Positions 1-64,000 of a stretch of DNA of 64,000 bases are shown one piece after another. The stretch spans positions 2,738,038 to 2,802,037 of the forward strand of contig OY848923.1 in NCBI GenBank assembly GCA_963693285.1. The letters run 5' to 3'. Positions within the stretch are counted from its first letter, which is position 1; each line of letters begins with the position of its first letter. The stretch comes from Xestospongia muta (lineage: Eukaryota; Porifera; Demospongiae; Haplosclerida; Petrosiidae). A program made the position numbers and the translations under genes. Below the pieces are notes generated by a model. That model saw only the letters and a list, made by a program, of their open reading frames with translations. It made no database searches and was not told the origin of the DNA.

Positions 1-1870
1 TTGTTCTTATTTCATATGAGAGAATATTTTAAACAAGATATGAATACTATTGCTAGGTACAAGTACTTTACTTAAAGTTGTGACTGTTTTTCACTTGTAA
101 GAATAGTGCAGTATAATTATGATACATGCACTTTGCTACCTAATTAGAAACATTCTAACAATTTGTAATGTTTACTGTGACAAACATGATGGTATAAAAA
201 TTACTATGTGACAAATACATGAAAGCTGTGGGCATATATGTGTATCTTTTGTTGTCTTATTGTTTCTTAACACATTTCACATTGCTGTAGAAATACCAGT
301 GCAAAGTCTTTATATGTAAGACATATTGCAGAGTATTGTCTATCTCTGATATCTCTAATGACATCACATTGTGTACAGTGAAATATTTAAATATCAGATT
401 GGAGTGTTTGTTATGTATCTATATAAGATGTGCCGATTGTAATATTGGGAGTGAGGCTACAAAACAGTATACCCAATGGAAGCTTCATGCACTGTGCATT
501 ATAATAATGATCTGGTATAGTTTTTTGCTAGTTATAGATATTGTTTATTTCCTTTTGCTTTGAACAATGTTATGGTCATTAAATGGAATTTTGCAAATTA
601 GGTAAATAATATTATAAACCATACACCATTCACTAGTGACAAAATGTATACCTTTATTAGACATATCTTTTGAAGCACATTTACTATCATTAGAACTTGT
701 AATAATACTTTTGGTTTGCTTCTAGTTAATTAGAGTGTGAACAAATGTGACTTAAAAACATTTTAAACAAAGAGTATGATTAAATAATGATACTTTATAG
801 CTAATGATGAATCTATCATCAAGTAATCAAATAGTGTACACTTAAGAGTATTACTGTTAGCATTAGAAGTGACAGGAATGCTGTAAAATAAGCAAAAAGT
901 AGTCTATAAAATTTAATGCATGAATTACCGTATTATAGACCACACTGTTTCTACAAGTGACAACAGTCACGCCCTTTTAGGTATTGTCTTCAGTGTCTTA
1001 GTCAAGATAATTGATAATATTAATATGTTATTGTTGCATTAATTGTGTTACCACCTCTTCCATAAAATCATAAATTAAAAACTGCTACATAATTAAAAGT
1101 GACCTTAAAAAACTCTTAAACAAAGAATAAGACAACAGATATGAACTTAGTAGTTTATGGTTATAGTAGCATATATAGTGCAAACATGAGCATGTATACC
1201 ATATATATATACATGGGAGAGGAATGATACATAGATATATTTGAATACATTGCTACATCTATATACATGTATTGTGTTAATGGATACTATTGTATGTACA
1301 GATTTTTATAATAATATTAATAATAATAATATTTGTGATTGGTAATTTACATCTTCTCTACAATGCTATAACGATGCTTGTTTACTTGATGAGAAATATA
1401 CATCAACTTAACTATAGTATAGCAGTAATGGGTCTATGATGGTAAATATACAATGTTATTTACATTTAATTACCAATTGTTTTATTATGTTGGTAAATAT
1501 CCATCATATTGCCATCACCCACACAACATATGTAGATCTCATGTATTTTCCATCCAAGATTACATCAATAAACCAACAGTGGGGTTTTCTGGATGAGATT
1601 ATCCAATAGTAAAAGCATTGTAATAAAAACACCAATTGGAAAGAATTGGAAAACAACAGTTGGAAATAGGTATCATTTCTCTGTGAGATGTTTTAACTAT
1701 TATATCCCTACATTTCATGAATTTTTTGAATTTTTATATATTAGATTGCATTGCATTTCTTCTAAAAATAGTCCTTTTATAATAATAATGTTATTGTCAT
1801 TTTAATGTATATGTGAGTAAGTAACAAATAATTGAACTAACCTGGTAGTTAAACAAGGCTACACATCATG
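1..1870. other. Intergenic DNA, no gene seen
   Basis: AT-rich sequence with scattered stops in all frames. The short open frames at 336-563 and 1593-1805 on the plus strand have low-complexity composition, no recognisable domain and no splice context. No RNA gene was recognised. Confidence 0.6.
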
Positions 1871-2058
1871 GGTGGTTCTTGGTGTAACTTGACTATGATG
1901 ACATCATAATGAATGACACATGTGATGTCATCATATTGATGACATCACCTAAACCCTAAACCAAACCTAGGATTATTAACTCTATGACACATAGTGATGT
2001 CACCATAGGACACGTTGTTACATCATCAGTCAAATTACACCAATGCAAGAAGCACCCC
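1871..2058. mobile_element. hAT-like MITE, copy 1 (188 bp)
   Basis: The element begins GGTGGTTCTTGGTGTAACTT and ends in a diverged inverted copy (...AAGAAGCACCCC). It is flanked by a perfect 8-bp direct repeat, ACATCATG, at 1863-1870 and 2059-2066. A second copy with its own 8-bp duplication lies at 14941-15125. Eight-bp target duplications plus short terminal inverted repeats and no coding capacity indicate a non-autonomous hAT-superfamily element. The interior is rich in TGATGACATCA-like palindromes. The superfamily assignment rests on duplication length only. Confidence 0.8.
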
Positions 2059-2221
2059 ACATCATGTCACCATTTTCATTGAGATTACTAGAAGGTTGTT
2101 TTCTCCTTAGAACAGATAAACAGAAATATGTACAAGAAAGACAAAGGAACAACTCGATCAAAATCAAGAGTAACCAACCACCTTCCATTTCTTGAAATAA
2201 TAATTAATTTATTCAATGTAA

Positions 2222-2536
2222 ATAACAAAATGGCGTCTCTTCTTAAAGCAGATACCCTAGGCTATGTAAATAACATAATAGCTTTGTAGTTATCATGGTC
2301 AACAGTAAAAGAGGAAAAGATAAAACTGTGTTGTCCCTAAGATGGATGGTGGTGGTTAATGTTGTAGCTTTTGCTGTTGAGGTGCTTGAAATAACACTTC
2401 TTAAAGCAGACACCTTATGAAAAAAACATAACTTTCTGTGTAAAGAATATCTTTAGAATAGCTTTGTAGTCAATGGTAAAGAAGAAGGAAAAGATGTGTT
2501 ATCCCTATGATAGACAGTGGTGGTTAATGTTTTAGT
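2222..2536. repeat. Diverged tandem duplication of about 150 bp
   Basis: Copy 1 (about 2222-2370) and copy 2 (about 2390-2536) share in order a CTTCTTAAAGCAGA-type block, an ATAGCTTTGTAGT block, a GAGGAAAAGAT-like block and GGTGGTTAATGTT. Neither copy codes. Small indels show it is not recent. Confidence 0.6.
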
Positions 2537-2928
2537 TTAAACCCTTAAATATCAGAAAATAACTAGACTAGATTATTAGAAAGAATGTAAGGTTCAGTAA
2601 AAAGTATAAATTTGAAAGAATCACGTAAAAATGCCAAGGAATAACCGTTAACATACCTTAATATTGTCATGTTATAATAATAAACATTGATTACAAAATA
2701 TTTATTAATTATATGTTTAAGAAAGTCAGTTCTTAACAAAGTTTATTAGCAATATAATAATGTTATAACTCTTGCATCTATCACTGATTATAAAACAAAA
2801 ATGTACCTAAAATAGCAGACTCATATTATTAATGTTAGCTATAAAATTAATATAAAGACATATTCAATTTACATAATTTGTAAATTTAAATTTGATTTAA
2901 ATTATATTACCATCAATCATTGCTTGTA
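2537..2928. other. Short spacer downstream of RabA
   Basis: About 390 bp of AT-rich sequence just 3' of the RabA stop codon; it probably includes the RabA 3' UTR. No unambiguous polyadenylation signal or other feature could be assigned. Confidence 0.4.
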
Positions 2929-5513
2929 TTAATAACAGTTTATTATTGCAAGAACAAAAGCCAATAGGGCAATAAATGCAAACCAAAAGAAATACCAATT
3001 GAATGAAGATTCTTTTGAGTCAATAGGTTCTTTAGGTTGCTTCGGTTCTTCTTTAGGTTGTTTTGGTTCTTCTTTAGGTTGCTTCGGTTCTTCTTTAGGT
3101 TGTTTTGGTTCTTCTTTAGGTTGTTTTGGTTCTTCTTTAGGTTGCTTTGGTTCTTCTTTGGGCTCTAATTTCTCAATCAAAGCATCCAGCAAGTAATCAA
3201 TAGTTTCATTTATATTGGTGTTATCCTTTACACTCGTTTCAAAGTACTTTAGAGCCTTACTTTTTGCAAACTTTTCGGCTTCATCTTTGCTTACAGCTCT
3301 CTTATCTGTGAGATCTGCCTTGTTTCCAACCAATACAATTATTGCATCTTCTAATCCTTTTTCTTTAATAACATCTATCCTAATAAGAGAAAAGTTCCCA
3401 AAAAAAGTTTTTAATACATACTTAATGTATAATTTGTTTGTAAAGTTGATTATACAATGCTTACTTCTTTGCTAGATCAGTAAATGATTCTTTCTTTGTC
3501 AGATCAAACATAAGAATAAACCCACTAGTACCTTGATAGTAAGCTAAAACAATGGATTTATATCGTTCATCACCAGCTGTATCCCATATTTGCAAATCAT
3601 ATTTTTGGGTATTTCTATATAAGAAAAGAAATATTGATCTTGTACATTTACACTGTGGTACTCTCAAATTTTATTCATATAATTTTGAATCTAGCTGTCA
3701 ATTAATTAGTAGTTAAAATTGAATTGCATATAAAATGTAATGTACAGTCCATATCCACCTTTTCTTGATAGAACATCTATTTGTTCTTAATTAAATCTTG
3801 TTGAACTGTTTATTTACTGATCTTCATATTTATAGAGATATCCTACATGTGTGTGGACTATGCTAATGTAATCTACATATTGTGTTTCTAGCATTATTAA
3901 TTGGGTTGATACATCCTTAGTGTCATCTACTACATATCATCATCATGGATATCTGGAATAGTATATACATTCTAGTGTTATTTTTGCTTCCTTTTGGCAT
4001 CCATCAGGTGAATGTAGTATACACCACCTGTTGATAGCTGGGTTTATAGTAATATAAACTATTGATTGTTTTGGTGTAATGGTAGTATTATTACCAGCTG
4101 TATCCCATTTTGTAATTCATAATTTTTATTATTTCTACATAAAAAAATGATACTTATCATTTGCATTAATACCCTGTACTCATCATTTTCGTTCTATAGT
4201 TTTGAATCTATCTGTCAATTATTTTGTAATTCAATTGCATGCAAAGACGTAATGTGCAGTCCACATCCAACTTTTCTTAATAGAATATCCATTTGTTCTT
4301 AGTTGAAATTTGTTGAACCGTTTATTTGTTAACCTCCATATTCATGCCATATACTACAAGTGCATAGATTCAGTTAATATAATCTAGATTTTATGTTTCT
4401 GATGTACATGTATTGGGTTGATTTATCTAGATCTACTATATATTTGGCTATATCTACTACATATCATTGTCATGGATTCTTGTACTATATATATCCTAGT
4501 GTTTTTTTTGTTTCCTTCTTGCACCCATCAGGTGTATGTAGTATAATATATGCATCATCTGTTGATACATAGGTATACAGTAATATGACCTTTGATCGTT
4601 TTGTTGATATGGTAATATTACACATACATATATCCTACAAGTGCGTGAACTCTGCTAATGTTATCTCGATTTCGTGCTTCTAGTGTACAGATCATTTATT
4701 GTATTAATTTATCCTTGAGCTACTACATATCAACATCATGGATTCCTCCATTATATCCTAGTGTTATTTCTTGTTTCCTTTTGGCAATTATCCAGGTGTA
4801 TGTAGTATGCACCATCTGCTTGTTACCTGGAAAACCTATCAATCATTTTGCTGTTATGGTAGTAGTACAATGTGCACTACTTTACTTTAATAATTATATT
4901 GATTTCTACATCATATCTATGTATCTTTGAACACATATTAATTATTTCTTACTAATACTATATTGTATTTAAAATGGCTACCAAATCATCCTACATGCTA
5001 CTCTTTCGAAAGATTTTAGTAACTTTTTTTCTTTTCTATAGAATCTCTTTGCACTTTTTTAAAATAACTTTTTATTTTTTTAGTGAAGGTTGCTAGTAAA
5101 GACTTCTATTTTGTAATACTTTTTCAATTCCATACTATAATGTTTTTCTTCTAGCACTGTTATATTTATTGTTATTATTACACACATATTTAAGCAAGCA
5201 GAGTTGGTAAGTGTTGGCAATTGAAAGTATTTAGAACAACCTATAAATACAAAACTAACAAACAATTGTTGATCAATAGGAAAACAAAAAATTAGATTAT
5301 CCTATAAACTAAAGATTATTATAAGCATTACTTCAAATTATAGATACTGCATTTAAAAACTATGACATACCTTGACACTGTCTTTTTCCTGAAATCAATT
5401 CCCACTGTAGGAATATATTTTTCAGAGAAACTGTCATCACAATATCTTGAAAGAAAGGCTGTTTTCCCTACACCAGCATCACCCACAATTAAAAACTTGT
5501 AACTTACACTCAT
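2929..5513 (-). CDS. RabA: Rab3-like GTPase with hydrophobic C-terminal tail
   Basis: Three exons, read on the minus strand: 5371-5513, 3465-3614 and 2929-3379, joined by GT-AG introns in phase 2, giving 247 residues. Exon 1 carries the P-loop GDAGVGKT and the switch I Thr (YIPTVGIDF). Exon 2 carries switch II as WDTAGDERY. Exon 3 carries NKAD and TSVKD (the SAK motif). The catalytic Gln of WDTAGQE is Asp here, which in Rab proteins usually cripples GTP hydrolysis. The C-terminal region has six KEEPKQP repeats, then about 24 hydrophobic residues rich in Phe/Trp/Leu ending INCY. There is no CC or CXC prenylation motif. A tail-anchored membrane GTPase is inferred. ATG at 5513 is chosen because it sits just before the P-loop, as in the other cluster members. 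Confidence 0.85.
2932..3003 (-). other. Predicted tail-anchor transmembrane segment of RabA
   Basis: The last 24 or so codons encode an uninterrupted hydrophobic stretch (core [17 protein letters not shown]) ending three residues before the stop. Its position at the extreme C-terminus matches the layout of tail-anchored proteins. This replaces the geranylgeranylated cysteines normal for Rabs. Confidence 0.75.
3034..3159 (-). repeat. In-frame 21-bp coding minisatellite (six KEEPKQP units)
   Basis: Six perfect heptad-length units are encoded head to tail between the GTPase fold and the hydrophobic tail of RabA. The nucleotide units differ only at synonymous C/T positions, so the protein repeat is exact. 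It forms a charged, proline-rich linker of 42 residues. Confidence 0.9.
3570..4840. repeat. Tandem array in RabA intron 1, including a decayed exon-2 copy
   Basis: A unit of about 524 bp runs from inside exon 2 into intron 1 (about 3570-4093), repeats at about 4094-4617, and recurs in shortened form at about 4620-4840. The second copy begins with a degenerate fragment of the switch II exon (ACCAGCTGTATCCCAT on the plus strand, complement of the WDTAG codons). All copies share the landmark CATCATGGAT...TAGTGTTATTT...CAGGTGTATGTAGTAT. The fragment cannot code for a full exon. Confidence 0.7.
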
Positions 5514-7448
5514 AATACCTCCGTTTTAGCAGTACTTGCTGTAGTTCAACAGGACAGACTAAAAAATTACATTGAAACACCGGTTTAAATTGAATGCACT
5601 TTGGATATGTGAGGTTACACCTACTTGTTTGCACATAATTTTTAATCAGGCATGTATGTGGTAGCTGTGTCTATGTAACCCAGATTATCCATTGAAATGT
5701 ATTGACAGAAAGTAATGAATATATCACTCAAAACTAATCAAAATATTTTAATTCTTTGTAGTATTTCTTTATATGGCAATCCCTTCATTATAACTTAGTT
5801 ATAAGTTAAAACAAGGTTTCTAAGCATCACAGACACAATTGGTCAAATGCTTAATTTGTTCATCTTTCTGCCTTTACCTCTGCCTCTACTTTACTGTTCA
5901 TGGTAACTCAATAACCATAAACAGTTTGGACGCCAAAATCATAGAGATAACACATTCAATGCAACTACAATGGATGACCTTTTGTAGGCCTCGTTTTGAG
6001 TACTTTAGAAACAAAAATAGTGTTTTCAACAGTTTACTATCAATAGGTACTCCTTTAAGAAACTGATGCAAATGAAGAATACTATTTCATTGTAGGTAAA
6101 CTGTAGGTAAACTAACATTGTAACCTATACTAATAGTTTGACTCTAAAAAATGAAGTAAATGTATTGAATGATAATATCAGTCCAATACAAAGAATACAA
6201 ATACAAGTTAGTAGGGATGGTAATTGCATCTCCTCTACATAATAGTAAAAGTACAGAGTGCAGCAATACATTGCTGATATTGTTTAAGAGATTTAGAGAG
6301 TTGGTGTATATCTTTATTGCTTGTCTAATTTTGCAATATTTGGTTTACAATTTTGGCATTACACCTAGATGTGTGTAAGATAATCAAAGACAAGAAGACG
6401 CATTGATATAAGGTAACACACCTAGATGTGTGCAAGGTGATAAGAGATATGACACATTGATACAAAGATAAGGCATTATCACATCATGTGTGTCAAAAGG
6501 AAAAGAGATGACACAAGAATAAACACATGACATGTATGCATTAATGAAATGGAGGAAAAAACTACTAGATATTCACATACAATAACAAACATTTTCAGTC
6601 ATGTGGTAGAAGTGCTTATCTAGGGATGCCCCGGATCATCCATTGAAATGTATTGTCAGAAACAAATCAGAATATATCACTCAAAACAAATCAGTATACC
6701 TAATAATTGCCAGTCTTCCTCCTTAGAATAATGTCCATGTTGTGACTGATTTATAGGGTAAAGCAATGTTTCTAAGCATCCCAGTAGAAGTCAATGAATA
6801 TGCTAAATTGTTCATGTTTCTTCTTCGTCTTTTTCTTCTTTTGTCCACAACAATAACTCAAAAAGTAAATAAAGATTTGCTACTATTTTCACTGATGTAG
6901 CTCAATCCGAAACAAACTATCTGCTTATGCAACGAGCACTTTTGAAACAAAAGCAAGTAATTTCAGGAGTCTACTTTCAAGAGTTATTTTTGAAAACCCA
7001 TCTTTCTGAACAATTTTATTGACAGGAAAGAAATTTAAATGGATGCAAATGGGAGAATATTAAAACATAGTTCAGCTTATAAAAAATCAAAGAAAATTAT
7101 TTATGACTAATGAGCTAATGAATTAAGTTCTAGTTATGACACATTGAATTAAGTAACATTACAATTTTTTATTGTATTCTAAAGACAGAACCATTCCAAA
7201 GTTACCAGTTAATTAAAATTTCCTGTTATCACTTCAGTCATGATAATTATTAATTCTTCATCACAATAGGCAAGAACTATTTTTGTGAGCTGGTTGAACA
7301 TGGAACCTTGCTGCCTTCTAGTGCGCATGTATGCTACAGCTTTTTCTATTGGCTATCAAAATATTTGCATTTTAAAAAATCAAGAAAGCAAATAAATAAA
7401 ATATTTTATAAAAAATGAATTAAATGTAGGTAATATCAGTCCAATGCA

Positions 7449-7653
7449 AAGAATGCAAACAAGAGAGTAGTAATGGCAATTGTATTATCCCTGTATAATA
7501 GCACAGGTACCACAAACGTTTTAGGATATTCACAAACTATATCAAAATCACTTAAATAGTATCATGATCACTGATATATTATTGCTGCAACCTAAGCCTG
7601 TGCTATTATGTAGGAGATTTAATTGCCATCCCTAATATATTGTTTGCATTCTG
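7449..7653. repeat. Imperfect palindromic element with 55-60-bp inverted arms
   Basis: The left arm (7449-7507) and the right arm (7597-7653, inverted) share AGAATGCAAACAA, ATGGCAATT and ATAATAGCACAGG in the same order. A related single arm lies at 6181-6246. The layout suggests a short non-autonomous element or fold-back repeat. No clear target duplication was found. Confidence 0.5.
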
Positions 7654-8720
7654 TAGTGTATTGAATTATGTATCAGTATGTATGTTAATTTGTCATTATT
7701 ATGTTTATTAGATATAATTACATAGTGAGCATGCTGAGTTTGTGATTACTCCATATGTTTACTTTTTTGTTGTGTTATCTCTCCCTTGTATTATTCCTTG
7801 TTGTATCTCTATCAATCTTGGTTATTTCAAGAAACTTATAACACATTCTTTGATAGACTGATAATAGCCATCCTTAAATTTATATATCTGGCTTGCATAG
7901 TCTATATGTGATAAACATCTTTACATCTTAAAGACATTTATATAGGCGATTAGTATCTAAAGTTGTATCATTGAGATACCAGCATAAATGGCATTGAAAT
8001 CAATCATTATACTGAAGAAAAGTCATAGTGCTTTGATAAAAATGATCATTATAATATCTTGCAGGAAAAGATGTTTTTCCCAGCAATCAAATTGTACTTT
8101 ACTTATCATTTCTAGCAGCCATATAGGTAACAGTATTAACACACACCAGTTTAAATACCAATACTTGTTACAATGATTACTTGCAAATGAGTAAGTGTGA
8201 AATTAGAAAATAGATCCAACTAGAACCACTTTATATATTCATTGACTTACTGTGGAAAGATTTCACATAATAATCATGTTGTTGTATATAAATACCAGTG
8301 CTTATAAAGAAACATCACATCGTTTAATTTTAATGGTTTCAGTGTTAGATATTTGTTTTAGACATATTTATTGTGCAGGAGCTCATAGCTTTGAAAAGGA
8401 GGAAGGAGCATTAAACTTTGGGAGGCTACGGGCCTATCTCCTATACATACATATTCATATTTAAATGCAAAGAGGGTACAGATAGTCAACTATGTGATGT
8501 TGTGCTAATATCTAAAGCTTCTTTCTACATGTTTACTGATTAGTTTATGGATGCTTTGTTGACAAATCTTGCTCATGATGGCTTCAACAATTTGGCAACA
8601 AACTACAAAGATTACTTCGCTTCTTATTGGCTTCAATATTGGGCTGTGTTAATATTGGGATGCACATCATTATTTAATATATCTTCTGATGCATTACTAA
8701 ATTTTGTCTATATATTTAAT

Positions 8721-8723
<3 letters not shown>

Positions 8724-8773
<50 letters not shown>
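8724..8773. repeat. (TA)n microsatellite
   Basis: About 50 bp of uninterrupted alternating T and A in the spacer upstream of RabA. Confidence 0.9.
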
Positions 8774-8776
<3 letters not shown>

Positions 8777-9076
8777 TATATATTATATATATACTCGTAT
8801 TTATGTACAAAGCTGACTGATACTATTTAACTTCACAGCAGATTACTTTCCTACAACAAGCTTGTCAATCGAACACCCCTTAATTGTACCTTCAGCTAAA
8901 ATTAATAATGCCTTTAAAAACAAGACAAAAAATGAATCAAGACAATAATCAAATTTTACAAGATATATATACAATAGTGTTTGTATACAACCTACAAACA
9001 TTTAAAACCCAAAAAATCCTAAGATATTAAATCACATTATACAATCAACATTACTAGTGTCAGTCCTTAAAAACAG

Positions 9077-11682
9077 CTAACACGAACATCGTGATGATGA
9101 TCCACTGCCACTTGTAGGCTTCTGGGGTTGAGGCTCTTCTGTTGTTTCCTGTTTCAGCTCAGGTTGATTTGGTTCTCCAGTTAGCTTCACAACAGGTTCT
9201 TTTGGGACAAATGTATCATGTTCTTTTGGAATGTTTTCGATAATGGCATCCACTAAGTAGTTAAAACTCTCATCTATTTTTGTGTCATCTTTTGCACTTG
9301 CTTCTATATACTTCATTTTTGAACTATCTGCAAATGCTTGAGCAACTTCATTGCTTACTGCTCTCTCTTCTCTGAGATCTGCCTTACTACCAACAAATAG
9401 AATGACAACATTTTCTGGTGCCAACTCTTCAATTGTTTGCAACCTTATGTTATGCATTTGTATGTATGTGTGTGTGTGTGTAAGAGAGAGAATGAGAGAA
9501 TTTGTTAGTAGTCTTACTATTTCCTCTACATAATTAAAATGCGCAAACACTTACCACTGGCTACAAGCTTGAAATGACTCTTCATTCGTCAAATCAAACA
9601 TCAAAATAAATCCATGAGCTCCATGATAGTAAGCTGTTGTAATAGCTTTATAGCGTTCCTGACCTGCAGTATCCCAAATCTGCAAATTAATTCGTTCATT
9701 ATTTCTATAAAACAAGAATATAATGCTAAAATGTTACTTGAATATGTGTTATTATGACAATTAAATACTCATTTAACATTCATTCAAGACTACACAAAGC
9801 ACACTGTAAAAATTAATACGTCATTTTAACAACTAATTTATACACCTTAAGTGGGTGTGTTACTATGAAATATAGACTTCTTGTGAATTACTCACTGTCT
9901 ACTTTGTTGGTATGTTGTACTTTCATAACAAATTATACAGTATTTCACATGTATTCATTATTCCAATCCAGCCACATAAGGTATAAATTAGTTGTTAAAA
10001 TAACAAATTAATTTTTACAGTGCCGAATAAACAATAAAAAATAAACAAAATAAACAACTACATCCAAAACACAAAATTCAATTATCCACAAATTTGATGT
10101 GGGATTTTATTAGTGTTTGTTTATAAAACTATAACAATTTTTATTAAGCTATTGCTGTCATAGTTATAATAGTTATAATATCTATGTCTACAAAATGTGT
10201 AGCTTAGCTAAAGAACAGTACTGCAGCCACTATGCAATTTAAGTATGGCTCTTGCCACACCCCATTATGGTTAAACTTTGCCACACCTATGTTGAGCAAA
10301 TGCAGTACATTGAACTATTATGAATTGTTTTAAGAATTTGAAAACAACCCATTACTCATTTCACTCAAAAATTCTCAAGTTAATATATTGATGTAATTTA
10401 GCTACTACTTTGGTATAAGAATTCTACATTTTAGTGCTTTTCATTTTATTATAGTAATCTATATATATTAATATATTAATATATTAAAGACTGAAGACTT
10501 TAAAGAAACATGGAATTAGTAATATTTATTTCTGAGTCTCAAGAGATGACAACGCTGAAGCCTATAGAAGTTGTTTTATATGAGAATTGTCTAAGCCTAT
10601 GTTAAATACAATCAGCCACACCCCTAAAATATCAACAAATACTGCAAAATTGGTATAACAATCATGAATTTAGTCATCTTTGTAATTATAGTTCCTAAAC
10701 CTATATAGTCAAAGTATAACCTACTTAAGTAAATGTTTTAGGACTAACCGAAACATCACAACAACTAAAGTAATAAACAGCAACATGTATAATATGAAAC
10801 AAGTAATTATGTATCAACTATGTCCTCTGACAAGTATAAGATTAGGGTTTGTCTTTTCCTATGGCCCACAGACATTGCAACATTTAAATCATTTTACTTG
10901 TCAACAAAAGACAACAATTTTCAATTTAAGATAATCTTTTTATAATCAAAGTATCAAACGTAGCTAATGTTGACTTGAATCCATTAAGTTAACGATTCTA
11001 AACCTTATAATATACTACATTTAGTGGTAGACACAATAGAATTTGCCATATTGGAAGTAGAGACAAAACAGGTACCATAAAGCAGAAAATAGTCATGTTA
11101 CAATAATAAAGTACAAATATTTTTTGGTGAGATTTGCATTTCCTACGTAGCCAGGGAAAAATAATCAACAAGGAATAATTATTACTTCAGAACAGTGTGA
11201 AAGAGTTTGTTTTGTTAGTGGCTACCATGTTTACTGACATATTTGGGAGGCAGACATGTTAATAAACTTGACAAAACTTTCACTACAAATGCTTGTTACC
11301 TATTTTTTCTTATTAATTGTTGAAGAAATTATTTCGTGTGCTAAAGTTTTGTTGCTTTCTAAACCCACTATTATTAATATTTCCATTCAATGGTAGAACC
11401 CAGAAATGCGAGGCTAAGTAAGTGATGCAACTTAATAGCTTATAACAAACTGTGACTATATATATAGATACAAAAATTAATCCAGGACGATATTTATACA
11501 CAGAAAATCCCTGAAAACTACCTTGTCAAAACCTTTTGCTTGAAATCAATGCCTACTGTTTGAATAAACACTGGATCAAAGTGGTCATCACAAAATCTTG
11601 AGATGAAAGCAGTTTTTCCTACACCAGAGTCACCCACCAAAAGTATTTTGAACAAGACCTCTTCATCACTGTCTACATTCAT
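9077..11682 (-). CDS. RabB: Rab3-like GTPase with Ser in the G4 motif
   Basis: Exons on the minus strand are 11522-11682, 9555-9704 and 9077-9443; phase-2 GT-AG introns give 225 residues. Motifs in order: P-loop GDSGVGKT, switch [11 protein letters not shown], switch [12 protein letters not shown]4 as GSKAD instead of GNKxD, and EASAKDD. The middle-exon sequence ([22 protein letters not shown]) resembles Rab3 most. The long hypervariable tail is Pro/Glu/Gln-rich and ends SSSRCSC, a CXC double geranylgeranylation motif. Ser for Asn in G4 could weaken guanine binding; it is clear in the DNA (codon AGT). Intron 2 contains TG and GA repeats next to the acceptor. ATG 11682 gives an N-terminus like its neighbours'. 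Confidence 0.87.
9705..11521 (-). other. Long RabB intron 1, nothing recognised inside
   Basis: About 1.8 kb between the P-loop exon and the switch II exon. It is AT-rich with no Rab exon copies or transposon ends that could be identified. The open frame at 11313-11501 shows no domain. Confidence 0.5.
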
Positions 11683-12186
11683 GATGACTAGGTAACCAAC
11701 GTAGCCAGTAACACTGAACAGGAGTGTACTACACAGGAAGCCTTGAGAAAATGAGACTCCGCCCTAATATGTTTGATTATTCTGAATATACATACAATGT
11801 TTGTATAGCAGGGCTGCTTATCACGTGTTGTATATAGTAAGCTAAAATTACAAATATATTAGGTACAATGCTACACATTTTCAAAGATATGTAACTGTGT
11901 GTATACTTATCATGACACCATTATGATTAATATGTGTACTTTAAAAGGGTAGTACCATCATCAAAGTTTAGCCTAACAATATCTAGTAACAAGTAATAAT
12001 ACATTCATTTCAACTGTGCTTCCTCTTTTCTATTTGTATAAAAGTGTATAATATACTTTATATATAGGCAATGTCTTGATAGATAGATAATAAATTTTGC
12101 TGTGAAAACAAACTAATTATACTGTATAGCAAAAAAGGTCATAGTAATGGTTATGCTCTAAGCATACATGTAGCATTGTAGAACAA
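11683..12186. other. RabB-RabC spacer (about 500 bp)
   Basis: It should hold the RabB upstream region and the RabC 3' UTR. No coding sequence, repeat or RNA gene was recognised. Confidence 0.5.
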
Positions 12187-13292
12187 TTAGCAAGAACACT
12201 TTGATGATTTCTCCTCTGGTAAAACTTTTGGTTTGATTACTTGAGGAATATTATCTGTAATGGTATCGACAATACTTTCAATGCTTTCATTGACGTTAAT
12301 GTTATCTTTAGCACTTGTTTCAAAGTAATTTATATCGAAAGTTGATGCAAATTTTCTAGCATCTGCATTGTTTACAACTCTCTGTTGTGTTAGATCTACT
12401 TTGTTACCAACCAAAACAATCACTGCACTTTCTAGAGACATCTCCTTAATCTGTTTCATCCTATTGAGAGAGAGCCAAAAAGAGACAGAGAATTATAGCA
12501 GAGCGAGATAGAGAGACAAAAGATCAGAGACAGAAAGACAGAGAGTTCTCAATATCATGATTTAGGTACTGGTAGATCATAATGTACTTACCACATTCTA
12601 CAAGCTGTAAAAGATCGTTCACTTGTCAAATCAAACATTAGTATAAATCCATGAGCTCCACGATAGTAAGCTGTTGTAATGGCCTGATATCGCTCCTGAC
12701 CTGCAGTATCCCAAAGCTGCAACTTTATGCGCTTATCATCCCTAAAAAGAAATAACTTTTATTCTATGCAGTGATTGTTAAAGTTTGTATTCTGACTCAA
12801 TGATTATAAATGAGCCAATAGCAACGTACATCATCAACCATCCATCAATCCATATTGTCCTTGTTTTTATTATCAATTAATTCATTCATCCATCCATCAA
12901 ATCCATCCCTCCATTTATATATCAGGGATCTACTAACTTAAGAATATTTAAGAATATTTATCATAATACATCAAACTACAGATATATACATAGCTCATTA
13001 TTAACAAAGTTTAATGGTATAACAGACACAATGTATACACATAAAGATAAGCTGATAGACAGACAGACAAACAGGCACACACTCTATGTAGATGCAGGCA
13101 TTTATATTTATCTTACTTTTTCAAAGTCTTGACTTTAAAATCAATTCCTATAGTTTGAACAAACACAGGATTAAAATAATCATGACAATATCTTGCAATA
13201 AAGGCACTTTTCCCAACACCAGAGTCACCCACTAAAATTATCTTGTACAGATAGTCAGTTTTAGATCCACGTTTGTTGTCACTATTATTCAT
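12187..13292 (-). CDS. RabC: Rab3-like GTPase, CXC tail
   Basis: Exons 13117-13292, 12592-12741 and 12187-12460 encode 199 residues. Motifs: GDSGVGKS P-loop, [12 protein letters not shown] switch I region, [14 protein letters not shown] and ETSAKDN, all canonical for an active Rab. The C-terminus SSKCSC is a CXC prenylation motif, so membrane attachment through geranylgeranyl groups is expected. The reading frame stays open upstream of ATG 13292 but only from a non-ATG codon, so 13292 is the start. The switch II region ([19 protein letters not shown]) is very close to Rab3. In animals Rab3 acts in regulated exocytosis; the function of this divergent paralogue is inferred. Intron 2 is a purine-rich GAGA stretch. 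Confidence 0.9.
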
Positions 13293-13954
13293 GACAAAAA
13301 GAGATCCAGTAATATCTGACAAAATTGAATGGAGAAGATAAGGAGAAACTTATGTATATGTTATCAGGAAACACACATATCCTTATTGAGCAGCCATTAA
13401 CATTTCATAGGTGTTGAACAGACAAAGCAGTACCAAAGTCATTTAAGTGTTAGCCATATCCACGATTACATAGTAGTGTTATAATGTATTTCACTAACCA
13501 AGAAAATTTTTAGTGCAAAGATTTAGGTGGCCTGTCAGCTACTATGTCAGAGGTAGTATACAAAGGCTGAGAAGATGGAAAGTAAATATTTAATTAAACA
13601 AATGAATATAGAAATCCGCTAATAATAAGACAAACAAACTAAACCTACAACGTCCAGTTAAATAAGACAGCTATCTGTTATGATCTCATTTAGAGTAGAG
13701 TCCTTCTTCTATTTTGTTAAATATCAAGCAAGTCCACTATATGTATTCTTGTATTTTATTGAAACTATGTAATTATTCTTTAGAAAACATATGTATTTTC
13801 ACAAAATTAAGACACTAATTATCAGTCTAAAGAGTTAGAAAGTATGTATTAATTAATGGTAAAAATGGTCAGAAATAATTTTTCAGGAGGGATAATTATG
13901 AGTTGATATAATAGCAAATCTATTAACAAAGTGTAATTTTTTCCAGTTCTTAAA
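13293..13954. other. RabC-RabD spacer (about 660 bp)
   Basis: No gene, RNA or repeat recognised. I searched it for a missing fourth exon encoding a Cys-containing tail for RabD and found none. Confidence 0.5.
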
Positions 13955-15363
13955 TTATACATGGATAGCAAGCATTTTCTCTGTAATGGCATCTACTAGA
14001 TACTGAAAACTTTCTTTGACGTTTGTGTCATCTTTTGCACTTGTTTCAAAATATTTTACACCCATACTTGATGCTAATTCCATTGCCTCTTCATTGCTTA
14101 CGACTCTCTGTTCAGTTAGATCTAATTTGTTACCGACCAATAGAATGACTGCATTCTCTAAAGACATATCTTTTATTTGTTGTATCCTTTAGAGGAAAGG
14201 AGGAAATTAGGGAGAGAGGAAAATAGACATAAGATCAAGTAATGTACATACAGAATCACGTATCTTTATACTTACCACATCCTACAAGCTAAAAATGTCT
14301 CTTCATTCGTCAGATCAAACATCACTATAAATCCATTAGCTCCATGATAGTAAGCTGTTGTAATGGCCTGATATCGTTCTTGACCTGCAGTGTCCCAAAT
14401 TTGCAACCTGATGTGTTTATCATTTCTGAAAAGAAAAAGATTATCACTGAGTATATTCTCCATATATGAAATGGTGATTATTATTAAATAAACCTATCAA
14501 ATGGATGAATGAATAGATGAATAAATGGAATAAATTATTGTGTCCCAAATTTGGATCTTTATATGCTTATCGTCACTTTAATAAAACATGAAAAGCTTTA
14601 TATAAAAAGATTGCAAGCAAAAAAGACTGATGTGAGAAAAATATTGTATGTAATAAGAAGTTAGGCATTTACATGTCCTTAGAAGAATCAAACTGGGTTT
14701 AGTTTGATGACTGTAAACTATGACATAACGCTTTAATTAAATTCATTTGATAATCAATTTATGATACTACTTATCTAACAATGACTAAGCTCACACTATA
14801 TATAATACAATACCAGGCTGGCTGGCTGACTGGTTGGTTAGTTAGTCTCACTGTTCATATGAACAAATGCTAGCGGGAACAATTTTATTTTATAGTACTG
14901 ACTAATTGACTGGTATGTTAGCTACACAATTCTCTTTGCAGGTGGTTCTTGGTGTAACTTGACTATGATGACATCATAATGAAATGACACATAGTGATGT
15001 CATCATAATAATGACATCACCTAGACCCTAAACCAAACCTAACATTATTAACTCTATGACACATAGTGATGTCATCATAGGACAAGTCGTTACATAATCA
15101 GTCAAGTTACACCAAGAAGCACCCCTCTTTGCAGACCAGTAAACCAGATGTAGGCTAACTTATGAGGTACATGAGTGTCTTGCTTAATGTTACCTAATCA
15201 AGTTCTTGAGTCTAAAATCAATCCCAACTGTTGAAATAAAAGCTGGATTAAAAAGTTCACCCATATATCGGGAGATGTAGGCAGTTTTCCCTACTTGGGT
15301 GTTACCGACAACTAATATCTTGTACATGTAGTCAAAATTGACATCATCACTGTCTGCACTCAT
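13955..15363 (-). CDS. RabD: Rab3-like GTPase without C-terminal cysteines
   Basis: Exons 15194-15363, 14276-14425 and 13955-14186 encode only 183 residues. The P-loop is unusual but legal (GNTQVGKT). Switch [10 protein letters not shown], switch [16 protein letters not shown] and ETSAKDD are intact. The protein stops right after the last helix ([10 protein letters not shown]), about 15-35 residues earlier than RabC and RabE, with no CC, CXC or CAAX. It should be soluble, or the gene is decaying. Intron 1 contains a hAT-like MITE and a relic of another switch II exon. Exon 2 and its flanks are nearly identical to RabE exon 2. Confidence 0.82.
14231..14539. repeat. Near-identical block shared with 16561-16868
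   Basis: This block covers RabD exon 2 plus about 45 bp of 3' intron and 110 bp of 5' intron. It matches the same position of RabE with only scattered differences, including intron sequence, whereas exons 1 and 3 of the two genes are clearly diverged. Local duplication or gene conversion explains this. Confidence 0.8.
14535..14590 (-). pseudogene. Relic of a Rab switch II exon inside RabD intron 1
   Basis: The plus-strand sequence TGTCCCAAATTTGGATCTTT at about 14541 matches the 5' part of the real switch II exons (GTCCCAAATTTGCAACCTGA at 14390) and continues with a similar intron edge. Only the first 40 or so bases survive. Confidence 0.65.
14941..15125. mobile_element. hAT-like MITE, copy 2 (185 bp), in RabD intron 1
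   Basis: Same element as at 1871-2058, with the same ends (GGTGGTTCTTGG ... AAGAAGCACCCC), flanked by a different perfect 8-bp duplication, TCTTTGCA (14933-14940 and 15126-15133). Two independent insertions with exact duplications define the element's boundaries. Confidence 0.85.
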
Positions 15364-15697
15364 GATATTTGCTCAAACCAGAAGACGATTGCTATAACAA
15401 ATTCCACTATAATGTCCACAACTACAACAACCCTAACGCTAGACTTCTGTCAGTGAACAATATTAACATACAGGAAAGAAGTCCTTGAGTAAGCATTATT
15501 TCCTGCTACTTCCCAAATAAGGTAATTTAGGCGTGGCAAACTTCTCATTAAGTAATTAATTAAAAATGGTGCTGTAATTCAACTTGAATGTATCAATGGC
15601 ATGATTAAAATGTGAAAGAAAATTGTAAAATTGATATTAACGCTATTAATATGCATGTCAGGACTTTAAATTATTATTCAAATGACTGCCGGAGGAA
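15364..15697. other. RabD-RabE spacer (334 bp)
   Basis: Upstream region of RabD and 3' region of RabE. No further feature recognised. Confidence 0.5.
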
Positions 15698-18413
15698 TTA
15701 ACATGGACACGTTGACGACTTCTCTTCTGTGTAATTAGCTTCTCTTGGTTTCATTCCGCGAGGAGTGAAGTTTGGATTGTTCCTGATTGTTTCCGACATT
15801 TTCTCAGTAATGGCGTCAACTAAATACTCTGCACTTTCTTTGATATTTGTGTTATCTTTAGCACTTGTTTCAAAATAATGTATACCCAAATTTGATGCAA
15901 ATTCTTTGGCATCTTCATTGTCTACAACTCTCTGTTGTGTTAGATCTACTTTGTTACCAACCAATAGAATAACTACACTCTCTAAAGACATCTCTTTTAT
16001 TTGTTGTATCCTTAAGAGGAAAGGAAAGAAGGAGAGGGAGAGAGAATGAGACAGGGAAAGATGGAGGAAAGAGGGAAGAAAAGAGAGGAATGGAAATACG
16101 GGGGGAAAGAGATTTTACAATGAAAGTGTCATGTATGTATATTATAGTTGAATGTATACCCAGTAAAATACAACAATGACAATTTTCTATTACATACACC
16201 AGGATTAGGAATCTATAAAGCTAGACCACACTCTTTGGTTGTGTACAAGAAGTGTCTATAGAAGCCACGATTAATTGAGTAAGAGTTCACTAATATCATT
16301 TAACTAACCAGGTTTTGGGATTGACTTGTACGTAAGAGAATAATATATTAATAGAGGTAATGCACGTTGAGTAACATAAGATGTTCAATGTTTGTCATAA
16401 AGCTACAAAGGTGATTGTTTACAACTAAAGTCTGCTAACACCCTGCCACACAAACACACACTCATGTATATACATGCAAGAATATTGGTTACATTTTAAT
16501 ATATGGTTTTCCTTCTTGTAAGTAAAAAAGTATTGCCTATTGCCTAGACCTTTTCAGAAAGGATCAAGTAATGTACATACAGAATCATATAACTTTATAC
16601 TTACCACATCCTACAAGCTGCAAATGTTTCCTCATTCGTCAGATCAAACATCACTATAAAGCCCATAGCTCCATGATAGTAAGCTGTTGTAATGGCCTGA
16701 TATCGTTCTTGACCTGCAGTGTCCCAAATTTGCAACTTGATGTGTTTATCATTTCTGAAAAGAAAAAGATTATCACTGAGTATATTCTCCATATATGAAA
16801 TGGTGATTATTATTAAATAAACCTATCAAATGGATGAATGAATAGATGAATAAATGCAATAAATTATTATCAAAAACAGATAATTATTTAACACGAGTAA
16901 CTTTTATCAAAACAGTCGATTAATAATTTGACAATCTGTTCCATCCATCCATCCGTCCGTCCGTCCGTCCGTCCATCCATCCATCCATGTTTACATGTCA
17001 TATCATACTGATGTACTCAACCTTAAAATCATGACATGTTCCTAGTATTTTCAATAATTCATAATTAATTGGCAAGTACATAACATATAATACATACATA
17101 TTTCTGAAGAAATACAAACAAGCAATGCCACTAAAATAACAAACTCAACATACGTACATTATATACACTGATATATACAAGACTTGGCAGACAAATTAGA
17201 ATGTATATTTAGTAGTGCTAGGGTTTCTATCTAATTTGATTAATAACACACATGTTCAAACTAATGGTTATAATTTTACATAGTTACATACTACGTACAC
17301 AATGGTTCCTTCCTCTCATGTACCATTAGTAACTAGTGGGTTACTGACAGGGTAATGCATTATGTCTACAGTTTACATCTGAGAATAAATGACAATTGGT
17401 CATTATCTACATTGAAAGTCAAAGGAAAGACACAAGTCAACAATAAGCTATAGGAAAACTCAAAATAGTTAAGACTACAGAGTAGGAAATGGTTACTTTG
17501 AATCATACAAATTAAAACTGTTGTACCAAAACAATTTGATTGCTTAATTGTAGACCTATAAATGACATTAAGTAACAATGTAAAAATAATTTTATGTACA
17601 AAATGGGAAGTTGGAAAGTATATTTAATATTTCGATTACAAGTATGTCTTATAATCAAGGCACTTTGAGAGGTATAGTTTGATATAACATATCTATCTAT
17701 TACGTAACATTCTCGGAATTACTATGAACAAGCTATTTACTATCCTACTTTTTTAAATGACTACAAACAATTAGGATATTTAGAGAAAAGAATAATGTAG
17801 TAACTGCTACTGAATGACTCCTATTAAATTTAGCTTAAGATAATTGTTATGACTACAGCAGGAAACAACCCATAGAATTTAGTGCCCCTGAACTCAAGTT
17901 TAAAGGATAATGAAGGTAAATAAGTAATAGCTACAAGTCCAGGGGACAGGATTACACACAGAGAGTGTTTAGAGATTTATCAAGAGCTCTATACAATGTA
18001 GTGTGTTACAAGTATTGTTAGGGCTAGTACAAGGAACTACTATCACAAGTACACATGTAAGGACAACTAGACACTTCCTGTTTGGGATCTAGACATTATG
18101 AATAACTATACTCGGGTATTGGTTCATGTACCGTTTTGTACAACAACTCAAGTTAATTTAAAGTTATTTTCTTGACACATAAATCTCAACACAATACTAG
18201 CAAATCGTTGAATACGTACCTGATCATACTCTTGACTCTGAAATCAATTCCTACTGTAGAAATAAACGCTGGATTAAAGTGGTCGTCACAATATCTCGAT
18301 ACGTAAGCAGTCTTCCCTACACCCGAGTTGCCAACCATCAATATCTTGTACATGTAGTCGAAGTTGACGTCCATTACAGAGTCCAGGGTCTCCTCGTTAT
18401 TGTCTGCATTCAT
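15698..18413 (-). CDS. RabE: Rab3-like GTPase, CXC tail
   Basis: Exons 18220-18413, 16605-16754 and 15698-16010 encode 218 residues. Motifs: GNSGVGKT P-loop, [23 protein letters not shown] and ETSAKDN are all canonical. The tail ends SSTCPC, a CXC prenylation motif. The N-terminus (MNADNNEE...) precedes a [11 protein letters not shown] block that is shared almost exactly with RabD, marking the two as the closest pair. Exon 2 and flanks match RabD's. Intron 1 contains a CATC/CGTC microsatellite. The ATG at 18413 is about 95 bp from the start of the segment shared with receptor G's downstream flank. Confidence 0.9.
16561..16868. repeat. RabE copy of the block shared with 14231-14539
   Basis: Contains RabE exon 2 and adjacent intron ends, nearly identical to RabD. 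It ends in GATGAATAAATGCAATAAATTATT, after which the introns diverge. Confidence 0.8.
16941..16988. repeat. CATC/CGTC tetranucleotide microsatellite
   Basis: Runs of CATC flank an inner run of CGTC within RabE intron 1. Confidence 0.9.
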
Positions 18414-18507
18414 GATTACTTTGTCTAGTGAGTAACGGAGGCAGCCTTACGACAATACCACGCTATCTACAACGTAAACATAAGAGTGAACGACGGCACT
18501 TCACACA

Positions 18508-18776
18508 AGTATGAAGAGACAATACGCCTTCAACTTACTAGGGCCAATAGAAATTGTGTCTGTCCTTTCCTCGAAAAGAATGACCCGCCCACGTACTGGT
18601 ATAATAATTATTAATAATTGAAAGGATTTAACTACACAGGGAATGCAAATATTAAAGGTAAATTTTGTTTTCAAGATATAAATTAATTCCACAACTGTTG
18701 CTTACTTTCCGTGCAGAAAGTGAAAGAAAATTAAAAACAACTAACAAACAAAAATCTAACAAACAAGCAGCACAAA
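18508..18776. repeat. 3' flank of receptor F, duplicated at 39954-40223
   Basis: This stretch (AAGTATGAAGAGACAATACG onward) recurs with few changes just downstream of receptor G. It holds the F 3' UTR and part of the RabE upstream region. It shows that the F and G 3' ends arose by one segmental duplication. Confidence 0.85.
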
Positions 18777-21700
18777 TTACATGTACAGCTCTGTTACATC
18801 TGAAGTAGCCTCAGACTCTGGCTTTGAAATTGATTCTGACATTTTGTCAACTACTGGTATATCATAGTATTCAGGAGATCCTGGCAGGTTATCATACAGT
18901 GGGTTAATTGTTCTACAACAATACATAATTTATTAATATATAATTAGAATTGAGTACTAATCAACTCACAATGGATTTGGGTTGGAATAAATAGTATTAA
19001 CAGTCATGACAATCTCATCTCCTTGCCTGGATACAATATATGGGCATAGCTAATATATTCTATTATACTTACTGTGATCTAAGTTCACGTTTCTTACATT
19101 TCCTTCTAATTAAAATGATGGAAATCAAAAATATTAGTATGATTATAACAATTAAAGTAGTTGTTCCCATCGCTCCTAAAGCAGCATATTCTGAACTGCC
19201 ACTGTCTGTAGTGGATACTGGTGGTGTCACTAAAATGTGTCTGATTAATAATTTTAAGATTGGTGTAACTTACCATGTGACAAAATCCTTATTGGTATAC
19301 TTGCAGGTCCCTCAATAAATTCTCCTCTTTCATTATGTACTGCTATTCTCATAGTAAGTGTGTATGTTAATTGAGGATTTAGACCAGTTACATTGATAGA
19401 TGTCTTATTAAATGGAACATGTACAGTTATATCACTTGATTGTCTACGTCTACTATTGACAGCATCTAGTAATATAATATACTCAAAGAAACCATGAGCT
19501 TCTTCCAGTGACACTTTTCTCCATACAATAACAATAGAGGTTCCATCAGAGGATCTTCGTGTAGTAATATCGATTGGGAAAATAGATGGAGCTATGCATA
19601 GAAGAAATGACAATAATTTTGGTACGTAAAATGTAGAATTTACATAAAGAGCTTACACTTACTTTCAGCTTCTGTAAAGACAGTAACTGATGTAACATTA
19701 CCTTCTCCTAGTTCATTGACTGCTCCAATTGATATATAGTAAGGGACACCTGGACCTGTGGAGACAATACATTTACTAGTTAGTAATGCAATAGGCTTAC
19801 TTAATCCTCCAATAATCTGTGTGTAAATATTTAAATGAGGATTAGCAATAACTGTTAATGACATAATAACTCCACCAGTGATATCAATATTATAACTACT
19901 AATATATCCATTAGGTGTGATTGGTGGAGACCAAGTAAGGTTAACAGCAGTGTCATTAACTACTGGTATAGTGTTAGCAACAAAGATATTACTAATAATA
20001 ACTGGTATAACAATAAGAACTGGTTCAGAGGATACTAGAGAAATGTATGTAAAGGGGATTGTGAATGATACATTCTTACTATCAGGATCAGTTCTTCCAT
20101 TAGTAGTAGCACTAGGTCCATATCCAACTACTGTAGTAGCTGAAACAGTAGCAGTGTAATTTTGATAGGGGGAGAATCCATTAATGGTTATAGACACTGC
20201 TTGTTGGTTAGGAGTAACAGTAATAATTTTAGTAGTGCGTCTAAACAGGCCATTGTCTAAAAGATCTACAATGACTAATTTATATTGGGTAATAATGCCA
20301 TTAGGAATAGCTGGATGTCTCCAGTTAAATGTTACATCAGTCTTGGTTGTAATAGTTGTGAAGTTTTGAGGAGCATCATCAGGTCCTATTAAATTGAGAT
20401 ATAGAAAATTACAAATACAAATTAACTTACTATCTTGAGGTGTTTGAAATGTATGTTGTGTAGCTGGTCCTTCACCCACTATATTAATAGATGACAGTCT
20501 ACAAGTGTACTCAGTAAATGGTACTAATACTGGAATAGTGAACAATGTCTGTGGAGAACTCTGAGTAGCTGTTAGTCCAGAGATGTGAGGTCCATTGGCT
20601 TGCATACAAGTCAAATTGTATCCTATTATCTTTCCATTTTGATCTACTCTAACTGGTGGATCCCACTCTAATGTAACACTACGCGGAAGGAAGGTTGTGT
20701 TGATAAGATTCTTTGGAGGAGCAACTGGGACTGAGAAATAGAATGATTAAATATAATCATTAGATATTATGATTAGCTTACATGCTGGTAGAGTTGAGAA
20801 GCTCATTGTCTGACTATCAGTATTACCAATACAGTTAGTAGATACAACAGTGAAGTTATAAGTGTTAGCTTCCTCTAGACCAGTTAAAATGATCTGATAC
20901 ATCAAGTTAACAGCAGTGATGTTGTCAGTACCCACTAGACTAGAACTAGTAGTTAAAGTATTCTGTAATTCCAGACCAATATAGTTGATATAATATATCT
21001 CAGGTGTATAGGCAATGGATGGAATAGTAAAGTAGATAGTACAGTTAGTCTGTCCAACTGTTAATGATATGTCTATGGCTGCAAGTGGATTTCTTTGGGC
21101 TGTATAAATGAAACATTATTGTAATGTATTTGAATATTTTTTTCTAACTCACTCTTCAAGATAATAGTAATGCTTTTTAGTACACTGATCACTGAAGAGT
21201 TTGGAATTGACAGTTTAGCATGGCAGGAGTAAGTACCAGAATCATTTGCAAAAGAAATAGGAAAACTCAGAGTGTTTATAACATAAGTACCCTCACTGTT
21301 ATTTGTAACTACACCTTGACGTTCAGTACCATTATGTAACCAAATTAATTCAAGAGCTGATATCACTAGAGCTGGTTTACTAGCAGTACAAACTAGAGTG
21401 AAGTTATCATAAGGGTCTGAGGCAGGACAAGATGTTTCCAGACCCAGATATGAATCTGGAGAAATAGTTAATTCATTGATGATAGGATCTACAATAATAA
21501 TAACAAAATAATACAACAATAGGACTATTACAATTAAATAGAATAATGAGATAATACTGATACATTCGAAAAAAAAGTCTTTACCTATAATTGTGATATT
21601 TGTTGTGACATTAGTAGTATTGGAAGCAGTTATGTAGATATATCCAGACACAGGTATCACATCAACTATACAAGTATATATGCCAGAATCTACTGAACTA

Positions 21701-21941
21701 CTGAGAGTATTGAAATAAATTTGAGTATCATATTTGTTATAGTCAGTTAGTGATGTGTTATAAAGTAAAATTCGTCCATTCCCAGAACTGACTATGAGAA
21801 TTTCATCCTTGGTCCACATAGTTTTAACAATGAAAGGAGTGTTGATATGAGGATTTATTGTGACATAACATGTGATAGTCAGCTTACTACCAGCTAGATA
21901 ATCACTTTGTCTTGAAACATTCATAGTTAAAATAAGAGGAA
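18777..21941 (-). other. Receptor F membrane-proximal part: 2 Ig, 5 FN3-like, TM, tyrosine tail
   Basis: Ig exons 21585-21941 and 21153-21488 precede five FN3-like exons. One FN3 domain is split by a 45-nt intron (19756-19800). The transmembrane core is TTLIVIIILIFLISIILI, followed by RRKCKKR, a basic stop-transfer. The cytoplasmic tail has an NPxY motif (NPLYDNL), EYYDIPV and a C-terminal ELYM. NPxY binds PTB domains or endocytic adaptors and YDxP-type sites bind SH2 domains in known receptors; use here is inference. Confidence 0.8.
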
Positions 21942-24900
21942 CTAGAAGAATAATAATAAATGACCTTGTGCTAGTAAATGTAGAGATGTTTTTTAAAAAT
22001 TTGAGGAAACAATAGTAAGAGTGCCTACATTGTACATTGTAGTTGTGCTTACTTTGTAGCATTAGGTCTTGTACACTTTTGTTAGTTAACATGATATTAA
22101 TCTCATTTACTGTGATGGTAGCTTGACATGTATATTGTCCAGCATCAGAGGTATTAAGTGAAGAGAAGAACAACGACAGAGAGTACATTGTATCTGAGAT
22201 ATTAGTAAGTACTGATGGTACACTGATAGTGTTTAGGTCATCAGATACTAATGATGTATTAACACTATCTTTGATCCATACGATAGTTGGTGTCACTATA
22301 AGTCTGTCAATGACTTCAACAGTACAATTCAAAAGGTACTCTTCACCAGGTACTGCTTTACCAGATGTCATAATGTTAACAACAGGAGATGGTATTGCTG
22401 TAAAAAGAAAAGAATTTTTATTAATTTAATTAGTTAAATATTAGTTATCTTTTATCACACTAGAGTTTACTAACATGTGGTGGCTATTAATACAGCACAT
22501 GGAGTGCATACTTTAATGTGAAACTAATACATTATGGTATAATGTTTAGGGTATAGGATATAGTAATAATTTCTCAATGAAGTATGTACTTCCTCTGCTG
22601 TACTAATAGCCACTGTTTGAAGTATACAAACTTACATTCTACAAAGATAGAAGTGTTAGCACTAACTGAAACATCCAATACATATTGATCATCACTGAAA
22701 TTAGCTGTTATAATTATATTACAGGAATACTCTCCACTATTATATGCATCATTGAGTGGATTAAAGTAAAGAATAGACTCATATTGAAGAGAAGTATGTT
22801 GTATGAGATTATCAATGAGAGTAGAATTGTTTTCAAATTCCTTAGAAACAGATATCCCATTAAGTGTCCATTGATTTGTCACAATAACAGGTATTGTTAC
22901 TAAATCACTCAATGTGATAACACATCTAAGGGAAAGAGGTGTACCAGCATAGAGTACTCCTTCATGATCTTGAAAGATGCTCACAGTCACAGAAGGAACT
23001 ATAAAATGAGAATTTATACTGAAATATACTTATTTGACACTTACAGTACACAACTAGCTCATATTCCATATTAACTGATTGAGCATCATAAGTAGCAGTT
23101 GATGGGTCATTAGTTCCATTAAAACCAGTTACATTAAAATTAGCCATACACCTATATACTCCTCTGTCTTCAAATCTCACTGGTTCTAGTGTTATCGTCA
23201 CATTAGTTTCAGATCCAGTGTCATCAGTGATAATAGAATAAGGAACATTTATGTCTTGAAGTAAATATGTATCTGTAGTGTTCATTTTTGTTATTTCAAT
23301 TGTTGGTTTGACAACTAATCTCTCAACTACTCTCACTATACAAGTGATGTTGAGGTTTTGACCTACTTCAGTAGAACCCACAGTAGAGATATTTAACTGC
23401 ATATCAGGTAAAGCTGACAAGGAAAACAAGCATAATATAAACAAATGAATACTACTTACTTTGAACAGTTATTGTGTCAGTAGTATTGTTTATTCCACTA
23501 ATAATTAAAGGATCATTTGAATTAATAGTCATCTGACAGGTATATGTTCCAGTGTCATTAAAGTTACTATTATGATCTCCATTATCAATTGGTAGAAACA
23601 CTAGTGTACTCTCAAACTCATTGTTTCCATTATTAGTAACATTAGTGATCATACGTCGTGATTCAACAGGTATAGTATTGCCTTGAGGATCAAACCAGAC
23701 CACAGTAGCTGTCACTGTTGTATCCACTACACTGTGTAATGTACCAGTAGATGTCAGGTTGAAGTTAGTATTCTCATAGATAGGACCAGTGGAAGGACTA
23801 TGTGTGATAACCATACTGGGAGGAGGGACTACAAAAAGCACTAGTTTTAGAGTTAGTGCATTATATAAACTCACTTTGAACATTGAGTTCCCTGTATGTG
23901 TGGTCAATGACTCTTAAGTTATTAAATATTGATGAACAATAATACCTTCTACCATCAGATGTTTTCACTGGATTCAGTGTTAGAGTGATCAAAATAAAGT
24001 TATTAATCCTAGTTACATTTCCTAAGGAAGCATCATTGTTGATTACTTCAACTCTTTGTTCTCTAGCTAGATCATAACTCCATATCAAAGAACTAGGTTC
24101 ATGTATTAGTCTCTCAGGTATGCTGATATTACATGTCATAGTGAACTGGTCTCCAGCAGTGGGTGTGGTTGGAAATATGATATTAGTTGCCACATGATCG
24201 GAATTAAAAACTACAAAATATCTATATATCATAATCATAAATATCACCTTGTATGTACCTGATACTATGAGAGGTAAAGTCTTGTTATTCTCATTACTTA
24301 TAATATAAGAAGATACAGGAGATGATAGAACACTCACAGTACAAGAGTACACAGTACCATTGTCTCTAAAATTATTCAAAATTTCAATACGTAATGTACT
24401 AGTGTACACGTGCGATCCTAACATAGTCAGTGAACTAATAGTATAGTCACTGTTATTAGTAACAGGAGAACCATCATTATGAAACCAATAAATATCAACA
24501 TTAACTCCAGTATTGATAGCATCACTGATACTAACAGTACATACTATATCAAGATATGTTCCCTCCACTAGTGTATTAGCATTGACAGGATGAGTAGAGA
24601 TAGCAATGACTGGTTGAGGAACTAAATTGATGAAAATGAAATAGTCTTATTTATTGAAATTCTACTTACTTTGTAGTATTAGGACTTGTATGCTAGTATT
24701 AGTTACTGTGACATTAATCTTGTTCACTGTGATGGTAGCTTGACATGTATATTGTCCAGCATCAGAGGTATTAAGTGAAGAGAAGAACAACGACAGAGAG
24801 TACATTGTATCTGAGATATTAGTAAGTACTGATGGCACACTGATAGTGTTTAGATCATCAGATACTAATGATCTGTTAACACTATTTTGATCCATACAAT

Positions 24901-25315
24901 AGTTGGTGTCACTATAAGTCTGTCAATGACTTCAACAGTACAATTCAAAAGGTACTCTTCACCAAGTTCTGTTTTATTAGACGTAATGATGTTAACTATA
25001 GGAGATTGTATGCCTATTAAATGTAAAGAATATTCACATGTATAATGGTAATTGCTGACTTATTTATATATATATAGCTTAAAACAATAGTTAAACCTTA
25101 TATTCAAATTGAAAATTTATGTATTAAATGTGCAATTTTTACAAAAATTTCTTCAATGTGTCAAGTCTTGAAATCCTTCATTAGATGCTACTTTATGGAA
25201 ATCAAGTAGACAGAAAATAGTCAAATAATCAAGCCAAACTAACTATATATGTAAGACAATTGTTCAAGAGGGTATTCTATTATATATGTATACATATACA
25301 TATACATATATATAC

Positions 25316-25376
<61 letters not shown>

Positions 25377-28300
25377 GCTATAATACTATAATACTATAAT
25401 AGTAAGTTTTAATTGACTTTTCACTATATAATATACTTACTTTGAACTTGGAGAGTAGTATTGGCTTTAATTGAAGAGTTACATACATATTGGTAATTGC
25501 TTAACACTACAATATTGCAGTGATAGTTTCCACTATCATAGTCATCATCTAGTGGATTGAAATAAAGAGATGCTATATATATTAGAGAACCATTCTGTAT
25601 AAGATCTTCACTGATAGTAGCAAGGCCACTGGGTATAGATATGTCATTACGTGTCCACTGATTTTTCACAATAACAGGTATTGTAACAAGATCATTCAGT
25701 GCTAATATACATCTAAGGAAGAATGGTGTACCAGCATAGAGTATGCTGTCATGTTCTTTAGACATGTTCACAGTCACTGGAGGGACTAAAAGTAATAACA
25801 ATCATGATGTAATGTGCTGATAAATGTGCAACTTACACTTTACAATAAGTTCAAATACTTCTACAGTTGACTGAGCATCGTATGTAGCAGTTGTTGGATC
25901 ATTAGTCCCATTAACACCAGTCACATTGAACTCAGCTGTACACTTATACACTCCTCTGTCTTCAAATCTCACTGGTTCTAGTGTTATTGTCACATTAGTT
26001 TCAGACCCAGTGTCATCAGTGATAATAGAATAAGGAACATTTATATCTTGAAGTAAATATGTATCTGTAGTGTTCATTTTCATTATCTCAATTGTTGGTG
26101 TGACAACTAATCTCTTTACTACTCTCACTGTACATGTGATATTGAGGTTTTGACCTACTTCAGTAGAACCCACAATAAATATATTTAACTGCATAACAGG
26201 CAAAGCTGACAAGGGAAACCAGCATAATATGAACAAATGAATATTACTTACTTTGAACAGTTATTGTGTCAGTAGTACTGTTTATTCCATTCAGAATTAA
26301 AGGATCTGTTGAACTGATATTCATCTGACAGATATATCTTCCAGTGTCATTAAAGTTACTATTATGATCTCCATTATCAATTGGTAGAAACACTAGTGTA
26401 CTCTCAAACTCATTCTTACCATTACAAGTAACATTAGTGATCATACGTCGTGATTCAACAGGTATAGTATTGCCTTGAGGATCAAACCAGACCACAGCAG
26501 CTGACACTGTTGTGTCGACTACACTGGGTAGTGTACCAGTACATGTCAGGTTGAAGTTAGTACTCTCATAGATAGGGCCAGTAGAACTGCCAGTTATAAC
26601 CATAATGGGTGGAGGGACTGAGAAATGATTTCCAATTAAAGTAGCCAACTTTCATAATAAATACTTACTTTGAACATTAAGTTCTCTCAATGTATGATCA
26701 CTAACTCCTAAATCATTAAATATCACTGAACAATAATATCTTCTACCATCAGACGTTTTTACTGGATTAAGTGTTAGCATGCTCAATATAAGGTTACCAA
26801 TCTTAGTCACATTTCCTATTGTAGTATCACTGTTCAATACTTTAACTCTCTGTACTCTAGCTAGATCATAACTCCATATTACTGCAAGTCTAGTAAGATC
26901 ATGTACTAGTCTCTCAGGTATACTGATATTACATGTCATAGTAAACTGGTCTCCAGCAGTGGGTGTGGTTGGAAATAGAATATCAACTATCACATAATCA
27001 GCTGTAAAATCTATTATGAATTAATTAATATCAATAATACTATTAGTAAATGTACAATATTAAGTATTATACCTGCCACATTTAGTGTAAGACTGTTGTT
27101 ATTCTCATTACCAGTAATATAAGAAGATACAGGAGATGGTAGAACACTCACAGTACAAGAGTACACAGTACCATTGTCTCTAGTATTATTCAAACTTTCA
27201 ATATGTAATGTACTAGTATACATGTGTGATCCTAACATAATAAGTGAACTAATAGTATAGTCACTGTTGTTAGTAAGAGGAGAACCACCATTATAAGACC
27301 ACTCAACATCAACACTAACTCCAGTATTAACAGCATCACTGATGTTAACAGTACATACTATATCAAGATATGTTGCCTCTATTAGTGAACGTGGATCAAC
27401 AGGATTAGTAGAGACAGTAACAACTGGTTTTATAACTAGTGGTAAAAACAATTTAGGATTATACTAATGGGTTGATTTATAATATGTGACATTTATAAAT
27501 GCTATATAATTATAGGCTTAGGAAGTAGAGATAAAGTCAATTGAGGAGTACATTGATCATGTTATATTCACATGACACATAAAATTTTTAATTTATAATT
27601 AGTATACAGTGACGACATAAACTGTTATAACTCACTAGTTGTGTTGATAGTGAAAGTTTTAAAATAAAAGACGAGAAAACCAATATCAATTTGACTAATG
27701 TTTATTATACATTGATACTGTCCACTATGTGATGTCATTAGTGGAGTGTAGGATAAAGATACACTGTTATCTCCAGAGCTAATGGATGAGTTAACCACAC
27801 CTTCTCCAACTTTTGCAATACTTGCATTAACAACAATGTCTGGCAGATTATCATATACATCAACAATACATACTACAGAATAGCTCTCTCCTGCAACACT
27901 GGTACTGGTAGTAATGATTTTGATATCTTGAACTAACACATCTAGATATAATTAATTGAGAGAAAAATATCTCATCAATAGTTATATTGTGTTATATGTA
28001 AATGTTTCACTTGCTGTTGTTATAAAACAGGAAATATCTCATCTAAATGTATGCTTCACTTGGTAAGATATGGACAATTAACTATATAAACACATGCTTT
28101 GAAGTTGATAAAATGTGGTATTAGTTGAAGATGTTTGGGATAAGCATGATTAACTGTTCACATGATTTAAATATTATTATACCTGGATCAATCAGGTGTG
28201 TTTGAGTGACGTCATGAATTACTCCATTAATTTCTATGATCACTGAGATAATGAATTGATAGTTTGCACTATTAGGTACTAATCCTCCAATGACACCATT

Positions 28301-30804
28301 GTTATGTGAAAAATTCTTCATTCCTGTATCACTAGATTTGTTATAATACACAGTATAATGAAGTATGTCAGGTATTTGATGAGTTTGCCATATTACCCAT
28401 ACAGCTGTTGAGTTAAGTAATATTACAGAATAATTTTGAATTACTATAAGTGAAGACAATATGGAAATTAGATGTCATTATACAATAACTAACTGACCTG
28501 AGTTTGTTGAGGCAAATAATATGTCACTCCAATCTCCTGGTCCTGCACTGGTATATGCTCTCACTGCAATAGCATAGTTTGTGTTAGGTAGTAGTCCTCC
28601 TATACTGTACTGTGTTTTGGTTGTATTAACCTTGTTGTATATAACAATACTATTAGACTCTCTATAGTGTATTTCATATATGATTATGATTCCATTGGGT
28701 ACTGTGGGTATATTCCATGTAATGTTTATCATTTGTATATCTGCATCACTTTGTATTAAGCTGTATACCACACCAGGTTCTGAAGCATATGAAAAATGCA
28801 TTATGTATCAATAACCGACTTACCTGCTTCTTTTGTCTGTTGTATTACCTTGCTACTTGCTGGTCCAGTCCCACCATCATTGTATGGTGTTACTATCATA
28901 GTGTAGTTAGTGTAAGGTGTAAGTGTGGTGAGATTGTACTGTCTGTTGTCTCTCCCAGTGATGTTAATTGTGTTGCTGAACATTGTGCTAGAGTAGTAGA
29001 GCAGGTAACCAGTGATGGGTCCATTCTGTCCAGAGCAAGGTACTTCATCCCAAGAGACAGTTATGGACCTTGCTTCAACTGATAATACAATGACAGCATT
29101 GACAGATATGGTAGGTGCTATAGATATGGACAAGAACAATGACATTGATTGCTATTATAGAAATTAATTACATTCTATCTTACCAGCTGAGAGTGTAGTG
29201 GCATTTCCTGTAGCTAGTTGCCACCGGTAAATACCATATTGTCCATCAAGAGTAACGATGCAATAGCTACCAGGATTAATACCAGTTAATGTATGTGGTG
29301 ATAAGATTGAATTATGGGATATCAACGGTCCCAATATCTGTTCACATTGTCTACGACATTGCTGAGAGCCCTTGTATGTGGAGGGAGCAAAGGAAAGACT
29401 CCATGTCATAGTGATAGTGGTATTAGTGGTAAATAACATCAATGTAGTGGAAGGAATAGCTGAAATATTAAATAAATAATTTAAAATCAACACTCAGCTA
29501 CTCACAGAGTGTGACAGTGACAAGGTTACTATGGTCACTAGGTAGTACTGTACTACTCTCACTGTCAAATGATACTACAAAGAAGTGGTATGTATTATCC
29601 AAACTCAGTCCTAATGTTATATTTAACATTGTGCTAGTGGTAGTTCCTGCACTCATAACAGAGCTACTACTACTGCTGAGTTGATAGAACACCTCATAGC
29701 CAGCCACTCCTGACACAGATGACCAAGAGAGTTGTACATGAGCTAGACCTGTGTTAAGTCTTATAGCAGTCAGACCAGTAGGAGTAGCAGCAACTGTAAC
29801 AGTGAGAGAATATGTATACCATTCTACTCAGTGAATTTCTAACCTGTTATAGGTTGTGATGTACTACTACTATTTGTAGCAATGATATTACCAATAGTAC
29901 CAGCATCTACTCTGGCATTAGAGACAGTACACTTGTAGGTACCAGCTTGTCTCATCCTCACTGTCACTGTCACCTGTGTAACAAATCCTGGTCCATCAAC
30001 CACCACACGAGATAGGTCACCACTAGCAATGGTGAATGGGTTACTTCCATCTGTACAAGAGACATCAGTGGGAGATCCATTAGAGACATTGAAGGTGAGA
30101 GTGAAAACTGGAGGAATAGCATCTCTTGTGGAGATCAGTGAGAATTGCATAGTGGGGTTTGCATTAGGACCATCTATAATTATAGTAGTGACATTGCAGT
30201 GTACTTTAATAATGATCACTGACCATTGTTATTGTAAGTGACAGTTCTATATACTCCTACCACTAGTGTTTGGTTCACTCCATTCTCATCAGGCATAACA
30301 CAAGTATACAGACCTTCATACCCTGATATTGCATCTCTTCTAGCAAGAGCTATTTGACCTGAAAATCTCTTGGAAAACAAGGGACGTGGTGCTGAGTTAT
30401 CACCAAAGCTTCCATTGAAAAAAGGTAATTGAGTACCATCAGGATAATACCAGAGTCCAATATCAGAACTATTATTAGCACTCTGACACCACAAGGTATC
30501 ACTTACACCATCACTATTCCTATCAATGTCATAGAACTGTCCAGCATGTAACAGTGAGAAATCAGGTATAATTGTATATTCAAATGGAAGGTAGAGTTGG
30601 ACACCTAACACAAAATATACAGAAAGTAAGACACTTCTAAGCTCATTTTATATAAATTGTATTCCAAATAGAAGACACCTTCTTCCTTAAAAAGCTGCTT
30701 GTTTTCTACTTACCATTACTTGGCCTATTTAATGGTGCCTGTCCAGCTCCTTGCTTCATAAGTGTGAACACAAAACATAACAAAATCTTTAGAAACGCTC
30801 TCAT
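18777..30804 (-). CDS. Receptor F: large Ig/FN3 transmembrane receptor
   Basis: 31 coding segments on the minus strand; about 3,130 residues if the frameshifted exon is counted. Order: signal peptide exon 30714-30804 (MRAFLKILLCFVFTL...), then 30224-30604, 29844-30173, 29506-29793, 29184-29459, 28824-29117, 28498-28779, 28183-28443, 27636-27941, two six-Ig cassettes (27435-24670 and 24621-22053), Ig exons 21585-21941 and 21153-21488, FN3-like exons 20782-21099, 20431-20730, 20080-20385, 19801-20034 plus 19663-19755, 19274-19591, transmembrane exon 19073-19229, and tail exons 18970-19026 and 18777-18912. Ectodomain exons are phase 1-1 and divisible by three, with one exception: 24670-25013 has lost one base. 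N-glycosylation sequons are dense. The protein is a type I surface receptor or adhesion molecule; the ligand is unknown. Exon borders were read by eye from GT-AG sites and paralogue agreement. Confidence 0.82.
22053..24621 (-). repeat. Receptor F inner six-Ig cassette
   Basis: Exons 24259-24621 (type 6), 23875-24210 (type 5), 23460-23828 (type 4), 23045-23413 (type 3), 22636-22998 (type 2) and 22053-22397 (type 1). All lengths are multiples of three. Type 4 reads FNLTSTGTL where every other copy has FNLTCTGTL, so the first disulphide cysteine is lost. Type 5 has the short HEPSSLIWSYD form found in the amplified cassettes of receptor G. Confidence 0.88.
24670..25013 (-). pseudogene. Frameshifted Ig exon in receptor F
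   Basis: At 24884-24888 the plus strand reads CACTATTTTGATCC where paralogues have one more base (for example CACTATTTTTGATCC in receptor G). The frame passes WIK and reaches TAG shortly after. Splice sites on both sides are intact and the exon is phase 1-1, so skipping it would restore the frame. A homopolymer sequencing error is the other explanation. Confidence 0.75.
25270..25375. repeat. AT microsatellite in receptor F intron
   Basis: About 100 bp of TATATA/TACATA repeats inside the only long intron of the F cassettes. Confidence 0.9.
27636..27941 (-). other. Receptor F linker Ig exon ahead of the cassettes
   Basis: The exon encodes an Ig-like fold with VVCIVDV and GQYQCIINIS cysteine strands and no clear core Trp. 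It corresponds to the partial exon at 63741 onward in receptor G, so both receptors have it just N-terminal to the six-Ig cassettes. Confidence 0.75.
28183..30804 (-). other. Receptor F N-terminal module (signal peptide, 2 Ig-like, 5 FN3-like exons)
   Basis: The signal peptide exon is followed by an Ig-like domain (Cys at LWCQS and YTCVMPDENG), a second Ig-like domain (VSCTDG ... GTYKCTVSN), and FN3-type exons with WSSVSG, WDEVPC, WNIPTVPNG and IWQTHQIP cores. The exon at 29184-29459 has an unusual CRRQC pair and is only tentatively FN3. The first two Ig-like domains are clearly homologous to those of receptor H. Confidence 0.75.
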
Positions 30805-31531
30805 ATTTGTGGAAATAAAATTATTGACATGCTAACACTTTTTATAGAGCTCTATAGCTTCATACAAGCAGTTATAATGACTATACTGCAATCTGTAATT
30901 AAATATTTGAACTTATTTAGTATATCATGTTCAATGAGCCAGTTAAAATCATTTAACAGGTAAGATAATGAACTGCAATCAATTGTAGTTGGCACTTTAG
31001 CAATAAAAATGCTACTGTTGACTGTCTCGAGTTTAGTACTAAATTTGACATCATACATTTAGTTCCTTATGTAGTATGTAATGTAATCATTGCTTTAAAA
31101 TCGTGCTATATTAGCTATGACATTAAACCTGTATGGTATATAAAGTAGGTAGGCTGTTAGCTTAATGAAATTATGGTTCATGTTAACACAAGATATATTG
31201 TTAGTCCGTGTGTATGCATGTATATACCTTATAATATCTTGTTTATGAGCTTGTTTAGTTTTGCATTTAGAACTTTAGGAAGTTATTTAAATTTTGTACA
31301 AGCAATTATATGACAGCAAACTTGCATCTGATATTTTTTATAATAGCACTGTCAAGGTAAGGTCATCTTTTATATTTTACCAAGAATACAATTTTCAATT
31401 GTTACAACAAATTAACTGTTTACGTCATTAATATCACAACACATTAAAACACATTGTAAGACAATATAATAATTAGTGACATGTTCCACACATGTAATAG
31501 TAACTGTATAAATGTAATTCAATAATAATGT
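30805..31531. other. Spacer between receptors H and F
   Basis: 727 bp upstream of the F start and downstream of the H stop. The open frame at 30852-31058 has no domain. Part of this region recurs downstream of the H-like pseudogene (around 35340-35637), so it belongs to the duplicated H unit. Confidence 0.55.
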
Positions 31532-31909
31532 TTAGTCATTATTATCTTGTTGTTGTTCACCAGGTAATATTTCATACATCACATTTACTGTCTTATCATC
31601 CACTGATGTATATGATACATTATGTTGTAGTACTGGTTGCTGTGATCTGTCATATGTTATGTTAGACTGTGCTGTAACATCATGAGGTGTCATAGGATAG
31701 TCATAAGTTGGTACATTGTCATCTAAAATGTATCAATATAATTAAAAATAAATTAATTTTGTTAATATTTATTACCTTTTTGTTTTTGTTTTAAGTAGAC
31801 AATAAACAGTACACAAAATATTATAATAGCTGTGAGTATTGAGGAGATCACACTAGCTACTATTACTGACACAACTGTAACTGTTACAGAGTTAACTGGA
31901 GCAGTATAA

Positions 31910-31955
<46 letters not shown>

Positions 31956-31995
31956 ATATATATATATAATATACATATAACATATATATATATAT

Positions 31996-32067
<72 letters not shown>

Positions 32068-34935
32068 GTATATAAGATATATAGACATATATATAATTAT
32101 GTGTGTATACATAATATATTGTATATAGCAATGATTATTATATGCTTACTATTAACAGTAGGAGACATCAATTTTACTGATGATTGTATAATAACTATAA
32201 TTATATTGGTAAAATCAACCAATCAGATTTTACATAGATATATGTAACATATATACATACAGTAACAATTGTTATACACTTACTATTAACAGTAGGAGAT
32301 GTTAATTTCACTGATGATTGTTGTACCATGAAAATAGCTGGGTTAATAGTGATGGAGTCAACTATATACTCAACTTCAAGTTAATTAATAGTATTACAAC
32401 AAATCTATACTATTACAATATTAATAGGAGTAGTAAAACCTATGATTTCTACAAAAATAGAGCACAAGAGCAACACCTAAATACTCTCAGTCACATTAGT
32501 AATATCACTAGTCTAATGGATGACTCAACATTGTAATAACTGATAATTGATTAAACTAATACATTATTGTGCAAGTTATTGTAGCAAAACTATTTGATAT
32601 AAATTGAAAGTAAACATAATAATGTTTTGATTATTTATGTCCTATGAAATTGACTGTTTATCAAATGATAGAACTAATAAGGACAATAGCAATCAAAACA
32701 GTTTAATTAAATAATTTTATTACATGCAATTATAATAACTATAATTATATTGGCGAAATCAACCAATCAGTTTTTTACATTGATATATGTATTATAATGT
32801 ATACGTACAGTAACAACTGTTACACACTTACTATCAACACTAGGAGATGTCATTATCACTGATGATTGTTGTACTGTGAAAAAAACTGGGTTAGTAGTGA
32901 TGGAGTCAAATACTCCTAACTCTAAGTTAATTAATATAATTACAACAAATTTTTATTATTACAATATTAATAGGAATAGTATAACCTATGGTTTTTACAA
33001 GAAGGACAAAGCCTGAGTACTGTAAGTCATATATCACAAGTCCATTATGTATTGAAAAATTTGAGGCATTTATCGATGAAATAGATACTTCAAGTTTAGT
33101 AGGATAGACACCTCATGTTTCTCATTAATATCAAAGAGAATTATTCATAAATTGTGCAACCATATATAATATATTGTATGTATTAATGATTGTCATACAC
33201 TTACTATCAAAAGCAGAAGATATCAGTGTCACTGATGATTGTTGTACTGTGAAAGTAGCTGGGTTAGTAGTGACAGAGCCAAATACATTGAATGCTAAGT
33301 TAATTAATAGTATATTACAAGTTATTACATAGTTTTCTTACTAACTAGTTCAAAAGGTGAACATACATAGCTTTATTAATAATTGTATGAAGGAACACAT
33401 TGCCATTAGTAATAAAAAAATGACTGATGACTCAAGAACACAGACAACACACAATGAGTGTGAATGGGAGATAAGCATACCAGACAATGCTACTATTATG
33501 CCATAAGATTCCGATCAGGATTCCATAAAAACTCTAGGTACCTTGCATTTTTATAGGCTCCTATTACTTACTATACAGTCAACTATTGTTGTTAATATTG
33601 AAATTCTTCTTCTATTTTTGGTTGTAATTATACTGATGATATTATACTTTATAGATTGATGATAATGTTTTTCATTAACTTACATAGCAAAAAACATAGT
33701 ACATGTACAATTTAGCAAAAATATTTACTTGCAATTAGTGTAAAAACATTACTCCATTCACTTGGAAGTGTGTATTTCTCATTTGAATACGACACTACAA
33801 AGAAACTGTACTTTTGAGCACTACATAAGCCACTGATGATCAAGTTAGTACATAATCCAGTCTCTTCTCCAATAAATCTGTTGCCATTACTAATGTCATA
33901 GAAGACCTCATAACCAGCTATTAATGGATCATTATCAACTGGTGAAGACCATGTGACTAGAACATCAGAAGAATTTATCCACTTAGCTGTGACATTAGTT
34001 GGTTTTCTAGCAACTAGAATTGACAGATGATCATTATATTGTCTTCTTTATTGCACATACCTTTAACATATATGCTACTATAAGCAGGATATGTTTGATT
34101 TATATCATTGTAGTACTTGTCCTCAACTCTGGAGTTAGACACAGAACAATTGTACCATCCTTCATCATTTGATTGAAATAGAAGTTCTACTAAAATTTTA
34201 GTTGGTAGTTGATATGAGAGAACAGTCTGTGTAATATTAGGATAATTTATTGTATAATTTATTGTACAATTGATATATGTTGCTGTTCCATTAGTAACAT
34301 TAAAGGATATTAGGAATGCTGGATTATCTCTGGTAGATAGTAATGAGTTGAATGTAGTTTCAATGATCGTAGGTCCTCCTGAACACATTAATAAAACTAT
34401 TATTGATTGTTAATAAAATTTAACTCACTATTTATCACGTAAGTATACTTCCTGTACAGCAATATTATCAATGTTTGATTTACATTATGTTCATCTGGTA
34501 TAATGCATGTATAAATACCCTCATAGTTATTTATCCCACTATCACGATATAGTCCAATCTGTCCTGACTTATACACAGAATGTAATGGTGATGAGTCATC
34601 TACTGTAGACACTTGAGTACCATTAGGGTAATACCATACTCCAATATTAGACTCATTTCTAGCACTTTGACACCACAAAGCATTATTTAACATATCACTG
34701 TTTTGATTACCATCATAGAAATAGTTTGCAGGAATCATGGAAACATTTGGGTAGGACGTTTTATTATATCCTCCATACAATTGGACTCCTGTATTATTAT
34801 AAGTATATAATTAATTAATGTATCTTTAAAAATCTTACCAGAGTGAGGTAATGGAGGAAGACTAGCATCACTAGACCTGACAAACAATAGTACTAGTAAA
34901 CCAACTGTTAAATTTAAGAAGATAGTTGACATCAT
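31532..34935 (-). CDS. Receptor H: short Ig/FN3 receptor with ITIM-like tail
   Basis: Exons on the minus strand: 34839-34935 (signal peptide [19 protein letters not shown]), 34429-34788 (N-terminal Ig-like, LWCQS ... YTCIIPDEH), 34061-34378 (Ig, INCT ... WYNCSV), 33729-34013 (FN3, [18 protein letters not shown]), mini-exons 33205-33246, 32832-32873 and 32150-32194, transmembrane exon 31776-31910, and tail 31532-31722. The sum is 1,515 nt, 504 residues, in frame throughout. The tail contains VSYTSV (31601-31618) and VMYEIL (31565-31582), both fitting the ITIM pattern [SIVL]xYxx[ILV]. Such motifs recruit SHP phosphatases in vertebrate receptors. An inhibitory role is inference. The first modules match receptor F, so H is a short relative with a different membrane end. 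A further mini-exon copy at 32284-32325 lacks an AG acceptor. Confidence 0.75.
31912..32068. repeat. TA and GATA microsatellites abutting a splice acceptor
   Basis: A (TA)n tract runs straight into the AG acceptor of the H transmembrane exon (exon starts at 31910), followed upstream by about 17 GATA units (near 32000-32068). The H-like pseudogene has a shorter TA tract at the same place (36019-36046). Confidence 0.9.
32150..33246 (-). repeat. Tandem mini-exon repeats (stalk of receptor H)
   Basis: Four copies of a roughly 450-bp unit each carry a 42-45-nt exon: 33205-33246 (peptide [13 protein letters not shown]), 32832-32873 ([13 protein letters not shown]), 32284-32325 and 32150-32194 ([14 protein letters not shown]). 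Each is phase 1-1. The copy at 32284-32325 has TGG instead of CAG at its acceptor and is probably silent; the copy at 32150 uses an acceptor three bases further upstream. The encoded Ser/Thr-rich peptides would form an extendable stalk. Confidence 0.7.
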
Positions 34936-35637
34936 TTATGACAAGCTGTTGGCTGTATTATAATTTGCATAGGTAGTATTATATTTAACGTCATACACTT
35001 ACGTTTTCATATGTACAGTGTAATATAATTGTTGTTTTTGTTTGCCAGTGTGTATGTATATAAATGTGAGCTGATTTTCAATAAGGGACCACTTCTGTCA
35101 AAACATTTGTGACATGATTCATGAAAAAGGACCACTGTTAAAATATTTTTAAAACAGTTTTGTATACATATATGCAGTTACCATGAATAGTTGTGCATAT
35201 ATAGCAGCTATATTTATACAAAACTCTTTTTGCGGTGTTTTAACAATGGTCCCTTTTCATAAATTACATCACAAGTGTTTTGCCAGAAGTTGTCCCTTAT
35301 TGCAAATCAGGTCACATATATACTTTGTAATATCTAAAACATTTTTATGAACTGTATTGTCTAGTTTTGTATTTACAACTTAAAATAGATATTTAAATTT
35401 GTTTAACCAATATATTCAGCAATATATTTGATGTTTTTGTAATAGACACTAACAATATAAGGATCATTTTTTTGCAATTTTATCGAAAATACAATTTTCA
35501 ATTGTTACAAACAAGTTATTGACTGTTTATGTCATTAATATCACAATACATTAAAACACATTATAAGATACTATAATAATTAGTGACATGTTCCACACAT
35601 GTAATTGTAACTGTATAAATGTAATTCAATAATAAAA
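34936..35637. other. Upstream region of receptor H
   Basis: About 700 bp including the fold-back element at 35065-35317. No coding sequence was seen. The promoter of H must lie here, but no core element can be called. Confidence 0.5.
35065..35317. mobile_element. MITE-like fold-back element (about 253 bp)
   Basis: Long imperfect terminal inverted repeats: the left arm (35065-35145) reads TGTGAGCTGATTTTCAATAA..., and the right arm, inverted, reads TGTGACCTGATTTGCAATAA.... The arms match over about 80 bp including AAGGGACCA and TGTTAAAA. The loop is AT-rich and non-coding. No clean target duplication, but TATA lies at both ends. It sits about 130 bp upstream of the H start codon. Confidence 0.7.
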
Positions 35638-36015
35638 TTATTCATTATTGTCTTGCTGTTGTTCACCAGGTAATATTTCATATATCATATCTAATATCTT
35701 ATTATCCACTGATATATATGATACATTATGATGTAGTACTGGTTGATGTGATCTGTCATATGTTATGTTAGACTGTGTTGTAACATCATGAGGTGTCATA
35801 GGATAGTCATACGTTAGTATATTGTCATCTGAAATGTATTAAATATAATTAAAGATAAATTAATTTTGTTAATATTTATTACTTTTTGTTTTTGTTTTAA
35901 GTAGACGATAAACAGTACACAAAATATTATAATAGCTGTCAGTATTGAGGAGATCACACTAGCAACTATTACTGACACAACTGTCACTGTTACAGAGTTA
36001 ACTGGAGCAGTGCAA

Positions 36016-36052
<37 letters not shown>

Positions 36053-38010
36053 GCATGCATTAATGATTATTATATGCTTACTATCAACATTAGGAGATGT
36101 CATTGTTACTAATGATTGTTGTACTGTGAAAATAGTGGGGTTAATAGTGATGGAGTCAAATATATATTCAAGCTTATTTTTAAGTTAATTAATAGTATAT
36201 TACAATCAATCTATTCTGTTATAGTATTAATAGGAGTAGTACACACTACCATCTCTACAAAAAATAGAACACAAGGGCAAAGGCTTAGTACTTTGAGTCA
36301 TATTACAAATCCAACTAATGTGATGACTAACATAGTAAATATTCAATCAACCAATCAGTATTTACTGATTATATATATATATATATCTATATATATATAT
36401 GTCTATGCAATATACTGTATGTATTAATGATTATTATATACTTACTATCAATATCAAGAGATCTCAATGCCACTGAGGATTGTTACACTGTCAAAATAGC
36501 TGGGTTATTAGTGATAGAGTTAAATATAAGTTAATTAATAGTATTACAACAAATCTATACTATTACGATCTTAATAAGAGTGGTATAAACTATGGTTTCT
36601 ACTAATGTTAGAGCACAAGAGCAATGTCTAAGTACTTTAAGTCATATCACAAGTTCAACTAATGTGATGACTCAATTCATTGAAATAACTGATTGGTTGA
36701 TTAAACCAGTATGTCATTATACAAAAGTTCATGTATCAATATTATTTGATGTAAACTAAAAGTAAACATAATGTGGCAACTAATACAATTGTAATAATTT
36801 AATATTTTATGAAATTGACTGTTTATAGAACTAATAATGACAATAATAATCAAAACAGTTAAATAATTTGCTGGATATAGTAACTATAATTATATTGGCA
36901 AAATCAACCAACAAACTTTTACATTGATATGTATATATAATATAATGCATGTAGCAATGGTTTTTATGCACTTACTATCAACAGTAGTAGATACATTATG
37001 TTGTAGTACTGGCTGATGTGATCATTCATGTGCTATGTTAGACTGTGCTGTAACATCATGAGGTGTCATAGGATAGTCATAAGTTGGCATTTTGTCATCC
37101 AAAATGTATTAAATATGATTAAAGATAAATTAATTTTGTTAATATTTATTACCTTTTTGCTTATGTTTTAAGTAAACAATAAACAGTACACAAAATATTG
37201 TAATAGTTGTCAGTATTGAGGAGATCATACTAGCTACTATTACTGACACAACTGTAACTGTTACAATGTTAACAGGAGGCATTTTCAACGAAATAGATAT
37301 CTCAAGTTCATTAACATCGGAGCTCAATGTGTAGGCTAGAAACCTTATGTTTCTTATTAATATCAAAGGAAATTATTTATAATTTTCTAACTATATATAA
37401 TATATTGTATGTATTAATGATTTTTATACACTTACTATCAACAGTAGGAGATGTCAATGTCACTGATGATTGTTGTACTGTGAAAGTGATGGAGTCTATT
37501 TGTAGTACCTGTCCTCAACTTTGGTATTAGGCACAGAACAATTGTACCATCCTTCATCATTTGATTGAAATAGAAGTTCTACTAAAATTTTAGTTGGTAA
37601 TTGATATGAGAGAATAGTCTGTTTAATATTGGAATAGATCAAAGTATCATTTAATGTACAATTGATATATGTTACTGTTCCATCAGAAACATTAAAGGAT
37701 ATTAAAAACTTTAGTGGGTGGATATCTCTTGTGGATAGTAATGAGTTCAATGTAGTTTCATTGATCATAGGTCCTTCTGAACACATTAATAAAACTAACA
37801 TTGACTGTTTATCCATTTTAACTCACTGTTTATTCTGTAAGTATGCTCCTTGTACAGTGCTATTATCAATGTTTGATTTACATTACATTCATCTGGTATA
37901 ACACATGTATAAATACTGTCATAGTTATTCAGCCCATAGTCACAATATAGTCCAATCTGTCCTGACATATACACAGAATATAATGGTGATGAGTCATCTA
38001 CTGTAACATT
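35638..38010 (-). pseudogene. Decayed and rearranged copy of receptor H
   Basis: It retains a tail exon (35638-35828, full length), a transmembrane exon (about 35886-36017), mini-exons at 36082-36123, 36446-36487 (in-frame TAA) and 37436-37477, a second transmembrane exon (about 37153-37280) with a fragment of a second tail (about 36985-37100, acceptor TTTTGG), an Ig exon fragment (about 37500-37776) and part of the N-terminal Ig exon (37827 to about 38008). One base is missing at the donor of the first transmembrane exon, so splicing would read MTIY then stop in the tail. There is no signal peptide exon and no FN3 exon. The Ig fragment is joined directly to mini-exon flank by a deletion. Confidence 0.8.
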
Positions 38011-39300
38011 TGACTACCAAATTACACTGCTACTGTTTCAGCCACTACAGTAGTTTGATATGGACCTAGTACTACTACTAAAGAAAGAACTGATCCTGAT
38101 AGTAAGTATGTGTTATTTACTATTCACTTTACATTCATTTCTCTAGTATCATTTGAACTAGTTATTATTGTTATGCAGCTATTATTAATAACACCTTTGT
38201 TGCTAAAATTATACCAGTAGTTAATGACATTGCTGTTAACCTTACTTGGTCTTCACCAATGACACCTAATTAATATCATTAGTGGAGTCAATCACATCAT
38301 TAACAGTTATTGCTGATCCTCATTTGAATATTTACACACAGATTTTTGGAAGATTACGTAAGCCTATTGGATTAGCAACTAGTAAATGTTCTGTCTCCAC
38401 AGGTCCAGGTGTCCCTTACTATATATCAGTTAGACCAGTCTATAAAACAGGAGAAGGTAACATTACATCAGTTACTGTCTTCACTGAAACTGTAAGCTCT
38501 TTATGTAAATTCTATATTTTATGTGCCAAGATTATTATTTCTTCTATGTATGGCTCATCTATTTTCCTAATCGATATCACTACAGGAAGATCCTCTGATG
38601 GTACCTCTATTGTTATTGTATGGAGGAAAGTGTCACTAGAAGAAGCTCATGGTTTCTTTGAGTATATTATAGTATTAGATGCTGTCAATAGTAGACGTAG
38701 ACAATCAAGTGATATAACTGTACATGTTCCATTTAATAAGACAACTGTCAATGTAACTGTTCTAAATCCTCAATTAACTTACACAGTTATTATGAGAATA
38801 GCGGTGCAAAATGAAAGTGGACTAGTTATAGAAGGACCTACAAGTATACCAATACCAACTAAAAGTTTAGTAGAACGTTTACTTCAATCAAATGATGAGG
38901 ATGATATAATTGTTCTGTGTCTAACTCCAGAGTTGAGGACAAGTACTACAATGATTTAAATCAAGCATATTTTGCAAGGTATGTACAAACAATACTTAAT
39001 TACAATTGTATTTGTTACTAAGAAGCCAGTTATTGTCACAGCTAAGTGGATAGATCACTCTAAAATTCTAGTAATGTAGTCTCCACTAATTGATAATGAT
39101 CCATTAATAGATCATTATGAGGTCTTATATGGTGTTAGTGATTGTAATTGTAAAACATTTATCAAAGGAGTGACAACTGTTACATCTTTGATCATCAGGG
39201 GCTTATGTAGTGCTCAAAACTACATTTTGTTTGTAGTTTCATATTCAAATGAGATACGCATACTTTCAAGTGAATGGAGTAATGTTTTTACACTTATTAT
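38010..39300 (+). pseudogene. Inverted mosaic of F-type FN3 exons and H-type Ig/FN3 exons
   Basis: On the plus strand: the end of an FN3 exon (to 38109, with TGA in place of a Gly codon before YGP), the split FN3 exon with its small intron (about 38150-38490), the next FN3 exon (about 38585-38860), then without a splice site the 3' end of an H-type Ig exon (about 38865-38960), then an H-type FN3 exon (about 39025-39300, with an in-frame TAG near 39078). The open frame at 38282-38959 crosses the F-to-H junction and so encodes a chimeric fragment. No start, transmembrane or signal exon belongs to it. Confidence 0.8.
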
Positions 39301-39690
39301 ATGGTAAATACTTCTGTTAAGTTGTACATGTACTATAGTTTTATCTGTGTAAGTCAATGGATAACTTTATCATCAGTCATTGAAATATAACATTGTTAGT
39401 ATAAGTACAACTGAAAATAGAATATGAATTTCAATATTGTCATTGATATTGTGGTTTCGTTGGTATACATTCCTTCTCTTATCTAATATGATAGCTTTAT
39501 TTACTTAGGTTTGCTTTTAATTGTGGATCTACTGAAAGTGTAGAGTGTAAGTACAAACAGCTATGTTATCTAGTTATCTTTAATGTTAATGTAGCTCAAC
39601 CATATTTACCCATACCACTTCATGCTGTGCCATCAATTATTGCTATTAATATGATAATGGCTGGTGCTACATGTGGTATATTGAGTTTGC
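39301..39690. other. Unassigned stretch within the mosaic
   Basis: Extends beyond the H-type FN3 relic. Sequence up to about 39440 looks like the inverted equivalent of the H intron next to the FN3 exon (near 33590-33720). The rest is not recognised. Confidence 0.4.
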
Positions 39691-39950
39691 CATATTACCC
39701 ATACAGCTGTTGAGTTAAGTAATATTACCGAGTAATTTTGAATTACTATAAGTGAAGACAATATGCAAATTAGATGTTATTACACAATAACTAACTGACC
39801 TGAGGTTGTTGATGCAAATAATATGTCACTCCAATCTCCTTATCCACACTGGTATATGCTCTCACTGTAATAGCATAGTTAGCGTTAGGTAGTAGTCTTC
39901 TTATACTGTATTGTGTGTTGGTTGTATTAACCACATTGTATATAACAATA
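39690..39950 (-). pseudogene. Fragment of F-type N-terminal FN3 exons
   Basis: Matches 28385-28648 of receptor F: the 5' part of one FN3 exon, the intervening intron and about half of the next. It ends abruptly at about 39949, where the sequence switches to the shared 3' flank of F and G. Confidence 0.85.
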
Positions 39951-39953
39951 TAA

Positions 39954-40223
39954 TAAGTATGAAGAGACAATACGCCTTCAGCTTACTAGGGCCAAAACGA
40001 ATTTGTCTGAGGCTGTCCTTTCCTCGAAAGAATGACCCGCCCACGCACCAGTATAATTATTAATAATTGAAAGGAATTAACTACACAAGGATGCAAATAT
40101 TGAAGGAGTATTTTGTTTTTAAGATATAAACTAATTCCACAACTGTTGCTTACTTTCCGTACAAAAAGTGAAAGAAAATTAAAAACAACAAACAAACAAA
40201 ATTAAACAAACAAGCAGCACAAA
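39954..40223. repeat. 3' flank of receptor G, duplicate of 18508-18776
   Basis: Near-identical to the flank downstream of F, with small indels. Its outer edge is the breakpoint with the FN3 fragment. It includes the G 3' UTR. Confidence 0.85.
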
Positions 40224-43200
40224 TTACATCTTTGTTTCATCTGAAGTAGCCTCACATTCAGGTTTTGAAATTGACTCTGATATTTTGTCAACTACTGGTA
40301 CATCATAATATTCTGGAGATGATGGCAGGCTATCATACAGTGGGTCTATTGTTCTACAATGATACAATATAAAATATATAATTAAAGTTGAGTAATAATC
40401 AACTAACAATGGGTTTGTGGTAGAGTATCTAGAAAGATCTGTCATAGCAATCTGATCTCCTTGCCTGAGTACAATAATAATATTATGGGTGTAGTTAATA
40501 TATTCTATTATACTTACTGTAATCCAACTTTATATTTCTTATATTTCCTTTTAATTAAAATGATGGAAATCATAAATATCAGTATGATTATGACAATTAA
40601 AGTAATTGTTCCTAACACTCCTAAACTAGTATATTCAGAACTGCCACTATCTTTAGTGGATGCTGGTGGTGTCCCTAAAATGTGTCAAATTAATATATTA
40701 AAGATTGATGTAACTTACAATGTGACAAAATCCTTATTGGTATACTGTTAGGTCCTTCAATAATTTCTCCTCTTTCATTATATACTGCTATTCTCATAGT
40801 AAGTGCGTATGTCAATTGAGGATTTAGACTAGTTACATTGATAGATGTCTTATTAAATGGAACATGTACAGTTATATCACTTGATTGTCTACGTCTACTA
40901 TTGACAGCATCTAATACTATAATACACTCAAAGAAACCATGAGCTTCTTTTAGCGACACTTTCCTCCATACAATAACAATAGAGGTACCATCAGAAGATC
41001 TTCGTGTTGTGATATCAGTTGGGAAAGTAGATGGAGCTATACATAGAAGAAATGACAATAATTTTGGTACATGAAAATGTAGATTTTCATAAAGAGCTTT
41101 ACTTACTTTCAGTTTTAGTGAAGACAATAACTGACGCAATGTTACCTACTCCTAGTTCATTGACTGCTCCAATTGATATATAGTAAGGGACACCTGGACC
41201 TGTGGAGACAATATATTTACTAGTTAGTAATGAGTTGGACTTACGTAGTCCTCCAGTAATCTGTGTGTAAATATTCAATTGAGGATCAGCAGTAACTGTT
41301 AATGACATAATAACTCCACCAGTGATATCAATATTATAACTACTAATATATCCATTAGGTGTGATTGGTGGAGACCAAGTAAGGTTAACAGCAGTGTCAT
41401 TAACTACTGGTATAGTGTTAGCAACAAAAATATTACCAATAATAACTGGTATAACAATAAGAACTGGTTCAGAGGATACTAGAGAAATGTATGTAAAAGG
41501 GGATTATAAATAATACAAACTTACTATCAGGATCAGTCCTTCCTTCAATAGTAACACTAGGTCCATATCCAACTACTGTAGTAGCAGAAACAGTAGCAGT
41601 GTAATTTTGATAGATTGAGAATCCATCAACAGTGATAGATATTGTCTTTTGGTTAAGGGTCACATCAACTAATCTAGTAATTCTTCTAATTAAGTCAGTA
41701 CCTACATTGACTAAAACAACTAATCTATATTGTGTGATAATGCCATTAGGAGAAGCTGGATTCCTCCAGTTAAATGTTACATTAGTCTTAGTTGGAATAG
41801 AAGTGAAGTTTTGAGGAGCATCATCAGGTCCTATTTGGAGAATACAAAATTGATATTATGATGTGAACTTACTATCTTGAGCTGTTTTAAATGTATGTTG
41901 TGTAGCTGGTCCTTCACCAACAACATTAATAGATGACAATCTACAAGTGTACTCAGTAAATGGTACTAATACTGGAATAGTAAACATTGTCTCTGTAGAA
42001 CTCTGAGTGGCTGTTAGTCCAGAGACTTGAGGTCCATTGGTTTGTATACAAGTCAAATTGTATCCTACCACCTCTCCATTTTGATCTACTCTAACTGGTG
42101 GATCCCAGTATAATGTAACATTACGCGGAAGGAAGGTTGTGTTGATGAGGTTCCTTGGAGGACCAATTGGTACTACAAATAGAGACAATTGTCTTCAAAG
42201 CATCAAATTGTTGTTGACTCACGTGCTGCTAGAGTTGAGAAGTTCAATGTTTCACTACTAGTATTACCAATACAGTTAGTAGATACAACAGTGAAGTTAT
42301 AAGTGTTAGCTTCTTCTAGACCAGTTAATATGATCTGATATATCAAGTTAACAGCAGTGATGTTGTTAGTACCCACTAGACTAGAACTAGTAGTTAAAGT
42401 ATTCTGTAATTCCAGACCAATATAGTTGATATGATATATCTCAGGTGTATAGGCAATGGATGGAATAGTAAAGTAGACAGTAGAGTTAGTCTGTCCAACT
42501 ATTGAAGTTACATCAAAGACTGGATAAGGATTTCTTCGAGCTGTATTGTTGAAATGACATGAAAAATTGAATGATAATATAACATTAATATGTTTTCACT
42601 TACATCTCAAGGTGACAGCACTATCCTCTGTTAAACTAATGTCAGGAGACTCTGGAATGGTTAGTTTAGCTATGCAGGTGTAAGTACCAGAATCATTAGC
42701 AAAGCTTGTTGGGAAACTCAGAGTATTCATTACATAAGTGTCATCATTTTGAGTGGTAACTACACCTTGACATACTGTACCATTATGCAGCCACATCACT
42801 TTAAGAGCTGGTATTATTAGAGCTGGTTTACTAGCAGTACAAACTAGAGTTAAGTTATCATAAGGATCTGAGTCAGGACAAGTTGTCTCCAGACCTAGAA
42901 AAGAGTCTGGTCTTGTTGCAAAGTCCCTAATAACTGGGTCTGCAAGAAAAAGAAGTGTAATAATAAACTTCTTTATTTGAAGTCTCAAACAAAAATATTG
43001 TATTATAATTAATAAGGTAGTGAGCACATACCTACAACAGTAACGTTAGTAGTGATATTAGAAGTACTGGCTGATTTAATGTAGGTATAACCAGCTGTGG
43101 GTATCACATCAACGATACAAGTATATATACCAGAATCCATTGAACTACTGAGAGTACTAAATTGAACTTGAGACTGATAAGTGTTGAAGTCAGTTTTTAA

Positions 43201-43442
43201 AGGATCATTAAGTGAGATTCTTGACTGTCCACTACCAGAACCATTTCTGAGGAGTGTTCTCATATTGTCTAGTTGTGTTCCCATTCCACTTCTGACCTCA
43301 TTCAACATTACCCATATTGTGTTAATAATAAAGGGAGTGTTGACATGAGGATCTATTGTAATATTACATGTAATAGTCAGTTCACTACCAGCTAAATAGT
43401 CACTTTGTCTTGATAAACTAATATACAATTTAGGAGTGGGAA
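40224..43442 (-). other. Receptor G membrane-proximal part: 2 Ig, 5 FN3-like, TM, tail
   Basis: Exon for exon equivalent to 18777-21941 of receptor F, with the same lengths except the Ig exon 43032-43442 (411 nt against 357) and the last exon (130 against 136). The 45-nt intron within one FN3 domain is conserved (41200-41244). Confidence 0.88.
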
Positions 43443-46400
43443 CTGTAGAAAGTAAGTAAGAGTACATGTAATAGCAATACAGGAAAAACATTTAACAACA
43501 TAGGATTATATTGATAAAAATCCTACATTCATTTACTCACACTGCAATGATAAATCTTGTGTACTTGTGTTAGTTACTGTGACATTAATCTCATTTACTG
43601 TGATGGTAGCTTGACATGTATATTGTCCAGCATCAGAGGTATTAAGTGAAGAGAAGAACAGTGACAGAGAGTACATTGTATCTGAGATATTACGAAGTAC
43701 TGATGGTACACTGATAGTCTTTAGGTCATCAGATACTAATGATGTATTAACACTATCTTTGATCCATACAATAGTTGGTATCACTATAAGTCTGTCAATG
43801 ACTTCAACAGTACAATTCAAAAGGTACTCTTCACCAGGTACTGCTTTACCAGATGTCATAATGTTAACAACAGGAGATGGCAGGTCTATCCCAAACAAAG
43901 TATGTTTTACATTATATTATAGAGGTGAAAAATACAATATAATCATTCATAATATTTAATTTTAACAAAATATAATTAATTATTCTGACTAAATATTCTC
44001 TTACTTTGAACATTTATTGTAGTATTAGCTTTAGTTGAAGTGTTATGTACATAATGATAATCACTGACATTAGCTATAATAACAAAATTGCAGTAATATT
44101 CTCCACTATTATGAGCATTATAAAGTGGATTGAAATAAAGAGAAGATTTGTACTGAAAAGAACCAACTTGTGCCAGAGTTTCTATAATAGTAAATTCATT
44201 AGCAAGACCACTAGGTAAAGATATGTCATTATGTGTCCACTGAGTTCTCACAATAATAGGTATTGTAACAAAATCACTGAGTGTTAGTATACATCTAAGG
44301 AAGAATGGTGTACCGGCATAGAGTATATTGTCGTGTTCCTTAGATATGTTCACAGTCATTGGAGGGACTAAAATGTAGTAGCAATCATGTTAGAGGGTGG
44401 TGATAAATGTGGAACTTACAGTTTACAATAAGTTCAAGTTCTTTTACAGTTGAATGAGTATCATAAGTAGCAGTTGTTGGATCAATACTCCCATTAACAC
44501 CAGTCACATTGAACTCAGCCCTACACCTATATACTCCTCTGTCTTCAAATCTCACTGGTTCTAGTGTTATTGTCACATTACTTTCTGACCCAGCGTCGTC
44601 AGTGATAATAGAATAAGGAACATTTATATCTTGAAGTAAATATGTATCTGTAGTGTTCATTTTTGTTATTTCAATTGTAGGTTTGACAATTAATCTTTCT
44701 ACTACCCTCACTGTACAAGTGATATTAAGGTTTTGACCTACTTCAATTGAACCCTCAGTAAAGATATTTAACTGGATATCAGGTAAAGCTAGTAAAGAAA
44801 CCTAATTTTATATAAAAAAGTAAATATTACTTACTTTGAACAGTTACTGTGTCAGTAGTACTGTTTATTCCACTAATAATTAAAGGATCTGTTGAACTGA
44901 TATTCATCTGACAGGTATATCTCCCAGTGTCATTAAAGTTACTATTATGATCTCCATTATCAATTGGCAGGAACACTAGTGTACTCTCAAACTCATTGTT
45001 TCCATTACTAGTAACATTAGTGATCATACGTCGTGATTCAACAGGTATAGTATTGCCTTGAGGATCAAACCAAACTACAGTAGCTGACACTGTTGTGTCC
45101 ACTACACTGAGTAGTGTACCAGTACAGGTCAGATTAAAGAGTGTACTCTCATAGACAGGACCAGTGGAAGGACCATGTGTGATAACCATACTGGGAGGAG
45201 GGACTACAAAAAGCACTAGTGTTAGAGTTAGTGCATTATATAAACTCACTTTGAACATTGAGTTCCCTGTATGTGTGATCAATGACTCCTAAGTTATTAA
45301 ATATGCTTGAGCAATAATACCTTCTACCATCAGATGTCTTAACTGGATTAAGTGTTAGAGTACTTAAGAAAAGATTACCAATTCTTGTTGCATTTCCTAT
45401 TGTAGCATCATTGTTATTTACATCAACTCTTTGTTCTCCAGCTACATCATAACTCCATATTATTGAATTAGGTTCATGTACTAGTCTCTCAGGTATTCTG
45501 ATATTACATGTCATAGAGAACTTGTCTCCAGCAGTGGGTGTGGTTGGAAATAGGATATTAGTTGTCACATGATCAGAAGAGAAATCTATGAAATAATATA
45601 AATAATAATTATTAATATTATATTGAATGTACCTGATACTATAAGAGACACAGTTTTGGCATTATCATTACCAGTAATATAAGAAGATACAGGAGTTGGT
45701 AGAACATTTACAGTACAAGAGTACATAGTACCATTGTCTCTACTATTACTCAAATTTTCAATACGTAATGTACTAGTGTACATGTGCGATCCTAACATAG
45801 TCAGTGAACTAATAGTATAGTCACTGTTATTAGTAAGAGGAGAACTACCATTGTGAGACCACTCAACATCAACATTAACTCCAGTATTGATAGCATCACT
45901 GATACTAACAGTACATACTATATCAAGATATGTTCCCTCCACTAATGTACTAGTATTGACAGGATGAGTAGAAATAGCAATGACTGGTTGAGGAACTAAA
46001 TTGATGAAAATGAAATAGTTTTTTTATTGAAATTCTACTTACTTTGTAGTATTAGGTCTTGTATGCTAGCATTAGTTACCGTGACATTAATCTCATTCAC
46101 TGTGATAGTAGCTTGACATGTATATTGTCCAGCATCAGAGGTATTAAGTGAAGAGAAGAACAGTGACAGAGAGTACATTGTATCTGAGATATTACGAAGC
46201 ACTGATGGTACACTGATAGTCTTTAGGTCATCAGATACTAATGATCTGTTAACACTATCTTTGATCCATATGATAGTTGGTGTTACTATAAGTCTGTCAA
46301 TGACTTCAACAGTACAATTCAAAAGGTACTCTTCACCAGGTACTGCTTTAACAGATGTCATAATGTTAACAACAGGAGATGGCAGATCTATCCCAAACAA

Positions 46401-49400
46401 AGTATGTTTTACATTATTTTATTAGGTGAATAATACAATGTAATTATTCATAATATTTAATTTTAACAAAATATAATTAATTATTCTGACTAAATATTCT
46501 CTTACTTTGAACATTTATTGTAGTATTAGCTTTAGTTGAAGTGTTATGTACATAATGATAATCACTGACATTAGCTATAATAACAAAATTGCAGTAATAT
46601 TCTCCACTATTATGAGCATTATAAAGTGGATTGAAATAAAGAGAAGATTTGTACTGAAAAGAACCAACTTGTGCCAGAATTTCTATAATAGTAGATTCAT
46701 TAGCAAGACCACTAGGTAAAGATATGTCATTATGTGACCATTGAGTTCTCACAATAATAGGTATTGTAACAAGATCACTCAGTGTTAGTATACATCTAAG
46801 GAAGAATGGTGTACCGGCATAGAGTATATTTTTGTGTTCCTTAGATATGTTCACAGTCACTGGAGGGACTAAAAGAAGTAAGAATCATACTAGAGCATGG
46901 TGATAAATGTGGAACTTACAGTTTACAATAAGTTCAAGTTCTTTTACAGTTGAATGAGTATCATAAGTAGCAGTTGTTGGATCAATACTCCCATTAACAC
47001 CAGTCACATTGAACTCAGCCCTACACCTATATACTCCTCTGTCTTCAAATCTCACTGGTTCTAGTGTTATTGTCACATTACTTTCTGACCCAGCGTCGTC
47101 AGTGATGATAAAATAAGGAACATTTATATCTTGAAGTAAATATGTATCTGTAGTGTTCATTTTTGTTATTTCAATTGTAGGTTTGACAATTAATCTTTCT
47201 ACTACCCTCACTGTACAAGTGATATTAAGGTTTTGACCTACTTCAATAGAACCCACAGTAAAGATATTTAACTGGATATCAGGTAAAGCTAGTAAAGAAA
47301 CCTAATTTTATATAAAAAAGTAAATATTACTTACTTTGAACAGTTACTGTGTCAGTAGTACTGTTTATTCCACTAATAATTAAAGGATCTGTTGAACTGA
47401 TATTCATCTGACAGGTATATCTCCCAGTGTCATTAAAGTTACTATTATGATCTCCATTATCAATTGGTAGGAACACTAGTGTACTCTCAAACTCATTGTT
47501 TCCATTACTAGTAACATTATTGATCATACGTCGTGATTCAACAGGTATAGTATTGCCTTGAGGATCAAACCAAACTACAGTAGCTGACACTGTTGTGTCC
47601 ACTACACTGAGTAGTGTACCAGTACAGGTCAGATTAAAGAGTGTACTCTCATAGACAGGACCAGTGGAAGGACCATGTGTGATAACCATACTGGGAGGAG
47701 GGACTACAAAAAGCACTAGTGTTAGAGTTAGTGCATTATATAAACTCACTTTGAACATTGAGTTCCCTGTATGTGTGATCAATGACTCCTAAGTTATTAA
47801 ATATGCTTGAGCAATAATACCTTCTACCATCAGATGTCTTAACTGGATTAAGTGTTAGAGTACTTAAGAAAAGATTACCAATTCTTGTTGCATTTCCTAT
47901 TGTAGCATCATTGTTATTTACATCAACTCTTTGTTCTCCAGCTACATCATAACTCCATATTATTGAATTAGGTTCATGTACTAGTCTCTCAGGTATTCTG
48001 ATATTACATGTCATAGAGAACTTGTCTCCAGCAGTGGGTGTGGTTGGAAATAGGATATTAGTTGTCACATGATCAGAAGAGAAATCTATGAAATAATATA
48101 AATAATAATTATTAATATTATATTGAATGTACCTGATACTATAAGAGACACAGTTTTGGCATTATCATTACCAGTAATATAAGAAGATACAGGAGTTGGT
48201 AGAACATTTACAGTACAAGAGTACATAGTACCATTGTCTCTACTATTACTCAAATTTTCAATACGTAATGTACTAGTGTACATGTGCGATCCTAACATAG
48301 TCAGTGAACTAATAGTATAGTCACTGTTATTAGTAAGAGGAGAACTACCATTGTGAGACCACTCAACATCAACACTAACTCCAGTATTGATAGCATCACT
48401 GATACTAACAGTACATACTATATCAAGATATGTTCCCTCCACTAATGTACTGGTATTGACAGGATGAGTAGAAATAGCAATGACTGGTTGAGGAACTAAA
48501 TTGGTGAAAATGAAATAGTTTTATTTATTGAAATTCTACTTACTTTGTAGTATTAGGTCTTGTATGCTAGCATTAGTTACCGTGACATTAATCTCATTCA
48601 CTGTGATAGTAGCTTGACATGTATATTGTCCAGCATCAGAGGTATTAAGTGAAGAGAAGAACAGTGACAGAGAGTACATTGTATCTGAGATATTACGAAG
48701 CACTGATGGTACACTGATAGTCTTTAGGTCATCAGATACTAATGATCTGTTAACACTATCTTTGATCCATACAATAGTTGGTGTCACTATAAGTCTGTCA
48801 ATGACTTCAACAGTACAATTCAAAAGGTACTCTTCACCAGGTACTGCTTTACCAGATGTCATAATGTTAACAACAGGAGATGGCAGATCTATCCCAAACA
48901 AAGTATGTTTTACATTATATTATTAGGTGAATAATACAATGTAATTATTCATAATATTTAATTTTAACAAAATATAATTAATTATTCTGACTAAATATTC
49001 TCTTACTTTGAACATTTATTGTAGTATTAGCTTTAGTTGAAGTGTTATGTACATAATGATAATCACTGACATTAGCTATAATAACAAAATTGCAGTAATA
49101 TTCTCCACTATTATGAGCATTATAAAGTGGATTGAAATAAAGAGAAGATTTGTACTGAAGTGAACCAACTTGTACCAGAATTTCTATAATAGTAGATTCA
49201 TTAGCAAGACCACTAGGTGAAGATATGTCATTATGTGACCATTGAGTTCTCACAATAATAGGTATTGTAACAAGATCACTCAGTGTTAGTATACATCTAA
49301 GGAAGAATGGTGTACCGGCATAGAGTATATTTTCGTGTTCCTTAGATATGTTCACAGTCATTGGAGGGACTAAAAGTAGTAGCAATCATGTTAGAATGTG

Positions 49401-52400
49401 CTGATGAATGTGGAACTTACAGTTTACAATAAGTTCAAATTCTTTTACAGTTGAATGAGTATCGTAAGTAGCAGTTGTTGGATCAATAGTACCATTAACA
49501 TCAGTCACATTGAACTCAGCCATACACCTATATACTCCTCTGTCTTCAAATCTCACTGGTTCTATTGTTATTGTCACATTACTTTCTGACCCAGCGTCGT
49601 CAGTGATAATAGAATAAGGAACGTTTATATCTTGAAGTAAATATGTATCTGTAGTGTTCATTTTTGTTATTTCAATTGTAGGTTTGACAATTAATCTCTC
49701 CACTACCCTCACTGTACAAATGATATTAAGGTTTTGACCTACTTCAGTAGAACCCACAGTAAAGATATTTAACTGGATATCAGGTAAAGCTAGTAAAGAA
49801 ACCTAATTTTATATAAAAAAGTAAATATTACTTACTTTGAACAGTTACTGTGTCAGTAGTACTGTTTATTCCACTAATAATTAAAGGATCTGTTGAACTG
49901 ATATTCATCTGACAGGTATATCTCCCAGTGTCATTAAAGTTACTATTATGATCTCCATTATCAATTGGCAGGAACACTAGTGTACTCTCAAACTCATTGT
50001 TTCCATTACTAGTAACATTATTGATCATACGTCGTGATTCAACAGGTATAGTATTGCCTTGAGGATCAAACCAAACTACAGTAGCTGACACTGTTGTGTC
50101 CACTACATTGGGTAGTGTACCAGTACAGGTCAGATTAAAGAGTGTACTCTCATAGACAGGACCGGTGGAAGGACCATGTGTGATAACCATACTGGGAGGA
50201 GGGACTACAAAAAGCACTAGTGTTAGAGTTAGTACATTATATAAACTCACTTTGAACATTGAGTTCCCTGTATGTGTGATCAATGACTCCTAAGTTATTA
50301 AATATGCTTGAGCAATAATACCTTCTACCATCAGATGTCTTAACTGGATTAAGTGTTAGAGTACTTAAGAAAAGATTACCAATTCTTGTTGCATTTCTTA
50401 TTGTAGCATCACTGTTATTTACATCAACTCTTTGTTCTCCAGCTACATCATAACTCCATATTATTGAATTAGGTTCATGTACTAGTCTCTCAGGTATTCT
50501 GATATTACATGTCATAGAGAACTTGTCTCCAGCAGTGGGTATGGTTGGAAATAGGATATTAGTTGTCACATGATCAGAAGAGAAATCTATGAAATAATAT
50601 AAATAATAATTATTAATATCATATTGAATGTACCTGATACTATAAGAGACACAGTCTTGCCATTGTCATTACCAGTAATATAAGATGATACAGGAGTTGG
50701 TAGAACATTTACAGTACAAGAGTACATAGTACCATTGTCTCTACTATTACTCAAATTTTCAATACGTAATATACTAGTGTACATGTGCGATCCTAACATA
50801 GTCAGTGAACTAATAGTATAGTCACTGTTATTAGTAAGAGGAGAACTACCATTGTGAGACCACTCAACATCAACATTAACTCCAGTATTGATAGCATCAC
50901 TGATACTAACAGTACATACTATATCAAGATATGTTCCCTCCACTAATGTACTAGTATTGACAGGATGAGTAGAAATAGCAATGACTGGTTGAGGAACTAA
51001 ATTGATGAAAATGAAATAGTTTTTTTATTGAAATTCTACTTACTTTGTAGTATTAGGTCTTGTATGCTAGTATTAGTTACCGTGACATTAATCTCATTCA
51101 CTGTGATAGTAGCTTGACATGTATATTGTCCAGCATCAGAGGTATTAAGTGAAGAGAAGAACAGTGACAGAGAGTACATTGTATCTGAGATATTACGAAG
51201 CACCGATGGTACACTGATAGTCTTTAGGTCATCAGATACTAATGATCTGTTAACACTATTTTTGATCCATATGATAGTTGGTGTTACTATAAGTCTGTCA
51301 ATGACTTTAACAGTACAATTCAAAAGGTACTCTTCACCAGGTACTGCTTTACCAGATGTCATAATGTTAACAACAGGAGATGGCAGGTCTGTCCCAAACA
51401 AAGTGTGTTTAATATTACATAATAGAGTTGAAAAATACAATGTAATCATTCTAATATATTATTTAACAATATATAATTAATTAATTTTAACTAAATATTC
51501 TCTTACTTTGAACATTTATTGTAGTATTAGCTTTAGTTGAAGTGTTATGTACATAATGATAATCACTGACATTAGCTATAATAACAAAATTGCAGTAATA
51601 TTCTCCACTATTATGAGCATTATAAAGTGGATTGAAATAAAGAGAAGATTTGTACTGAAGTGAACCAACTTGTACCAGAATTTCTATAATAGTAGATTCA
51701 TTAGCAAGACCACTAGGTGAAGATATGTCATTATGTGACCATTGAGTTCTCACAATAATAGGTATTGTAACAAGATCACTCAGTGTTAGTATACATCTAA
51801 GGAAGAATGGTGTACCGGCATAGAGTATATTGTCGTGTTCCTTAGATATGTTCACAGTCATTGGAGGGACTAAATGTAGTAACAGTTATGTTAGAATGTG
51901 CTGATAAATGTGGAACTTACAGTTTACAATAAGTTCAAATTCTTTTACAGTTGAATGAGTATCATAAGTAGCAGTTGTTGGATCAATACTCCCATTAACA
52001 CCAGTCACATTGAACTCAGCCCTACACCTATATACTCCTCTGTCTTCAAATCTCACTGGTTCTAGTGTTATTGTCACATTACTTTCTGACCCAGTGTCGT
52101 CAGTGACAATAGAATAAGGAACATTTATATCTTGAAGTAAATATGTATCTGTAGTGTTCATTTTTGTTATTTCAATTGTAGGTTTGACAATTAATCTCTC
52201 CACTACCCTCACTGTACAAATGATATTAAGGTTTTGACCTACTTCAGTAGAACCCACAGTAAAGATATTTAACTGGATATCAGGTAAAGCTAGTAAAGAA
52301 ACCTAATTTTATATAAAAAAGTAAATATTACTTACTTTGAACAGTTACTGTGTCAGTAGTACTGTTTATTCCACTAATAATTAAAGGATCTGTTGAACTG

Positions 52401-55400
52401 ATATTCATCTGACAGGTATATCTCCCAGTGTCATTAAAGTTACTATTATGATCTCCATTATCAATTGGCAGGAACACTAGTGTACTCTCAAACTCATTGT
52501 TTCCATTACTAGTAACATTAGTGATCATACGTCGTGATTCAACAGGTATAGTATTGCCTTGAGGATCAAACCAAACTACAGTAGCTGACACTGTTGTGTC
52601 CACTACATTGGGTAGTGTACCAGTACAGGTCAGATTAAAGAGTGTACTCTCATAGACAGGACCGGTGGAAGGACCATGTGCGATAACCATACTGGGAGGA
52701 GGGACTACAAAAAGCACTAGTGTTAGAGTTAGTACATTATATAAACTCACTTTGAACATTGAGTTCCCTGTATGTGTGATCAATGACTCCTAAGTTATTA
52801 AATATGCTTGAGCAATAATACCTTCTACCATCAGATGTCTTAACTGGATTAAGTGTTAGAGTACTTAAGAAAAGATTACCAATTCTTGTTGCATTTCTTA
52901 TTGTAGCATCACTGTTATTTACATCAACTCTTTGTTCTCCAGCTACATCATAACTCCATATTATTGAATTAGGTTCATGTACTAGTCTCTCAGGTATTCT
53001 GATATTACATGTCATAGAGAACTTGTCTCCAGCAGTGGGTATGGTTGGAAATAGGATATTAGTTGTCACATGATCAGAAGAGAAATCTATGAAATAATAT
53101 AAATAATAATTATTAATATCATATTGAATGTACCTGATACTATAAGAGACACAGTCTTGCCATTGTCATTACCAGTAATATAAGATGATACAGGAGTTGG
53201 TAGAACATTTACAGTACAAGAGTACATAGTACCATTGTCTCTACTATTACTCAAATTTTCAATACGTAATATACTAGTGTACATGTGCGATCCTAACATA
53301 GTCAGTGAACTAATAGTATAGTCACTGTTATTAGTAAGAGGAGAACTACCATTGTGAGACCACTCAACATCAACATTAACTCCAGTATTGATAGCATCAC
53401 TGATACTAACAGTACATACTATATCAAGATATGTTCCCTCCACTAATGTACTAGTATTGACAGGATGAGTAGAAATAGCAATGACTGGTTGAGGAACTAA
53501 ATTGATGAAAATGAAATAGTCTTTTTATTGAAATTCTACTTACTTTGTAGTATTAGGTCTTGTATGCTAGTATTAGTTACCGTGACATTAATCTCATTCA
53601 CTGTGATAGTAGCTTGACATGTATATTGTCCAGCATCAGAGGTATTAAGTGAAGAGAAGAACAGTGACAGAGAGTACATTGTATCTGAGATATTACGAAG
53701 CACCGATGGTACACTGATAGTCTTTAGGTCATCAGATACTAATGATCTGTTAACACTATTTTTGATCCATATGATAGTTGGTGTTACTATAAGTCTGTCA
53801 ATGACTTTAACAGTACAATTCAAAAGGTACTCTTCACCAGGTACTGCTTTACCAGATGTCATAATGTTAACAACAGGAGATGGCAGGTCTGTCCCAAACA
53901 AAGTGTGTTTAATATTACATAATAGAGTTGAAAAATACAATGTAATCATTCTAATATATTATTTAACAATATATAATTAATTAATTTTAACTAAATATTC
54001 TCTTACTTTGAACATTTATTGTAGTATTAGCTTTAGTTGAAGTGTTATGTACATAATGATAATCACTGACATTAGCTATAATAACAAAATTGCAGTAATA
54101 TTCTCCACTATTATGAGCATTATAAAGTGGATTGAAATAAAGAGAAGATTTGTACTGAAGTGAACCAACTTGTACCAGAATTTCTATAATAGTAGATTCA
54201 TTAGCAAGACCACTAGGTGAAGATATGTCATTATGTGACCATTGAGTTCTCACAATAATAGGTATTGTAACAAGATCACTCAGTGTTAGTATACATCTAA
54301 GGAAGAATGGTGTACCGGCATAGAGTATATTGTCGTGTTCCTTAGATATGTTCACAGTCATTGGAGGGACTAAATGTAGTAACAGTTATGTTAGAATGTG
54401 CTGATAAATGTGGAACTTACAGTTTACAATAAGTTCAAATTCTTTTACAGTTGAATGAGTATCATAAGTAGCAGTTGTTGGATCAATACTCCCATTAACA
54501 CCAGTCACATTGAACTCAGCCCTACACCTATATACTCCTCTGTCTTCAAATCTCACTGGTTCTATTGTTATTGTCACATTACTTTCTGACCCAGTGTCGT
54601 CAGTGACAATAGAATAAGGAACATTTATATCTTGAAGTAAATATGTATCTGTAGTGTTCATTTTTGTTATTTCAATTGTAGGTTTGACAATTAATCTCTC
54701 CACTACCCTCACTGTACAAATGATATTAAGGTTTTGACCTACTTCAGTAGAACCCACAGTAAAGATATTTAACTGGATATCAGGTAAAGCTAGTAAAGAA
54801 ACCTAATTTTATATAAAAAAGTAAATATTACTTACTTTGAACAGTTACTGTGTCAGTAGTACTGTTTATTCCACTAATAATTAAAGGATCTGTTGAACTG
54901 ATATTCATCTGACAGGTATATCTCCCAGTGTCATTAAAGTTACTATTATGATCTCCATTATCAATTGGCAGGAACACTAGTGTACTCTCAAACTCATTGT
55001 TTCCATTACTAGTAACATTAGTGATCATACGTCGTGATTCAACAGGTATAGTATTGCCTTGAGGATCAAACCAGACTACAGTAGCTGACACGGTTGTGTC
55101 CACTACACTGGGTAGTGTACCAGTACATGTCAGGTTGAAGTTAGTACTCTCATAGATAGGACCAGTAGAAGGACCATGTGTGATAACCATACTGGGAGGA
55201 GGGACTACAAAAAGCACTAGTGTTAGAGTTAGTGCATTATATAAACTCACTTTGAACATTGAGTTCCCTGTATGTGTGATCAATGACTCCTAAGTTATTA
55301 AATATGCTTGAGCAATAATACCTTCTACCATCAGATGTCTTAACTGGATTAAGTGTTAGAGTACTTAAGAAAAGATTACCAATTCTTGTTGCATTTCCTA

Positions 55401-58400
55401 TTGTAGCATCATTGTTATTTACATCAACTCTTTGTTCTCCAGCTACATCATAACTCCATATTATTGAATTAGGTTCATGTACTAGTCTCTCAGGTATTCT
55501 GATATTACATGTCATAGAGAACTTGTCTCCAGCAGTGGGTGTGGTTGGAAATAGGATATTAGTTGTCACATGATCAGAAGAGAAATCTATGAAATAATAT
55601 AAATAATAATTATTAATATTATATTGAATGTACCTGATACTATAAGAGACACAGTTTTGGCATTATCATTACCAGTAATATAAGAAGATACAGGAGTTGG
55701 TAGAACATTTACAGTACAAGAGTACATAGTACCATTGTCTCTACTATTACTCAAATTTTCAATACGTAATGTACTAGTGTACATGTGCGATCCTAACATA
55801 GTCAGTGAACTAATAGTATAGTCACTGTTATTAGTAAGAGGAGAACTACCATTGTGAGACCACTCAACATCAACACTAACTCCAGTATTGATAGCATCAC
55901 TGATACTAACAGTACATACTATATCAAGATATGTTCCCTCCACTAATGTACTGGTATTGACAGGATGAGTAGAAATAGCAATGACTGGTTGAGGAACTAA
56001 ATTGGTGAAAATGAAATAGTTTTATTTATTGAAATTCTACTTACTTTGTAGTATTAGGTCTTGTATGCTAGCATTAGTTACCGTGACATTAATCTCATTC
56101 ACTGTGATAGTAGCTTGACATGTATATTGTCCAGCATCAGAGGTATTAAGTGAAGAGAAGAACAGTGACAGAGAGTACATTGTATCTGAGATATTACGAA
56201 GCACTGATGGTACACTGATAGTCTTTAGGTCATCAGATACTAATGATGTATTAACACTATCTTTGATCCATACAATAGTTGGTATCACTATAAGTCTGTC
56301 AATGACTTCAACAGTACAATTCAAAAGGTACTCTTCACCAGGTACTGCTTTACCAGATGTCATAATGTTAACAACAGGAGATGGCAGATCTATCCCAAAC
56401 AAAGTATGTTTTACATTATATTATTAGGTGAATAATACAATGTAATTATTCATAATATTTAATTTTAACAAAATATAATTAATTATTCTGACTAAATATT
56501 CTCTTACTTTGAACATTTATTGTAGTATTAGCTTTAGTTGAAGTGTTATGTACATAATGATAATCACTGACATTAGCTATAATAACAAAATTGCAGTAAT
56601 ATTCTCCACTATTATGAGCATTATAAAGTGGATTGAAATAAAGAGAAGATTTGTACTGAAGTGAACCAACTTGTACCAGAATTTCTATAATAGTAGATTC
56701 ATTAGCAAGACCACTAGGTGAAGATATGTCATTATGTGACCATTGAGTTCTCACAATAATAGGTATTGTAACAAGATCACTCAGTGTTAGTATACATCTA
56801 AGGAAGAATGGTGTACCGGCATAGAGTATATTTTCGTGTTCCTTAGATATGTTCACAGTCATTGGAGGGACTAAAAGTAGTAGCAATCATGTTAGAATGT
56901 GCTGATGAATGTGGAACTTACAGTTTACAATAAGTTCAAATTCTTTTACAGTTGAATGAGTATCGTAAGTAGCAGTTGTTGGATCAATAGTACCATTAAC
57001 ACCAGTCACATTGAACTCTGCCATACACCTATATACTCCTCTGTCTTCAAATCTCACTGGTTCTATTGTTATTGTCACATTACTTTCTGACCCAGCGTCG
57101 TCAGTGATAATAGAATAAGGAACGTTTATATCTTGAAGTAAATATGTATCTGTAGTGTTCATTTTTGTTATTTCAATTGTAGGTTTGACAACTAATCTTT
57201 CCACTACCCTCACTGTACAAGTGATATTAAGGTTTTGACCTACTTCAGTAGAACCCTCAGTAAAGATATTTAACTGGATATCAGGTAAAGCTAGTAAAGA
57301 AACCTAATTTTATATAAAAAAGTAAATATTACTTACTTTGAACAGTTACTGTGTCAGTAGTACTGTTTATTCCACTAATAATTAAAGGATCTGTTGAACT
57401 GATATTCATCTGACAGGTATATCTCCCAGTGTCATTAAAGTTACTATTATGATCTCCATTATCAATTGGCAGGAACACTAGTGTACTCTCAAACTCATTG
57501 TTTCCATTACTAGTAACATTAGTGATCATACGTCGTGATTCAACAGGTATAGTATTGCCTTGAGGATCAAACCAAACTACAGTAGCTGACACTGTTGTGT
57601 CCACTACATTGGGTAGTGTACCAGTACAGGTCAGATTAAAGAGTGTACTCTCATAGACAGGACCGGTGGAAGGACCATGTGTGATAACCATACTGGGAGG
57701 AGGGACTACAAAAAGCACTAGTGTTAGAGTTAGTGCATTATATAAACTCACTTTGAACATTGAGTTCCCTGTATGTGTGATCAATGACTCCTAAGTTATT
57801 AAATATGCTTGAGCAATAATACCTTCTACCATCAGATGTCTTAACTGGATTAAGTGTTAGAGTACTTAAGAAAAGATTACCAATTCTTGTTGCATTTCCT
57901 ATTGTAGCATCACTGTTATTTACATCAACTCTTTGTTCTCCAGCTACATCATAACTCCATATTATTGAATTAGGTTCATGTACTAGTCTCTCAGGTATTC
58001 TGATATTACATGTCATAGAGAACTTGTCTCCAGCAGTGGGTATGGTTGGAAATAGGATATTAGTTGTCACATGATCAGAAGAGAAATCTATGAAATAATA
58101 TAAATAATAATTATTAATATCATATTGAATGTACCTGATACTATAAGAGACACAGTCTTGCCATTGTCATTACCAGTAATATAAGATGATACAGGAGTTG
58201 GTAGAACATTTACAGTACAAGAGTACATAGTACCATTGTCTCTACTATTACTCAAATTTTCAATACGTAATATACTAGTGTACATGTGCGATCCTAACAT
58301 AGTCAGTGAACTAATAGTATAGTCACTGTTATTAGTAAGAGGAGAACTACCATTGTGAGACCACTCAACATCAACATTAACTCCAGTATTGATAGCATCA

Positions 58401-61400
58401 CTGATACTAACAGTACATACTATATCAAGATATGTTCCCTCCACTAATGTACTAGTATTGACAGGATGAGTAGAAATAGCAATGACTGGTTGAGGAACTA
58501 AATTGATGAAAATGAAATAGTTTTTTTATTGAAATTCTACTTACTTTGTAGTATTAGGTCTTGTATGCTAGTATTAGTTACCGTGACATTAATCTCATTC
58601 ACTGTGATAGTAGCTTGACATGTATATTGTCCAGCATCAGAGGTATTAAGTGAAGAGAAGAACAGTGACAGAGAGTACATTGTATCTGAGATATTACGAA
58701 GCACCGATGGTACACTGATAGTCTTTAGGTCATCAGATACTAATGATCTGTTAACACTATTTTTGATCCATATGATAGTTGGTGTTACTATAAGTCTGTC
58801 AATGACTTTAACAGTACAATTCAAAAGGTACTCTTCACCAGGTACTGCTTTACCAGATGTCATAATGTTAACAACAGGAGATGGCAGGTCTGTCCCAAAC
58901 AAAGTGTGTTTAATATTACATAATAGAGTTGAAAAATACAATGTAATCATTCTAATATATTATTTAACAATATATAATTAATTAATTTTAACTAAATATT
59001 CTCTTACTTTGAACATTTATTGTAGTATTAGCTTTAGTTGAAGTGTTATGTACATAATGATAATCACTGACATTAGCTATAATAACAAAATTGCAGTAAT
59101 ATTCTCCACTATTATGAGCATTATAAAGTGGATTGAAATAAAGAGAAGATTTGTACTGAAGTGAACCAACTTGTACCAGAATTTCTATAATAGTAGATTC
59201 ATTAGCAAGACCACTAGGTGAAGATATGTCATTATGTGACCATTGAGTTCTCACAATAATAGGTATTGTAACAAGATCACTCAGTGTTAGTATACATCTA
59301 AGGAAGAATGGTGTACCGGCATAGAGTATATTGTCGTGTTCCTTAGATATGTTCACAGTCATTGGAGGGACTAAATGTAGTAACAGTTATGTTAGAATGT
59401 GCTGATAAATGTGGAACTTACAGTTTACAATAAGTTCAAATTCTTTTACAGTTGAATGAGTATCATAAGTAGCAGTTGTTGGATCAATACTCCCATTAAC
59501 ACCAGTCACATTGAACTCAGCCCTACACCTATATACTCCTCTGTCTTCAAATCTCACTGGTTCTAGTGTTATTGTCACATTACTTTCTGACCCAGTGTCG
59601 TCAGTGATAATAGAATAAGGAACATTTATATCTTGAAGTAAATATGTATCTGTAGTGTTCATTTTTGTTATTTCAATTGTAGGTTTGACAATTAATCTCT
59701 CCACTACCCTCACTGTACAAATGATATTAAGGTTTTGACCTACTTCAGTAGAACCCACAGTAAAGATATTTAACTGGATATCAGGTAAAGCTAGTAAAGA
59801 AACCTAATTTTATATAAAAAAGTAAATATTACTTACTTTGAACAGTTACTGTGTCAGTAGTACTGTTTATTCCACTAATAATTAAAGGATCTGTTGAACT
59901 GATATTCATCTGACAGGTATATCTCCCAGTGTCATTAAAGTTACTATTATGATCTCCATTATCAATTGGCAGGAACACTAGTGTACTCTCAAACTCATTG
60001 TTTCCATTACTAGTAACATTATTGATCATACGTCGTGATTCAACAGGTATAGTATTGCCTTGAGGATCAAACCAAACTACAGTAGCTGACACTGTTGTGT
60101 CCACTACATTGGGTAGTGTACCAGTACAGGTCAGATTAAAGAGTGTACTCTCATAGACAGGACCGGTGGAAGGACCATGTGTGATAACCATACTGGGAGG
60201 AGGGACTACAAAAAGCACTAGTGTTAGAGTTAGTGCATTATATAAACTCACTTTGAACATTGAGTTCCCTGTATTTGTGATCAATGACTCCTAAGTTATT
60301 AAATATGCTTGAGCAATAATACCTTCTACCATCAGATGTCTTAACTGGATTAAGTGTTAGAGTACTTAAGAAAAGATTACCAATTCTTGTTGCATTTCTT
60401 ATTGTAGCATCACTGTTATTTATATCAACTCTTTGTTCTCCAGCTACATCATAACTCCATATTATTGAATTAGGTTCATGTACTAGTCTCTCAGGTATAT
60501 TAATATTACATGTCATAGAGAACTTGTCTCCAGCAGTGGGTATGGTTGGAAATAGGATATTAGTTGTCACATGATCAGAAGAGAAATCTATGAAATAATA
60601 TAAATAATAATTATTAATATCATATTGAATGTACCTGATACTATAAGAGACACAGTCTTGCCATTGTCATTACCAGTAATATAAGAAGATACAGGAGTTG
60701 GTACAACACTAAAAGTACAAGAGTACATAGTACCATTGTCTCTACTATTACTCAGATTTTCAATACGTAATGTACTAGTGTACATGTGCGATCCTAACAT
60801 AGTCAGTGAACTAATAGTATAGTCACTGTTATTAGTAAGAGGAGAACTACCATTGTGAGACCACTCAACATCAACACTAACTCCAGTATTGATAGCATCA
60901 CTGATACTAACAGTACATACTATATCAAGATATGTTCCCTCCACTAATGTACTGGTATTGACAGGATGAGTAGAAATAGCAATGACTGGTTGAGGAACTA
61001 AATTGGTGAAAATGAAATAGTTTTATTTATTGAAATTCTACTTACTTTGTAGTATTAGGTCTTGTATGCTAGTATTAGTTACCGTGACAATAATCTCATT
61101 CACTGTGATAGTAGCTTGACATGTATATTGTCCAGCATCAGAGGTATTAAGTGAAGAGAAGAACAGTGACAGAGAGTACATTGTATCTGAGATATTACGA
61201 AGCACTGATGGTACACTGATAGTCTTTAGGTCATCAGATACTAATGATCTGTTAACACTATCTTTGATCCATATGATAGTTGGTGTTACTATAAGTCTGT
61301 CAATGACTTCAACAGTACAATTCAAAAGGTACTCTTCACCAGGTACTGCTTTAACAGATGTCATAATGTTAACAACAGGAGATGGCAGATCTATCCCAAA

Positions 61401-64000
61401 CAAAGTATGTTTTACATTATTTTATTAGGTGAATAATACAATGTAATTATTCATAATATTTAATTTTAACAAAATATAATTAATTATTCTGACTAAATAT
61501 TCTCTTACTTTGAACATTTATTGTAGTATTAGCTTTAGATGAAGTGTTATGTACATAATGATAATCACTGACATTAGCTATAATAACAAAATTGCAGTAA
61601 TATTCTCCACTATTATGAGCATTATAAAGTGGATTGAAATAAAGAGAAGATTTGTACTGAAGTGAACCAACTTGTACCAGAATTTCTATAATAGTAGATT
61701 CATTAGCAAGACCACTAGGTGAAGATATGTCATTATGTGACCATTGAGTTCTCACAATAATAGGTATTGTAACAAGATCACTCAGCGTTAGTATACATCT
61801 AAGGAAGAATGGTGTACCGGCATAGAGTATATTTTCGTGTTCCTTAGATATGTTCACAGTCATTGGAGGGACTAAAAGTAGTAGCAATCATGTTAGAATG
61901 TGCTGATAAATATGCAACTTACAGTTTACAATAAGTTCAAATTCTTTTACAGTTGAATGAGTATCATAAGTAGCAGTTGTTGGATCAATACTCCCATTAA
62001 CACCAGTCACATTGAACTCAGCCCTACACCTATATACTCCTCTGTCTTCAAATCTCACTGGTTCTAGTGTTATTGTCACATTACTTTCAGACCCAGTGTT
62101 GTCAGTGATAATAAAATAAGGAACATTTATATCTTGAAGTAAATATGTATCTGTAGTGTTTAATTTTGTTATTTCAATTGTTGGTTTGACAATTAATCTC
62201 TCCACTACTCTCACTGTACAAGTGATATTAAGGTTTTGACCTACTTCAATAGAACCCTCAGTAAAGATATTTAACTGGATATCAGGTAAAGCTAGTAAAG
62301 AAACCCCTAGTTTTCAATAAATAAGTAAATATTACTTACTTTGAACAGTTACTTTGAAAGTAGTACTGTTTATTCTGCTAATAATTAAAGGATCTGTTGA
62401 ACTGATATTCATCTGACAGGTATATCTCCCAGTGTCATTAAAGTTACTATTATGATCTCCATTATCAATTGGTAGGAACACTAGTGTACTCTCAAACTCA
62501 TTGTTTCCATTATTAGTAACATTAGTGATCATACGTCGTGATTCAACAGGTATAGTATTGCCTTGAGGATCAAACCAGACTACAGTAACTGACACTGTTG
62601 TGTCCACTACACTGGGTAGTGTACCAGTACAGGTTAGGTTGAAGAGAGTACTCTCATAAATATGATCAGAAAAACTGCTAGTTATGGCCATATTGAGTGG
62701 AGGGACTGAGAAATGAAATCCGATCATGGTAGTCACTTGTCACAATAAACACTTACTTTGTACATTAAGATTTCTCATTAAATGATCATTGACACCTAAA
62801 TCATTAAATATCACTGAACAATAATATCTTCTACCATCAGATGTCTTCACTGGGTTAAGTGTTAGATTACTCAAGATCAGATTACCAATTTTAGTCACAT
62901 TTTTTATTGTAGCATCACTGTTAATTACATCGACTCTTTGTACTCTAACTAGATCATAACTCCATATTACTGCAAGTCTAGTAAGATCATGTACTAGTCT
63001 CCCTGGTATACCGATATTACATGTCATAGTTAATTGGTCTCCAGCAGTGGGTGTGGTTGGAAATAGAATATTAATTATCACATGATCAGCAGTGAAATCT
63101 ATAAATTAATTAATAACAATAACATTATTAGTACATGTACAATATTAAGTATTATACCTGCCACATTTAGTGTAAGACTGTTGTTATTCTTATTACCAGT
63201 AATATAAGAAGATACAGGAGATGGTAGAACACTCACAGTACAAGAGTACATAGCACCATTGTCTCTAGTATTACGCAAACTTTTAATGCGTAATGAACTA
63301 ATATACACATGTGATCCTAACATAGTCAGTGAACTAATAGTATAGTCACTGTTGTTAGTAAGAGGAGAACCACCATTATAAGACCACTCAACATCAACAT
63401 TAACTCCAGTATTAACAGCATCACTGATGTTAACAGTACATACTATATCAAGATATGTTGCCTCTATTAGTGAACTTGGATCAACAGGATGAGTAGAGAC
63501 AGTAACAACTGGTTTTATAACTAGTGGTAAAAACAATTTAAGATTATACTAATGGGATTATTTTATAATATATTACGTTTATAAATATTATATAGCTGTT
63601 GGCTTAGGAACTAGAGTGAAGAGATAAAGGCAATTGAGGAGTATACTGATCATGTGATATGCACATGACTTATTAACTATTTAATTTATAATTAGTAAAA
63701 ATAATTAATAATAATTAATGTATTAAATGTTATAACTCACTAGTAGTATTGATAATAAAAGTCTTAATATAAGAGACTTGATAACTGATATCAATCTGAC
63801 TGATGTTTACTACACATTGATACTGTCCACTATGTGATGTCATCAGTGGAGTGTAGGATATAGACACACTGTTATCTCCAGAGCTAATAGATGAGTTAAC
63901 CACACCTTCTCCAATTTTTGCAATACTTGTATTAACAACAATGTCCGGTAGATTATCATATACATCAACAATACATACTACAAAATAGCTCTCTCCAGCA
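40224..64000 (-). CDS. Receptor G: giant Ig/FN3 receptor with eight six-Ig cassettes (5' end outside window)
   Basis: Exons from the C-terminus: tail 40224-40353 and 40408-40464, transmembrane 40518-40674, FN3-like 40719-41036, 41107-41199 plus 41245-41478, 41525-41830, 41873-42172 and 42223-42540, Ig 42604-42939 and 43032-43442, then eight cassettes of six Ig exons from 43541 to 63520, and a partial Ig exon from 63741 to the window edge. The coding sum in the window is about 20.1 kb, near 6,690 residues, with at least 51 Ig domains. Every complete ectodomain exon is divisible by three and no stop was found. The transmembrane core ITLIVIIILIFMISIILI is followed by KRKYKKYK. The tail carries PLYDSL and EYYDVPV; the NPxY of receptor F is DPLY here. 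It is a paralogue of F with six more cassettes. The signal peptide must lie beyond 64000. Confidence 0.87.
43541..45995 (-). repeat. Receptor G Ig cassette 1 (membrane-proximal)
   Basis: Type 1 43541-43885, type 2 44005-44367, type 3 44420-44788, type 4 44835-45203, type 5 45250-45585, type 6 45633-45995. Type 1 has the VNTSLV variant seen also in cassette 6 and in F. Conserved strands: type 1 LLNC/DAGQYTC, type 2 FLRC/SGEYYC, type 3 NITC/DRGVYRC, type 4 NLTC/TGRYTC, type 5 SMTC/GRRYYC, type 6 DIVC/NGTMYSC. Confidence 0.92.
46043..48495 (-). repeat. Receptor G Ig cassette 2
   Basis: Type 1 46043-46387, type 2 46506-46868, type 3 46920-47288, type 4 47335-47703, type 5 47750-48085, type 6 48133-48495. 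The intron after type 1 is the form with TTAGGTGAATAATACAATG (form A). Types 4 to 6 are almost identical to cassette 1. Confidence 0.92.
48544..50996 (-). repeat. Receptor G Ig cassette 3
   Basis: Type 1 48544-48888, type 2 49007-49369, type 3 49421-49789, type 4 49836-50204, type 5 50251-50586, type 6 50634-50996. Form A intron after type 1. Types 1 to 3 match cassette 6 closely (for example EHENILY and the CTGATGAATG intron). Confidence 0.92.
51044..53496 (-). repeat. Receptor G Ig cassette 4
   Basis: Type 1 51044-51388, type 2 51507-51869, type 3 51921-52289, type 4 52336-52704, type 5 52751-53086, type 6 53134-53496. Form B intron after type 1 (AATAGAGTTGAAAAATACAA). Types 1 and 2 are identical in protein to cassettes 5 and 7. 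Confidence 0.92.
53544..55996 (-). repeat. Receptor G Ig cassette 5
   Basis: Type 1 53544-53888, type 2 54007-54369, type 3 54421-54789, type 4 54836-55204, type 5 55251-55586, type 6 55634-55996. Form B intron. Types 1 to 3 match cassette 4, while types 5 and 6 match cassette 2 and type 4 has the IYESTNF form found in F, so the unit is a mosaic. Confidence 0.92.
56045..58497 (-). repeat. Receptor G Ig cassette 6
   Basis: Type 1 56045-56389, type 2 56508-56870, type 3 56922-57290, type 4 57337-57705, type 5 57752-58087, type 6 58135-58497. Form A intron. Together with cassette 7 it mirrors the cassette 3-4 pair; its type 1 carries the IVIPTIVW and VNTSLV variants of cassette 1. Confidence 0.92.
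58545..60997 (-). repeat. Receptor G Ig cassette 7
   Basis: Type 1 58545-58889, type 2 59008-59370, type 3 59422-59790, type 4 59837-60205, type 5 60252-60587, type 6 60635-60997. Form B intron. Types 1 and 2 equal cassettes 4 and 5; types 5 and 6 have private changes (NINIPERL, CTFSVVP). Confidence 0.92.
61046..63520 (-). repeat. Receptor G Ig cassette 8 (outermost in window)
   Basis: Type 1 61046-61390, type 2 61509-61871, type 3 61923-62291, type 4 62340-62705 (366 nt), type 5 62757-63098 (342 nt), type 6 63158-63520. Types 1 to 3 match the amplified cassettes, but types 4 to 6 match the outer cassette of receptor F (DLTRLAVIWSYD, VEWSYNGGSPL, last intron). This marks the outer edge of the amplification. 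Confidence 0.92.
63741..64000 (-). CDS. Partial Ig exon of receptor G at window edge
   Basis: Donor at 63736-63740; the exon continues past 64000. It is homologous to 27636-27941 of receptor F, where the complete exon is 306 nt. It belongs to the same reading frame as cassette 8. Confidence 0.85.

Follow-up and report, generated by a model that had tools for sequence, protein, structure and literature searches.

An eight-unit, six-Ig cassette array in a predicted membrane receptor gene of the sponge Xestospongia muta

Based on exon mapping, gene modelling and genome-wide comparison, we ask what kind of gene carries eight successive copies of a six-Ig cassette in a haplosclerid sponge, and how such an array may have come about. 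The window, i.e. the whole stretch of DNA that was analysed, comprises 64,000 nucleotides (C7:2738038-2802037), and the genome searched 158.0 Mb in 28 contigs. A preliminary description had placed eight units with the same six Ig exons in the same order at 43541-63520, and all 48 exons (eight units of six types, t1-t6, on the minus strand) were located within exactly those outer coordinates. One open frame with intact splice sites had likewise been claimed correctly: each of the 48 exons has an AG acceptor, a GT donor, a length divisible by three and phase 1-1, and when joined they give 5,721 codons with 0 stops. The unit size of 715 residues applies to seven units, while unit 8, the 5'-most, has 716. 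Similarly, the unit length of 2,500-2,502 bp agrees with six of the seven start-to-start distances (2,500-2,501) and with the spacing of the type-6 exons (2,500-2,502), but not with the step from unit 8 to unit 7 (2,523). Introns within the array measure 46-119 bp, and exon length changes are absent from units 1-7.

The cassette exons carry the cysteine signature of Ig domains, as expected for an IgSF receptor, with C-YxC in 48 of 48 and the full C-W-YxC core in 40 of 48 (t4 being without the W). In Pfam, a whole unit matches Ig_3 (E 5.6e-28); of the single unit-1 exons, t4 and t6 score above the cut-off, t1-t3 below (best E 1e-4 to 0.002), and t5 has no match. We nevertheless tie t5 to the other cassette types, because a type-1 query matches the t5 positions in all eight units in the genome search (E ~1e-5) and because its profile aligns with that of t6 (E 5.9e-5, probability 65%). 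Among solved structures, the best hits of the t5 profile are a bacterial secretin (E 0.13) and the Ig protein PECAM-1 (E 0.91), and the related protein P0022, discussed below, has no match; predicted structures for t5 and P0022 are unusable, with mean pLDDT of only 36 and 38.

Addition of 2.9 kb past the window end (locus L009) closed the model of the eight-unit receptor gene, hereafter R8, which comprises 67 exons on the minus strand (window 40224-66881), a 22,392-nt CDS and 7,463 residues, without a non-canonical splice site. As the model is closed at both ends, the earlier size of more than 6,690 residues is exceeded and was an underestimate. The order is signal, N-Ig1, N-Ig2, five Fn3, N-Ig3, 48 cassette Ig, C-Ig1, C-Ig2, five Fn3, TM, tail1 and tail2 (Table 1), that is 53 Ig-like and 10 Fn3 domains plus a signal exon, a transmembrane (TM) exon and a short tyrosine tail; the model holds 256 N-glycosylation sequons. 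Pfam returns no match for N-Ig1 (nor for that of the paralogue F) or N-Ig3, both termed Ig-like on cysteine spacing, and N-Ig2, alone among the five non-cassette Ig-like exons, fails both cysteine patterns and has a weak Ig_2 match in Pfam. Pfam detects two fn3 stretches in the N-terminal and three in the C-terminal five-exon stretch, several Fn3 exons, including two of C-Fn1-5, being assigned by series, without a Pfam match of their own. Signal peptide, single TM and cytoplasmic tail are all predicted (gene model, inspection by eye and hydrophobic-run scan), which bears out the membrane anchor claimed before. R8 is thus probably a single gene for a predicted type I membrane receptor of ~7,460 aa, as part of the joint explanation set out below.

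Table 1. Features of R8 and its paralogue F, in window numbering.
Feature	Coordinates	Strand	Remarks
Signal exon	66776-66881 (beyond window)	-	GT-AG, phase 1; begins MREFVRILLICVELILIAA
Signal, N-Ig1, N-Ig2, N-Fn1-5	64306-66881 (outside window, locus L009)	-	gene model
N-Ig3	63741-64046 (in-window part 63741..64000)	-	GT-AG, phase 1
Unit 8 (5'-most), t1-t6	61046..63520	-	apparent hybrid: t1-t3 old type, t4-t6 like other units
Unit 7, six Ig exons	58545..60997	-	exon mapping
Unit 6, six Ig exons	56045..58497	-	nearest to unit 3, differing at 11 exon bases and 1 intron base
Unit 5, six Ig exons	53544..55996	-	exon mapping
Unit 4, six Ig exons	51044..53496	-	nearest to unit 7, differing at 17 exon bases and 1 intron base
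Unit 3, six Ig exons	48544..50996	-	exon mapping
Unit 2, six Ig exons	46043..48495	-	exon mapping
Unit 1 (3'-most), six Ig exons	43541..45995	-	exon mapping
C-Ig1	43032-43442	-	Ig exon 3' of array; weak Ig matches in Pfam
C-Ig2	42604-42939	-	Ig exon 3' of array; clear Pfam Ig match
C-Fn1 to C-Fn5, five Fn3 exons	40719..42540	-	PF00041 E 2.3e-30 over five-exon stretch
Transmembrane exon	40518..40674	-	LGVLGTITLIVIIILIFMISIILI then KRKYKKYK; by eye and hydrophobic-run scan
Cytoplasmic tail	tail1 40408-40464, tail2 40224-40353	-	motif LYDSLPSSPEYYDVPVV; ends in stop codon
Paralogue F	18900..30900	-	R8-like architecture, two six-Ig units
F first type-6 exon	~24660-25012	-	frameshifted relative to other copies

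Assembly error is unlikely to be the source of the eight units, because each differs from all the others and exact repeats within R8 extend to 1,708 bp at most. Units 1-7 differ pairwise at 11-64 of 2,127 exon bases and at 1-29 intron bases. According to excerpts of the genome report, the odXesMuta1.1 assembly spans 158.52 Mb (QV 56.3), an alternate haplotype exists, chromosome 7 measures 8.28 Mb at 32.5% GC, and hifiasm was run on 83.29 Gb of PacBio HiFi data in 6.72 million reads (~72x), i.e. an average read of ~12.4 kb (PMC12398682). Reads of such length easily cover repeats of up to 1.7 kb, while the 20-kb array exceeds the average read. This last point speaks for a real array with fewer or more units, a reading that we consider highly improbable given at least 11 differing exon bases in every unit pair, the limited exact repeats, a gene free of N letters, and the published quality value and depth.

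Very high Ig counts are known from titin, which also has super-repeats, and from hemicentin. The titin family is cytosolic and sarcomeric and has a kinase domain, nebulin is cytosolic too, and hemicentin is secreted and carries an N-terminal VWA domain. R8, in contrast, is predicted to be membrane-anchored, and the earlier label 'titin-like' fits its domain count and little else: a signal exon and a TM are present, and Pfam accepts only Ig and Fn3 in the cassette unit and the N- and C-terminal parts. For the N-terminal 272 aa, where hemicentin has its VWA domain, Pfam gives a weak Ig_2 match only. In-frame amplification of a multi-exon block within one gene is nonetheless shared with the titin super-repeats and with nebulin, for which an excerpted account describes a triplicate region of eight exons repeated three times (PMC9109913).

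Closer kinship was found with receptor phosphatases (RPTPs). A composite query (R8 N part, unit 8 and C part, without units 1-7; 7,991 candidates scored) returned 21 proteins, of which the top four, at 45-52% identity, are from A. queenslandica, two of them with PTP domains; next come PTPRQ-type phosphatases of Halichondria and vertebrates, matched across Fn3 at 23-31%. By domain, the four A. queenslandica proteins are 30-69% identical to R8 from N-Ig1 to N-Fn5. P0003 and P0004 combine these N-terminal domains with a PTP, and R8 is like RPTPs with Ig/Fn3 ectodomains, these two sponge proteins included, in N-Ig1, N-Ig2 and the Fn3 series. A gene at C7:686-695 kb also has the t1-t6 cassette in common with R8, PTP exons lying next on its strand at 681.3-683.6 kb. 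Unlike RPTPs, R8 has a short tyrosine tail, eight cassettes and no PTP catalytic domain: a tblastn search (E<=1e-3) with the PTP portion of P0004 finds no match in the 134 kb surrounding R8, the matches being confined to one tile set (A_0664), with none in six others including that of R8. The PTP-less Ig/Fn3 proteins P0001 and P0002 of A. queenslandica are 35-69% identical to R8 by domain in their N-terminal domains, and P0001 resembles it also in the tail, where EPVYDTTNNEYETP occurs; unlike in R8, the six-Ig cassette was not found in either by domain comparison. By its sequence, the R8 ectodomain is assigned to a receptor-phosphatase-related sponge superfamily. Matches of P0004 in the X. muta genome are 43-67% identical among those listed (29 of 1,333 candidates scored), and PTP-domain matches number at least 199 (150 of 521 candidates scored). 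Large PTP clusters lie at C11:3.76-3.99 Mb, C12:0.98-1.33 Mb, C2:9.41-9.70 Mb and C7:0.31-0.72 Mb, which we interpret as a major expansion of phosphatases in X. muta.

The tail of R8 had previously been called a signalling tail. It does bear tyrosines, in the motifs Y[DE]xL and YxxP, and a signalling role is suggested by the conservation of these motifs. YxxP is like a Crk-type SH2 site. The ITIM/ITAM consensus ([ILVS]xYxx[ILV] or YxxL/I-x(6-12)-YxxL/I) does not fit the R8 motif LYDSLPSSPEYYDVPVV by eye, P standing at -2 of YDSL, and the second tyrosine site is off this consensus in spacing and +3 residue. The tyrosine tail pattern follows C-Fn5, the membrane-proximal Fn3 exon, at 11 of its 15 loci in the tiles, with both tyrosines in 10 (2311 kb having lost the second), and PTP exons follow it at two (673 and 686 kb); of the remaining loci, one continues into an EGF-like and an Ig segment (2853 kb) and one is a fragment (window 38 kb). 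By eye, the EGF-like plus Ig-like segment at C7:2853030 replaces the C-terminus of a family member. At C7:3152-3164 kb (L024, L025), C-Fn5 runs directly into the tyrosine tail, a hydrophobic segment not being found between them; the gene may represent a soluble form, a deletion or a pseudogene.

R8 does not stand alone in this genome. C-Fn5 has 49 genome matches (55 of 55 candidates scored), of which the 36 at E<=1e-30 all lie on C7 at 1.761-3.659 Mb, spanning 1.9 Mb, and 32 of these are stop-free within the match. As the type-4 exon alone has at least 127 genome matches, chance origin is not an issue; at least 49 of them reach E<=1e-30, eight of those in R8, both counts being lower bounds with 150 of 201 candidates scored. 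Exon-type mapping of relatives in 23 tiles and the window detected three consecutive six-Ig units at C7 3119 kb and 3152 kb, one plus three at 3640 kb (in one gene or two), two in F and at 2314 kb, and one at 686 kb. Other blocks are multiplied as well: [t1,t2] twice at C7 2297 kb, [N-Ig3,t3,t4] four times at 2829 kb, and [t3,t4] three times at 2844 kb and twice at 2889 kb. Some exons of relatives are split into two matches, e.g. t6 and t5 at 3152 kb, and intactness is therefore not required of every relative gene. No array of R8 length was found in the 23 tiles and the window, nor among the type-1, -3, -4 and -6 matches listed. R8 is the extreme, among those sampled, of a domain-block amplification seen in several relatives. 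The earlier statement that such a receptor layout is undescribed is uncontradicted by the open-licence papers searched, in which we found no description of the R8 family or of a receptor that repeats a six-Ig cassette, and no paper on intragenic Ig duplication; the layout is, however, not isolated. An isolated oddity was considered for R8 and rejected, since several relatives carry amplified cassettes. Fragments of related exons adjoin R8, namely C-Fn3/4/5 at window ~38020-38860 (plus strand, 69-83%) and N-Fn4/N-Fn5 immediately downstream at ~39680-40150 (minus strand, 84-95%).

The superfamily exceeds the cassette family, because every one of the 150 candidates scored for N-Ig1, out of 178 found, is a match, and these are spread over nine contigs. 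N-Ig1 of R8 is 80-81% identical to that of F, C7:2907028, C9:5674748 and C7:235228, and 44-50% identical to those of other cassette genes. Its closeness to F and three other loci and its distance from the other cassette genes make it seem that the N-terminal module has been exchanged between genes.

How the array grew can be approached through F, for which two units had been reported; both were found, although the first type-6 exon is frameshifted compared to other copies. This exon could be skipped in splicing if it is phase 1-1 like the others. Trees of t1, t4 and t6 exons (28, 36 and 26 sequences, respectively, drawn from 15 named gene regions; at least 60% identity and 100 residues required) group the t1 exons of units 1-7 with the inner t1 of F (100/99), and t1 of unit 8 with the outer one (97/92). 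From these t1 groupings, two cassettes were probably present in the common ancestor of F and R8, and the inner one expanded in R8. Units 1-7 are mutually 97.0-99.5% identical in exons and 91.8-99.7% in introns, and the mean identity of unit 8 to the other units is 83-91% over t1-t3 and 96-99% over t4-t6. We interpret unit 8 as old t1-t3 joined to homogenised t4-t6, the putative recombination edge. Unit similarity peaks at offsets of one and three units, and the longest exact repeats occur at offsets of 7,501, 5,001 and 2,500. Units 6 and 3 are each other's closest, as are, by exon count, 7 and 4, which, together with the two longest exact repeats both at 7,501, points to a later block exchange across three units. 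A simple three-unit copy is insufficient to explain the whole pattern, as unit 5 is closer to unit 4 than to unit 2.

Selection on R8 is mostly purifying. Pooled pN/pS is 0.41 over 21 non-independent pairs of units 1-7, and exons are more conserved than introns in most unit pairs, with the reverse in 7/5, 7/4, 6/3 and 5/4. Between R8 and F, compared without the signal, TM and tail exons, dN/dS is 0.42 in the N part (797 codons), 0.49 for unit 8 against both F units (1,367 cassette codons) and 0.54 in the C part (745 codons); single exons near or above 1 are C-Fn1 (1.02) and t1 of unit 8 (1.48, with very few synonymous changes). The pN/pS value, the less conserved introns in most unit pairs, and units 1-7 free of stops and exon length changes argue against a neutral process in which unequal crossing-over would ratchet in-frame cassettes up and down, most of them tolerated or spliced out. 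Such a process would be eased by phase 1-1 exons and 46-119-bp introns, which render gain, loss and skipping frame-neutral, and it would agree with the varying cassette number of relatives and with the frameshifted cassette exon in F; we judge it improbable.

Alternatively, the array may be mechanical, a tether or ruler linking cells to distant cells or to the matrix of the mesohyl, in which cassette number sets reach and not specificity. Homogenised cassettes under purifying selection rather than diversification, as well as the many glycosylation sequons, are compatible with this, and an excerpted review primarily associates sponge IgSF with adhesion and intercellular recognition (PMC11999971). 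However, the conserved tyrosine tail, the clustering of paralogues and fragments and the RPTP kinship fit a signalling recognition family equally well or better, and we regard a mainly mechanical array as possible but unlikely.

With moderate confidence, we instead propose that R8 is an RPTP-related recognition or adhesion receptor, with an array expanded by unequal crossing-over from two ancestral units and a tail that would serve phosphotyrosine signalling. From sequence features, R8 is classified as a predicted receptor of the IgSF/Fn3 type, akin to RPTPs and with an extreme array of cassettes inside one gene. It would belong to a large, clustered Ig/Fn3 family evolving by birth and death and sharing an RPTP-type ectodomain, R8 itself carrying conserved tyrosines in a short tail. 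The cassettes would be held in register for unequal crossing-over by their nearly identical exons and very small introns, and whole six-Ig blocks would thereby be added or removed while the frame is kept. The product may form a long multivalent rod that would bind ligands on other cells, matrix or microbes; with 63 domains at ~4 nm each, its extended length would be roughly 250 nm. On ligand binding, the tail tyrosines in Y[DE]xL and YxxP would be phosphorylated and would recruit SH2 adaptors, an effect presumably opposed by RPTPs with the same ectodomain as R8. As to immune or allogeneic recognition versus adhesion, the units change in a purifying rather than a diversifying manner, which tilts slightly to avidity or reach, and the clustering, the turnover and the exchange of modules point towards recognition.

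To our knowledge, the sponge receptors for allorecognition and symbiont recognition are not settled. The C7 cluster represents a concrete candidate family, with at least 36 strong C-Fn5 copies, a common tail pattern and relatives that bear phosphatases, and its cassette numbers, ranging between one and eight, provide a natural series on ectodomain length and valency versus recognition. With phase 1-1 exons and very short introns, a receptor can grow by 715 residues per event with the frame kept. The R8 family may be likened to the Alr allorecognition family of Hydractinia, in which IgSF membrane receptors are likewise clustered and their tails presumed to signal; we know of no large cassette arrays in Alr. 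The Alr family has 41 members according to the excerpted review (PMC11999971). An allorecognition role for the R8 family, known here from one haplotype, is a candidate function only. More speculative, and in our view quite improbable, is that cassette number constitutes a heritable, fast-changing code of length and valency that differs between individuals and underlies self/non-self or symbiont recognition, acting together with phosphatase-bearing and phosphatase-less receptors built on one ectodomain.

No multi-cassette protein of another species was detected in a protein search with units 2 and 1 joined. P0023 and P0024 are 70% and 64% identical, on contigs of 524 and 390 kb, and have intron-like residues between domains; they look genomic in origin. 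P0022, of JGI origin (756 aa, contig of 2,923 bases), is 52% identical across 84% of a unit. It spans t2-t3-t4-t5-t6-C-Ig1 without an intron residue, at the junctions predicted in R8, and past C-Ig1 continues with VVGKSPKPSS, as if the donor had been read through or an intron retained. The uninterrupted run across predicted junctions, followed by a stretch resembling a retained intron, suggests a cDNA from a related sponge. Elsewhere in the window, tandem Ras-family small GTPase paralogues lie on the minus strand at 2929-3471, 9077-9550, 12187-12492 and 15698-16114, the four open frames matching the C-terminal part of PF00071 (E 2e-14 to 3.7e-17), and the open frame of the R8 tail has no match in Pfam.
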